Origin: Voacanga thouarsii
Taxonomy: Eukaryota > Streptophyta > Magnoliopsida > Gentianales > Apocynaceae
NCBI GenBank assembly: GCA_026120185.1
Contig: JANUWF010003377.1
Span: forward strand, 1,623,001-1,687,000
DNA: 64,000 nt
Reading direction: 5' to 3'
The position numbers and the translations under genes are program-made. This document shows positions 1 to 64,000 of the stretch, in pieces (position 1 is the stretch's first letter; each line of letters begins with the position of its first letter). The notes beneath the pieces were generated by a model. That model was not told where the DNA came from, did no database searches, and saw only the letters and a list, made by a program, of their open reading frames with translations.

Positions 1-154
1 AATGAGACGAAGTCGACGTTTAAAAAGACGTGATCCAATAGTTTCAAATATCCTTGTACAGCCATTTTCTTCAGTGCCAAAAAGGTCATTCAAACACAAA
101 GGTAAATTTTTCGTTCTGTAAGCATGCTTTCGGTTTGATCATTTTTTACCTTCA
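1..154 (+). repeat. 3' end of 5' LTR of copia element A
   Basis: The sequence is closely similar to 17204-17349, the end of the 3' LTR. It ends in CA just before a methionine-tRNA-type primer binding site, as expected for the downstream boundary of a 5' LTR. The rest of the LTR lies outside the window. Confidence 0.85.
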
Positions 155-155
155 A

Positions 156-170
156 TTGGTATCAGAGCCA
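156..170 (+). other. Primer binding site (initiator Met-tRNA type) of element A, split by an insertion
   Basis: TTGGTATCAGAGCCA directly follows the 5' LTR and matches the usual plant copia/gypsy primer binding site complementary to initiator methionine tRNA. Its last five bases, AGCCA (166-170), are repeated at 2383-2387 around a reverse solo LTR. The retroelement was therefore hit exactly in its primer binding site. Confidence 0.85.
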
Positions 171-2382
171 TGGTTTGACAAATGTAGGAAGCATGCTAGG
201 CTTAACTAAAATAAAAAAATATTTATTTTGGATATTTTCTGTGATCCTTCGTGTTTTTTGGTATGTGTAGTTTCATTATAAGCTTCGCGAGTGGAAGTAT
301 AGGAATACTGTATTTTGATTGCTTTCATAGATATCGTGTAAGCCTAGTGTTTTTAAGGGGCATAAGCGGTTGTTTGGATGAGTTTTGATTGAAATCGGTG
401 AAAAAAATCGAGTCCAGAGATGTTTGTAATTTACAAAGAAATTTGGAGAAGAAGGGCCGAGCCGAGCTAAAAATGTGAGGGAAGCCAAGCTGGCTGCGGC
501 TCCCGAGCTGAGCCGCAGCCTGAAGGCTTAAAATGGAAAAAATAATGAAAACGAAGACATATTAGGAAAATAAAAATTTTACCTCTGTGATGAAGTAGCC
601 TTCTTCGGATTGGTGTAGATGTCTGTATAAGAATATTTGAGACTAGTGGCTCACGTCCTTACAAACGTCTACTGCGTTTTATCCACGCGAAGCTTTTGAT
701 CTTTCGAAATAGTGCTCGTAGCACAGTCGGTAAAGTTTGGGTTTTGATAAACTTTTACAAAGCTTCAAAGAATGTGTTTGGCTTCTGTGAATGTAAAATT
801 GAAGTATGCAGAGCTATTTTATGTGAATTGGAAGCTCACTAATAGCTCACAAACTAACTAAATTGCATGATTTCCTTTACCTTTTCAATCCTTCACTCGA
901 GAGAGAGTATAATTGCGTAAAAACAAAAAACCCATACTTTCAGTTATCTTCACGCCAAACAACACGAAATCTATCCCGTGTTGTTTTTTTTATTTTTTAT
1001 TTAATTAATTAATTTAATATTTTTATATGAATTTTATTTTACCTTGGTCTTATTCATTGGGTCAGATAAATTATTTATTCTTGGGCTTGAACATTCATAA
1101 ATAATAAATCTCAATTATTTATTTTTTGAGCTTTATTAAACAGTCTAATAAATAATAACAAGCCCAAATAGACCAAATAAAATTTCATATATTTTATCTA
1201 GTTTCAGATTAATTTTTTAATTATTCAATTTGGGCCTTAGGTCCTAAATAATTAATTAACCATTTAAACTAGATAAAATAAATACCCTCTCTAAGATTTT
1301 TTATTTTATTATAGTCTAATAATAAATTAGACTAATAAAATAAAAACTCATAAATATCAAGACCAATTTCTTAACCCAAATCTTTCATGACTTAAGGGCT
1401 ATTTTGGGGACCAAAAGACACATCGCATTGGCTACTAAAATGACCAAAATATCCCTGCTATATAAATAATTATATTTTATATTTTAAATATTTCCTAATA
1501 TCACCATAAAGAAATATTGACATCAAGAACAATGTTGCGTTAGCAAAGTCTTTGACCTACAGGTGTAATGACTAAAATACCCCTCTATGCATCGCCGTGC
1601 AATTAGAGAGAAAGAGTATACTAATACCTCTTTAATAGACATCTACCAACCTTAGACCTCTAGTCTAATAATCTACGACTTCTGAAATGTTTTCACTTTT
1701 CAAGAGAGTTGCCGTTGAGTAAACATCTAAGTCATATTCCCCAGGGTCCTGGATAATTAGATCATTTGAACAGTCACAAGAGGCGATATAGTAAAGAAGC
1801 TATCTTGTAGAAGTCTGTCTTAACTAACTAGTTATATATACCTAACATACAAGTATATTGGTTCTACGAAAGAACCTCAACTACAGTATATCAAAGTATA
1901 TGCTTCTAGCTTCGTTAGACTACCAACTCATACGCAAGCGGTAGCGTATTAGTCAACGCTGTAGCAGTAACAGTTTGGTTTTCTTTTAAATAAGACTTTT
2001 AGAAACTACTATTACATGTTATGTTCTACGTATTCGAAATACACTCATGCTATGAAGTGAGTTGACTACTCATTGGCTAAAGGTAAGTCATTCTCCATTG
2101 AGAATTCATAACACAATAACCTATATATGATGAGATTCTCATTCTCATCAATCGGTTAAGAACAAACATTTATGTGTTTAATAACCCATGATCCATACCT
2201 TACTGTAAAAGACCACCATTCACATGGATCACTTACTTAAATACAATGGGTCCTTTCCAAATAAAAAAATTATGCACAAATAAAATGTAAATTCATAAAC
2301 AAATTTAGAGAATAAATTTTTTTTATTAATAAATTTGATAATTATATCAGATAATCTAGTCTAGAGGGCATATATTATAACA
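171..2382 (-). mobile_element. Solo LTR, copia family of element A, reverse orientation
   Basis: On the minus strand it starts TGTTATAATATATGCC at 2382 and ends in CA at 171, with flanking duplication AGCCA at 166-170 and 2383-2387. Its minus strand resembles the 3' LTR of A (15560 onward), for example in the first 100 bases and in the stretch around 960-1560. At about 2.2 kb it is longer than the sister LTRs (1.76-1.95 kb), and the extra sequence lies near the LTR end (roughly 171-560). There is no coding sequence; the short open frame at 276-488 is not considered real. It is the product of LTR-LTR recombination of a full element. Confidence 0.82.
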
Positions 2383-2488
2383 AGCCACATCAGAGTGCAA
2401 GGTTGGATTCCTTGCAGAAGCTTGCGGCTTCCGTGAGGAAGTACAATTGCAACTTGCAATTGCGCGGTTAGCAATTTTGATCGGCTGT
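2383..2488 (+). other. Element A untranslated leader, left fragment
   Basis: This is the short stretch between the solo LTR and element B. It contains the second copy of AGCCA (2383-2387) and ends with GCTGT (2484-2488), the target duplication of B. It continues at 9382. Confidence 0.75.
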
Positions 2489-4434
2489 TGAAGGTGTGAA
2501 AAATGGGAAACACGGAGCACACAACAGAAAAAAATCAACAAAAATTGGAAAAACTCAAGAACAAGAAAATAAAACAGAGCCGGCACCGGCTCCAGCAGCC
2601 TTAGTCGTCGCCGGTTGCCCTCTGTCCACTCTCGAGGTTAAAAATTTCGTACCTCTTTTTCTCGTTTTAAAGATTGGCTGGACCAGAACGTGTGAAACCG
2701 GGGTAGGTATTGTGGTGGAAGCCTCTGGTGCGATTTCTGCAAGCCTCCTACTCCATCTTGGCATGTATGAACGATGAACGCCAAAGCTTTCCGATTGTCG
2801 GAATATTCCACAGCCTAATTCTTGTTAGTGAAACAAAGGTGAAGTGGAATGGTCTCAAGAGGAGAAATGAATGGTTTCAACCTTCTCCTTGATTCTTCAA
2901 AGCTGTCACATTGAGGAGGAAAATCCTCTCAACCTTCTTGAACCAAAAGGTGAACTGAAGACCAACAATAGTAACTAGGGTTTACCTTGTTCTTCTTGTT
3001 CTTCAAAAACCAGAGAATGAAGAAGAAGAAGACCTCATGGTGTTCTCTTGGAGAGATACATGAAAATGAGAGAGTGAGAGTACCAAGAGAGTGACAAGAG
3101 AAGAGAACAAAAGATGATCAAAATCATGTAACCTCTTGTGACCTTTGGTTTTTGTAGATTTAGATTATATGACCTTTGGTTTTCTTGTTTTGTTTTTCCT
3201 TGTGTATCACACAAAAGCTTGATTAGAAAACCACCTTTCATATAACCAAAAGCCTCTACAAAACCATATCTGAGAATTCTAAACAATTCCCTAATTGCAA
3301 TTGGAACCCTCCAATTATAACTAATTACAATTTGGCCACAACAAATTCTCTTTCCCACAAGAAACCCCACTATTGTATCAAGTAACATTTTGAGTATATA
3401 TTCCTCTTTAACCGAGACCAATTCCTCAACCCAAAATTAATCAAGACTTACGGGCTATTCCGAGGACCAAAAAGACACATCGCTTTGGTTACTAAAATGA
3501 CCAAAATACCCCTGCTATACAAATAGCTGTATTTTGCATTTTAAATATTTTCTAATATCACCATAAGGAAATATTGACCCCAAGGATAATGCTGCGTTAG
3601 CAAAGTCTTCGACCTACAGGTGTAATGACTAAAATACCCCTCTATACATCGCCGTATATTTAGAGAGGAAGAAGTGTACTAACACCCCTCTAAATGACAT
3701 CTACCATCCTTAGGCATCTAATCCAATGATTCACGACTTCCTGGAGTGTTTCCGTTTTCCAAGGGAGCTACCCTAAAGCAAACATCTAAGTCATGTTTCC
3801 CAGGGCCCTGGACATTTAGATTATTCAGACAACCACAAGGGACGATATAGTATAGAAACTATCTTGTACAAGTCTGTCTTAACTAACTAGTCACATATAC
3901 CCAACATACAAGTATATTGGCTCGATGATAGAACATCAACTATAACATATCAAAGTATATGCTTCCAGCTTCGTCAGACCACCAACTCATACTCAAGTCG
4001 TAGAGTACAAGTCCACGCTGGAGCGGTAGTAGTTTAGGTTTCTACCATATAGTACTTTTAAGAAACCACTACTACAAATCCTATTCTACGTATTCGAAAT
4101 ACGCTTATGTCATAAAGTGAGTGGACTACTCACTGGCTAAAGGTAAGCCATTTCCCATTTAGAATTCACAACATAATAACCTAGACATGATGAGATTCTC
4201 ATTCTCATTAATCAGTTAAGAACGAATGTTTATGTGTTAAGTAACCCGTGCTCCATACCTTACTGTGAAAGACCTCCATTCATATAGACCACTTATTTAA
4301 ACACAATGAGTCTTTTTCAAACGACATCGTGCACAAAAGTAAATTCACAAACGATTTCTGAAAATCAATTCATTTAATTAAAACATTAGATTTTTACATC
4401 AGAAAACTAGTCTAAGAAGGCATACTTCCCAACA
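2489..4434 (-). repeat. 3' LTR of element B (1946 bp)
   Basis: On the minus strand it begins TGTTGGGAAGTATGCC at 4434 and ends in TCA at 2489, next to the duplication GCTGT. Its sequence is parallel to the solo LTR at 12001-13760 through most of its length; for example, the stretch near 2780-2900 matches 13440-13560 in reverse complement. No gene is supported inside; open frames near 2500-3420 lie wholly within the LTR. Confidence 0.88.
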
Positions 4435-4450
4435 ATCTCCCACTTGCACT
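4435..4450 (-). other. Polypurine tract of element B
   Basis: The minus strand reads GTGCAAGTGGGAGAT directly before the 3' LTR. The same tract precedes the 3' LTR of A (15544-15559). It is the expected plus-strand priming site. Confidence 0.85.
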
Positions 4451-4456
4451 TTAAGA

Positions 4457-7400
4457 CTAGGTAAGTCCGTAGGTGCCCATCCCTATGGCATCTAAGTGTC
4501 TCTTGAAGACCCTCTTAGCCAAAGGTTTGGTGAATTGATCTACTAGATTGTTCTCGAAGGCAATCTGTTCCACTACGACTTCCCGTCTCTGGATAAAATC
4601 CCAGATCAGGTGGTACTTCCTCTCGACGTGTTTTCCCTTCTTGTGGTTCCGAGGTTCCTTAGATTGTGATACTGCTCCAGAGTTGTCGCAATACATCACA
4701 ATTCGTCTGTCCACATGTGGCATAACTCTAAGTTCTAAAAGAAACTTCCGGAGCCAGACTGTTTCCTTGAATGCCTCCGAAGCTACCACATACCCAACTT
4801 CCATGGTTGAGTCAGTAATGCAAGATTGCTTGATACTCCTCCATGAAATTGCTCCTCCAGACAAGGTGAAGACATATCCACTAGTGAATTTTCTCTCATC
4901 CTTATCCGCCTGGAAGTCTGAGTTTGTGTATCCTGTAGGAACCAAGTCATCAGCCTTGTAAACCAACATATAATCTCTTGTTCCTTTGAGGTACTTGAGA
5001 ATATGCTTTACAGCTTGCCAATGAACCTCCCTAGGGTTTGATTGATATCTGCTAACTAAGCCTACGACAAAGCAGATATCTGGCCTAGTACACAGCATGG
5101 CGTACATGAGACTTCCCACAGCCGAAGTATAGGGAATCCTACTCATTCTGTCCTTTTTTTCTTGAGACTTAGGACAATCCCTTGAAGAAAGTGACAACCT
5201 ATATCTGCAAGGGATTAGAGCTCTCTTGTATGTGGCTTGAGATAATCCTAACATTCTCTACTTCCTATTTCTAAGAAGTCTAATATCGAGAATGTAGTTA
5301 GCTTCTCCTAAGTCCTTCATACTGAATTGACTAGACAGCCAAACATTTGTAGATGACAATGACCTTACATTATTTCCAATGAGTAAAATGTCATCCATAT
5401 ACAAGACAAGAAAAACCATATTAATGCCTTTAAGTTTCTTGTACACGCATGGTTCATCCTCGTTTTGAATGAAACCGTAAGACTTTACAGTCTCATCAAA
5501 ACGAATGTTCCAGGTTCTCGATGCCTACTTAAGTCCATAAATGGACTTCTTAAGCTTACAAACCATATGTTCTTGGCCTTTAGCAATAAAACCTTTTGGT
5601 TGGGACATATAGATATTTTTGCTAAGATGGCCATTCAAAAATGCCATCTTAACATCCATTTACCATATCTCGTAATCATAATGACATGCGATGGCAAGGA
5701 GGATATGGATGGATTTAAGCATGCCCACCGAAGAAAAGGTTTCCTCATAATTAATCCCTTCTTTCTGAATATACCATTTCGCTACAAGCATAGCTTTGAA
5801 GGTTTCCACCTTCCCATCTACTCCCCTCTTTCTCTTGTACACCCAATGGGTTTTATCCCTTCAGGCGAATCTACAAGATCTCAAACCTAATTGAAGTACA
5901 TAGACTCAATCTCAACTTTCATTGCTTCATCTATAGATTTGCATTGGCATCAGCAATAGCCTCCTCGTATCTAGGGGGGTCTTGTTCTTGATGGTCAGAG
6001 ACCAGCTCAAAATCCTCTCCAGTCCATCTATCTGGAATCCTAGACACTCTCCCACTACGACGAGGCACCATTTGTATAGGCTCTTGAGGCTGTGCCTCTT
6101 CTTGTTCCACAATCAGGTCAGAAGAAGTTGCTTCCGATGATAACTTCTCTTCAAGTTCCAACCTAATTAAATTTTTTGTGGAAGTACTTTGATCATCCTC
6201 TAAGTATTTAACATTGGTACTCACTAGTACCTTCTGCTCCTTAGGATGATAAAAGTAACCACCATTTATTCCTTTTGGATACCCAACAAAATATCATAAT
6301 TCTGACATTGGTTCCAATTTATCTCCCTTGACCAGTACATAAGCTGGACAATCCCATACACTGAGATAATTCAGACTTGGCTTACGCCCAATCCACATCT
6401 CATAGGGAGTCCTAGGTACTGACTTAGAAAGCACTAAGTTCAGAATGTATGCCGCTGTTTCCAGAGCATATCCCCAAAAAGATACTGGAAGAGTAGCATG
6501 AGACATCATGCTTCGGACCATTTCCATCAATGTCATGTTCCTTTTCTCAGCTACTCTGTTCTATTGGGGTATCCCCGGTGCAGAGAGTTGGGATACTATC
6601 CCATGATGTACCATGTAGTCCTTGAATTCACCCAGGAGATACTCTCCACCACGATCCGATCGTAAGGTCTTGATTAATTTACCTGTCCAATGCTCTATTT
6701 CAGTCTTAAACTCCTTGAACTTATCAAAAGAGTCAGACTTGCGCCTCATCAGGTAAATATAACCAAATCTTGTACAATCATCCGTGAAAGTGATGAAGTA
6801 CTCAAAACCTCCTTGAGCTGGTGTAGACAAGGAACCACACACATCAGTGTGAACAAGACTCAATACCTCCTTGGCCCTATCTGCCTTTGGTGTAAAAGAC
6901 CTTTTGGTCATCTTTCCCATCAGGTAGGATTCACACTGAGGCCAATTTTTCAATCTCAATGAGCTCAAAGGCCCATCATGGATTAGCCTCTGAATCCTGG
7001 TTGAGTTAATATGACCCAACCTTAGATGCTAAAGATATGAGTCATTGATATTGGTCTTTATCTTCTTAGTTAAAGGTTTAGATTGAGCGTTATTTGATTG
7101 ATGATTAATAGGGTTTAAATAGAATAGATTTCCATACATGTACCCAATACATAAAATCTCTCCATCTCTACTGATAGAAATACCAGAATAGAAAGATACA
7201 GAATATCCTTGATTTATTAGTTTTGCAACTGAAATCAAATTCTGACAAAAACCAGGTACATATAAAATATCTATTAAAACCACTTTTCCATTACAATAAA
7301 CAATAAGATCCAGCTCTCCCACTGCAAGGGCCCAGACTTGTGCTCTATTTTCCACGCGTAACCCATGTTCGCCCTTCTTGAGTCTTCTAATCTTTCTAAA

Positions 7401-8305
7401 CCCCTGCAAAGAGTTACAGATGTGATCAGTAGCTCCTGAATCAACAATCCAAATGGAAGTTGATCCAATAATTGATATAGACTCTAGATAGAAACATTAT
7501 CTGTGGGGTTTTTCTTGGCTTGAAGATCTAAACACTCATTTTTCTAGTGTCCTTTCTTCCCACATTTGAAGCACTTGCCATTTAGTTTGTTTTTGGGCTG
7601 GGTCTTGGGCTGGGCCGCTGCATTTCCCTTCTTCCTTTTGAAATTTCTAGGCTTGGGCCTAGTTCTTGAGGAATATGCCTTAGCAATCATGACATTTGAT
7701 TGTGGCTTCATGACCTTCTCTGCCATCTAGAGTTCCTTCATTAACTTAGTTAAACTCATGTTTAACTTGTTCATGTTGTAATTCAACTTAAACTGAGTAA
7801 AAGAACCCGGTAGAGATTTGAGAACCATGTTCACTTGGCTCTCGGGGTCAATAATAGCCCCTAAGATTTCTGTCTCCTTGAAAGCAGCAATCATCTTGAG
7901 CATATGCTCTCTGACTGATACTCTCTCAGCCATCTTAGTGTTTATTATAGTTCGAAGAGCCTCCCGTCTTGCGGGCCGGCTCTTGTCCGCGAACATAGTG
8001 GCCAATGACTGACTAATGTCATACGCAGAAATCATGTACTTATGTTTTGACTGGAGCACATTAGACATAGAGGCTAACATATAGCAACGTGTCATTTCGT
8101 TAATCTTCTTCCATGCCTTCTCAACCTCTCACTATTCGGTAATAGAACCTTCCCCGATTACAGGGCAGGTCTCGTAAAAGACATACTTATACTCCTCAGT
8201 TGTGAGTATTATGTCCAGGTTCCTCTTCCAATCCATATAGTTTGGTCCCGTTAACTTATTCTCTCAGAGAATAACAGTCGAAGGACTAAAAGAACCTCCC
8301 ACCAT
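4457..8305 (-). pseudogene. Decayed copia gag-pol of element B
   Basis: Gag starts at 8305 (MVGGSF...) and contains a UBN2-like core (8095-7727). A zinc knuckle KCFKCGKKGH follows (about 7590-7544); its next codon is a stop where the family usually has W. The protease motif WIVDSGATDH lies at about 7457-7428. Integrase (7019-6294) shows HTDVCG, RSDRGGEY and VAEKRN, the D-D-E positions. Reverse transcriptase (about 6230-5260) has YMDDILL near 5400, and RNase H runs to 4457 (ending near LDAIGMG). At least six stops or frame breaks separate the pieces, including one in gag near ITE*EVEK. In life it would encode the polyprotein for replication through an RNA intermediate. The domain order PR-IN-RT-RH makes it Ty1/copia. 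Confidence 0.9.
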
Positions 8306-9197
8306 TTCTGAAAATTGAAAAATGAAAGAAAGGATTTAGTTTGTGAAAATAAATTTGTGCACTGAAATTAATTTGGCTCTTAGGAAAACTGATATAGCTT
8401 CTTAAGAAGATTAACAGTTCCCTAAGCTAAGTGTATTAACCATCACAAATTAATTTTCCTTCTAGGTAATGATCTGGAGGATAACTTCATCTAGTGGATG
8501 GCCATTTCCTCTAATTTCCTATGGACATTCCTCACACTATAACCTCCAACGTGGGCTGGCCGATTATAGTACGTGTCCCGGGTTATTAATTACATCCTCC
8601 CATTAGATCTAGATCCTTGTGGTATCCCCATCCTATACGGGTTCACTCACAGGGTGACGCAAGGGGACCCACGATCTCTAATGAGGATCGTGATGGAAGC
8701 TGTGAGGCCGTTAAAACCCCTCTCCCACTTAGTCTTTTAAAATAAAGCTTTCTTGAAAAATATCCCTTTGAAATTTCCATTAAGTTTTTTCCTTAACTTA
8801 AAAATAAAATATCTAAATCCATTAAAATCTCTATGTCAAGGATTATATCTTTTGAGAGATTTTTCCATGGATTAATTTTATTTAAGTTAAAACTTAATGA
8901 TTTCAAAAATTTTTTAATTAAAACTTTCTAGAGACTTTGGTCTCAAGTTTATTTAATAAAACAAATTTTCTTGTGCAAAATAAAATAAAATGGCCTTATA
9001 TTTTAACTTACAAAAATATCTAAATTCAATATATTTTCTATGTTAAAGATTAAATCCTTTGAGAAAATATCTAAGGATTAATTTTTGTTCAATTTAAAAT
9101 AACCATTTAATTTTTAAAGAAAAAATGTTTTCCTTGTATAAAATATTCCCAAAGACTTTGGTCTTTGAGAAATTGCGCACATAGGTACATAAAAAAA
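8306..9197 (-). other. Untranslated leader of element B
   Basis: AT-rich sequence lies between gag and the truncated 5' LTR, with no coding signal. It is an inverted homologue of the leader of A at 9660-10602. The moderately GC-rich block near 8560-8710 pairs with 10130-10330. Confidence 0.75.
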
Positions 9198-9376
9198 TAC
9201 CTTACTGTGAAATATCTTCATTCACATGGACCACTTACTTAAACACAATAAGTCTTTTCCAAACGACATCGTGCACAAAAGTAAATTCACAAATGATTTC
9301 TGAAAATCAATTCTTTTAATTAAAACATTCGATTTTTACATTAGAAAACTAGTCTAAGAGGGCATACTTCCCAACA
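9198..9376 (-). repeat. Truncated 5' LTR of element B
   Basis: The first 179 bases of the LTR are collinear with 4434 downward, then homology stops at a run of A near 9190-9198 and leader sequence follows. The outer end CCAACA|GCTGT is intact. Confidence 0.85.
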
Positions 9377-10602
9377 GCTGTGGGAGGCTGGGTCACGGGC
9401 ACATGGGTTTTTCCATGGGCCATGATCCAGTATGGCAGGTGCACTTGACCCGAAATATAATTTTTTTTTTATTTTTAGTCTCATATCAGACGAAGTTATT
9501 TTTATTATAATAGTTAATATTCTTTGAATATTTTACATGAAAAATAATAGTAAAGAAAATTTAGGATTAAATAAGACCATTAATTAATTAATATGTTTAA
9601 TTCTATTATTTGGACACTTATGTTAAAAGAATAGAAAAATATGAAAATGTTTACAGTTTTCTTTTTATACTCTATGTGCGCGTTTTCTCAAAGATCAAAG
9701 TCTTTGGGAATTTTTGCCAAAGAAAATTTTTTTCTTAAATCAAATGGTTAATTTTAATTCGAACAAAAATTAATTCTTGGTTATTTTCTCAAAGGATTTT
9801 ATCTTTCACATAGAAAATATTTTGAATTTAGATATTTTTATGAATTAAAATAGAAAATCATTTTGATTGAATTTTAACAAGAAAAATTGTTTTCGTCAAA
9901 TTAATCTTAAGATCAAAATCTCTTGAAAGTTTTATTGAAAATTTTTGAAATTATTAAGTTTATTAACTTAAATAAAATTATTCCATGGAAAAATTCCTCA
10001 AATGGTATAAACCTTGATATATAAATTTTTATGGGTTTAGATATTTTATTTTGAGCTAAAAGAAAACTTAATTAAAATTTTCAAAAGATATTTTTCAAGA
10101 AAAATCTTTATTTTAAAATACTAAGTGAGAGAGGGGTTCCAACGGCCCCACAGCTTCCATTACGATTCTCATTATAGATCGTGGGTCCCCTTCCGTCACC
10201 TTGGGAGTGAACCCGTATAGAATGGGGATACCACAAGGATCTAAAACTAATGGATGGATGTAATTAATAACTTGGGATACGCGTTATGATCGGCCAGCCC
10301 ATATTAGAGGTTATAGTGCCAGGAATGTCCACAGGAAATGAGAAGAAACAGACATCCCACGATGGAGTTATCTTTTAAATCATTACCTAGAAGGAAAATT
10401 AATTTGTGGTGGTTAATACACTTAGCTTAGGAAACTGTTAATCTTTCTAAGAAACTATGTTAGTTTTTCTAAGAGTCAAATTAATCATATTAAAGATAAT
10501 AGTGATATGGTTAACTATTATCGGATTTAATATGAGGATAAAGTCACAAATTATTTTATTTTTCACAAATTAAGTTTTCTTTTATTTTTTGATTTTTCAG
10601 AA
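9377..10602 (+). other. Element A untranslated leader, right part
   Basis: It resumes A after element B, starting with the second GCTGT (9377-9381). It is AT-rich and non-coding; 9660-10602 is homologous, in opposite orientation, to the leader of B. Confidence 0.75.
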
Positions 10603-11228
10603 ATGGTTGGTGGAGGTTCTTTTAGTTCTTTGGCCATTATTTTCTGTGAGAATAAGCTAACAGGTCCAAATTATGTGGACTGAAAAAGGAACTTGGACAT
10701 AATACTCACTATTGAGGAGTATAAGTATGTCATTTTTAACACCTGCCCTGTTATCGGAGAGGGTTCCATCACTGAGGAACGAGAGGCTGAGAAATTATGG
10801 AAGAAGGCCAACGAGATGGCTCGATGCTACATGTTGGCCTCCATGTCTAATGTGCTCTGGTCTAAACACGAGTACATGGTCACTGCGTACGACATTTGCC
10901 AATCACTAGCCATGAAGTTTGCAGATAAAAGCTGGCCCTCAAGGCAGGAGGCTCTTAGGATGATCATTAACACTAAGATAGTTGAGAGAGCATCAGTCAG
11001 AAAACATATGCTCAAGATGATTGCTACTTTCGAGGAAGTAGAAGTCTTAGGGGTTGTCATTGACCCTGAGAGCCAAGTGGATATAGTTCTCGAATCTCTT
11101 TCGGACTCTTTTACTCAATTCAAGTTAAATTATAACATGAACAAGTTAAACATGAGTTTAACCAAATTAATGAAAGAGCTTTAGGTGATAGAGAAGGTCA
11201 TGAAGCCACAGTTCAATGCTATGATTAT
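10603..11228 (+). pseudogene. Gag fragment of copia element A
   Basis: It starts MVGGGSFSSL, matching the gag start of B. A stop follows soon after (near GPNYVD*KRN), then an open stretch 10693-11184 homologous to the UBN2-like gag core of B (AREALRTIINTK in B versus RQEALRMIINTK here). It ends near MKPQFNAMI, where an inverted segment begins. The zinc knuckle and protease are not present in sense orientation. It would have been the structural protein of the virus-like particle and is now non-functional. Confidence 0.88.
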
Positions 11229-11410
11229 TAGCTTTGCAACTGAAATCAAATTCTGTCTAAAATCGAGTACATATAAAATATCCTTCAAAATAACTACTTT
11301 ATTACAATAAAAAATAAGATCCAGCTTTCTTACTGCAAGGGCCCATACTTGTACTCTATTTCCTACTCGTAATCCATGTTTGCCCTTCTAGAGTCTTCTT
11401 ATCTTCCTAA
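11229..11410 (-). other. Inverted protease-region segment inside element A
   Basis: This plus-strand stretch of about 180 bases matches the plus strand of B at about 7220-7400. B is a minus-strand element, so the segment lies backwards relative to the rest of A. It corresponds to the region just after the protease active site. The flanks jump from gag to mid-integrase, so inversion and deletion occurred together. Confidence 0.75.
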
Positions 11411-12000
11411 CCCTCTCGTTCCTCACTTTACGGATGCTTGTACAAGGTTTGGTTATGTCTACCTGATGAGGCACAAGTCTAACTCTTTTGACAAGTTTAA
11501 AGAGTTTAAGGCTGAAGTGGAGCGTCAAACAGGTAAACTGTAATAAAACTTTACGATCGGATCATGGTGAAAAGTACCTCCTCGGTGAGTTCAAGGATTA
11601 TATGGTACATCATGGGATAATATCACAACTCTCTGTGCCTGGTACACCCCAACAGAATGGAGTAGTTGAGAGAAGGAATAGGACATTAATGGAAATGGTC
11701 TGAAGTATGATATCTCATGCTACTCTTCTGGTCTCTTTTTGGGGATATACCTTGGAAACGGCGGCATACATTCTGAATTTGGTGCCTTCCAAGTCAATAC
11801 ATAGGACACCCTATGAGATGTGGATTGGACGTAAGCCAAGTCTAAATCATCTTAGGATATGGGACAGTCTAACTTATGTACTAATCAAGGGAGACAAGTT
11901 AGAACTAAGATCAGAATTATGCTACTTTATTGGGTATCTAAAAGGGACAAAATGAGGTTACTTTTATCATCCCAATGAGTAGAAAGTACTGGTAAGTACT
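11411..12000 (+). pseudogene. Integrase fragment of copia element A
   Basis: It covers the second half of the integrase core, with SDHGEKYLLGEF (second catalytic D region) and QQNGVVERRNRT (catalytic E region), then the conserved EMWIGRKPS segment. Stops lie after EMV and GTK. It is cut at 12000 by a solo LTR, and the coding sequence resumes at 13761 within the phrase VST-NARYLEDD, matching VSTNVKYLEDD of B. Confidence 0.88.
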
Positions 12001-13760
12001 TGTTGGGAAGTATGCCCTCTTAGACTAGATTTCTAATGTAAAAATCGAACATTTTAATAAAAGAATTTATTTTCAGAAATCGTTTGTAAATTTACTTATT
12101 TGTGCACAATATCGTTTGGAAAAGACCTATTGTGTTTAAGTAAGTGATCTATGTAAATGGAGGTCTTTTATAGTAAGGAATGGATCACGGGTTACTTAAC
12201 ACATAGACATTCGTTCTTAACCGATTGATGAGAATGAAAATCTCATCATATCTAGGTTATTATGTTATAAATTCCAAATGGGGAATGGCTTACCTTTAAC
12301 CAGTGAGCAGTCCACTCACTTCATAACATAAACATATTTTGAATACGTAGAACAGGACCTGTAGTAGTGGTTTCTTAAAAGTACTATATGGTAGAAACCT
12401 AGACTACTACCGCTACAGCGTAGACTAGTACTCTACGACTTGAGTATGAATTAGTGGTCTGAAGAAGCTGGAAGCATATACTTTGATATGCTATAATTGA
12501 AATTCTATCATAGTGCCAATATACTTGTATGTTGGGTATATGTGACTAGTTAGTTAAGACAGACTTGTACAAGATAGTTTCTATACTATATCATCCCTTG
12601 TGGTTGTCTGAATAATCTAAATGTCCAGGGCCCTGGGAAACATGATTTGGATGTTTGCTTTAGGGTAACTCCCTTGGAAAGCAGAAATATTTCAGGAAGT
12701 CGTGGATCATTGAACTAGAGGCCTAAGGATGGTAGATGTTATTTAGAGAGGCGTTAGTACACTTCTTCCTCTCTGAATGTACGGCGATGTATAGAGGAGT
12801 ATTTTAGTCATTATACCTGTAGGTCGGAGACTTTACTAACGCAGCATTGTCCTTGGGGTCAATATTTTCTTATGGTGATATTAGGAAATATTTAAAATGC
12901 AAAATACAACTATTTATATAGTAGGGGTATTTTGGTCATTTTAGTGGCCAAGGCGATGTGTCCTTTTGGTCCTCGAAATAGCCCGTAAGTCCTAATTAAT
13001 TTTAGGTTGAGGAATTGGTTTTAGTTAAAGAGGAATATAAATTCAAGATGTTATTTGATAACATGGTAGAGTTTATTGCGAGAAAGAGAAGTTGATGGGC
13101 CAATTTATAATTCTGAGAATTTTATGGGTTCCAATTACAATTAGAGAATTGGAATTCTCAGATTTGGAAGAGACTTCCGTCTCTTTAGTTGGAAAGAAGA
13201 AAACATGGTTTTCTTTTTCCCCAAGCCCTCTCTCTCTCGTGACCTTTGGCTCTCTCTTTCTCTTGTGACCTTTACTTTTCTTGTTCTTTGTATTAACAAA
13301 GGATACAAGAGGTTGTAAGGTGATTCTTTTTTTGAAAAAAACTTTTGGTTCACCAAGTAGGTAGAGAGGACTCCTCCTCAACGGTTTTGGTTTTCACAAA
13401 ACAAGAGAGAAGGTTGAGACCATGCATTCCTCCTCTTGAGAGATCATTCTTCTTTACCCTTTGTTTCACCAACAAGAATTAGGTAGTGGAATATTCCGAC
13501 AACCGAAAAGCTTTGGCGTTCATCATTCATGCAAACAAGGAGGAGTAAAAGGTTAGCAGGTTTTCAACCGGAAGCTTCATCAATTGAGCAAGAAGGGGCT
13601 GTCCCTGAGGTTCAATCCATTCTTTTACAACTTAAGAGACTTAAGGCAATTAGAGGTATGTTTTAAATGCTTCCATACTACTGCTCTTAATGGTTTTTCT
13701 ATGCCTCTGTTTGTTCTCCATTTTTGCAACATACTCCTCTGTTTTACTGTCAAACTAACA
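12001..13760 (+). mobile_element. Solo LTR, subfamily of element B, inserted in pol of A
   Basis: It begins TGTTGGGAAGTATGCC and ends CTAACA. The 5-bp duplication GTACT lies at 11996-12000 and 13761-13765. Its start matches the LTR of B more closely than the LTR of A. It splits the A polyprotein within one codon region. The minus-strand open frames at 13073-13381 lie wholly inside the LTR and are not considered genes. Confidence 0.92.
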
Positions 13761-15535
13761 GTACTAATGCTAGATACTTGGAGGATGATCAAAGTAAATC
13801 CACTAAATATTCAACAAAGTTGGAATTCGAAGAGAAGCTATCTTCGGAATCAACTTCTTCAGACCCGATTATAAAACAAGAAAAGACACAGTCTCAAGAA
13901 CCTGTACAAATGGAGCTTCGTCGTAGTGGAAGGGTATCTAAAGTTCCAAAAAGATGGACAGGAGAGGCTTTCAAACTGGTCTCTGACCATCAGGAATAAG
14001 ATCCCACTAGAAACGAGGAGGCTATTGCTGATGCCGATGCAAATCTATGGCATGAAGCAATGAAAGTTGAGATTGAGTCTATGTATTTCAATCAGGTTTG
14101 GGATCTTGTAGCTTCACCTAAAGAGATAAAATCCATTGGGTGTAAATGGAAACCTTCAACGCTAGACTTGTGGCGAAAGGATATACTCAGAAAGAGGGAA
14201 TCGATTATGATGAAACCTTTTCCCCGGTAACCATGCTTAAGTCCATCTGTATCCTCCTTGCCATTGCATGTTATTTTGACTATGAGACATGACAAATAGA
14301 TGTCAAGATGGTATTTCTTAATGGCCATCTTAACGAAGATATCTATATGTCCCAATCGAAAGGTTTTATTGCTAAAGGTTAGGAACATATGGTTTGCAAA
14401 CTTAAGAAGTCTATTTATGGACTTAAGTAGACATCTAGAATATGGAACATTCATTTTGACGAGACCGTAAAGTCTTACGATTTCATGCAAAACGAGAATA
14501 AACTATACGTGTACAAAAAATTAGAAGGCATAAATGTGGTTTTTCTTATCCTATATGTGGATGACATTCTATTCATTGGGAATTATGTAGGAACATTATC
14601 ATCTACTAAGGTTTGACTATCTAATCAATTTAGTATGAAGGACTTGGGATAAGTTAGTTATATCTTCAGGATTAAGCTTCTTAAAAATAGAAAGTAGAGA
14701 ATGTTAGGATTATCCTAAATGACATACATTGACAAGATGCTGGTCAAGTTTAGCATGGATTCATGCAAGGGAGCTCTAATCCCTTGCAGACATGAGTTGT
14801 CTTTTTGTTCTAAGAACTGTCCTAAGTCTCGAGAGGAAAAAGATAAGATGAATAGGATTCCCTACGCTTCGGCTGTGGGAAGTCTCATGTATGTCATGCT
14901 GTACACTAGGTTAGATATCTACTTTATCGTAAGCTTAGTTAGTAGATATCAGTCAAACCCTCAGAAGGTTCATTGGTAAGCTGTAAAGCATATTTTTGGG
15001 TATCTCAATAGTATGAAAGATTATATACTGGTTTATAGGGCTGACGACTTGGTTCCTACTAGATACACAGACTCAGATTTCCAGGCAGATAAAGATGAGA
15101 GAAAATCCACTAATGGATATATCTTCACGTTGTCTGGAGGAACTATTTTATGAAGGAGTATCATGCAATCTTGTATTACTGACTCAACCATAGAAGCTGA
15201 GTATGTGGCAGCTTCGGAAGCATCCAAGGAAGCAGTCTAGCTCCAAAAGTTCCTTTCAGAACTTGGAGTTGTGCCACACGTGGACAGACCAATTGTGGTG
15301 TATTGTGATAACTTTAGAGTAGTTTCACAATCCAAAGAACCCAAGAACCACAAGAAGAGGAAGTACATCCATAGGAAGTACCACTTAATTCGGGATTTCA
15401 TTCAAAGACAAGAAATCGTGGTGGAACAGATAGACTTGGAGAACAACCTAACAGATCCCTTCACCAAGCCTTTAGCTGAGAAAGTCTTCAAGGGACACTT
15501 AGACGCTATAGGGGTAGGCACCTAGAGACTTTCTT
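13761..15535 (+). pseudogene. Reverse transcriptase and RNase H of copia element A
   Basis: It continues the polyprotein after the solo LTR: the linker YLEDDQSKSTK, then the reverse transcriptase with [12 protein letters not shown] (near 14200), LILYVDDILFIGN (near 14560) and SMKDLG. RNase H follows with YTDSDFQADKDER (near 15070), AEYVAASEA, YCDNFRVVSQSKEP and DPFTKPLAEKVFKGHL. More than ten in-frame stops and at least one shift (near 14140) are visible. It is collinear with B throughout. Confidence 0.9.
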
Positions 15536-15543
15536 AGTCTTAG

Positions 15544-15559
15544 AGTGCAAGTGGGAGAT
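15544..15559 (+). other. Polypurine tract of element A
   Basis: GTGCAAGTGGGAGAT lies directly upstream of the 3' LTR start TGTTGG at 15560, with the same wording as in element B. Confidence 0.85.
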
Positions 15560-17349
15560 TGTTGGAATATATGTCCTCTAGACTAGTTTTCTGATGTAAT
15601 TATCTAATTTATTAATAAAAGAATTTATTCTCAAAATTTATTTGTGAATTTACATTTTATTTGTAAACGATTTTTATTTGGAAATGACCCATTGTGTTTA
15701 AGTAAGTGATCTATATGAATGATAGTCTTTTATAGTAAGATATAGATCACGGATTACTTAACACATAAATGTTTGTTCTTGGCCGATTGATGAGAATGGA
15801 AATCTCATCATATTTAGATTATTGTGTTTTGAATTCCAAATGGGAAATGGTTTACCTTTAACTAGTGAGTAGTCCACTCATTTCATAGCAAGAGCGTTTT
15901 TCGAATACGTAGAGCAGGACTTGTAATAGTGGTTTCGAAAAATACTATTTAGAAGAAACCCAAACTACTACTGCTATAGCGTGGACTAATACTCTACCGT
16001 TTGAGTATGAGTTGGTGGTCTGACGAAGTTAGAAGCATATACTTTGATATGCTGTATTTAAGGTTCTTTCGTAAAATCGATATACTTGTATGTTGGGTAT
16101 ATGTAATTAGTTAGTTAAAACAGATTTGTACAAGATAGTTTTTGTGCTATATCTCTCCTTGTGACTATTCAAATTATCTAAATATCTAGGACCTTGGAGA
16201 ACATAACTTAGATGTTTACTTTAGGGTAACTTCCTTGGAAAGTGAAAACATTCCAAGAGTCATGGATCATTGGACTAGAGGTCTAAGGATGGTAGATGTT
16301 TATTAGATAGTTGTTAGTATACTCCTCCTCTCTAAATACACGGCGATGCGTAAAGAGGTATTTTAGTCATTACACCTGTAGGTCGAAGACTTTGCTAATG
16401 CAGCATTATCCTTAGGGTTAATATTTTCTTATGGTAATAATAGAAAATATTTAAAATACAAAATATAGTTATTTATATAGTATGAGTATTTTGATCATTT
16501 TAGTAGTCAAGGCGATGTGTCTTTTGGTACCCGAAATAGCCCTTAAGTCCTGACAGATTTGGATTAAGGAATTGGTCTTGATAATTATGGATTTTATTTT
16601 ATTTTATTTAATTAGTCTAATTTATTATTGGATTAGAATAAAATAAAAGGCCTGTGAGAGAGTATATATTTTATCTAATTTAATTGATTAATTAATTACT
16701 CAGGGTCCAAAGCCCAAATTGAATAATTAAAAAATTAATCTAAATATAAATTAGATAAAAGACCTAATATTTTATATTGGTCTATTTAAACTTGTTAATT
16801 ATTTATTGGACTGTTTATGAAGCCCAAAAAATAACTAATTGAGACTTATTATTTATGGATGTCCAAACCCAAGAGTAAATAATTTTATCTGACCCAATGA
16901 ATAAAACTAAGGGTAAAATAAAATTTAAATAAAAAAACAACACCGGATGGATCCCGTGTTGTTTTGTGCAATAGATAACAGAAAGTATGGAGCTTTCTGT
17001 TTTCATGCTGTTGGTCTCACTCTCTCTGTGATCGCATGAAATCAAGATCAAAAGGAAAAAGCATGTAAAGGTCTGTAGAGTTTTTTCATAGAAGAAAAAC
17101 AAAGAGCTTTCACCGGCAAAGAAAAAATAGCAAACCAAACATTTTGTGAGCTTCACCGGCAGAGGAAAGGGCACCATTTCGGAAGCTTAAAAGTTTCGTG
17201 TGAATGAGACGAAGTCGACATTTATAAGGACGTGATCCAATAGTTTCAAACATCCTCGTACAGACATCTTCTTCAATGCCAAAAAGGTCATTCAAACACA
17301 AAAGTAAATTTTTCGTTCTGTAAGCATGCTTTTGGTTTGATCATTTTTG
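15560..17349 (+). repeat. 3' LTR of copia element A (about 1.79 kb)
   Basis: It starts TGTTGGAATATATGTCC after the polypurine tract. Its end matches 1-150. The exact 3' boundary is uncertain because the two copies differ in the last 20 bases (CA at 17348-17349 is the best candidate). It shares the first 100 bases and many later blocks with the reverse solo LTR at 171-2382. Confidence 0.82.
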
Positions 17350-20300
17350 CCATTTTCGACCTTTATATATATGCAACTATTTTGACAAGGGATGATTAAA
17401 GGAAATTAATAGTTTCATACCTATATTTTGTGGCAGTCTAAATATTTTGTAGTTGAATACGTGGAAAACTAATGTTCTTTTCTGGGTTGTTAATGATGCT
17501 AGGGTAAATATGTTGACTAAAAGTTCATATTTTTTATTGTTAATGATGTTGGGATAGATATGTTGACTAGAGTTGTTTTAGATGTAGCATTGGTTTCATG
17601 AATGCTTATTACCTATGTGTGGCAACTATTGACTTGTAACAACTGATCTTTTGGTTAATGGACATGTTAGTGGCCTTATTCTCATGGCATTTAATCCTTA
17701 TCATTGTTGTATTATTTTATTTTGATTTGCATTGAAAATGGTTGCAGGATTTTGCTTATATAAATTCATATTCCATGAAGGTGGTCATAGAGAATTACTA
17801 ATAGTTTTAGACAAGATCTTTGAATAAATATATTGGAACTAGTAATGTTACAGTGTTTGTATTGATTGCCAATGCACAAGTTCTTAGGGGAAGTGATTGC
17901 CCAGTGCACTACAACCTCATCACGCTTGAGTTAAGAGAGAGAATGTCTTGGCCATTGCTGTAATAAAGCCAATTAGTAAAGAGGTTCAACAAACATACGA
18001 AAATATAGATAAAGATTCAATACCAAGTGCTTATGTGAACTCATTGTTGTATTTCCACCTTCTAGAAATCCAATAGGGGTCAAATATTGGAAAAGGTATT
18101 TGTTCAATAACTAAGAAAAAAAAACCAATGCCATCAAGGGAAAATATTAATTAAACATTCTAAAATGAGTCAAAGAAGTAAAGATTGTTACAATTTGCAT
18201 ATTGCAAAGGCATATTACAATGTCTAAATCCTTTATAACACATACAAAAATCCATAGATGTTAGCATATCTCGTAGTAATTTTGGGTTCAAAACACCCCA
18301 TTATCAAGTCTTGTACTTCCGCCGAATTGTTAGTAACACAATGTAATAAATGATCATCAATGCCTTCTTCGTGCCAGAAATTTTCTCCTTTCTCATCAGG
18401 ACATTTCTTTCCTCTTCAAGCCTTTTAATCTCTTTAGCAATCCTAGAATCACCATTTTAGATTTGTCGCAAATTTCTAGATCAAGCCAAACCCAAAACTG
18501 ACAGGCACCATTTGCTTGTTGTTGAAGGAAACCAAAAAAAAAAAAAGGCTAAATATTTTTGAATTCTAATAACAACTGAAGTAGTACATTACATGCATGA
18601 GGCAACTTGCATTGAACGAATCGCCTTTCCAAGTTTGCATCTATCTAAGAGGTTAATAAAATTACTAACCTTTTACAATAGTAATTGGAAGAAAGATTTA
18701 AAGTAATTCCTTTCTTTTGCTTACTTGAAGACATATAAGACATGATATTTTTTACTAACTAAGTAAACTATTCTTAAACGTAGGACTCCTTCTTCTACCA
18801 GCAACCAAACCTCTTGAATTCACCACCTCAGCAAGCCTAATTTTCCCCCTTAGCATGAGTTGTTCATATAAGATTAGGAAGAGGAGAATAAATAAGTTAG
18901 ATAAAATGGAGCCTTGGGTTTTAGAATGTAGAAAAATAGTGAAGTACCAGATTTGCCTCTATGAAGAATGCCAAGTTACCAGTCTGACTAATGGAATGAC
19001 CAAATAAGTTGTTTGAAAATGGTTAGGGGATCTAAAAAGTTGGGGAAAAAAAAAGAAAAAAGACCATAACTAACTGATAATAAAAATTAAGAGATTAAAT
19101 TGGTGATATTGTCGAAATAATTTTTCAAAAAAAAAAAAAAAAGAAGATTGCACCCAAAAAAACAAATGGCAAAATTAAAAAGGACATAGAATTTTTAATT
19201 TTTACAATAAATTATCTTTTAGCGCCCTCTATTGTAATGAAACTTCTCTTTACAACCATATATATGAAAATATTAATTTTTAGTACCCTCTGTTTTCATC
19301 TCAAGAATAAATCAAGAGAAAGAATCAATTTCTAATGGATTTTGAAAATTTTTTCAATCTCCCTCTTGGATATATCTCTTATGATATGAGGTAGGGAGAT
19401 TTTTTTCTTTTTTTTTTTTTGGGTGTTCTAGCTAAAATTAAAATTTTATTATAATAAATATTAAGTAGTATATATAAGTTATGAATACATGTACTTTTTA
19501 ATCAAATAACAAATTATCATATAAGAGATAGAGGGAGAGAAAGTAAGACATAAGCATTGGTCATGATTATGCTATTCATCTTTTGCTAAGAAATCAATAA
19601 TTTGGTTAATTTCTACTAAGGATTGTATTTACCAACCAATTATCAACCAATAATGTGGATTGTTATTGCTATTTAATTGATGATTGGTTAATAATTTATT
19701 CATAAGTAAATAATTATGAACGATTTGAAAATTTGAATTGACAAATTCAATATTTATTACTTATATGTGTATATTATATATGTTTATCTGTTTATATGAT
19801 AATATAGTATTATTTTAATTGGTTAAAAAGGAATATATAAGAACATTAACAAGCATCGATGCAACAAAGTAGCTGGAATAATGTAAAGTATCATGGGTTT
19901 GAACTAATAGAGAGTATATTGCAAATTGTTTCAATTCATACTGGCCTTTCACCAATTTCAACTCACTACCAACCATTAATTGGTAAAAATTATCACAAAT
20001 TATACAAAGAACACACAAAAAGTATGACATTTTTTACACTTATCATTTTCTAAACTTGGCCTTTATACTCATTTCAAAATTGAATATCCTACTTATCTTG
20101 TGTTACTTTTTTTAATTATAGACAATTAGTAGGCTATTGCTACATAGCCATTTCTTTGGTCTTATTTCCTTTTGGATTCCACCTTTGATGATTGATACAA
20201 ATACCAGAAGAATTTTTTCATTATTTGCATAACAAGACGAACCATGCAAATTCTCATGGGCAATATCGGTGGCTGCTTCTCCGATAGTTGACCAGACTCC

Positions 20301-21415
20301 AAAAAAGAAGACCTTGGTAGACTTGATGTCGGGCGTGAGGGCAGAGGTAACTTAGGTATAATTTTTTTTTCCAAATAGAACAGGAATGGAATTAAAAAAT
20401 TGAGGTTGGCGGTAAATTACATGAAAGAAAATATTTGAAAATTAATTCTTAATAAATTTTTAGAGAGTTAAAATGTAAAATTTAAATAGATTTATTTAAA
20501 ATTTTTTAATTTTATTAAGATAAAATCAAAGATTTGATGGACGAATGCCACCCCACCCCTCTCTAGATCCGTCCAAGAAATATATTAAAGTACAAAAAAG
20601 AAGTAAGAAGTACTCGAAGCATTTTTCAGAGAATTTAAAATATATGTAGAAATTTCAGAAGTCCGTTTAATTAGAAGTTAAGATTGTATAATATAACAGT
20701 ATGATATTATTTTATAATTCATTTATAAAATTCACAATAATATGTACAATTGTCATAAATTTATGTATAAAAGTAATAACATTTCTTAGAAAAAATAAAT
20801 AATTTTTCACAAAATAAAAGTGGACCCGAACTAACAAATCTAGAGCCATTATATTTTGGTCAAAATACATCCTAAATGATCATACAAACTTGCATGATAG
20901 CTTACCCATCTAATTCTATTTTAAATTAATTTGATTTGATTGTAGCTTTCCTATAGAGCTTATTTGGTTCACAAACTAAATTATATGCCACATAAAGTAG
21001 TTTTGCAAAAATGTACTATCACTCAAATTAATAATTCATCAAAAAAACATCATCATTCATCTTGAATCATTATGCAAATCAACACCAAAAAAAAAAAAAA
21101 AAGCCAAATTAAAGTGAAGTGTGCAAGCAAACATCAAAGGTCTAACCAGAAATAATAATAATACTTTAAATTATTAGTAACTTAGACTTTATCACCGGCC
21201 TATTGTTGACTATATATGGAGAGAGAAAGAAAAAATGTGAGGTTTATTCCCAAAAAAAAAAAAAGAAAATAAGTAAAAATTAAAAAAATCACCACATATT
21301 GTGTATATTTTTTCAAAAAGAATAAAATTTTAAGAAAAGAGATCGCTAAAATAGTAGAGTAAAGAGTGTTTAGGTTTATGGTCCTACACTTACAAGGAGT
21401 TACTTAATCCATTTG
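17350..21415. other. AT-rich intergenic stretch, no gene recognised
   Basis: There is no convincing coding sequence, RNA gene or bounded element. Homopolymer A and T runs are common. The segment 18180-18480 has a minus-strand flavour of a charged, coiled-coil-like peptide but is full of stops. The segment near 19020-19110 weakly resembles an end of the palindromic MITE at 36540-36800. Confidence 0.5.
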
Positions 21416-21703
21416 TTACAAGTAAATGAGTTGAGTTATTTTCAATTTTGCGAACAAAAGGGGGAAAAAACACAAATATGAAGTACTGTGATAGAGAATG
21501 TCTTGAGCAATTAATGAGTTGTCTATCTCTTCGAAGTCTTCTTCTAAAGAGAATAATTTTTGTATAAGAACTTTGCAGTTACTTTCTATTATAACATGGT
21601 CAAAACTCTGCTCCAAACAAAATTGCAACCTCTTAAGGAAGGTAAAGACTTCAACATATGGGGGGAGAGGTGATATGAATCTTTGGGGATCTTTTCTAAT
21701 CAA
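21416..21703 (-). pseudogene. C-terminal part of an RNase H-like domain (LINE tail remnant)
   Basis: The open minus-strand frame contains EVFTFLKRLQFCLEQSFDHVIIESNCKVL in two adjacent motifs (helix, then the VIIESNCK strand). This pattern is typical of plant RVT_3-type RNase H domains at the ends of LINE polyproteins. The usual ESD acidic residue is N here. The matching N-terminal half lies at about 24200-24360 on the same strand, so the domain has been split by later insertion. Confidence 0.6.
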
Positions 21704-24150
21704 ATTTTGTGGTTCAAAACAAGATATAAATCAAAGTTCAATTTAGATCACTAAAATAGGGATTGTTTGATGAATCTTGTGGAACAAATAAATACCCAAC
21801 TCAAAGTCTATAACCTTAAGACAACAAAAGCACCTAGAACCCTAAATCTATTGGATTTAATCTTCTAATTCAATACCCAAAAAACTTAATTCAGTAAGAA
21901 AACTAGAAACTAATGGGATAGAGAGAATTAGGCAATCAATTAAAGCCAAACAAGAATCTAAGAACAACTAAGGAACTAAGACTCAAGTTAGAGCTTCAAT
22001 TGATCTACCTTTTTATTATTTAGAGACTTGTTCAAAATGAAGGACGAGAATCCTAAAAAGAGGTCTTAGTTTTTCTGGGAAGAACTTAAGAAGATCACCC
22101 TCACAAAAGATGCTTTGATCTCAATTTAATATCCAAAGTTGTCTTTACAAGTATTTAAAGGGCCTATTTATAGGTTTCATAACCTAGTCAATTGAGATGC
22201 AATCTTATGTTGGGGATATGCCCTAGAGTCAATTTGTACTTATACAATTGTCATTATGTTTTATATAATAATATGAGGCTTTCCTTTCCATGAATAGTGA
22301 GTTTTGTTTTGTTGGTCATCAAGTACGTGACTTGATAGTAAAACCCTACAATGAATACAATGACTATTCTAAAACTGTCCCTGATCGATTATTATTATTG
22401 GAATAATAATAAATTAAGATTAGTATGTTTGTGACTTGATGGCTATGCTTTACTGGCCATGGATATTTGTGATATCGAGTCAAGACATAAATAAATGTTA
22501 GAGAACATTGTATTGGACATGACCCACTGTGAGAGTACTTCATGGAATATGTCATAAGTACTTTCTAGCCATAATAATATTGAAAGTCCTTCGACCTAAA
22601 TTCATCATAGTTTCTTACTTGATAAATTCTATATTTTGACATTGTCTAAAGTTGTCTTTAACCAGATAATAAATTAGACTACTGTTGGATATAGAATAAA
22701 TCAAGGAGAGGAATATGATTGATTGTGAAGGAATTTGTCCCTCTCAGTTATGGGAGAGATATCCATGGGCCCCTTGATAAGTTAGACTGTTAAAATGCAT
22801 GGCCGTGCTTAAATATATCAATCTAAGATATTGATATCATTTGTTTGAACAGTCTACTATGAAATCAAGAAATAATTGATTAAGCTTAATAAGGATGACA
22901 TGCTCCGTGCCTTATGCTTAATCTGGATATCGTGTGACAAAAGGACTAAATATAAAATTATGGTTTGGTTCAAAGAGATCACCGATCTTCATTTAACCTG
23001 GATAGTTATAATGTTTTGCTAGAAACCGCTTATAACTTGTGGGCCATTTAAATATGATTTAAGCACGCTGCCAGTGTTAAATGAACCTATAGGGTCACAC
23101 AATAAGCGAACTTGTTAGGTTATTTTTCTGGTGACCAGGTTCGATGAATCTGGATGATATCCAGATTATAAGAATCTGAATCGGTAAAATAATTAGTTAA
23201 ATTACCGAGATAATGGCAGAATCTTATCATATCAGTTTTAATTTAATTTGAATTTAAATTAGAATATGATAAGATATTATTAGGGTTGGACTCTAAGAGG
23301 TTCGAGGGTTTTTTTAAGAAAACCCTAGCCGTCTTTCAATAGTCCATTTTTTCGGTTGAGAACATTCGTGCCATTCTCTACCAGAGAAAAAAAAACCTCT
23401 CAAACCCTAGGCGCTAGCACTCCCCGGGTATCGAGTGAATTCGCGGTGTGTATCCGATAGAGGACGTTCGCATACTGCAGCGTCTGGTGATTGTTCGGGT
23501 TGAACGTACAACAGCGCAACCAGAATCGAAGGATTTCGATTACAGCAACCAGAGGTAATTCTTAAAGCTTAGATCTTCTTAATCGTTTACTTGGATCCTC
23601 GGAAGGGATTCGTAGATGTTTTCCGCGTTTAGGAGTCCACGAATCACAACATCTTAACCATTTAAAAGGTCTGTTATATATGTCTTTTGTAGCCCTAATA
23701 CATGGAATAAAGTGTGAAAATTAAAAAAAGAAAGAAATAGAACCATACAAACAATGAAAACAAAACAAAGCAAATTCCTTAAGCATGTAGATGGCATCAC
23801 ATGCTCTCAGATATTCTCCAGTAGCACTAGGTGGCATTACTTGGCATGAACCAAGCAACACCGCCTCCTTATGGCAATACCAAGCAACGCTACTTGGTAC
23901 CAGCCAAGTAGCACTGCTTCTTCTCAACTTTACTTCCTCTGTTTTCAACTCTTCCGTCCTTACTCATTTGACCTCTATTCTTTTGTCATGTAGTCTTTTG
24001 ACTCTCTGTATGAGATATTGGTCACTTTGAACTTCTTTTAGATTTCCTTTTACTACCCATTTCTTCACAATCTTATTAGTTCCTGGCTTGTAAGATTTGT
24101 TGACTTGATATTCTCCTTGAAAACCTTTGTATCTTGATATTTCCTAAGAA
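21704..24150 (-). mobile_element. Unclassified insertion splitting the LINE RNase H remnant
   Basis: About 1 kb of sequence (apart from the nested solo LTR) separates the two halves of the RNase H domain. The minus strand near 22160-22190 reads CCTATAAATAGGCCC, a TATA-like box, so this may be an LTR or LTR fragment. No terminal repeat or target duplication was found. A perfect 9-bp inverted repeat, GCTACTTGG/CCAAGTAGC, lies at about 23887-23912. Confidence 0.35.
22208..23651 (+). mobile_element. Solo LTR of a second LTR-retrotransposon family
   Basis: It starts TGTTGGGGATATGCCCTAGAG and ends ACGAATCACAACA. The 5-bp target duplication TCTTA is present at 22203-22207 and 23652-23656. At 1444 bp with no coding content, it is clearly bounded and different in sequence from the LTRs at 1-17349. 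Orientation is assigned from the TGTTGG start and is therefore only probable. Confidence 0.9.
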
Positions 24151-24800
24151 GTCTTGGAATATGGCTTAACTTTCCATCCCTCTCCTTTAGATGAGCTATG
24201 TTGCCTGAATGGATTTCTATCAATGGTAACTAGTAGGAATGCATTTGGAATGAACTCCAAGAACTTTTCCATTGTTGTCTTGAATGATAGCTCTAATTGC
24301 AGACTAGTCCAAGTGTCAGGCTGCATTAACATTTCACTTTATCCTTCCTAACTGAGATGGGGTCTACCGTGAATCATTAATGCCATTCGCCTCTTAAACG
24401 ATTGAAAGTAGTATGAGCCATACTATGATGAGAGAGTGATTGATAAATCTCCAAATACTCTTCTACTAAGCTGCTAACTTTATTGGGAATAGATGATAAT
24501 GCGATGCGTTTTTGTACAAAATATAACTTACTTCCTAGTATACTATAAGTACAAGTATGTAGTAGAAAAAGTTGCAATTTGGGCCAACATACCTTGGTCT
24601 ATGACCTTGGCCAAGATGCCCCTAAAAGAGTTGTATTTTGTAAATGTGGAAAGAATATCATAATACCAAATAAAATCCTCCCACATTTGAGCTATCCAAG
24701 GACACTGAACACAAAATGTGAATTATACTCTCATTCTCCACCCCAAATAAAGCACATCTAGGAGGTATGGCATAGATTCTGGTGGGTAAAGAGGTGTTTG
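24150..24800 (-). pseudogene. LINE tail remnant: zinc-binding domain and start of RNase H
   Basis: Around 24800-24620 the minus strand reads LPTRIYAIPPRCALFGVENES, then IIHILCS. This is the pattern of the reverse-transcriptase zinc-binding domain (zf-RVT: RC-x-FG-x-E-x-ES-x-x-H-x-x-x-C). Further on, near 24350-24210, AIRAIIQDNNGKVLGVHSK matches the first strands of an RNase H-like domain. The order zinc-binding then RNase H is that of plant LINE ORF2. Stops and shifts abound. Confidence 0.6.
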
Positions 24801-26432
24801 TTGGAAGGATATTTAAAATTACTTTTCAAAGGAAATATCTTATTTTTTATTGTATTAGCAAATGTTAAAAAGAATACCAGAGGAAGATGGAGTGGAGGTT
24901 CATTATAATTTATCCCATTCGGCGAGGAGGAACAAACACTTTAGTTGTTCAAGAATTAAAAAAATAAATAAAAATATAATGTGCACTTTATTTTTATTGA
25001 CTTTTAGTCAAAGAAATTCACTATTAAAGTGCATGGGGCTGAACATACACACCCTCACTTATTGTTTGTAATTTTTTCTTTTTAGCTTTATTCCACTAAG
25101 TTTATGAATAACAATAGCTTAGTCCCTTAAACTAAATTCATCGACAGTAGTAAAATATCATTTTAGTAGCTGGAAACTTTTTAAAATAAACTATAGTCTT
25201 AAAACTTTTTCCATAATCCATATTGATCTTCAAATTGAACATGTTGTCATAGTTAATTGAGAAAATAGAGAGGCTACATCCAAATTAACTTCGAGTTCAT
25301 ATATATGCCTAAAGAGTAGAAGATTTTTATTTTTTAATGATAACTACAATAAAAATCTATTCTAACTGTACTTTCTTACATTATTAATTAAAAATATCCC
25401 TATAATAAAGATATTTCCGACGTTTAGATTAAAATGTCGGCAAATAAAAAATATCATGTCATTTTTTAATTAAAACATCAGCTTTTATATATTTTTTCGA
25501 TATTAATAAAAATATGTCGTAATATTAGACATATTTCTAAAACTCTTTAAAAAAGTAGTGTTTAATTAAATAATATCAAATAACAATGACGTTTTTTTAT
25601 ATAAATGTTGTCTTATTCAAAATTACGAGGACACTTTAAAATTAATTATCTTGATTCAAAAAAGATTTTTTGGCCGACATTAATTGAAAGCATCTCCATA
25701 ATCATGTTGATATTATTGACATTTAATATAAAATGTCGACTAATTAAAAATTTTCAACAAAAAATAAAAAAGCGAACATATTTTATATATTCCCGACATT
25801 AAAAAAAAGTGTAGGAATACAAAAATATTTTTCTACACTTTTTTTAAAAAAATAACAATTTAGTCATATTAAATAATAAAACACTTAAGTCGTTTCATTC
25901 AAAATTTTAAGAACATTTTAAAAATAATCATCATTTTTTTTGAAAAATCTACAATAGTAATAAGTGTCTCCAAAATAAAGACATTATTAAGAGAAAGCAT
26001 ACATTACAAGAAAAATAATTTCTTGACATATTTTTAATGATGTTTTTTTAAAAGCATAATAATATAACACTTGTAATGACGCTAGGTTTATAAGTGCTAC
26101 AATAATGAAAGTAAAACGACATAACTTTAATAAGTATATTTAAACCTTTATGATATAATGACTTCTTAGGAATGTCAAGAAAAATAATACCTTAAAAAAA
26201 TAATATAACGACACTTTGTAGTGCCACGAAAGATAAAAAATGTGTAGCTTTGGGAAATTTCCTTCAACAAATGCATGACTTTGAGGAATTTTCGTGCAAA
26301 TTGAGGATCGATCTTGAAGGAAAATTTTCATTGTCTCCACCAGAGCTTCAACCCAGATCTCCCCGCTTCCTAAAATCTGATGAACCCACCTCCTGCATTG
26401 CCGTCTTCCACCACTGGTACTGCTCCACTTCC
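24801..26432. repeat. AT-rich tract with CACTA-like subterminal repeats
   Basis: From about 25380 to 26230 short units around CGACATT and AATGTCG recur in both orientations. At 26003 CATTACAAGAAAAATA resembles a degenerate CACTA-transposon end (CACTACAAGAAAA). No opposite end, transposase or 3-bp duplication was identified. 24801-25380 shows nothing recognisable. No gene is supported in the stretch. Confidence 0.3.
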
Positions 26433-26735
26433 TGTTTGATACGCTGAGTAGAAACAGAGAGAATGAAGAACTAAACTCCAATTGTTTTGAAATCAAATGT
26501 ACTATCACAAAAGGATATTGCCCTATTTATAGAATGGAAACCAACAAGAAAAAATGCTAGAAATTAGGAAAACTATCCACTAACAGCATTACCCACTAAT
26601 AGCACTACCACCTACTTACTTCTAACATAGTGTTTATATGCAAATAGACTCCACATTTTCTTCAAGACTAGGTAAAAACTAAAACAACTCCTATTGACAT
26701 AAACAACTAAAGCAATTAAATAAATACTTATAACA
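26433..26735 (-). repeat. 3' LTR (303 bp) of the deleted copia element
   Basis: It is bounded by TG and CA next to CTTCC, and is similar along its length to 29980-30293 with several substitutions and one small deletion. The minus strand carries CTATAAATAGGGC, a TATA-like box, near 26522-26534. Confidence 0.88.
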
Positions 26736-26736
26736 A

Positions 26737-29700
26737 TTCCTTCCGTAATATAAATACTATATAAGGCCTTGTTGCTATCAAATACATCAATCTTCCTACA
26801 ATTTTCTTGTATAGAGTACTGCATACTCTTTTTCCTCCAGGATAATGAACAAGTTTCAAACCTACTTTAGTAGGAGTGCTAACAGAATTGTAATTTTTCA
26901 TTTGGAACCTGTTTAAAATTTCTTGCACATATTTCCTTTGACCAATAAAAATTCCAGATACAGATTGCACTACTTCAATACCCAAAAAAATAATGCATCT
27001 TTCCAAGATCACACATATCAAACTCAACCATCATAGATTGTTTAAATCTATCAAACATGACACTATCATTTCTAGTAAAAAATAAGATCGTCCACATATA
27101 AGCAAACAATGAGCAATTTTCCTCCATCTCCAATTTTTGTAAACAGTGTATGCTCATATGGATATTTTTTGAATTCCTCATTGGAAAAATAAGCATCTAT
27201 ACGACCATACCAAGTACGTGGAGCTTGTTTTAGCCCGTATAATGTCTTTCTCAATTTATAGACCTTATTTTCACTTCTAAGCTTCACATAACCAGAAGGT
27301 TGATTGATAAATACATGTTCTTGAAGGTCACCATGCAAGAACGCCAATTTCACGTCCAATTGGAAGATTGGCCATGAATATTATGTTGCCAATGCAATAA
27401 CTAGTCTGATCGTATCATGTCTTGCAACATGAGCAAACTCTTGCATGTTGAGGTTGTTCTTTATTTTCTGCTTCTGTTGATGAGCTTAGAACATCTGCTA
27501 GTGGAATTTGTTGATCATTTTCTACTGGCTGCTGCCATTCTTCTTTGTTGACTCCATCAAAATTGGTAAGTATTTGTTGTTTAACCACATTGTTGTTCCA
27601 TGGCCAAATACTTTCTTCATCAAAAACTACATCACGACTGACAACAATTTTCTTAGTGATAGGATTGTAAAGCTTATAAGCTTTTGAATGATCACTAATA
27701 TCAAGAAAAACACAGTTCTCTCCTTTGTCATCCAGCTTTAACCTATTATGGTCTAAGATATGGGCATAGGCAATACACCTAAAAATTTTGAAATGATCTA
27801 CGATCGGTCTCCGTCCGCTCCATACCTCTTTTGGTGTCATATTTTGAACAAAAAGTATGGGACTTCTATTCAAAATATGAATGCTCCAATAGACTGCTTC
27901 AGGCCAAAATGATTTTGGAATGCTACTCTTTGTCAAAAGGCTTATCACCATATTCAAAATAGTGCAATTTTTTCGCTCACAGACACTATTTTGTTTAGGC
28001 ATGCAAGCTGCTATAAGTTGCCTCTTGATGTCATGCGTTTCACAAAAATTTGAAAATTCTTGTGAATTGTATTCTCTGCCATGATCGGTACAAAGAATTT
28101 TGATTGTGCTGCCCATTCCTTTCTCAACCAGTACTTTGTAGTTTTTTAAAGCTGCAAAAGCTTCAGATTTTTCTTGAAAAAAATACACCCAAATTTTTCG
28201 ACTAAAATCATCAATGAAGGTAATTATACATTGGTTACTTCCATGTGAAGATGGATTTATTGGGCCACAAAGGTTACGGTGCACCAACTCTAACGTGTTA
28301 TTTACTCTCCATGACTTTCATTGTGGAAATTGATTACGATGTTGTTTATTAACCACACATTCTTCACATACCTAAGATGGAGTAGTGATTTGAGGAAGGT
28401 TGATCACCATATTTTTCTGCTGTAAAGTCTTCAATCCTCTAAAATTCAAATGACCATAGTGAAAATGCCATAACCATGCTGCGTCCTTCAGTTTTGCTGA
28501 AAAACATGAATTGGCGGTGTTGTGGAGATGGAGAGGGAAAATATGATTCGTAGTCATATTAACTTTAGCAATTAAGCCCAACTTTGTATCTTGAATTTGA
28601 CATACACCATTTTTTTTATAGGGATCTTGTACCCTTTCTCTTGCAGCTGGCCTACACTAAGCAAGTTAGTTTTTAAATCTAGAATAAAAAGGACATTAAA
28701 GATAGTGTGAGTAGAGTTTCTCTTGGTTTGGAAAGTGACCTTTCCTTATCTCATAATAGATACTATGGAGTTGTCACCAAACTTGATAGTGTTGTGAAAA
28801 GATTTGTCTAGTTCAGAAAATGTCTTTTTATCTCCACACATATGTTTGCTGCAACTAGTATCTAAATACCACATGTTTTGTTAAGTTTCTTCATTCACAT
28901 GGCACACCATCAAAAGAGATACTTCTTCTTCCTTTTCTGCAAAGTTAGTTCTTCCTCCATTTTGCCTATTCAAATTAGTTTGATATTCTGGCTGATAATG
29001 ACCATACCTATGACATCGATAGCATTCAACTTTGGACTTGTTTGCTGACTTTGGTTTATAAGTTGAGTGATGGTCTCCTCGTACTTTTCCTCTTCTTCTT
29101 CCTTGACATTGGCTTTCTTAGTACTGGTGGTGTTGTTGTTGATTACCTCGATCTTTGCTTCCTTTGCCTTTGCTTTGTCCTCTATCTCCTTTTGGTGTTG
29201 AGTGATTTTCCATTAAAGCCTTCAGTGCTTACTCCTCTTTCTCCTGCTGGTTAAGTTTTGTTCATGAACCAACAAGGAACTTTGTAATTCATCAATTGAA
29301 AGTTCCTCTATGTCATTAGCTTCTTCAACAGAGCAGACAACAAAATTGAAGTTTTATGTCATGGATCAAAGAATCTTCTCAACCAAAGTTATATCCTCCG
29401 TCTTGTCACCAGGGATCCGCATCTTGTTAGAGATTTCCATCGTTCGTGAGAAATAATATGTAACTATTCTCTTAATTTCATCTATAGTATTTCGAACTAC
29501 GTACGAAGTGCTTGTAGCTGCTGCCTTTTCAGTCTTGCTGAACCTTAGTACTTTTTCTTCATAGAGTCCCAAATTTGCTTGGAGGTATCTTTGTTAAGAA
29601 TTATCTCCAAGGTTGCACGATCAATAGCTTGGAAAAGATAGTGCTTAGTCTTAGATAGTGCTTAGTCTTAAGGTCCTTCGGCTTCGACGCTGCTAACTTT

Positions 29701-29846
29701 GCTCCAGTTGCTAGTTTTGCTACTCTAGATTCAAAAACCTGCCAATACTCCTTGGATCTCTAAAAGTTCTCTATTAGCATACTCCAATGATAATAGTGAC
29801 CATCAAAATGAGGAATTGCTGATTGCACAAAGTTGTTCGTGGCCAT
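26737..29846 (-). pseudogene. Decayed copia gag-pol lacking RNase H
   Basis: Gag begins at 29846 (MATNNFVQSAIPHFDGHYYH). A zinc knuckle CYRCHRYGHYQPEY (near 29020-28985) has lost its last cysteine. The protease motif LDTSCSKHMCG lies near 28860. Integrase spans about 28580-27700, with NLCGPINPSS, CTDHGREYNSQEF and SVCERKNC. RT has MDVKLAFLHGD (27359), TLYGLKQAPRTW and LYVDDLIFY (near 27080). The frame then runs through ATRPYIVF and stops at the polypurine tract, so RNase H is absent. Several frameshifts break it. Confidence 0.9.
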
Positions 29847-29966
29847 CGTGATTCAATCACTGTTGCAAGAAGAGTAAGAAAAAGAAAAAAAGACTGCTGG
29901 TTTTCTCTCCTGTATCTCACACACTTTTCCTCTCACTCTTTTTTTTTTCTTTAGTTTCCAACCTAA

Positions 29967-29979
29967 CTCTGATACCAAA
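29967..29979 (-). other. Primer binding site of the deleted copia element
   Basis: The minus strand reads TTTGGTATCAGAG immediately after the 5' LTR, the initiator Met-tRNA type. Confidence 0.8.
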
Positions 29980-30293
29980 TGTTTAATACACAAAGCAAAA
30001 ACAGAGAGAATGAAGAACTAAACTCCAATTACTTTGAAATCTGATGTATTGTCACAAAAGGATATTGCTTTATTTATAGAGTAGAAACCAACAAGAAAAA
30101 TGCCAAAAATTAGAGAAACTATCCACTAACAGCATTACCCACTAACAACATCCACTAATAGCATTGCCACCACTAACTCCTAATATAGTGCTTATGTGTA
30201 AATAGATTCCATATTCTCTTCAAGACCAAGTAAAAACTAAAACAACTCTTATTAACATAAATAACTAAAAAAATTAAATAAATACTTGTAACA
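29980..30293 (-). repeat. 5' LTR (314 bp) of the deleted copia element
   Basis: It starts TGTTACAAGTATTTATTT at 30293 (minus strand) and ends in CA at 29980. A TATA-like CTCTATAAATAAAGC lies near 30066-30080. Confidence 0.88.
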
Positions 30294-30298
30294 CTTCC

Positions 30299-33200
30299 AC
30301 CTCTCCCCATCCCCACTAACAAGGTTTGCTTGATGTGCAACTGTGGTGGTCACATAGCAACCCCTCTCAAAGCAAGTCCCTTTTCTATACTGGCGCAAAA
30401 ATCGCATCGTAGCTTTTGACTGCTGACTATGTGTTTCTTCTTCTCACCTCTACCATCAATCCCTTTGCCAACTTCTTGTGTATCTCTTCCTCGGTCAGTG
30501 TGTATATCTTTGTCTTTAAAATTAAGATTGTCTTTCGTGTGTCTCTTCTCTTTTCCTAGGTGAATTTATTTTGCTCATCAGTAGCCGTTAACAATAAGGT
30601 TGAGTGGGTTTAGCTAGGGCTTCTCAACCCATCAATTTCATAGTGGTATCAGTAAGAAGCTTGTACAAATTTGATGTATGATTTTACATCGCATGAATAT
30701 TTGTTCAAATTTATTCGTCTACCGTACAGTCATCGACTTCATCGATTACAATGTCATCCATAGTACCTCTACCTTCGATGACATCCACTATGGCAGTACC
30801 AGTTCCAGTAGTTGTCGAAAAGAAGTCAAGAAAGGAACCTTAGTGCAGATCCAGAGTGATTCAATTTTTGCAGCCAAAAGCTGCCCTAAATCCAGTGAGA
30901 ATGCCCCAGAAACAAAAGAAAAATTGTGCATTCTTTCTTCTATTTTTCTTTTGGTGGTTTGATTGTAATGCAATTGTATTTGATAGAGAAAACTAGGCTA
31001 AACTGATGCCTTGTTTTTGAATTTGGGTGCAAATTGAATGTGAATTGAAACTTATATAATTTGAATTGTATTTTACTTTTGGCTATTCTGATCACTCTTA
31101 CAGAGTGGATTAAATTCCATGAGGTTTCTCAAGATTAAATTTTTTAGTTTTTTAAATTTTTTTAATTTTTAATATTGATCCATGACTAAAAGGGAAAATA
31201 TATATAACCTTACATAGAACCATAGTGCATATCACACTTGCTGCCTCTACTGTTTGAACTCAATGCTTTTCTTCTCCTCTCATGTTCTCTTCTTTCTTTT
31301 CAGCCTGTTTCTTATTAACAACTTGGAAAAAGTATTCATGAACTTCTAGCTACATCTAATTAAGTATGTATGCCTTTACCTTTCGTCTTTTACCTAGTTA
31401 GGTTTTCACATTTTAATTTTTATTGCTCTTAAGTAGAATATTGATGTTGTTTTATTATAATTCTATAGAAAAGTTCCCAATGACAATTGATTCATCATGT
31501 TTTTGTGGCTTTTCATTGTTAGCCAAAAATCATGACTTACCTTGTGAGCTTGTATGCACACGAAAAAATGTGAATACTTCTACAAACAAATGTTGATATA
31601 TTCATGCATCATGTAACCTAATGCGCATTACATTGATTTTAGCTACAGATAAAATAGGGTTTCTTGTAAAATTTGCATGTTCATTCTATTCATCTCGTGC
31701 TTAGTTGAAATTACTTTCTATTACCTATGGATACATTATGGTTGCTCAATTATGAGTTGACATCATGAGTTTAAAGTAGGTAATAACACTATGGGTAGAA
31801 TAAATTTAGCTTTTCTTACAAACTTCACGAGAGCAAGAGGCTGAATATTGTTTTCCTTTGAAGTTTTTTGTTTGGTGGTCTATTATTAGCATAATGAATT
31901 TATAATGTGCATAATGACGAACTAAAATATTTTAAAAACTCTAACAATGCTCTGTTGATGGTTTATAGGATAACAGAATGTGTTTATACTGAGAATCAAA
32001 AGAGTCTCAAAATTATTTTAGGTCTGTTTTTTACCCTTGAAGTTTTAGAGATCTCAAAATTTTTTAAAATGGTAGAAATAAAAGTAATTAACCATATATA
32101 GGGATTGTGGGTAAGAGTTGAAGATAAACCTATTGTACAATAGTTGAGGTGGGATAACTTGGTTGGTAGTGAAACATATTAGCACTAAGGAATTAATGAG
32201 GACTAATACAAATCACTCCAAAAGTTTAGCATATTCATGGGAATAGAATAAGTGGATTGACTTATTGTATGTAATGTACCCAACACCACACATTACTCTT
32301 ATTCCATTACCTCTTCACTAACTTCCTAATCGAATGATGATTCAACCACATGTTTTCAACTAAAAGGAGTAGACTCCAAAAGCACCTAGAAATGCGCAGA
32401 AATAGGCCAAATGTGAAGCTTGTGCACATAGATGAGAAAGCTATTTGATGTAGTTTTCATTTATTCTCTGAAGGATTTCTTAATCTCTTTCTTGTACTTT
32501 TCTTTTTGTCAATAAATGTTTTCTTTTATCCCAAAAATGGAAAAAAAAATTAGGTTGTTACACTTTTGGAAGAACTGCTGCAGTTAATTAGAGTTAGCTA
32601 TTTGCCAACTTTTCAAAAAGCCTTGCAGAGCTAGATATGTAGGAGCCCATTTTTCCTTTCTTTTTCTCCCTTTCCCTCTCCCAAATGCAACCTCTGGCTA
32701 CTTCCTTTTGATGAAGAATGGTTCAAATAGAAAGTGGGTAGGAACTTTTATAACCTTTCAATTGTTCAGTCTATTGAAATGCTTAGGACCTTGATGATGA
32801 ATCCAGAGGCATTTTGGGTGGCAAAACTGTGTAAAGAAATGTTGCTATATGGAGAGTACAAATCTAGATGTGCATTAAGAGCCTCACCCTCCAAACACTA
32901 ATGTCAATTACCTAAAATAATTAATTGTTTTTGGTATAAGATTCATCAGTGTCATCCCTATCATCTTTCTTGCTTTCTTTCTTCTTCTTCAAGTTGTATT
33001 ATAATCAAATTAATTGTTGTGCTTGGATTCCATATTGCATTAGTTCTCAATTATGTAAAATAACTGTGAAGAAACCTTTGAGATTATGTTTAAGCCTTCT
33101 CAATTAGCGTTATATGATTTTGAATAGTCTTCTGAGCATCTTTTCAATTTGTTTTTTGATCTTTTCTCTTTTTTTTTTTTTTTTTTTGTTGTTGGATGCC

Positions 33201-34000
33201 TATCTTTGTGAGAATTAGATTAGGATTATGGATTTTGAAGCTACTCTTAATTTGATTAGGACCATGTAAATAATGTCTAGATCTGTAATTGGATTGTTTC
33301 TATAATAGAAATTGTTCTCTTGCCATGTTAGGTTTATCAACCAACAAGTGTGTACCTTGTGATTCAAATGATTTGTTGCCTATGACCCAAGAAGCAGCAA
33401 ATTAATTGATTTCAAAGGTCTCACCTTTCATTTAATGTTGATGGTTGTGCATTATTTCTCCAACTAATGTATTGTGCAGTTTATATTTATAGGTATTTGA
33501 ATGGAACTTGCTGAATGAAGAAGGTGGTACAATGAAGCTTTACATTTGTTTCAAGTAAGTGTGTTATCTTTTCAAATTATTTCAATTACATTTGTTTCAT
33601 TTATCGCTTGTAACTATTAATTATGTTAATAAAATGATTTAAATCTTTTAAATGTTCATTATTTTTTTCTTTATTTGATGTGTAGGGCTATTAGATTTTC
33701 TATCAATTTACAACAATATGAAGACCTTTTTTTTTTTTTTTCAATTTGCCAATGAAATTGAACATTTATATCTAGTCAGATTTATATTGTAGTTAGACAT
33801 TTGATTAAGTGCTTTTGAATATGAACATTTAAATTTTGTTCTAATTTAGGTGATTTATTTAAATAAATATTATTCATTTTGCTTTGAAATAATTATTGTT
33901 TAACAGCTTTCTATCGTACGATGCAAAGATAAACATTTGTTATGAAAATTAAAATTGGAAAAAAATTACCAAATAATTAAATATAATAATTGTCGATTTT
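30299..34000. other. Intergenic stretch, no gene recognised
   Basis: It has mixed composition with A/T runs (33170-33190, 33728-33742). Near 30640 GTGGTATCAG resembles a primer binding site after a CCATCA end, but no paired LTR was found. No coding sequence, RNA gene or bounded transposon could be supported. Confidence 0.5.
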
Positions 34001-34810
34001 GGGACACTTAAAAAAATGAAGCTAAAATTAGGACACTATTTATATAGTATAGCAAAAGGAGGAACGGATTCATAAATAAGAGCAGTTATTTTAAGGAAGT
34101 TTCAAAAAAATGTGGTTATTAAATTTTGGGACATTATGATTGATTGGGTGGTTAAAAAAGGGATAAAATTGTACTCCTTCCGTCCTAAAAATGATGTCAA
34201 TTTAGCAAATGACATACAGATTAATGAATTGTTAAAATTTATATAATTATAATAGAAAATAACTATTATATCCCTAAATAAAAGTAAATGTTTATTAATT
34301 AGATTGAAAAAATATACATATTTAATAAGTTAAATATTTATTGAGATTTGAATGAGGGGTAAATTAGAAAAAATTACATAATAAATGCATTCTTGATTTG
34401 TAAAATTGACAAGTATTTTGGTATAACAAAAATAAAAAATTTTGACATCTTTTTAGGACGGAGTGAGTAGTTATATGTTTTCATTTTTAGGACATTTATT
34501 TAACAAAGTGTTGTTAAATTTGAAACGCTACAAATATAAAATGTAGCCAAAAAAGCGAACATAATTAAAATTTTGTGACTTAAATTTAGGGACACTTTTG
34601 AAAAATGTTTCTATGTCAACCACGTTAAAGAATCTAAGCGTAGTAAATTTAGAGACATTTATAAGAAAAGCGTCGGCAACTTAATTTACCAACGCAAAGT
34701 TTTACGTCGTAAAATTTCTTAGTCACACCATTTCTGGAGATACTTATAAAAGTGTCGGTAAATAATTTTACGATACATATTAGCATCCCAAAATAAACTT
34801 ATTAGCATAT
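34001..34810. repeat. Subterminal-repeat-like tract around a MITE
   Basis: Units such as TTTTGGGACA, AATTTAGGGACAC and AAAGCGTCGG recur and resemble the repeated ends of CACTA-type transposons. No terminal CACTA motif or duplication is seen. A Stowaway-like MITE lies inside. Confidence 0.3.
34174..34467. mobile_element. Stowaway-like MITE (294 bp)
   Basis: Terminal inverted repeats are CTCCTTCCGTCCTAAAAATGATGTCAA at the left and its imperfect complement ending GGACGGAGTGAG at the right, with a TA target duplication (34172-34173, 34468-34469). The CTCCxTCCGTCC ends and TA target are the hallmark of plant Tc1/mariner-derived MITEs. Confidence 0.88.
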
Positions 34811-36539
34811 CTAAATGTTTAATATTTTTTTTTCTTAACATTCTGCGTGAGGTTAAAAAGAAAAATAAACTAAATAAGGTACAGTAAATTTACTAATAGT
34901 TAAACCTTAGAAAGCATGAATAAAATAAAACAAAATAAAAATCTTCATTGCATATAATTGAATACATATATGCATATAAATGAATTATATATATATACTA
35001 AAAAATTGAATTCTTCATTTATTTTGATAACATGTCTTATTTGAACATCAACATGCTATCGCGGGCAAAAAAACTCAAATTTATAGTTTATATGGTTTGT
35101 AAAATTTTAAGATACTAACCGCGTCTTTATTCCTATTGATTAATTTACTTTATAAAGGGATTAAAGTGTTTGTACTTATAAACTTAATAAAGTCCCCCCC
35201 CCCCCAAAAAAAAAAACTCTAAAACTAATTACTGAGGCGTATATACTAATAGAACTAAAAATTTCTTATAAAAATAAAAAATTTTAATAATGTCCTTTTC
35301 AAATTTATTTTTCATCTCCTAATTTTTTTTCCAAAGTTATAATATTATTTTTTAACATATTATTTCATATATTCCTATGACTCTCAAACTCCAATTTTTT
35401 TGATTCTGTATCTGGGTATATATATCATTTTATATGCCCTTTGGCAATCAGTTTATTTGAATAATCATCAATGCAAGTAAAATACACGATTTTAAACTTA
35501 AAGCACTAAAATATTTATACAATGTAAACTCAATAGGAATAAATTATAATAAACCTTTATATGTCGTATGTTTTCTTTATAAATAAAATAAAATGTACAT
35601 GTGTTGTTAATGAATGTGGCCATTTAAAACCCATTCTTGCCGTCAACAAAAGAAAAATATGGTTCTGTCCTAACCTTGAAAAAAAGGGCAATTTAGAGTC
35701 ACAAAGTGCACTGCCTCAAATCCTTATATAAATAGTGGTAATTTAGGTCACAATCTAATTATAAACATCTAACTTTATTTATGAATAAATAAATATGGCA
35801 GCTAAAATTAAGTTCATAGGTGTCGATTTAAAATCTTAAAAAATATTCAGTAATAGAAAAGTTAAACAAATTTAATAGATTTAAATGGATATCCAATCTA
35901 ATATATTCATTTAAAAATCAAATTATCAATTAATATTTATATATTTATAGAGTGAGTTTTTCTAATGCAAGAGTCTTACAAAGGTAGTACTGAAATAAAA
36001 TAGTTCTTTATTTGATTTAAGGGATGAGATCCATTAACACATGGTCCCCTCATTAATCACTTTAATTAACAAATATAAGGTGGTAAAAGAAAATATTTAT
36101 TTATTTAATAAAAATTATAAATGGATGAATATGGATAAATGAATATCTAAAATTTATTTATATCCATTTATTAAATCTATTTAATAAATAAACCTAAATG
36201 AATTGGATTTAAATAGATTGTACTCAAATAAATATTCATATTACCTCTACTAAGACTGTCCATGTACAAACTATATTGAAAGCCACGTTTGGTCTTTCTT
36301 TCTATGGCGATTGAGACAGAGATGGAGGCAAGGCGATGGGGATGGAGTTTACCCTTAGAATTTTTAAAAATCTTAATTATATCTGAATAAAATTAAATTT
36401 TTTAATAAAAGTCTTTTTGAAATTTGCCTTTCACTGCCAATTTTTTTTCAAAAATTATAGTATTATCTTCTAAGATATCTTTCAGTATAGTTTGCTCTCT
36501 CAATCTCAAGTTTTTAGTTCTTCCCTAAATAGAACATTA
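34811..36539. other. AT-rich intergenic stretch with low-complexity runs
   Basis: It contains a run of 14 C followed by 11 A near 35194-35216, and an imperfect inverted repeat around TTTAAATGGATATCC (35880) and ATATCCATTTATTAAA (36160). No gene was recognised. Confidence 0.45.
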
Positions 36540-36800
36540 GTCAATTCAATCCCTTATCTTTTATATTTTCGAGATTTATGTCTCTTTTCTTTTTTTTTTT
36601 TCAACTTTTTAAGTTCCCTAACTATTATTTTTGTGTGATTTTGATCATTTTTTAGGATTTTATTAGTCAAACCGTCATTTGATTAACGGAATACTAATAA
36701 ATGGACCAAAACAGTACAAAAATAATAGTTAGGAGACCTAACAAGTTGAAAAAAAAATGATTAAAATCGTCAAAAATAAAAATTAAAGGATTGAATCGAC
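36540..36800. mobile_element. Palindromic MITE, copy 1 (261 bp)
   Basis: The ends GTCAATTCAATCC and GGATTGAATCGAC are inverted repeats that extend inward for about 100 bases, so almost the whole element is a hairpin. TTA flanks both sides (36537-36539, 36801-36803), which suits a PIF/Harbinger-type target duplication. A second copy lies 0.9 kb away. Confidence 0.75.
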
Positions 36801-37670
36801 TTATTTTCTAAGTATACTTGTAAAGTATATATAAGTTTCATAAATTAATAATCTAATTGTTAGATTTTCTATAAAAGTTAAAAAATTAAATATATTAAAT
36901 TTTAATCACATTGGATATAATTTGTCATTTTATCAAATACTTAAATACTGTTATACTGTGTTGTTTACTTAATTTAAAATATATGACTATCAAATTAATG
37001 ATATATCTATTCATTTAGTTTGTATCATATGAAAGATTTAAAAAAAAGAAAATTATTATTAAAATGATTATACTAACCATTCTATTGGATCAATTAAAAG
37101 CAAAATTAGAATATCAATAATGCAAATTAATTAAATTTTGGAAATATTCTTTGATTAAATTATTAATTTTTATTTTCGTTAAATAATAAATTTTTCTTGA
37201 AATTCTGTTCCAAAATTTCTCCTAAATTTGAGATATATTTGCATTGAATTCTTTTATTAATTTTTTTCTTTTTATTTTTCATTAAATAATAAAAGTTCTT
37301 AAAGAATCTATTCCCAATTCTATTCAAAGTTGGAAATAATTCCTTTATTATTTTTTAAATTTTTTTATTAACTAACCATCTTTATCTTGGAATAGATTCC
37401 TCTATAAGAATTTGCATACCAATTCCATCCCAAAAGTTGGAACGGATTTTTTAATTAATTTTTTATTTTCTATTAAATAATATATATTTTAAGAATTTGT
37501 TCCAAATTTTAACTAAATTTAGAATAGATTTACAACAAATACTTTTATTACTTTATTATTTTTAAAAATAAAATTTTAAGCATTCATCTTAAATCCATCT
37601 TTAATCCTTCCAAATTTGAAAGCAAATTTTTTAATTATTTTATTATTTAAATAAAAATTAGCCAACTCAA
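36801..37670. other. AT-rich spacer between two MITE copies
   Basis: Repeated phrases such as CCAAATTTG, GGAATAGATTCC and TTTTTAATTAATTTTTTATT occur several times (37150-37630), suggesting an old internally repeated element. No coding sequence was seen. Confidence 0.4.
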
Positions 37671-37927
37671 TCCCTTAACTTTTATATTTTGAAGATTTAG
37701 GTCCCTTTTCTTTTTTTTCAACTTGTTAGATCCCCTAACTATTATTTGTATGCCGTTTTGGTCCTTCTATTAGGATTTCGTTAGTCAAATGACGGTTTGA
37801 CTAATGGAACACTAAAAAAAGGACCAAAATCGCACAAAAATAATAGTTGGGACCTAAAAAGTTAAAAAAAAAAAAAAGAAAAGTGATCTAAATCTTTAAA
37901 ACATAAAAGTTAAAGGATTGAATTGAC
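37671..37927. mobile_element. Palindromic MITE, copy 2 (about 257 bp)
   Basis: Same family and similar length as 36540-36800: it begins GCCAACTCAATCCC and ends GGATTGAATTGAC with long inverted arms. Flanks are TTA on the left and TAA on the right, so the duplication is imperfect or the boundary is off by a base. Confidence 0.72.
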
Positions 37928-38362
37928 TAATTTTTTCCCTAAATTGAGATCAAATTACATCTTTTCATTCTTTCACTTTTTCTTTTTTCTTTATTTGTTC
38001 TATTGTACTTATCCATTCCCAAACATGTATCACTTTTAGAGAATATACACTTTAAAAAACTAATAAAATTATAAGACACTAAAAAAAAGACTGACTATAA
38101 AAATTAAATTATCAATTAATTACTTCTTTCTTGCTCTTATCTTTTCCCCCTTTTCCTCTTTGGAAAGCTAAGAGTTGTATAGCATAGGAGAGACTAAAAG
38201 ATAGTATAGAAAATTAAATATTCAAAAGATTGAAGATAGTAAAATTAGTAGGTAAAATTAAAAGCCAATTATATAATGGTTTAATAGATTATTATAAGAA
38301 AAAAAACAAATAAATGACTCTTTGATTTTACGAAGTGATAGATATTAGAGAATGGATGCAGT

Positions 38363-38714
38363 TGTTATAAAATTAGGGTAGTGTTAGAATAAAATCTTCA
38401 CACTACACATTAATAAAACTCTAACTATTTTGCACAAGAATTTCTCTCTTTCTTTTCTCTCACAATTTTCTCTAATCTTTCTTTCACTAATCTTTCTTTC
38501 ACAAAATAATGGTGTATTACAAGCTTAGAGAATAGCTCTATTTATAGAGCTCTAATTAGTGAAATACATCATGGCATACATCATCTTCAACTAATCTCAA
38601 TTAATGGTGTCTCCACTAAATGGTGGACATCCATAAAAATCTTCTAATAATTCACATAAATCCATAATTAGTGGAGCCTCCACTAATTAATGGAGATTCC
38701 AATAATTCATAACA
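38363..38714 (-). repeat. 3' LTR of element D (352 bp)
   Basis: It starts TGTTATGAATTATTGG at 38714 (minus strand) and ends TTTTATAACA at 38363, differing from the other LTR by one base. On the minus strand CTATAAATAG (38547-38538) is the TATA-like box. Confidence 0.95.
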
Positions 38715-38723
38715 CTCCCCCTT
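38715..38723 (-). other. Polypurine tract of element D
   Basis: AAGGGGGAG on the minus strand directly abuts the 3' LTR. Confidence 0.85.
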
Positions 38724-38838
38724 GGATGTCCATCCATACATAAAGAATATGCCTCGTTAAAACCTTACTAGATAAAAACCCAGTGGGAAAAAAAATCTAG
38801 TGAAGGAAAAAGAGTACACTATTCTATATGTCTGTTTA

Positions 38839-41020
38839 TTACTCCCCCTGATAAGATGATTCTTTTAAATCTTTAAACCGATGCATACCGATTTTATATC
38901 TCAACTTCTCAAATGTTGCAGTTGGTAAAGTCTTCGTGAAAATATCTGCGAGGTTGTCACATGACCGAATTTGTAGCACATCAATTTCACATTTCTTCTG
39001 GAGTTCATGAGTAAAGAAGAATTTTGGTGAAATATGTTTTGTCCGATCTCCTTTAATATATCCTCCTCGTAATTGAGTTATGCAAGCTGCATTGTCTTCA
39101 TAAAGAGGAGTTGGAATATCTTTGATTGATGATAATCCACAACTTTCTCGGATATAATGAATCATGGATCTTAGCCATACACATTCTCGACTTGCTTCAT
39201 GAATGGCTATAATTTCAGCATGATTTGAAGAAGTAGCTGCTATAGATTGTTTCGTAGAACGCCATGATATAGCAGTATTTCCACATGTAAATAGATAGCC
39301 CGTTTGAGAACGTGCTTTATGTGGATCAGATAAATAACCAGCATCTGTATAACCTATCAATGTTGGACTAGTTTTATTTGAATAAAATAATCCGAGATCA
39401 ATTGTACCTTGGAGATATCGAAGGACTTGTTTAATTCCATTCCAATATCGTCGTGTTGGTGAAGAACTAAATCTTGCTAATAAATTGACAGCAAAAGCAA
39501 TATCAGGTCTTGTATTATTAGCAAGATACATCAATGCACCAATTGCACTGAGATATGGTACTTCAGGACCAAGGAGTTCTTCATCATTTTCTTGAGGTCG
39601 AAAAGGATCTTTATCCACATTTAATGATCGGACGATCATTGGAATACTCAATGGATGTGCTTTGTCCATGTAAAATCTTTTTAGCACTTTTGCTGTATAT
39701 GTTGATTGATGAATAAATGTTCCACTCTCCAAATGTTCAATTTGTAAACCAAGGCAAAATTTGGTTTTACCAAAATCCTTGATTTCGAATTCTCTTTTTA
39801 AATAATCAATTGTTTCTTGGAGCTCTTCAGGAGTTTCAATAAGATTAATATCATCAACATATATAGCTAATATCACAAATTTAGAACCAGATTTCTTAAT
39901 AAAAACGCATGGACATACCTGGTCATTTTTAAATCCCGCTTTCAATAAATATTCACTAAGATGTGTGAACCACATGCGCCCAGTTGGTTCAGGCCATATA
40001 ATAATTTCTGCAACTTGATGGAGTAATTTTTACGAGGATAATGTTTATATGCTTCAGGCATATGAAATCCTTCGGGGATTTTCATGTAAACATCATTTTC
40101 TAAATTTTCATACAAGTAAGCAGTGACAACATCTAATAGGCGCATATCTATCTTTTCATGTACTGCCAAACTGATAAGATATCGAAGTGTAATAGCATCA
40201 ACAACAGGAGAATAAGTTTCATCATAATCAATACCTGGTCTTTGTGAAAAACCTTGGGCTACTAATCGCGCTTTATATGGAACGATTTCACTCTTTTCAT
40301 TGCGCTTTCGCACAAATATCCATTTGTAGCCAACAGGTTTTACACCTTCTGGTGTTCGGACTGCAGATCCGAATACTTCACGTTTTGTCAGTGCATTTAA
40401 CTCCGATTGAATCGCATCTTTCCATTGCAGCCAATCTTTTCTATGCCGACATTCATCAACTGATATTGGTTTAGGATCATCACTATCCTGTATAACATCA
40501 AGAGATATTATATGCAAACATATGATCAATAATTGTTTCTATTCGATTCCAACTTCTACCGAAAGTGGTATAATGGATAGAAATTTCAGTGTTACTTTCA
40601 TTTATGTCTGGTTCTTTGTCATAAGCTTTCTCTTGGTCTTTATCATTCTTTACTTTAATATGATCATCTGTACCATTAATCCTCTCTTCTTTCGAGGATT
40701 TTTATCTTTAGAACCAAGAGGTCGGCCATGCTTCTGGCATGCTTTTGGCTCAGCAGCTATAGGTATAATATTTTGTTCTGCTGGAACTTCAATTCGAATA
40801 GGAGCATTTATAGCTAGCATATGCGATTTTGTTACTCTTCTAGAGTCAACAAAAGCGTCTGGCATTTGATTTGCAATGCTTTACAAATGAATTATCTTTT
40901 GAACTTCAAGTTCACACGCGCTTGTATGCGGATCAAGATAATTTAATGATATTGTCCAATCACGATCTTTCTTGTACTGTTTCTGTTCTCCCCTTAATTT
41001 AGGGAATAATGATTTCATAA
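38839..41020 (-). pseudogene. Remaining pol of element D: integrase C-terminus, reverse transcriptase, RNase H
   Basis: It starts at the junction near SLFPKLRGEQ (41010), collinear with TLFPKLGGEH of element E, and continues through the GRPLGSKDKNPRKKR linker (40700). A 195-residue frame (40529-39942) carries the RT fingers ([36 protein letters not shown]). A loss of one base near 39975 shifts the frame. The 378-residue frame at 39975-38839 then carries AIYVDDINLI and complete RNase H motifs (YTDAGYLSDPHKARS, HAEIIAIHEASRE, YEDNAACITQ). The latter half is clean, in keeping with youth. Without integrase core and protease it cannot act alone. Confidence 0.9.
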
Positions 41021-41186
41021 GAGAATAAGAAAATAAATATAAGAAAATGATGACAAGCAGGAAATGCCAAGAAAAATATCTATTTTTTTTTTCACTCTTC
41101 CCGGTACCGACTTTTCATCTTCCTCTCTTGTCTTTTCTTCTCCTCTGACCCTCTACCTACCATCTACCTCTTCTTCTTCCTCATAC

Positions 41187-41188
<2 letters not shown>

Positions 41189-41228
<40 letters not shown>
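41189..41228. repeat. (AT)20 microsatellite upstream of the RKD gene
   Basis: This is an uninterrupted AT dinucleotide array of 40 bases, 65 bases before the RKD start codon. It is likely length-polymorphic and lies where a TATA region or 5' leader would be. Confidence 0.95.
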
Positions 41229-41232
<4 letters not shown>

Positions 41233-41293
41233 CGATATATATCTCAGTTATCAGTCATTAGTAAACATCAAAAACAAAAATAAAAAAACAGAT

Positions 41294-42630
41294 ATGGAGA
41301 CTCGTAATTCATTTGAGACATGGTCAAATTTTGACTCGGTTTCTGCAGTAGATGTTGATGTATTTTTCTTTCCAAACCAACTGCTTCTGCCTAATTCGAA
41401 CGCAGAAGATTTTGATATGTTTTCCTTTGCAAACCACCCACTTCCTCCTAATTTCAGGTGAGATACCTTTGAGGGCTTCCATTTGTATTTAGTGTGCTTG
41501 ATAATGAAATTAAACTCTCTTTTGGTTTGTTTTTTATGTAAATCAGTGGAAGTTTTGAACATACTGCTTTGGACCAAGTTGATCTGCCCCTACAAGAGAC
41601 TGCTTTTGATACTGTTCCTCTTGATGCTATTCCTTTGAATGAGGATATGCTTGTGCATGATCCTTTCTACTCTCTAATGGATTTTGAACAAAGCCATAAT
41701 ATGTTTCCAGGTTATTATACATTTAAACATGGATTTTGAATGGTATTACCTTTACTGATATTATTTTCTTTTTCTAGGAGAAATAATGAGTGGTCTTGGC
41801 AACGATGTCGGAGTAAGTACTCATGAAATGCATAATATCGAAGTTCAAGATATTATTGCAGACAAAATTCCTGGGGAGAAGAAGATGATTAAGAGGCAGA
41901 GAGAGAAGAAGGGCAATAACTCCCAGACACTATCAAGAGAAACAATTTCGCAGTACTTTTACCTACCAATCAAGAGCGCAGCCAAAGAACTGAATATTGG
42001 CATAACCCGTCTCAAGAAAAGATGTAGGGAGTTAGGAATTTGTCGATGGCCTCACAGGAAATTGGTGAGATTGGAGACCATAATCAAGAATGTTCAGGTT
42101 CTCTCTCATACATACTTATAATTTGCAAGTATGAAACTATGAAAGATTTATAAATAAATAACCGATGATACCACTTCGATTTACAGGAGATGCAAAATAA
42201 AGAAGAAGGAGGACATATGGCTGAGAAGAAATTAAAAGAAGCCATTGCGATACTGGAATGTGAAAAACAGTTGGTGGAAGAAAGTCCTAATACGCAGTTA
42301 GAGGACCAAACACAGAAATTGAGACAAGCATGCTTCAAGGCCAAATATAATAAGAAATATAATAAACTTAAGGAGATCGTAAAATCTCAAGACTCATTTC
42401 GCAATAATTTTACGGCTAATTCTGCTGCTAGTCTCGATGCTGGCTCAAAGGGGAAAGAAAAGGAGGAGGATGTCGAAAAAGAGGAGCTGAAGTCCATAAT
42501 TACTAATTGTTTGTCTTCCTCTAATGTAAACATTGAAAAAGAACAATTACAAACCTTCATCTTAAATTTGTCAGCTCAATTACAAAAGAGCAACTATAAG
42601 CATGTATCATCAAGTTCATATGAACACTAG
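41294..42630 (+). CDS. RWP-RK (RKD-type) transcription factor, 363 aa, four exons, inside LTR element D
   Basis: Exons 41294-41457, 41547-41710, 41778-42097 and 42187-42630 join in frame with GT-AG introns of 89, 67 and 89 bases. The total is 1092 nt, with no internal stop. The acidic N-terminal half (1-140) has no known domain. A basic cluster KKMIKRQREKK (144-154) may be a nuclear localisation signal. The RWP-RK domain spans about 160-212, with ISQYFYLPIKSAAKELNIG, RLKKRCRELGI and the signature RWPHRK at 199-204, followed by the usual basic/leucine helix. Residues 217-300 are Lys/Glu-rich and likely coiled coil. The lack of a PB1 domain and the length fit the RKD subfamily rather than NIN-like proteins. 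RKD proteins are nuclear DNA-binding regulators of egg-cell identity, gametogenesis and embryogenic programmes. Intact exons and canonical splice sites suggest recent capture or selection. Whether it is expressed from its short upstream region is unknown. Confidence 0.92.
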
Positions 42631-42660
42631 TGATATGAATAAAATATGTTATGCTTCTTA

Positions 42661-43282
42661 TTAATGGAAATATTTTTTTTTCTTTATTATCTTTTCTGTT
42701 CCACTTCAGGTGGCCAGTATTTCTCTGTGATAAGGAAAATATTGAGTGTGTCCATGACCATAACCACGGCCACTGCCACAACTACGACTATAACGATAGC
42801 TTCTGCTGGAGCCAACAGCATTCACTTCTGGGAGTGCTGTTGAGCCAGTTCATCTGGCTTCATGATTTCTCAATAATAACTCATGTTAAATTTGTCAATT
42901 TTGGATACCCTTTTTCTCGATATTGTTACTATAGGACATGAAAAGTGGAGAATGTCTTCTCCAATATAACTTCATCAGTAACTTTTTCTCCGTAAAATTT
43001 TTTTTAACTAAGATGTAGTTTTATACATCACGGAGTTCACGGTTTTACAATCTTGTAACTTCAGGTGCAACCATTCATACCGTGCAGTGGGTAGTACGAC
43101 CATCTTCAGGTGGTCAAATCTTTCTTTTTATCCACATGACATATGGATCTCCTTTTTTTTAGCATTTAGATGCATTTCTGTATGACATATAAATTTTTTT
43201 TTTTCAGAAATATCAAGGGCTACAAATTCAAATTTAGCGAGATCAATAAATGCGTACCTGTCTTCTGGCTTTAATAACGGCA
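42661..43282 (-). pseudogene. Gag remnants of element D
   Basis: Short gag-like peptides occur in order on the minus strand in shifting frames: EFVALDISEK (near 43220), LLEKTFSTFHV (near 42960), LLRNHEAR (near 42875) and the RSYRYSRSCGSGRGYGHGH stretch (near 42770). They match the start, middle and pre-zinc-knuckle part of copia gag, but large parts are missing. The zinc knuckle and protease are absent, and the foreign segment begins just beyond. Confidence 0.72.
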
Positions 43283-43301
43283 GAGACTCGTGCTGATAAC
43301 G
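43283..43301 (-). other. Primer binding region of element D
   Basis: CGTTATCAGCACGAG directly follows the 5' LTR on the minus strand. The nearly identical CGTTATCAGTACGAG follows the LTR of element E at 60135, so this is the family's primer binding region. The tRNA partner was not assigned. Confidence 0.75.
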
Positions 43302-43653
43302 TGTTATAAAATTAGGGTAGTGTTAGAATAAAATCTTCACACTACACACTAATAAAACTCTAACTATTTTGCACAAGAATTTCTCTCTTTCTTTTCTCTC
43401 ACAATTTTCTCTAATCTTTCTTTCACTAATCTTTCTTTCACAAAATAATGGTGTATTACAAGCTTAGAGAATAGCTCTATTTATAGAGCTCTAATTAGTG
43501 AAATACATCATGGCATACATCATCTTCAACTAATCTCAATTAATGGTGTCTCCACTAAATGGTGGACATCCATAAAAATCTTCTAATAATTCACATAAAT
43601 CCATAATTAGTGGAGCCTCCACTAATTAATGGAGATTCCAATAATTCATAACA
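43302..43653 (-). repeat. 5' LTR of element D (352 bp)
   Basis: It is bounded by TG/CA and the duplication GCAGT (43654-43658). It differs from the 3' LTR only at 43349. Confidence 0.95.
43477..43486 (-). promoter_or_regulatory. TATA-like box in the 5' LTR of element D
   Basis: CTATAAATAG on the minus strand lies inside the palindrome GCTCTATAAATAGAGC. It would drive the element's genomic RNA, which is antisense to the RKD gene. Confidence 0.65.
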
Positions 43654-43906
43654 GCAGTATCATTTATTTAGTTGTCATATTTTTTAATCTTAGAACAGGG
43701 AGGTAGGTGTAATTAATAATTAATCTTTTCTAAATAATTTATCCTTGAAATTTATTAGTGGTAATTTGTGAAAAATGAATTAAAATAAATATTTTAAACG
43801 GACGTAGAAGATTGAAATTCTGCGCCAAAATATACAAATTCCTTCTGTGGTTTACTATAATCAATCTTCCGTTTTGGGGAAATGATCCGATGGTAGTAGG
43901 GATGAC

Positions 43907-44015
43907 TAGCAATGGTAATTGGGCCGGCCCGCACGATGCCGGGCCGGGCCCGAGGATCGGGCGGGCCGGTCCCGGATAGAGGCGGGCCGGTGCGGGCCAG
44001 CCCGTGGCTTATTCT
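43907..44015. repeat. GC-rich subterminal repeats, left end of hAT
   Basis: Multiple GGGCCGG and GGCGGGCC units lie within about 90 bases. The right end (47020-47140) has the complementary kind (GACCCGGACCGG, CCGGGCCCGACCCG). Such clustered motifs are typical transposase-binding sites of hAT elements. Confidence 0.75.
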
Positions 44016-44273
44016 TCTCTTTTTTTTTTTCCCTACTTAACATAATTTTTTAAAATTATAAAAAAGCCACTTTGAAGTGGTGGGGGGTTTGGCTTGGACC
44101 CCTACCTGTTTTATTAATTAATAAAATAAAGATTACATAAGAGAGGGAATTGATGCCTAAACCTCTTAAAAATATTACAATGATTAAAATTTAAAAATAT
44201 AATAAATATCCTAAAAATAAAATTAAATACATAATATTACTTATCCTAAATTTCTATTTACAAAAATACTAAA

Positions 44274-46418
44274 CTAACTACTTGGTTCACCCCATTCATC
44301 ATCTGAGTCATCATCAATAATCCACGAATTAGCCGTCCTATCTTCGGCTGCAAACCAACTACTACAACACATTAACATCTCCAAAGTTTGAGGAGCCAAT
44401 CGAGATCTTCTTTCATCGATTGTTCGAGCGCTCTCACTGAAGACGCTTTCCGATGACACTCGTAGAGACTGGTGGTGTCAAAAGATCACGTGCCATTTTT
44501 GATAAAATGGGGTATTGACTTACATGAGCCTTCCACCAACCACAAATATCAAAATGCTGATCTTCATTTTCTACCAATGGCTGCATCTCATAAATTGCCA
44601 TCTCGTTGTAGGTAGTAGTCGATATTTTTTTACGTTTCATAATACCCCATGGATTAAATGCTAATGAAATTGACGAGGTAGATTTTCGCGGAGGTTGAAA
44701 GTGACTACTAGATGATGAAGCTTGCCTACTTAAACTAGGAGAACTAGAAGAAGAAGACTCAAACTCATACAAATTATACATGTCAGATAAAGCTTTAGCT
44801 GTTTTATCTTTTATGTCTTTTATCATACATTATTTAAGTGCTTATGATTCATCAAAATCTAATGTTTCATATAAATATTCAATAATACTATGAAAACCTG
44901 GCGTCTTTACTCTAGGATCCATACACAATGCCATACAATATAAAATAGGAATATTTTCATAATATTTTTTATATTTTTCAAACATACTTCTCATAAAAAA
45001 ATCATATTGGGGATGATACATATATTCACCAAAAATATGTGCTACCTTAGCAAGTGTTGGAAGAATATGATGAGTAGTGGGATAATAAGATCCCGATAAA
45101 AGTTCAGTAACTTCTTTGAAAGTAAATAAAAATGTTGAAAGTGTAGTACAATTTTCAAAATGAGCTTCAGATAGTGGAGGTTGAAAATTATTACTATTAC
45201 AAAATTCAATAAGTTGGTTTTGAAAAGGTATAACACTTTCAAACATATCTAAAGTTGAGTTCCATCTAGTTTTACAATCTAATATAAATTTTTTAAAAGA
45301 TACACCTTGTTCTCAGTATAATGCCTTAAAATTTTGTTACCTAGTTAGGGATGTTTTAATAAACAAAACAACATTTCTAATTATATTAACAATATCATCA
45401 ATATATTTATATCCTTCTTTAACACATAAATTAAGTATATGACAAGCACACCTAGTATGAAATAAAATACCATCTAACATAGGATTCATAGTATTTTTTT
45501 AAAATTGTTATGGCAGAATCATTATTTGAAGCATTATCTAAAGAAATAGAAATAATTTTATTTAAAATCCTATATTCACGACATGTTTGAGTAATCATTC
45601 TAGCTATACTACTATCTACATGAGGATATTCAAATAATTTAAAACAAATAGTTCTTTTTTGAACTAACCAATCATGATCTATCCAATGACATGTAATGCA
45701 TAAATAAGATTCATTAGTAATTGCAGTCCAACCATCACAAATAAGAGCAAATTTCCAATTACAAGAATCAAACATAGCAATTAGATACTCTTTCATTTCT
45801 TTATATATCTTTATTATATCATTTTTTAATGTTGTTCTAGGAATTCTTTTCCATGTTGGTTGACAATTATTTTGCATATATTGTTCATAATGTGGATTTT
45901 CTGCAAAATTAAAAGGTAATTTAGTTTGAACAATCATTTTAGCAAATGCATTTCTATTTTTTCTATGATCATATTGAAAATTACCAACCATTTGACCTCC
46001 TGTAGTACGTATTTGTTGTTGTTTAAGTAAGTTTTCTAACCAATCATTATGTGACATTTTCATATGTCTAACTAATGTTCCTGTCCCTCATCCCTTCTTA
46101 TGTGCATATACCGCTCTACAAATTTTACATGTTGCCCTATCACTATCATTATCTTTTTTAAAAAGATTTCAAACCACAGATGTTTTTGCTTTAGTTGTAA
46201 TATCCGTTGTTTCAACATCATCCTCACCTATATTAGATGCGTCGGGATTAATTATTGGAGTTGGTTGTGATTGCGAAACACTAACACTAGGACCTACTAG
46301 GACCTTCATCTTCATTACCTATTTCATTATTTATTAAATTCAAAGTTGGATCTATATTAAAATCAAAATGTGCAGATGATTGGGATGAAGAAAAATGATG
46401 ATATTGATTTGGATCCAT
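44274..46418 (-). pseudogene. Decayed BED-finger hAT transposase
   Basis: The start is at 46418 (MDPNQYHHFSSSQSS). A BED zinc finger lies near 46190-46070 (CKICRAVYAHKKG with the following H of the RHMKMSH stretch). The 46063-45452 frame carries the hAT core (ALICDGWTAITNESYLCI, SISLDNASNN). The 45246-44842 frame covers the middle, with YYPTTHHILPTL and MDPRVK. 44826-44274 holds the C-terminal dimerisation region (WWKAHVSQYPILSKMARDLL, then SESVFSESARTIDERRSRL after a frame change near 44450). At least four stops or shifts break it. It resembles plant RICESLEEPER/DAYSLEEPER-type transposases but is not a domesticated gene, since it sits in an intact element and is broken. Confidence 0.9.
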
Positions 46419-47163
46419 TATTTCTTATAAAAAAACAAGCAATCAAAATTCAAATAAAAGTTTAAAAAAAAGTATTAACAAATAATGAAATAAGAGAATT
46501 GAAAAATATAAATAACAAATTAATTTAAAAATTAAACAAATAACTAAAACAAATAAACAACTAATAAAGCTAAAATAAAAGAATGTAAGATTAAGAAATA
46601 CTAACTTGTTGATGACCAAAATTCAATAATAACAATACTTTGTTGAGCACTTGAGCTTTTTACTTCTTGTATCCACTATTCCGCTACTCAACAATCGTCC
46701 AAAATATGAAGACTTTCTTGATGAATTGAAAAAGTATAAACACAAAAATAAATTCTATTTTAATACTCTTTGTAGAGAAAATGAATAAATTTGAGGATAA
46801 TGAGAGAAAGATGAATGGAAATAAGAGAGAGTTTGAGAGAGTTTGAGAGAATTGGAGAGTGTTGATGAGTTTTGGGTTGAATTAGGGGGTATTTATAGAG
46901 TTTTGGGGGTTAGGGACCAAATTGCAAAAAAAAAAAAACTACTTCAGCCGTTTTAGGGACTAAATTGCAAAAAAAAATTAAAGGACCAAATAAAAAAAAA
47001 AAGCAGAGATAAGGCTCTCTCAGGCGGGCCGGACCGTGACGGGCCAGGGATTTTATCCCCTGACCCGGACCGGTCCGGACCGGTGAACAGTTCTCGGGCT
47101 GCCGAGCTAGCCGGGCCCGACCCGACACGCCGGCTCGGCCCAGTTGCCATTACTAGGGATGAC

Positions 47164-48520
47164 AATCGGAGGCGGCGAGTAGTCTCTCTCCTCTGTAAGT
47201 AAGACGGAGGGCCCGGATGACAAGCTCTGTCCCCTTCTCTAGTTTATATTTTAAAAATGCGGTAAAAATCACTTTAGGAGTGTATTTTTGAACTCCTAAA
47301 AGTGTTTATGCAAAAAGGTAGATTTAGGAGGGGGGGGGGAGAATTAAAAGTTTCAAGACCAATACCGCAATAGCACTAAAGAGTTTCAACATGATTTTTT
47401 AGACCGAACTGATCGAACCAAAATCGGTCTTCAAACCAATTTGGTCCCCTATTTTAAATTATTTTTCTTCAAAAATATTTTATTTTATTCAAATCGTTTT
47501 AAATTAACCAATCCAACCAAAAAATCATTCTCTCATTTTTTTTACTAGATAAGATAATATAGTTATAAAAAAATAAATTACACATATAACTAAACAATAA
47601 TAATAGAGTTAAAATCACAATTTTCTTCCAATTTTATTATTTATATTTTTATAAACTTAAATTACATTATATTATTAATTAATTTTATTTTTAAAATAAT
47701 TATATTTTTAATATTAAAATTATAATATTATCAATTTAATTATAATTGAACCATTGAACTATGAACCAATAAATTTTCTAACTTCATATCCGGTTCTTCT
47801 GAAAACATTGAAGTTGAGAACAAAGAAGCCAATTTCTGATAAGTTTTCCCTACCAATCATGATTACGAACTAATTCCTACCGACCCAACTATAGGTAACT
47901 ACCAATGGCAAATTCATACCGAGACGAAAGGTGAAAATGTTCCTTTCCAAGGGGTCAGATTTCTCACTTTTTGTAGAAAAAGTAATATAATGATAAGAGC
48001 TCTCAACAAACTTGGGCGGGCTACTATCACATTAGCAAAAGTAAAAACGATAAACAACCAAGAAAATGAACATGCGAAACAAACAATTCACATTAGGTTG
48101 TTTCCAATGTCTACATTCAAAATGATGGACATTTGTTGGAGTACAAAGGCTGGAAAGATAATCGCAACAAACATTTCCCATGGGAACTAAAATAGGACAG
48201 AGTGCTGAGTTTAGCGAGCAGTGTTCTTGTTTGTACAACTACATATGAACAATGGCTGAATAAGAAAATCCCAGAAAACCGAAACCTGTTTCAATTTCCA
48301 CATACTAGTTGAGAGTAGCTAGAGAAAATTTGCCGTCCATATTGAAAAGGACAAGGATTTCTGTTCCACATATGGCAGCAAATAAAGTATACAGACAATT
48401 CTACTTAACACGCTAAGAGTCTGGAACTTAACAGCAGAGAGTTAAAACCATGTTCAATGCCTCACATGTTCCCCAGAAGAAGTTCCAGAGAGCATCAGCA
48501 TCTGTCAAAGGCGGTGGGAT
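47164..48520. other. Intergenic and probable 3' untranslated sequence of NRPB11
   Basis: 47164-47990 is AT-rich, with a run of nine or more G near 47329-47339 and no gene seen. About 48000-48520 is more balanced in composition and lies just downstream of the NRPB11 stop (minus strand), so part of it should be 3' UTR. No polyadenylation signal could be fixed. Confidence 0.45.
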
Positions 48521-51500
48521 CTAATACCCCCCTGATCCCCCAAGGGCCCTTGCTAGCTCAACCTACAAATAGTTGAACACAAAAAATCCATAAGGGCCAC
48601 ATGAAATATGCAAGTGATAGTAAGTTGACAACCTTTCTCATGATTCACATAATCAGGAAATTGATAAGACAAATCTGTCTCATGAATGAAAATGAATTAA
48701 GCTGTTAAAAATTTTATGTTAGTGAATCCATATCATCACAAAAATGAGCCAATTAATTGCAAATTATTTCAGTTTAAGGTAGAGAGCCATTTCTGACACC
48801 ATGACAAACCAACTTACAAAAAGCAAAAGCTAAACACAAAGATCCTGAGAGAATCATATTCATGATTCAAAACACCGATTTGAAAGGTAAACACGCTATT
48901 TGAACAACTACATTGAGCTCCACTTGCCAGTCATCTGAGCAGAAATGATCCTAATTCATTAATAAACAACTAAGTATTTTTATTCGAGACTTCTCCAAAA
49001 ACAAAAAGATCTGTAGAAACAACAAATTAGTTAATGCTTAAGCACAACTCCAGGACACTGATGGTATAGAAAAACAAAGGAACACCCATGACTCAAAGCT
49101 CAAGCTGATCTAAGATATTTTCCAGAGGTCAACGATTTTCATCTAGGAATTTACACAGCAGAAATCAAATTTTAGACAATTATTCAAGCAGAGAACTTTC
49201 TTTGTTTCCCTAAATCAAACTGTGTGAAAAGGGCATCAGCCCATAAAACCAGTTTTACATATTCTTGACCAAGAGGCAGATTTTGGGAAAACAAAAAGGA
49301 ACAGATATTCTTAATGGATGATAGGCCACAGCACTGCACTGCACAAGTTTATGATTCCAAAACCAAAACCAAATCTACTCCCTTTTCCGCATGTCCTTTG
49401 TAATTTTAATAATCAATCCCACACTTGAATTCTTTTATTTCCTTTTCGCTCTTCCTTACTCCATACTTTGCTGATATCCCAAGCTCAAGGTCTCTTTTAT
49501 GCCTAATCCGTCCTTTTTCTGTCTTTTTTCCCTCTACTACTACATAAAGTTTCCCTCAGTCCATCTTGTCCCCAAATTCATCAATCAGGAAGTGCCTCTA
49601 TTATCATTTTCTCCCATATGGTGATCCAAGAAAAACACATTGCACTTAGAACATTATAAATGGCGATAGTTTTAGAAATTTTTCCCCATCTTCTCGTAGG
49701 TGTCATGGTTGACAGGAAGTCAGCATATCTTCCTCTAGTAATGGGTATACATGGAATAAATACTAGTATCTCTTTCACTGATATCCCAGAAAGCTAAATG
49801 GATATTTACCTCAGAAATCACTAATTCATCCTAAGAATTTCAGACAGTCCGCTAGAAGCACCAAAATTCCCAAAACCTTCAACTAATAGAGTCCATTGCC
49901 AAGCTCAACTGGGGCGAGGAATTTGTTCCCCATGAATTATTATTATTATTATTATTTTAATATATAACTATGAGGTCACAATCTGCAGCTTCAGAAGTTC
50001 CAAAATAACGGGTTTACACAACTTAGATCCCCAATCAGTATTTTATTCTCTAAATCAGCATTAAAACTTTATGCAGATTATAATTAGCAATATGGCATGA
50101 AACACTATAATGCCAGTATAAACTAAAGTTACAGATTGTAGAGCTACAGGTAGCACTCCTAATATGTTCCTCAACATGGATGTGGCCACTGCATTTGGGA
50201 CAAACTCAACTACCTTATCCTCACAAATTCCCATTTACTACACCACACAAATAATTTCCCATGCCAGCCAGACTAGCCATGTTGAAGGGTCATCGACATA
50301 CTTCCAGTTCAAGTCACCTCCAACTTTTCCAATCTCCACATCTGTTCAGAGCATCAACCAAACATTATCCTCTCTCTGCCACTACGAAGCCAACCCCATC
50401 TGAGCCGATAGAACCTCTGAACTTTTAAAACCCTGCATTAATAAATTTTTCAAGCATCTTCATTTCTTTGCCCTAATGCATGCTCAGGGATATGCCTCAC
50501 ACTCCTTAAGTGTTAGTCAATAAGCCTTAGTCCCTTTTTATCTTGTTCATCATGGACAGGGGACATTTTACTCTATTTTCCATATCACATTACAGTTATT
50601 TTTCTTCATTCTGAGCATAATGGTATAAACAAATAAATGAGCAAATGATGATGAATGATGAATACAGGACAACAATTCTTAATATAAGCATAAAGAGAAG
50701 TCATACTCATAATCCTTTAAATAACTTTTGTTATCACAAAAGAGAATTGACAATACACACACTATGGAACAAAAACAAATCTAGAGACTGGAGAAGCTCT
50801 ACCGAGAAATCATGTAACCATCATTATGGAACAGCAAAGCAACAAACCAGACAAAAAATTAAAAACTCTTCAAGACACCAGAAAAATGAAAACCACCAGA
50901 ACTAGAGTACCAGAAGTCGCAGCCACCCAATTCTATAGTCAAAGTATACATCCTTATCAATTATCTCATCTCTTAGCATATGAAATAAAACCATCATGGT
51001 GCATTACATGCCCATGCTTGACAACGTTTTATTAACATGCAATAGACACACAACAAAAGATGAACTAATAACAAGAAATTTGGACTGATTGCTATCCTTT
51101 TAATTCCCCTTGATAAATAAGTCACATCTGATTCATGAATGCACAAGAGTGATAGAGACAAGCGGCAATAACCAGTTAAGGTTTACAAGCATAGGGAAAA
51201 ACATTGCTCCCCATAAGCGTAAAACTTCAGATGATTCTAAAGCCCGAACCTTAATTTTGCACACCTTAAAGGACAGACAACTCATATGAAGGTTAGAATA
51301 ATATTGAGTCTTTCTTTAGATTATTCTATTTTATTGAGTCTTTCTTTAAAATACTATGAGTTTTAGAATTGGAGTATTTTGCTAAATTGTGAATTTTCAT
51401 AAGTTTCCCAAAAGTTAAAATTTTTGTTCTAGTTATTCCTAAATTGAGTTTTAGTTAGGATTCCTAAATTGATTGGTTTAAGAATCCTATTGTCATAGCT

Positions 51501-54500
51501 ATTACTCCCTCCGTCCCATTAAAATTGACAGTGGTTGATTTGGCGCGAGATTTTATGCAAAAGTAAAAGTTACTTCCTCCGTCCCCTTTTATCTGTCCAT
51601 TTTAACCGATTCACAAGTTTTAAGAAAAATAAAGTTTTTCAGTTAATTAATTAACATTTCTTATTTTATCCTTAAAGAATCTCTTTCTTTATTAAGGAGT
51701 AATCAAAATCCAAAACTTTATGCGGTGTAACCATATTTAATTTACTTTCATTTCCCACTACAAGTGCACAATACTCATTGTATTAAAGAGGGGAATTTGT
51801 GAAAAAATAGCAATTAATATTATCTTGGTTTGCTAATGGGACAGATAAATTGGGACAAAAATCTTAGTTAAAATTGACAGATAAACAGGGACGGAGAGAG
51901 TAGAATATAATAATAATAGACTATAATACAGTATAATAAAAGTAAAAAATAGTGGATCCCACAATACTTTATGTCAAATCTAAATATATAAAAATAATAT
52001 ATGTGGGGTATATTGATTATTTTATAATAAATTATATAGTAAAACCTTTCCTTTTAAAAAAAGTGTCAAATTTTTGGGTCAATCCAAAATAGTAAGTAGG
52101 TCAATTTTGTTGGGAGGGAAAGAGTATTAGTTTTAAAATCTTAGAGAGTCTAGTCCTCGCTAGCTTATTCAATCAATAAGAATCTAAGATGTGACACCTA
52201 GAGTTTCTCCTTTTCAATCAATATGGTGCTACATTTTTGAAACCAGTTTCTTTGCTGAATTCTGACTTTACAGCAACTAAATTTAGCCTCTCTTTTGTTT
52301 CAGTGGTTATGTAGGCCTGCCTAACGGTTTTCTTGCATCAAAGAGGGTGCTAAGGATCACAAGGGATTATTTGTCTATGCATAAATATATTATCTGCTAA
52401 GCCCATGTTCATATATATTACGCAAGTACCAGGGACTTGCCAAATCCAACCAATTTCTGTCCTTATTCCATGAGCCTTAAAACCTCAAGAACAATAATCA
52501 GGATCAGGTTAGGACAGACAGAAACAACAACAACAACAACAATAATAAATCATACCTCAAATGCATTCTTCAGATGATCAAGCTCCTTATCCAGATCATT
52601 AATAGCCTGATTATATGCTTGCATTGGTGAGGATTTGCTGGTTGTATGAATCTGCATTTATACATAACAAAGGTAAGACACAAAGCAGCGAAATGTTTGG
52701 GGGAATTAAAGCTCTAAAAATGTATTCCAACTAGTAACCTTACAACCATAAGCATTTAGAACAAACAAAGCCAAATGCCAATGGCAGCTACAAAACCAAG
52801 GAAAAACTACTTAATCACCCAGTGAGAGTTTAAAAGTATGGCAACAGTTGAATAAATTGTCTTTGTGCCAAATGTGGTCATATATGTGTCTATCTACTAT
52901 ATCTTCTTTCGTGATTGGCAACTTGGCCTGTCAAATTAGGGTGTAATTGGACAGCGATTGGATTGAAATAAGTTTGTTTGAATATAATTAAAAATTATTA
53001 AATGCGTGCCTAAAGTGGGATTAAAGATAGAGAATATAATATGTTGTGAGTATATGAAAGTTCTTGGGAAACAAAAAATGTATAAAATAATATTTTTTTG
53101 AATTAAAGTGAAATTTTGAATTGGAATGGATTTGGGAAAATCCTTGGCCAATCACACCCTTAGACAAATTTTGCAATCATGCCCTTCTACTGCAAAGCAC
53201 TCAATTATACCCTTTAGATATGAAAGAAGCTCTCAACCTCACCCTTCATTAAAATTCTAATGGTTAACTCACTTGTCAACTTTTCTGAGGGAACTGATCA
53301 AAAAATAACTAAGTCAAGGGGCTTTGTGCAAATTCTCATTTTTTTCCCTCTCTTTTTCTTTCCCTTAACTCTCCTATCTATTTGTGCTAAACCCGATTCT
53401 ACACTTTCTGGTGACCAAGGTGCTTGTGCTGATGCTGGCGTACATGGCTGCACATTGCAAAAAACATAGCCACTGCTACTGTGCCACCATGATTACCTTG
53501 TGGAATCATCACTACCACCAATCCACCATGTCCGCAAACAAAATATGAGAATTTTCCTTTACCAAAACCTTGAACAACACCCATAGTGAATTTTCTTGCA
53601 AATTAAGCACTTTCAATTACTCTTACTTGGAATTTCCCAAATATAATTATTGTGCAACAAATTGAGTTAAATCAAATTTTAGAGATCTTTATTTTGCTAA
53701 GAGAATGCTGAATAAGGAGATGAGACACATGGCCCAAGTGAATAAATCTAGAAAGGCTTCGTTCAATGTGGAGAAGATTTTCCCAGGTGTGTTAGGTTTA
53801 ATATCCTTCTTGAACTCTAAAAATGACCATATTTTGAATTTACTAGTAGGTAAGGAGCAATGGACGGAGAAAACAGTGAGGAATAGAGGGTCAACTGTGA
53901 AATAATTGGAGTGATAATCATTGGAGTTGAGCTTAATGGGAGTAGAAGCAAAAACTAATTATGGGCAAAGACATTGACAGAGTGGAAGGCTGAGATGGTG
54001 GTGGTGATTGGCCTATGGTGGAGGGGGTGGTGGGAGTAAGGAAGGGGAGGGAACCAGGTAGATAGGTGATTATAGTGAAATCTATTTCTTTTCTTTCCTT
54101 CTTTATTTCCAAACAACTGAAAGGTAACCATGGTGGCAGCAAAGGCATTGCAATGAGCTGCAATGTACTTTCAGTTTCAGCACCATCCTTTGGTTGCTGG
54201 ATATTGCAGCAAAGCAGAGGTGGGGAAGAAGAAAGAAATAGAAGAATATATATATATATAAAAGCCGGTCAATGTTTTAGAAAATTTAACAAGTGAGTCA
54301 ATAGTTAAAATTTTAACAGAAGGATATAATTGAGAGTTTCTTCACATTTGATTCTTCACATTTGAAGGGCCAAATTGACTGTTTAGCAATAGAAGGGTGA
54401 TGATTGCCAAACTTGCATACTTTGAAGGGCCAAATTACCAATCACCCTATCATTTTATATAAAATACTTGCAAAATTCTTACTCTTTGGCAAGCACCAAA

Positions 54501-55264
54501 TAGTTTAGGTTATCCACAAAAAAAGAATGTCACATAAAGTACAATGCAAGAATGTCAGCAAAAAGATAACAGAAGTAGTGTGTTAAAAACTAAAAACAGA
54601 AAAATCAGAGGATAATTGGGCAAAAGATAATTTGTAAAATTTAGAATGTGAAATACCCAAGCCATTGTTGAATTACACATGAAAAGAACCTCCTTCCCCC
54701 AAAAAAACAAAGGTCGCTAGCAAATATGTTTAATTATCAAGGTTGGAGCTAAATTCCTGTATAAATAAACCCAAAAATAAAATAATGGGAAAATAATTCA
54801 TAAAATTAAACATGGTAAAGAATACTGACCCTGACTAAGATTTTGTACCGAAGAGGATGGGGAAGCTTGTATCCAGCAAAGAGGACATCAGGGTCCCTAT
54901 GCAATTGCCTATATTATTCGTAAGAATACAAACAGGGATAAATGAGGATTTAAGATCAGGGTTTAGGAAAACCCGAAAGAAACAATAATTGGAAATAAAT
55001 TTCACGATTTTACATGCGGAGAATGTTTCCGATGGTGTGATCCTCTCTCTCGACAGTGAATGAAGCTGCATTAATAATCTTCGTATCCCTCTCGTAAGAA
55101 ACCCTACAAATTACCAAATTATAAATTCACATAAAATCAAAAATTGCAGTGACTGAGCAGAAAAGATAGCCAAAAAATCACTACAGAACCCGCTGAGAAT
55201 TAAAAGATTACTTCTTGACGCCTTCTGGGACAACAAATCGCTCGTAACGGTCGGGGGCGTTCAT
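48521..55264 (-). CDS. NRPB11: RNA polymerase II (IV and V) subunit 11, RPB11 family, 119 aa, five exons
   Basis: Minus-strand coding exons are 55264-55212, 55103-55014, 54908-54830, 52651-52556 and 48562-48521, joining in frame through GT-AG introns of 108, 105, 2178 and 3993 bases. The product starts [18 protein letters not shown]. It has the family's [10 protein letters not shown] segment (37-46), [12 protein letters not shown] (56-67) and a C-terminal helix [19 protein letters not shown] (84-102). The last exon adds 13 residues ending LGGSGGY. RPB11 forms the alpha-like heterodimer with RPB3 that nucleates polymerase assembly in the nucleus. The length of 119 aa fits the family (about 115-120). 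Introns 3 and 4 are swollen by MITEs and an inverted-repeat element. The start codon is the only upstream ATG in frame and gives the canonical N-terminus. An untranslated leader probably extends to about 55370. Confidence 0.95.
51505..52124. mobile_element. Outer Stowaway-like MITE in NRPB11 intron 4
   Basis: The ends CTCCCTCCGTCCCATTAAAATTGAC and GTCAATTTTGTTGGGAGGGAAAGAG are inverted, with TA on both sides (51503-51504, 52125-52126). Without the inner insertion it would be about 290 bp, the usual size for this type. Confidence 0.85.
51573..51900. mobile_element. Inner Stowaway-like MITE inserted in the outer one
   Basis: The ends CTTCCTCCGTCCCC and AGGGACGGAGAGAG are inverted, with a TA duplication (51571-51572, 51901-51902). 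The internal TIR wording differs from the outer MITE, so it is a different subfamily that landed inside a relative. Confidence 0.85.
52911..54445. mobile_element. Long imperfect inverted-repeat element in NRPB11 intron 3
   Basis: The left end GTGATTGGCAACTTGGCC and right end GGGCCAAATTACCAATCAC are inverted. Similarity continues inward for roughly 150-200 bases (for example CTCAATTATACCCTT near 53200 against AAGGATATAATTGAGAG near 54320). A MITE interrupts the left arm. The middle (53300-54260) shows fragments of higher GC with no recognised protein. Long terminal inverted repeats around non-transposon filler suggest a Mutator-like, possibly Pack-MULE-type element, but no 9-bp duplication was found. 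Confidence 0.5.
52939..53159. mobile_element. Tourist-like MITE (221 bp)
   Basis: The ends GGGTGTAATTGG and CCAATCACACCC are inverted, with the 3-bp duplication TTA (52936-52938, 53160-53162), as in PIF/Harbinger-derived MITEs. It sits inside the left arm of the inverted-repeat element. Confidence 0.85.
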
Positions 55265-56960
55265 GGCTACAAACCTCTGTTAAACTCCTGCTGCAACAGA
55301 CCACCAAGAAAGGAGAAAAGGCAGAAGAGGAATCGATAGTGCTTGGACTGGTGGTCTCCTCACTCTGGATGTAGGTTAATTAAAGAAAATCAAATTCACA
55401 TTTAAACTCTAAAATATGAATTTGCAGTTTGGTTTCTCAGTGGCGTATGGATACTTATTTGATAAAATTAAAATTTAAAAATAAAATTTTTAAAATTAAA
55501 GTTTGAAAAATAAATTCTTAATTTTGAGATTTTTAATATAAGTTTTAAATTAATTATACTTCACTTTTATACTATTTTTTATTACAATTTAGATTAAATA
55601 TAAAATAATATTAATAATTAAATAATTATTTAGTTTATTTAGACTTTAAATTTAAGTAGCTTTTATTTCTCCTAACATTTATAACAAGATTTTAATATGC
55701 CTTAATTAATTAAGTAATAAAAAATTATTATCAAAATGCACATAATTAATTAAATATTACACATTTAATAAAATAAATATGTAATTAATTAATCTTAAAT
55801 ATTTAATTGAATTATCAAACACATTCTTAATTAGTTAATTAAAGGTCAGGGCGTTGAAGGAAAAGTGTAAAAAAATTATATCTATGTTCTTATTGTAATC
55901 AATTAAAAGTTAAGGAGTTGGTGGAGAAGTGTAAAAATTCATTTTGTACGGGGGAACAACTGTAGTGGTCATTTTTAATGGTCACTAATACATCCCATAC
56001 ATCTCATACAGTATTAGTTAGGAAATTCATTTTCCCAAATAATATTAACTAGATTATCTTTTTAAATGTGTACTATTTTAAAATGGATAAAAAAAATCCT
56101 GTATACGCAAATAATTTTTTTAGAAAAATAAAATGATATTGATTTAAATTTAAATAAAAATTTAAACAACTCTCATTATTTTTAGACTACTGATGTTAAC
56201 AAGAAAAAAGTTCACTTGAAGTCAAATATAATATTTTATAAATAAAATAAAATTGAACCAAACTAACTCATGCCTAAGAACAAGTGAAGTTCAAATCTAT
56301 CATTTAATTCATTGGGCTCTTATACATATATTAATTGAGCCAAACAAATAAAAGACCTTCTAAATGAATCTCTTAATCAACTAGTGATTTAGATTTTTTT
56401 TTTTTTTAATGCCATAAGATACTATTCAACTAATTGGATTAAATTACTTAAAAATTATGAAACTTCACTTATAAATAGGCACTCCCCCCAAAGAAAAGTG
56501 CGTTCAAGCATTGTCAAGGCTGCATACGCTTTCAAGAAGTTTTGAATTTTAAAAAAAGAAATATTCAAAGTATTTTTCAAGGCATTGTTCGTTCTTCATT
56601 CAAGAAGTCCAAGATGTCTTAAAGGCTTAGTGATGTTCATTTTCAAATCTTTGTCGAACTGAGATGTTCTTCTAAAGAGAAAAATCGGCGGATTAATATG
56701 TCATATTAAGAGATTTCTTTCTAAATTTATAACCACTTCTCATATTTATTAGATTAAAATTTGGTCTTTATTTTTCTTTATCTCTAATTTGTAGACTCAA
56801 AATTTATTATATAAGTATAAATTTCTAGTACACCCAATGTGACGAACTCCACTTTCCATTTCTTCCCCTCAAAGTATAAAGTTGAATTCAAATTTAATTC
56901 ATGGCTTCAAAAAACAACATATATACATCATCTCGTTCAAAGCTTGATCACCATTAAATG
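55265..56960. other. NRPB11 promoter region and AT-rich intergenic DNA
   Basis: 55265-55375 is probably NRPB11 5' leader. 55380-56440 is AT-rich with no gene. 56470-56530 contains TATAAATAGGCACTCC followed by a repeated CTTCAAG/TTCAAG phrase; this resembles the TATA-to-leader part of an LTR or a short promoter, but no paired repeat was found. Confidence 0.4.
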
Positions 56961-59300
56961 AAAAATCAAAGCAACATGCTGTTTATAGCAAGGCTACTAC
57001 AGTTTGGGACAGTTTGGGGATTTGGGAATCTCTGGTATCGTCCCGAAATTTCAATTCTCCCAAATCCTTGGTACTGGTCCCGAACTGTGGTGGCAAAATA
57101 ACAAAGGTGGTTCCAATTCTGTTCCGGATCTTTTTGAATATTTTTCACACAGAAAAAAGGGAAAAAAGGGCTGCAAATGCCATACCAAAAGGAACCCCAT
57201 TCCTTTGCCTCCAAAAACTCCATATAACAGGCAAAACACACACAAATCACATACAAAAGCTGCAAATTTCCCAAAACTTTTTCAACCCACCCCCCAACAA
57301 ACAAGCAAAATCAAATGTCTGAATCGTATAGGTTTCATTTAAATGTAGGATGTTCTTGACGCCATAAATATTTTGGAATAGCTATGGAATGGCAAAGGAC
57401 AAAACAGCATTGGATGTGCTTACTTCTTCACACTATGAAAACCAAGGAATTAGCTTATACAGAATATTCTGCCTAATTCATCAGAAGATTAGCATGAGTC
57501 AAGCAATTTAAATAAAATTCCAGCCAAAATAGAAGGCAGTGCTTATTTGCAAGTCATCCCCATGCCAAAATAGATTTTTTTTTTTTTTACACATACCCCT
57601 CCCTTCCACCTCCCCAAACAAAAAGAAATTAAACAAAAAACCCACTGCAACAACACTTCATACCGTACTACACAAAACAAGAAGGAAGAAGATAAGCATA
57701 GCTTTCAAAATAAGTTTAGTTTTAAATATTCCCAAGTGTCTTTGTTTTGCAGTATCTAAACATGAGGCTTTAACTTTAGTCCATTTTATTTATACATACG
57801 GAATCATGGAGTGATTGCACCAACAACAAATTAAAAATGGAAGACTGAATTAAATTTGCAACAGCAGCCAACATAGTGGATTTCAATTGTCAGTTGTAAA
57901 GTGAACACCAAATAGAAAAGCACAATGAAATAGTAGAAATACAAGTGTGCAGTACAAGAAGATGATTTCAAGTAAACAAGTGAGACAAATCAAACTGCTG
58001 AGTAAAGGTCTTGGTGTATTAGCATGCAAGAGAGGCATGTACCTTATGTATGCAATGAAGTATTTAATAGGTGTCCGGAATTCCTATCGTGGACCTATAA
58101 AGAAAATAAGGATTTCACTGCCTAATGGCCAAGCCCTAGTTTTATAAACCAAGCTTCAGAACAACCATCACAGCACGGATAAAAAACCCAAACATAGCAA
58201 AACTCATACCAAGTACCAGGAACAACCAGGATTCAAACCCAAAGAGATATCATGTCCATGGCAAATTTGTCAAATAAAACCATTATACTATGCTTTTTCC
58301 AAGTCTTCATAATGGAACTGGAGTAAACAACACAAAACTGAAGATAATGAGTACAGATTCGCTACCAAACCATTTTCTTGAGAAGCTATTGCACAGAAAT
58401 CACTGCCAAGGCATCTTAGAGTAGATTGTACCATCGTACCTATAAGAATTTTTATAGGTAGAATTGTGTCACCTGTTAATTAATTTCCATGTAAACCTAA
58501 CACTTATCAAAATAAGATATCTTGCAATATTTCCAAGACAAAAATACAGCCTTTTAATTTAGCATTCCAAAAACAAAGATCCACGTAAAACTACCAACCT
58601 CAGCAGATGCACATAACAGAAAATTGATGTGAAAAATGATACTTATATCATAGTCATTTTACAACATCGCATTGGATTAATAGTCAATTCCTAGATAAAT
58701 AATGTGAAACCATGCTGCCCCCCACTATGGAGAAGGAGGCTTTGAATGCATTTGGAAAGGAAGAGAAAAAGAAAAAGCTTACCAACAATGATTTATAAAC
58801 ACAGTGCAGGTATACTGGCAAAGATAGAATCAAGCAACAAAAATAAACAAAACAAAAGATAGAGGACAAGAATGGGAATATCGGCAATTAACATCAAACA
58901 AATTGAGTAAAAAAAAAAAAACTCAAAAAAAAAAATTGCAGGAAAAGAATAAGAAAAGATCAGACAGAGAGATATGATCTGTACGGCAGTAAGAATTTTA
59001 AAGGAGGATTCTTTGATTGATAAGGGAAGTGTGAAGAATTGCACAGCCCACAGCGTATAGATATGAAGTTCTAAATCAAAGAAAAAATAAAAAAGAGTTA
59101 AGAAATTACTACCTTTGATCGATTGGAGAGGCCAAAAGCAGAGAATCGGAATCCTATTGACTCGCTTGATGGGGAGGAGGAGAAAGTGAGCCCTGGAGAT
59201 TGGAGGCCACAGTAAGGAGGAGAGAGCGACCGAGCGAGACGGTGGGAGCTGAGACCGAGGTATACGCCAGACAGAGAGAAAGTGTTGTCCTATTTCCTTT
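56961..59300 (-). other. Possible small transcription unit of unknown product
   Basis: The minus strand at about 59290-59112 is GC-richer, free of long A/T runs and rich in TCTC/CTCC. It ends CGATCAAAG|GTAGTAATT, a good donor site, so it looks like a 5'-untranslated exon. Downstream there are exon-like pieces with AG/GT borders (for example about 58095-58047), and an open minus-strand frame at 57304-56966 without known domains. No coherent protein could be assembled and no family is recognised. It may be a non-coding transcript, a gene for a tiny protein, or chance. Confidence 0.25.
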
Positions 59301-59840
59301 TGAATTTTCTTATGTAAGAAGGGGATATAATTTTTGAAATTTTATTTATTTAAAAAATTATGTCAATTATTTAGTGTAATTATACTATAAAAATATGATT
59401 ATTAATATTAAATTATGTTTAAAATTATAGTTATAAAAAAAGTTATGTTAATTATTTAGGTTATGTTCACATAATTTTATTTAATAAAATATTAATTTAA
59501 ATATTAATTTTCTAAATACAAAAATTGTATAATAAAATATTATATATGATATTATTTTGGATCATTCATTCCTTTTTTTTATACTTATTATTTTAAATTA
59601 TAATCAATAATTATATTTTTAAATTAGAATAATATATAATATTAAATATTAATTATATGTATTTTTATTTTGTGTGTATATAAATAATAAAGGTTTATTA
59701 TAAAAAATTAGTCTTAATATTTTTAATAAGAATAGATATCTATCCAAAAGAATATTTAAATCCCAAATATTAATAAGATTATAATTAATAATTAAAATGT
59801 ATATATAATATTTCATATATATAATCTATAAATATATACA
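59301..59840. other. AT-rich spacer before element E
   Basis: This is nearly pure A/T low-complexity sequence with many TTATAATATTAAAT-like phrases; nothing coding was seen. Confidence 0.5.
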
Positions 59841-60134
59841 TGTTATGAAATATGAAAGGTCAAGTGACTGTTTAATTTCTTAAAGATAATGTGACGGTTC
59901 GTATACCGTGACTGTTCATTTTCTAAAGTTATTAAATTCATTTCTTAACCTTTCAAATTCTATAACCTTTCAGATTTTATATCGAAACCTCTATAAATAA
60001 GGGTCATATGTAAACAAACGAACAATTAATCAATGAAATCGTATCTAAGCGATTCTCTCTATTTTCTCATCTTCTAGTATCTTTACTTTACAAATTTACA
60101 TTTATTAATTCTATTTTGAATCAAATTCATAACA
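59841..60134 (+). repeat. 5' LTR of element E (294 bp)
   Basis: It starts TGTTATGAAATATGAAAGG and ends AATTCATAACA. A TATA-like CTATAAATAAGG lies near 59991-60002. The first bases equal those of the LTR of D, the rest diverges. ATACA precedes it (59836-59840) as the candidate target duplication. Confidence 0.85.
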
Positions 60135-61423
60135 CGTTATCAGTACGAGACTCTACTGAAGTTGTTTTACTAAAAGTTATCATTACGGTGACACTATTGA
60201 AGTTTGCTATAACAAAAGAGGAAGGTAGTTTTTTTTTTTTTTTTTTTTTTTGCTGTTTGACTGTTCTATGAAAATCATACATTTATGGGAATTGCTTGGT
60301 TTCGTCATCTTTCTTAGAAAGCTTAACGTGATTTCTGGAAATGTCTTGGATCATCTATGTGTCTCTTTTCATAATAATTGATCAATTATTGATTATACAC
60401 TATTACCATGGATTGCGATTGTTACATATATAATTCTTCCAATATCATGTGAGTCTATGCACATAGATGAATAGCTATTCAGTTACCAAATTATGGGTCA
60501 CATAATTGCCTCATTTTGAATCAATTATTGTTCCCCTAATTATGGTTTTCACAGCAAATTTATGGATCCCGCATGTTGTGGATTAAAGTCATCAAAATGC
60601 ATAGATGACTTTATTAATCGCATCCATATTATCATAATTGGTATTATCCTTCAATTGGCACCGTCAATTGGCAATGATAAGCATAATGTGCTATATCATT
60701 CAAATGATAATTACCCTGATCCAATTATTACTGATTCAATTATCTTTTGATTTCTTATTTAAAATCTCTGATCATATTATTTAGTGCCTTGAGGAGCCGG
60801 AAATGAAATTTTTGGTGGAGGCTTTTTGCTTGACTTTAGAATAACAATAAATGGTTTAATACGCTTGGCTTTTTGGTGGATCTTTATTTGTATGCTTGGG
60901 GACCGTTGATTTGACATGTCAAGTGGCGCATGCTTAATTGTTGGACTTTCAATATGCTTGCAATGATGGAGTTTATGGATCTATGCTGTTTAATTAGCCT
61001 GATAGTAACTTATTGCTATTGTCCTAGTAGCTTTGATGATTGAATTGCATACTGTATATTTTAGCATTTATGTAAATGTTTTCTATACACTATCGGAATT
61101 TATGGACTTGCAAGGAGCTATTGATTATTTTCCAGTGCTGTTGAGTAGAATTAATGGTGAAACCTACACACTATGCTTTTGGATAATATTTTGAATTTCC
61201 TTCAGTTTTCTTAATTTGGAAGAAACCAATCTACATAATTGAAACATTTAACATTGTGTATCCTGCAATTGTATAAAGAAGTTGATTATAACTCCTTGCT
61301 CTGTTACTTTATTTTTGTTTATCTTACTATTGATTTAAGGGAGATTTCAAATAATGCCCAACAAATCGTTTAAAGTTTTTATTTTTTGAGTATTTAAATT
61401 TATAAATATTTTGTTATGCCCAA
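60135..61423 (+). other. Leader region of element E without recognisable gag
   Basis: It begins CGTTATCAGTACGAG (primer binding region), followed after about 90 bases by a run of T (60230-60251). About 1.3 kb lies where gag should be, but no gag core, zinc knuckle or long frame is visible. The stretch may be a replaced or badly decayed gag. Confidence 0.6.
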
Positions 61424-64000
61424 ATGGCTATTATTCTGCTTACTGGATACACAAGTGGCATTGAGGATATATGCCTAATTGATAGTAGTACAACACACAC
61501 CATATTGAAAGATAGAAAATATTTCTCTTATCTGCAGATGGGAGAAACAAATGTTAATACTATAAGTGGTAGTGTAAAGTTGATTGAAAGCTCTGGAAGA
61601 GCTACTATTATATTATCCGGAGGAACAAATTTTGTTATTCCTAAAGCATTATTTTCTTCAAAATCTCGAAGAAATTTATTAAGCTTTAAAGATATTCGCC
61701 GAAATGGATATCATATTGAGACAATGGAAGAAAATGGTTTTGAATATCTCTGTATTATTCAAATAATGTCAGGTAAGAAATCTTTATTAGAAAAGTTACC
61801 ATCTCTTTCATCTGGCCTATATAGCACAAAAATCCATGCAATTGAAGTGCATCATTCAGTAAATTAGAAGTTTACTGATTTTGCTACATTTATCATTTGG
61901 CATGACCATTTGAGTCATCCAGGAACTATTATGATGCGAAGGATAATTGAAAAAACGTATGATCATCCTTTGAAAAGTCAAAGGATTTTGACATCTGATA
62001 AATTTTCATGTGCTGCATGTTCTCAAGGAAAATTGGTTATTAAACCATCTCCAACAAAAGTAGAGTTTGAGTATCCAGTATTTCTAGAAAGAATTCATGG
62101 TGATATATGTGGACCAATTAATCCACCATGTAAGCAATTCAGATACTTTATGATTTTAATTGATGCATCGACCCGATGGTCGCATGTCAGTTTATTATCA
62201 ACTCGCAACTTGATGTTTGCGAGATTGCTTGCCCAAATAATTCGCTTAAGAGCGCAATTTTCAGATTATCCTATCAAAAGGATCCGTCTAGATAATGTTG
62301 GAGAATATTCCTCTCAAACCTTTGATGATTATTGCTTGTTAATTGGTATTACTATTAAACATCCAGTAGCTCATGTTCATACTCAGAATGGTCTAGCTGA
62401 ATCATTCATTAAACAGTTACAATTAATTGCTAGACCGTTATTAATGAGAACAAATCTCCCTACAATTACTTGGGGACATGCTATTTTACATGCTGCAGAA
62501 CTTGTGCGCATAAGGCCAACAAGTTATCACCAATTTTCTCCCTTACAATTGGCTTTTGGTTCCGAGCCAGATATTACTCATTTGAGAATTTTTGGGTGTG
62601 TCGTGTATGTACTGATAGCGCCAAATCAACGTACCAAAATGGGTCCTCAAAAAAGGTTGGGGATATATGTTGGGTATATTTCTTCCTCTATAATCAGATA
62701 CGTTAAACCATTGATAGGTGTTGTATTCACGGCAAGATTTGCTAATTGTCATTTTGATAAAACTTTGTTTCCTAAATTAGGGGGAGAACATAAACCACAT
62801 AAAGAGGAGCTTGCCTGGACAACATCATTGAATTATTTAGATCCGCGCACAAGCGCAAGTAAACTAGAAGTTCAAAAGATCATTCATTTGCAAAGACTTG
62901 CAAATCAACTGCCAGATTCTTTTGCTAACTCTACAAGGGTAATTAAATCGCATATTCCAACTATAGATGCCCCTATACGGATAGAAGTCCCAGCAGGACA
63001 ACATATAATTCCTATAGCTACTGAATCAAAAACATGTCAGAAATGTGGACGACCCATTGGTTCAAAAGATAAAAATCCCCGAAAGAAAAGATGATTAAAT
63101 AATCAGAATGATCCAATTGAAGAATTAGGAAAAAGGGATCAAGTGGAAACTGATGAAAAGATCCAAATATCTGAAAATAGTGAACAGAATAGTGAGATGT
63201 CCATTAATTATATAACTTCTGGCAGAAGTTGGAATCGGATGGAAATAACTGTTGATAATATTTTTACATACAATATAGCACTTAAAGTTTTAAAAGATAA
63301 TGAGGACCTTGAACCAACATCAGTTGAAGAATGTCGTTATAGAAATGATTGGCCAAAATGGAAAGATGCGATTCAATCGGAGTTAAACTCACTTGCAAAG
63401 CGTGAGGTTTTTGTACCTGCAGTCCGAACACCAGAAGGTGTAAAACCAATTGGTTATAAATGGGTATTTGTGCGAAAGCGAAATGAAGATAATGAAGTCG
63501 TAAGATATAAAGCACAACTTGTGGCACAAGATTTTTCGCAAAAATTGGGTATTGATTACGATGAAAAATATTCACCTGTGGTTGATGTAATTACACTCCG
63601 ATACCTTGTGAGTCTAGTAGCACGTGAAAAGATTGACATGCGTCTAATGGATATTGTGACTACTTATTTATATGGGAATCTTGATAATGATATTTATATG
63701 AAAATCCTAGAAGGATTTAGTATGCCTGAAGCATATAATTCTAACCCTCGTGAAAATTATTCCATTGAATTACAAAAGTCATAATATGGCTTAAAGCAGT
63801 CTGGACGCATGTGGTATAATCGTTTTAGTGAATATTTATTGAAATTAGGATATAAAAATGATCCACTATGTCCATGTATTTTTATTAAGAAATCTGGATC
63901 TAGTTTTGTAATAGTTGCGATATATGTTGATGATATTAACCTTATTGGGACGTCAGAAGAACTCCAAAAGGCAAGAAATAGCCTGAAGCAAGAATTTGAA
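61424..64000 (+). pseudogene. Copia pol of element E: protease, integrase, reverse transcriptase (partial)
   Basis: The protease-like frame 61424-61867 has CLIDSSTTHTIL, the D-S-S position where the family usually has DSG/DSA. After a stop, 61910-63094 begins with the GAG-pre-integrase HDHLSHPG and continues with the integrase: C-x2-C (CAACSQGK), HGDICGPI, RLDNVGEYSS and QNGLAESF give the D, D, E residues. A linker ends GSKDKNPRKKR and a stop. 63143-63784 holds the start of RT (WKDAIQSELNSL, YKWVFVRKRNE, GIDYDEKYSPVVD). After a stop in YGL(K) context it continues with AIYVDDINLIG near 63940 to the edge. With only about three stops it is moderately young. Confidence 0.9.

Follow-up and report, generated by a model that had tools for sequence, protein, structure and literature searches.

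An antisense RKD gene in a multicopy, non-autonomous Ty1/copia family of Voacanga thouarsii, probably shared with hAT transposons

Additional open reading frames (ORFs) in antisense orientation have been described in several plant LTR retrotransposons, including Grande (gene23), RIRE2, Retand, and PvRetro13 (PMC7264820). According to the same source, the antisense gene of Grande has its own promoter, while the origin and function of such ORFs are unknown; transduced genes usually share the orientation of gag-pol, and no similar gene sequences are known outside transposons. The element described here resembles the Grande-type families in that an extra antisense gene is present in most copies of the family. 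However, the Grande-type ORFs are located between pol and the 3' LTR, whereas the gene reported here lies between a gag remnant and the reverse transcriptase (RT) region. In addition, the origin of the former is given as unknown, while the latter is a recognizable RKD gene with introns and with relatives outside the element.

LTR elements that contain or have moved host gene sequences are known as well, such as Bs1 in maize and Rider/SUN in tomato (PMC13317346). Bs1 is described as carrying partial genes without full-length ORFs, and SUN as one transduced segment; here, in contrast, a whole RKD gene with its introns is fixed in antisense in a multicopy family. Orchid Ty3/Gypsy elements with an AlkB (m6A demethylase) domain (PMC9289625) are likewise an LTR lineage in which a gene of host type became fixed, and the domain is proposed to benefit the element, although AlkB is an enzyme in Gypsy and RKD a transcription factor gene in copia. 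In a screen of 121 angiosperm genomes, 15 extra domains passed the filter, all in Gypsy-type elements, and RWP-RK is not named in the section describing this screen (PMC9289625).

Host-type accessory genes are also found in DNA transposons, for example TET/JBP in fungal transposons (PMC12730594). There, a regulatory gene lies beside the transposase gene, as in loci L020 and L050/L057 discussed below, but both the gene and the hosts differ. Finally, CitRWP/FhRWP of Citrus and Fortunella are RKD-type genes whose behavior was altered by MITEs inserted in the promoter, affecting embryo formation (PMC9671666). In that case, a host gene was hit by transposons, whereas here the element itself carries the RKD gene. 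As far as these sources describe them, captured genes and antisense extra ORFs in LTR elements are already known as a kind. Among the matches listed from the open-access literature, mainly titles and abstract openings, no RKD-bearing transposable element was recognized.

The window, which is the whole 64-kb stretch of V. thouarsii DNA analyzed, contains an LTR retrotransposon on the minus strand at 38363..43653, with the following features (5' and 3' LTRs are named in the element's sense):

38358..38362, no strand: target duplication GCAGT, left
38363..38714, minus: 3' LTR, 352 bp, 351/352 identical to the other LTR
38715..38723, minus: polypurine tract (PPT) AAGGGGGAG, directly ahead of the 3' LTR
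38842..40538, minus: RT/RNase H region, RVT_2, in two overlapping frames with a frameshift within about 39945-40029
40539..41034, minus: remainder of pol on the upstream side of RT, interrupted by stops; similarity to copia up to 41034
41035..41293, plus: captured upstream (promoter-side) segment of RKD, with partial similarity from 41050 to the stretch between hAT and RKD in L020
41294..41457, plus: RKD exon 1, with 57-bp repeat units whose number varies among copies
41547..41710, plus: RKD exon 2
41778..42097, plus: RKD exon 3, with the RWP-RK domain (aa 161-205)
42187..42630, plus: RKD exon 4, C-terminal part and stop codon
42690..43286, minus: putative gag remnant with broken frames, so labeled from a reading of the frames
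43287..43301, minus: PBS-like stretch CGTTATCAGCACGAG, adjoining the 5' LTR
43302..43653, minus: 5' LTR, 352 bp
43654..43658, no strand: target duplication GCAGT, right

LTRs that differ at a single position, a 5-bp duplication, a PBS-like stretch, and a PPT identify this as an LTR retrotransposon, and all four were located at the ends given in a preliminary description of the locus. A search for tRNA genes in the 64-kb window found none. Gag-pol between the LTRs has decayed. The RT region matches RVT_2 (Pfam), typical of copia-type RT, in two overlapping frames and therefore contains a frameshift, while two stop-free pieces of the putative gag remnant had no Pfam match. Between the gag remnant and RT there is no space for protease and the integrase core, in line with the proposal in that description that RKD displaced them; as both are absent, the element is non-autonomous.

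The RKD gene had been described as complete, and its model is indeed open: four exons on the plus strand, separated by three GT/AG introns, encode a protein of 363 aa that matches RWP-RK (PF02042, E 6.7e-21) and falls among RKD1/2-like proteins. The left junction, previously placed near 41020, is real but lies at about 41035-41050, since similarity to another copia element in the window reaches 41034 and similarity to L020, an RKD locus elsewhere, begins at 41050. On the right side, RKD similarity stops at 42619. Two points go beyond the preliminary description: the gene runs antisense to gag-pol, and the element exists as a multicopy family. The antisense orientation accounts for the survival of three introns through the RNA cycle.

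Copies were located by RKD or junction queries, by which RKD-free copies would be missed. In a sample of 20 RWP-RK matches from the window's own genome, each examined as a 9.9-kb stretch, 17 sit in the same element, all with RKD in the identical orientation, ruling out a one-off capture. Own exact 5-bp duplications flank 10 of the 15 two-LTR copies, and none was found for the remaining 5; such copies with other duplications had been put forward as a check on the element. The junctions were found at no fewer than 78 distinct places on 62 contigs when both queries were taken together, with 40 scored matches per query and thousands of additional candidates beyond these, so that an assembly artefact at the junctions is very improbable. 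Dozens of copies are confirmed by these matches, and the total probably runs into thousands. The view of a recent event holds for the insertion in the window, which is young, but not for the capture: LTR identity among family copies is as low as 292/333, and a family that includes copies this old rules out a recent one. Similarly, RKD is intact in the window copy, but this is an exception. Outside the window, it is intact in 3 of 37 sampled copies (1/17 in the first sample and 2/20 junction-picked) and broken or stop-less in the other 34. In one of these broken copies, L011, the gene is interrupted by an insertion.

We consider it likely that the window holds a young copy of a high-copy, non-autonomous Ty1/copia family, that its antisense RKD gene derives from a hAT-linked lineage, and that the encoded protein serves the element. 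In a founder, an antisense RKD1/2-like gene would have displaced the stretch that begins in late gag and reaches the end of integrase, bringing along its three introns and the region upstream of it. In the transcript of the element, the introns would not function as such and would be carried unspliced through the RNA stage. Because the family is without protease and integrase, a related copia element would have to mobilize it in trans.

The relatives of the captured gene point to its source. L020 aligns to the captured segment at 76%, introns included, and a gene for a hAT transposase lies beside RKD both in L020 and in L057/L050. The two genes are arranged head-to-head in these other RKD copies, and the stretch between them was found repeatedly in the genome. 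The RKDs borne by copia fall into a single clade (100/95) adjoining the hAT-side sequences L020 and L058 (fork 91/85), all within one clade of repeat-borne RKDs. As hAT-linked RKDs exist and copia-borne RKDs branch beside them, the gene has probably passed between these transposon classes, and the tree suggests that the direction was from hAT, where the lineage is also carried, to copia. Alternatively, the gene may have been captured directly from a host RKD gene, with hAT elements acquiring theirs independently. The copia element does not contain any hAT transposase sequence, and a limited search of L020 for terminal inverted repeats and an 8-bp duplication enclosing both genes, which would complete a hAT element, found no pair; both would fit direct capture. 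However, the position of L020 and L058 next to the copia clade argues against it, as does the fact that the search for a parental locus, proposed earlier, found the nearest LTR-free relatives beside hAT (L020) but no plain host RKD1/2 locus among the matches listed. We regard direct capture as rather unlikely. Another locus, L010, encodes a host RKD4-like peptide.

Codon-level constraint was assessed as pN/pS with CG/CHG sites masked; ranges are from a codon bootstrap, and the pairs of copies compared are not independent. For aa 151-363 of RKD, which cover the RWP-RK domain and the C-terminal part, pN/pS was 0.31 (0.22-0.47) in 39 rows and 0.24 (0.13-0.47) in 21 junction-picked rows. In 18 of the same rows, this part gave 0.37 (0.26-0.56) and RT 1.14 (0.86-1.56). 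Unmasked values had the same direction (RKD 0.42; RT 0.77 and 0.65). Forward frames moved by one and two bases gave 1.08 and 1.99, while one antisense frame over the same stretch was also low (0.41), which we take as an effect of shared wobble positions. The DNA-binding part of the protein thus looks conserved by selection, suggesting that the element itself may benefit from the gene it captured.

RKD could also be a neutral passenger, caught once and copied along, with the low pN/pS a leftover or a result of mutation bias. In keeping with this, the majority of sampled RKD copies are broken, the N-terminal half is unconstrained (masked pN/pS 0.93), exons are no less variable than introns among the copies, and shared and singleton changes did not differ (p 0.37 in the 39 rows and 0.87 in the junction-picked rows). 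This last test was likewise not significant for the RT control. A passenger would not be expected to show constraint restricted to the RWP-RK and C-terminal parts while RT is neutral in the same 18 rows, nor do the forward frame-shift controls fit, and we judge it unlikely. A third reading, that an antisense RNA is kept rather than a protein, with transcripts from the RKD promoter pairing with element RNA and regulating the element, draws on a role of that type that has been suggested for antisense ORFs generally (PMC7264820). It seems very improbable here, as the constraint tracks the DNA-binding domain and the codons read in the RKD frame, and antisense open stretches over exons 3-4 reach 100 codons at most. 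An ordinary RKD locus flanked by two separate LTR insertions, or a misassembly at the junctions, is contradicted by the identical GCAGT on both sides, the recurrence of the same junctions across the genome, and the different duplications of other copies.

We return to an RKD protein serving the element. Because the RWP-RK and C-terminal parts appear to have been conserved during the spread of the family while RT drifted, the element would most likely gain something from the protein. As an accessory regulator, its likeliest role, the protein would either operate within the egg-cell/early-embryo programme, where new insertions become inherited, or help to unlock this programme, and it may do so by way of the LTRs of the element itself. 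More tentatively, an egg/embryo-type factor may have become a portable transposon accessory, passed from hAT to copia and maintained by element-level selection, that drives or exploits this programme for its inheritance. If true, the genome would hold hundreds to thousands of copies of a selfish regulator of development.

The antisense RKD has a recognizable origin and a probable donor, its junctions are fixed, it contains introns, and it shows a codon-level signature that can be measured, so that both the origin and the function of antisense ORFs become open to testing. Were the protein made, a single genome would contain a large reservoir of a class of regulators able to promote egg-cell or embryo programmes, with a bearing on apomixis, on transposon control in the germline, and on transcription factor family counts in plant genomes.

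The copia element that carries the RKD gene in the window has two LTRs of 352 bp each, which differ from each other at a single position, and GCAGT borders the element on either side as a target duplication.

38363-43653, minus strand (coding strand): the element, a 5291-bp unit with two 352-bp LTRs
43653..43302, minus strand: 5′ LTR of the element, followed by a PBS-like stretch

Directly before the 3′ LTR stands AAGGGGGAG. From 5′ to 3′, the interior consists of a gag remnant, the foreign segment, a short rest of pol, and RT/RNase H. The gag remnant is presumed: broken frames in the 5′ interior are read as such from their sequence, and two stop-free pieces of them gave no Pfam match. The RT/RNase H region is split over two frames and matches RVT_2 in Pfam, and the interior has no room for either a protease or an integrase core. 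The left junction of the foreign segment was placed at ~41035-41050, because similarity to another copia of the window ends at 41034 and similarity to an RKD locus begins at 41050.

Several other repeats were seen in the window. A copia on the plus strand at 61406-63967 (RVT_2, rve) is 78% identical to the RT side of the element. To the right of the element, a hAT transposase remnant (hAT-like_RNase-H) lies on the minus strand at 44434-46087, with a 55-bp match to the transposase of L020, an RKD locus elsewhere in the genome. There is a palindromic GC-rich stretch at ~43920-43990, and a repeat of ~290 bp at 36526-36807 and 37648-37934 matches itself in direct and inverted orientation, as in a palindromic MITE-like repeat. 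Finally, pairs of ~1-kb repeats that resemble LTRs of another family are nested and inverted at 1360-4424 and 12000-16579.

The element is one copy of a dispersed family. A PF02042 profile search of the window's assembly (1.3457 Gb, 1848 contigs) gave 3618 first-look candidates, 150 of which were scored; all 150 exceeded the cut-off. Of these matches, 20 were fetched as 9.9-kb stretches (the first sample), and 17 of the 20 sit inside the same element type, with the layout LTR-RT-RKD-gag-LTR or a truncated version. Two LTRs are present in 15 of the 17, their identity ranging from 367/367 (L028) down to 292/333 (L015). Ten of these 15 have exact 5-bp duplications of their own (CTTAT, GCCAT, AAACT, TTTTA, TATAG, GAAAA, TATAT, CCAAT, AATTT, and ACTAT), and no 5-bp duplication was found in the other five. 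Queries over the copia/RKD junctions returned 2557 and 2853 first-look candidates; the 80 matches scored (40 per junction) cover almost the full query length at 96-100% identity, and both queries together identified at least 78 distinct places, spread over 62 contigs and counting the window itself. The family likely numbers in the thousands of copies.

The 3 sampled matches outside the element were L020 and those in L009 and L010, the latter two clustering with RKD4-like proteins in the tree. By this position, L010:5604-5747 and L009:5518-5661 belong to RKD4-like genes outside the element; that of L010 is 62% identical to its best-scoring protein.

On the plus strand, the foreign segment of the window element encodes a four-exon gene. 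Its three introns are all GT/AG, and the encoded protein of 363 aa contains an RWP-RK domain (E 6.7e-21). Among the relatives of this protein, an RKD1-like one from Cornus florida scores best (42% identity). The gene runs antisense to the element, and this orientation accounts for the survival of its introns, since in antisense they are not introns of the element's own RNA. PMC7264820 describes genes transduced by LTR elements as mostly in sense relative to gag-pol.

Introns and frames were read in 20 copies selected via the first junction rather than via the domain. GT/AG was present in 16 of the 20 for intron 1, 18 for intron 2, and 15 for intron 3. The RKD frame is full and ends in a stop in two copies (L032 and L041), is open with its stop codon lost in another two (L040 and L047), and is broken in the remaining 16; among the 17 first-sample copies of the element, the same method found one with an intact RKD (L022). 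Single-base insertions or deletions account for many of these breaks, and some of these small changes could be assembly errors. Exon 1 (41294-41457 in the window) contains repeats of a 57-bp unit (19 aa); copies differ in how many they have, by insertions of 57 or 114 bp.

The gene also occurs beside hAT transposases. L020 has no LTR within its 9.9 kb. Its alignment with the captured segment, at 76%, takes in some of the upstream region (from 41050) and all exons and introns, and ends at 42619. The start codon of its RKD is lost and the frame contains in-frame stops; across the promoter, head-to-head, lies the gene of a hAT transposase (Dimer_Tnp_hAT, E 2e-26).

L020:2253-6265: hAT/RKD head-to-head locus

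A limited search of L020 found no terminal repeats of the hAT. Querying with its hAT/RKD intergenic stretch (2398 candidates, 40 scored) gave at least 50 matching stretches at 76-100%, including the locus L058. A search with an RKD protein of Nyssa gave at least 207 matches (129 of 6588 candidates scored), from which eight more RKD copies were fetched (L049-L056). All eight precisely lack intron 3 and keep the other introns where these are readable; the carrier is recognisable for two of the eight. L050 and L056 have 2.86 kb in common at 90%, and L057, which extends L050, has a different hAT transposase next to the RKD (zf-BED, hAT-like_RNase-H, Dimer_Tnp_hAT). Head-to-head pairs of RKD and hAT transposase were seen with at least two hAT types (that of L020/L058 and that of L050/L056). 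Separately, two inverted, head-to-head RKD copies at G000:C486:1180765-1182406, a contig of the same assembly, have matched ends ~22 bp apart and no stops in the matched stretches; this pair is a possible hairpin or siRNA source.

A tree was built from the RWP-RK segment (65 rows, 84 columns; 28 of its 58 forks are open). It groups all 49 repeat-borne RKDs into a single clade (98/89), within which the 39 copia-borne RKDs make up a clade of their own (100/95), adjoined by L020 and L058 (fork 91/85). Among the matches listed, none could be recognised as an ordinary host RKD1/2 locus. The hAT-side RKDs are probably the source of the copia-borne gene, and the simplest history is that RKD first came to lie beside hAT and was afterwards captured by copia once.

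Codon constraint was measured as pN/pS from pairwise codon comparison. Methylated CG and CHG sites mutate fast, and both were therefore masked. In 39 rows, the window plus 38 copies, pN/pS was 0.49 for the whole RKD, 0.93 for aa 1-150, leaving the N-terminal half without codon constraint, 0.28 for aa 151-220 (RWP-RK), and 0.32 for aa 221-363. For aa 151-363 it was 0.31 (95% bootstrap 0.22-0.47, resampling codons only; pairs of copies are non-independent). Because the first sample was chosen through the domain itself, it favours conservation there; the 21 junction-picked rows, free of that bias, gave 0.24 for aa 151-363 (0.13-0.47). In the same 18 rows with RT (the 17 first-sample copies and the window), aa 151-363 gave 0.37 (0.26-0.56), whereas RT gave 1.14 (0.86-1.56). 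Unmasked values pointed in the same direction (RKD 0.42 in 19 rows; RT 0.77 and 0.65). Shifted forward frames of aa 151-363 gave 1.08 and 1.99 in the 39 rows, and in the junction-picked rows 1.52 and 3.92. For the three frames in antisense the values were 1.16, 0.41, and 1.93; we attribute the low one to shared wobble positions, as the antisense strand has no open stretch there longer than 100 codons. Two further comparisons gave no support for selection: shared and singleton changes did not differ (p 0.37 in 39 rows, 0.87 in the junction-picked rows; likewise not significant in RT), and exons were no less variable than introns. Taken together, the evidence for conservation of the DNA-binding and C-terminal parts during the spread of the family is moderate to good, as it is for an N-terminus and RT that were free to vary.

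No RKD-bearing transposable element was recognised in the open-access literature searched. We file the element under a known kind, LTR elements with an extra antisense gene, from which it is set apart by a gene of known source, with introns and in an unusual position, whose codons bear a signature of use. The family may be moved in trans by a related copia, and the capture could have come about by template switching or by recombination, with copia RNA or DNA as one partner and an RKD copy as the other. The RKD would be expressed from the captured upstream region, and its product would benefit the element. RKD proteins are described in PMC9671666 as keeping egg-cell identity and as promoting embryogenesis on misexpression; for this reason, the likeliest benefit to the element would be activity in the cells that found the next generation.
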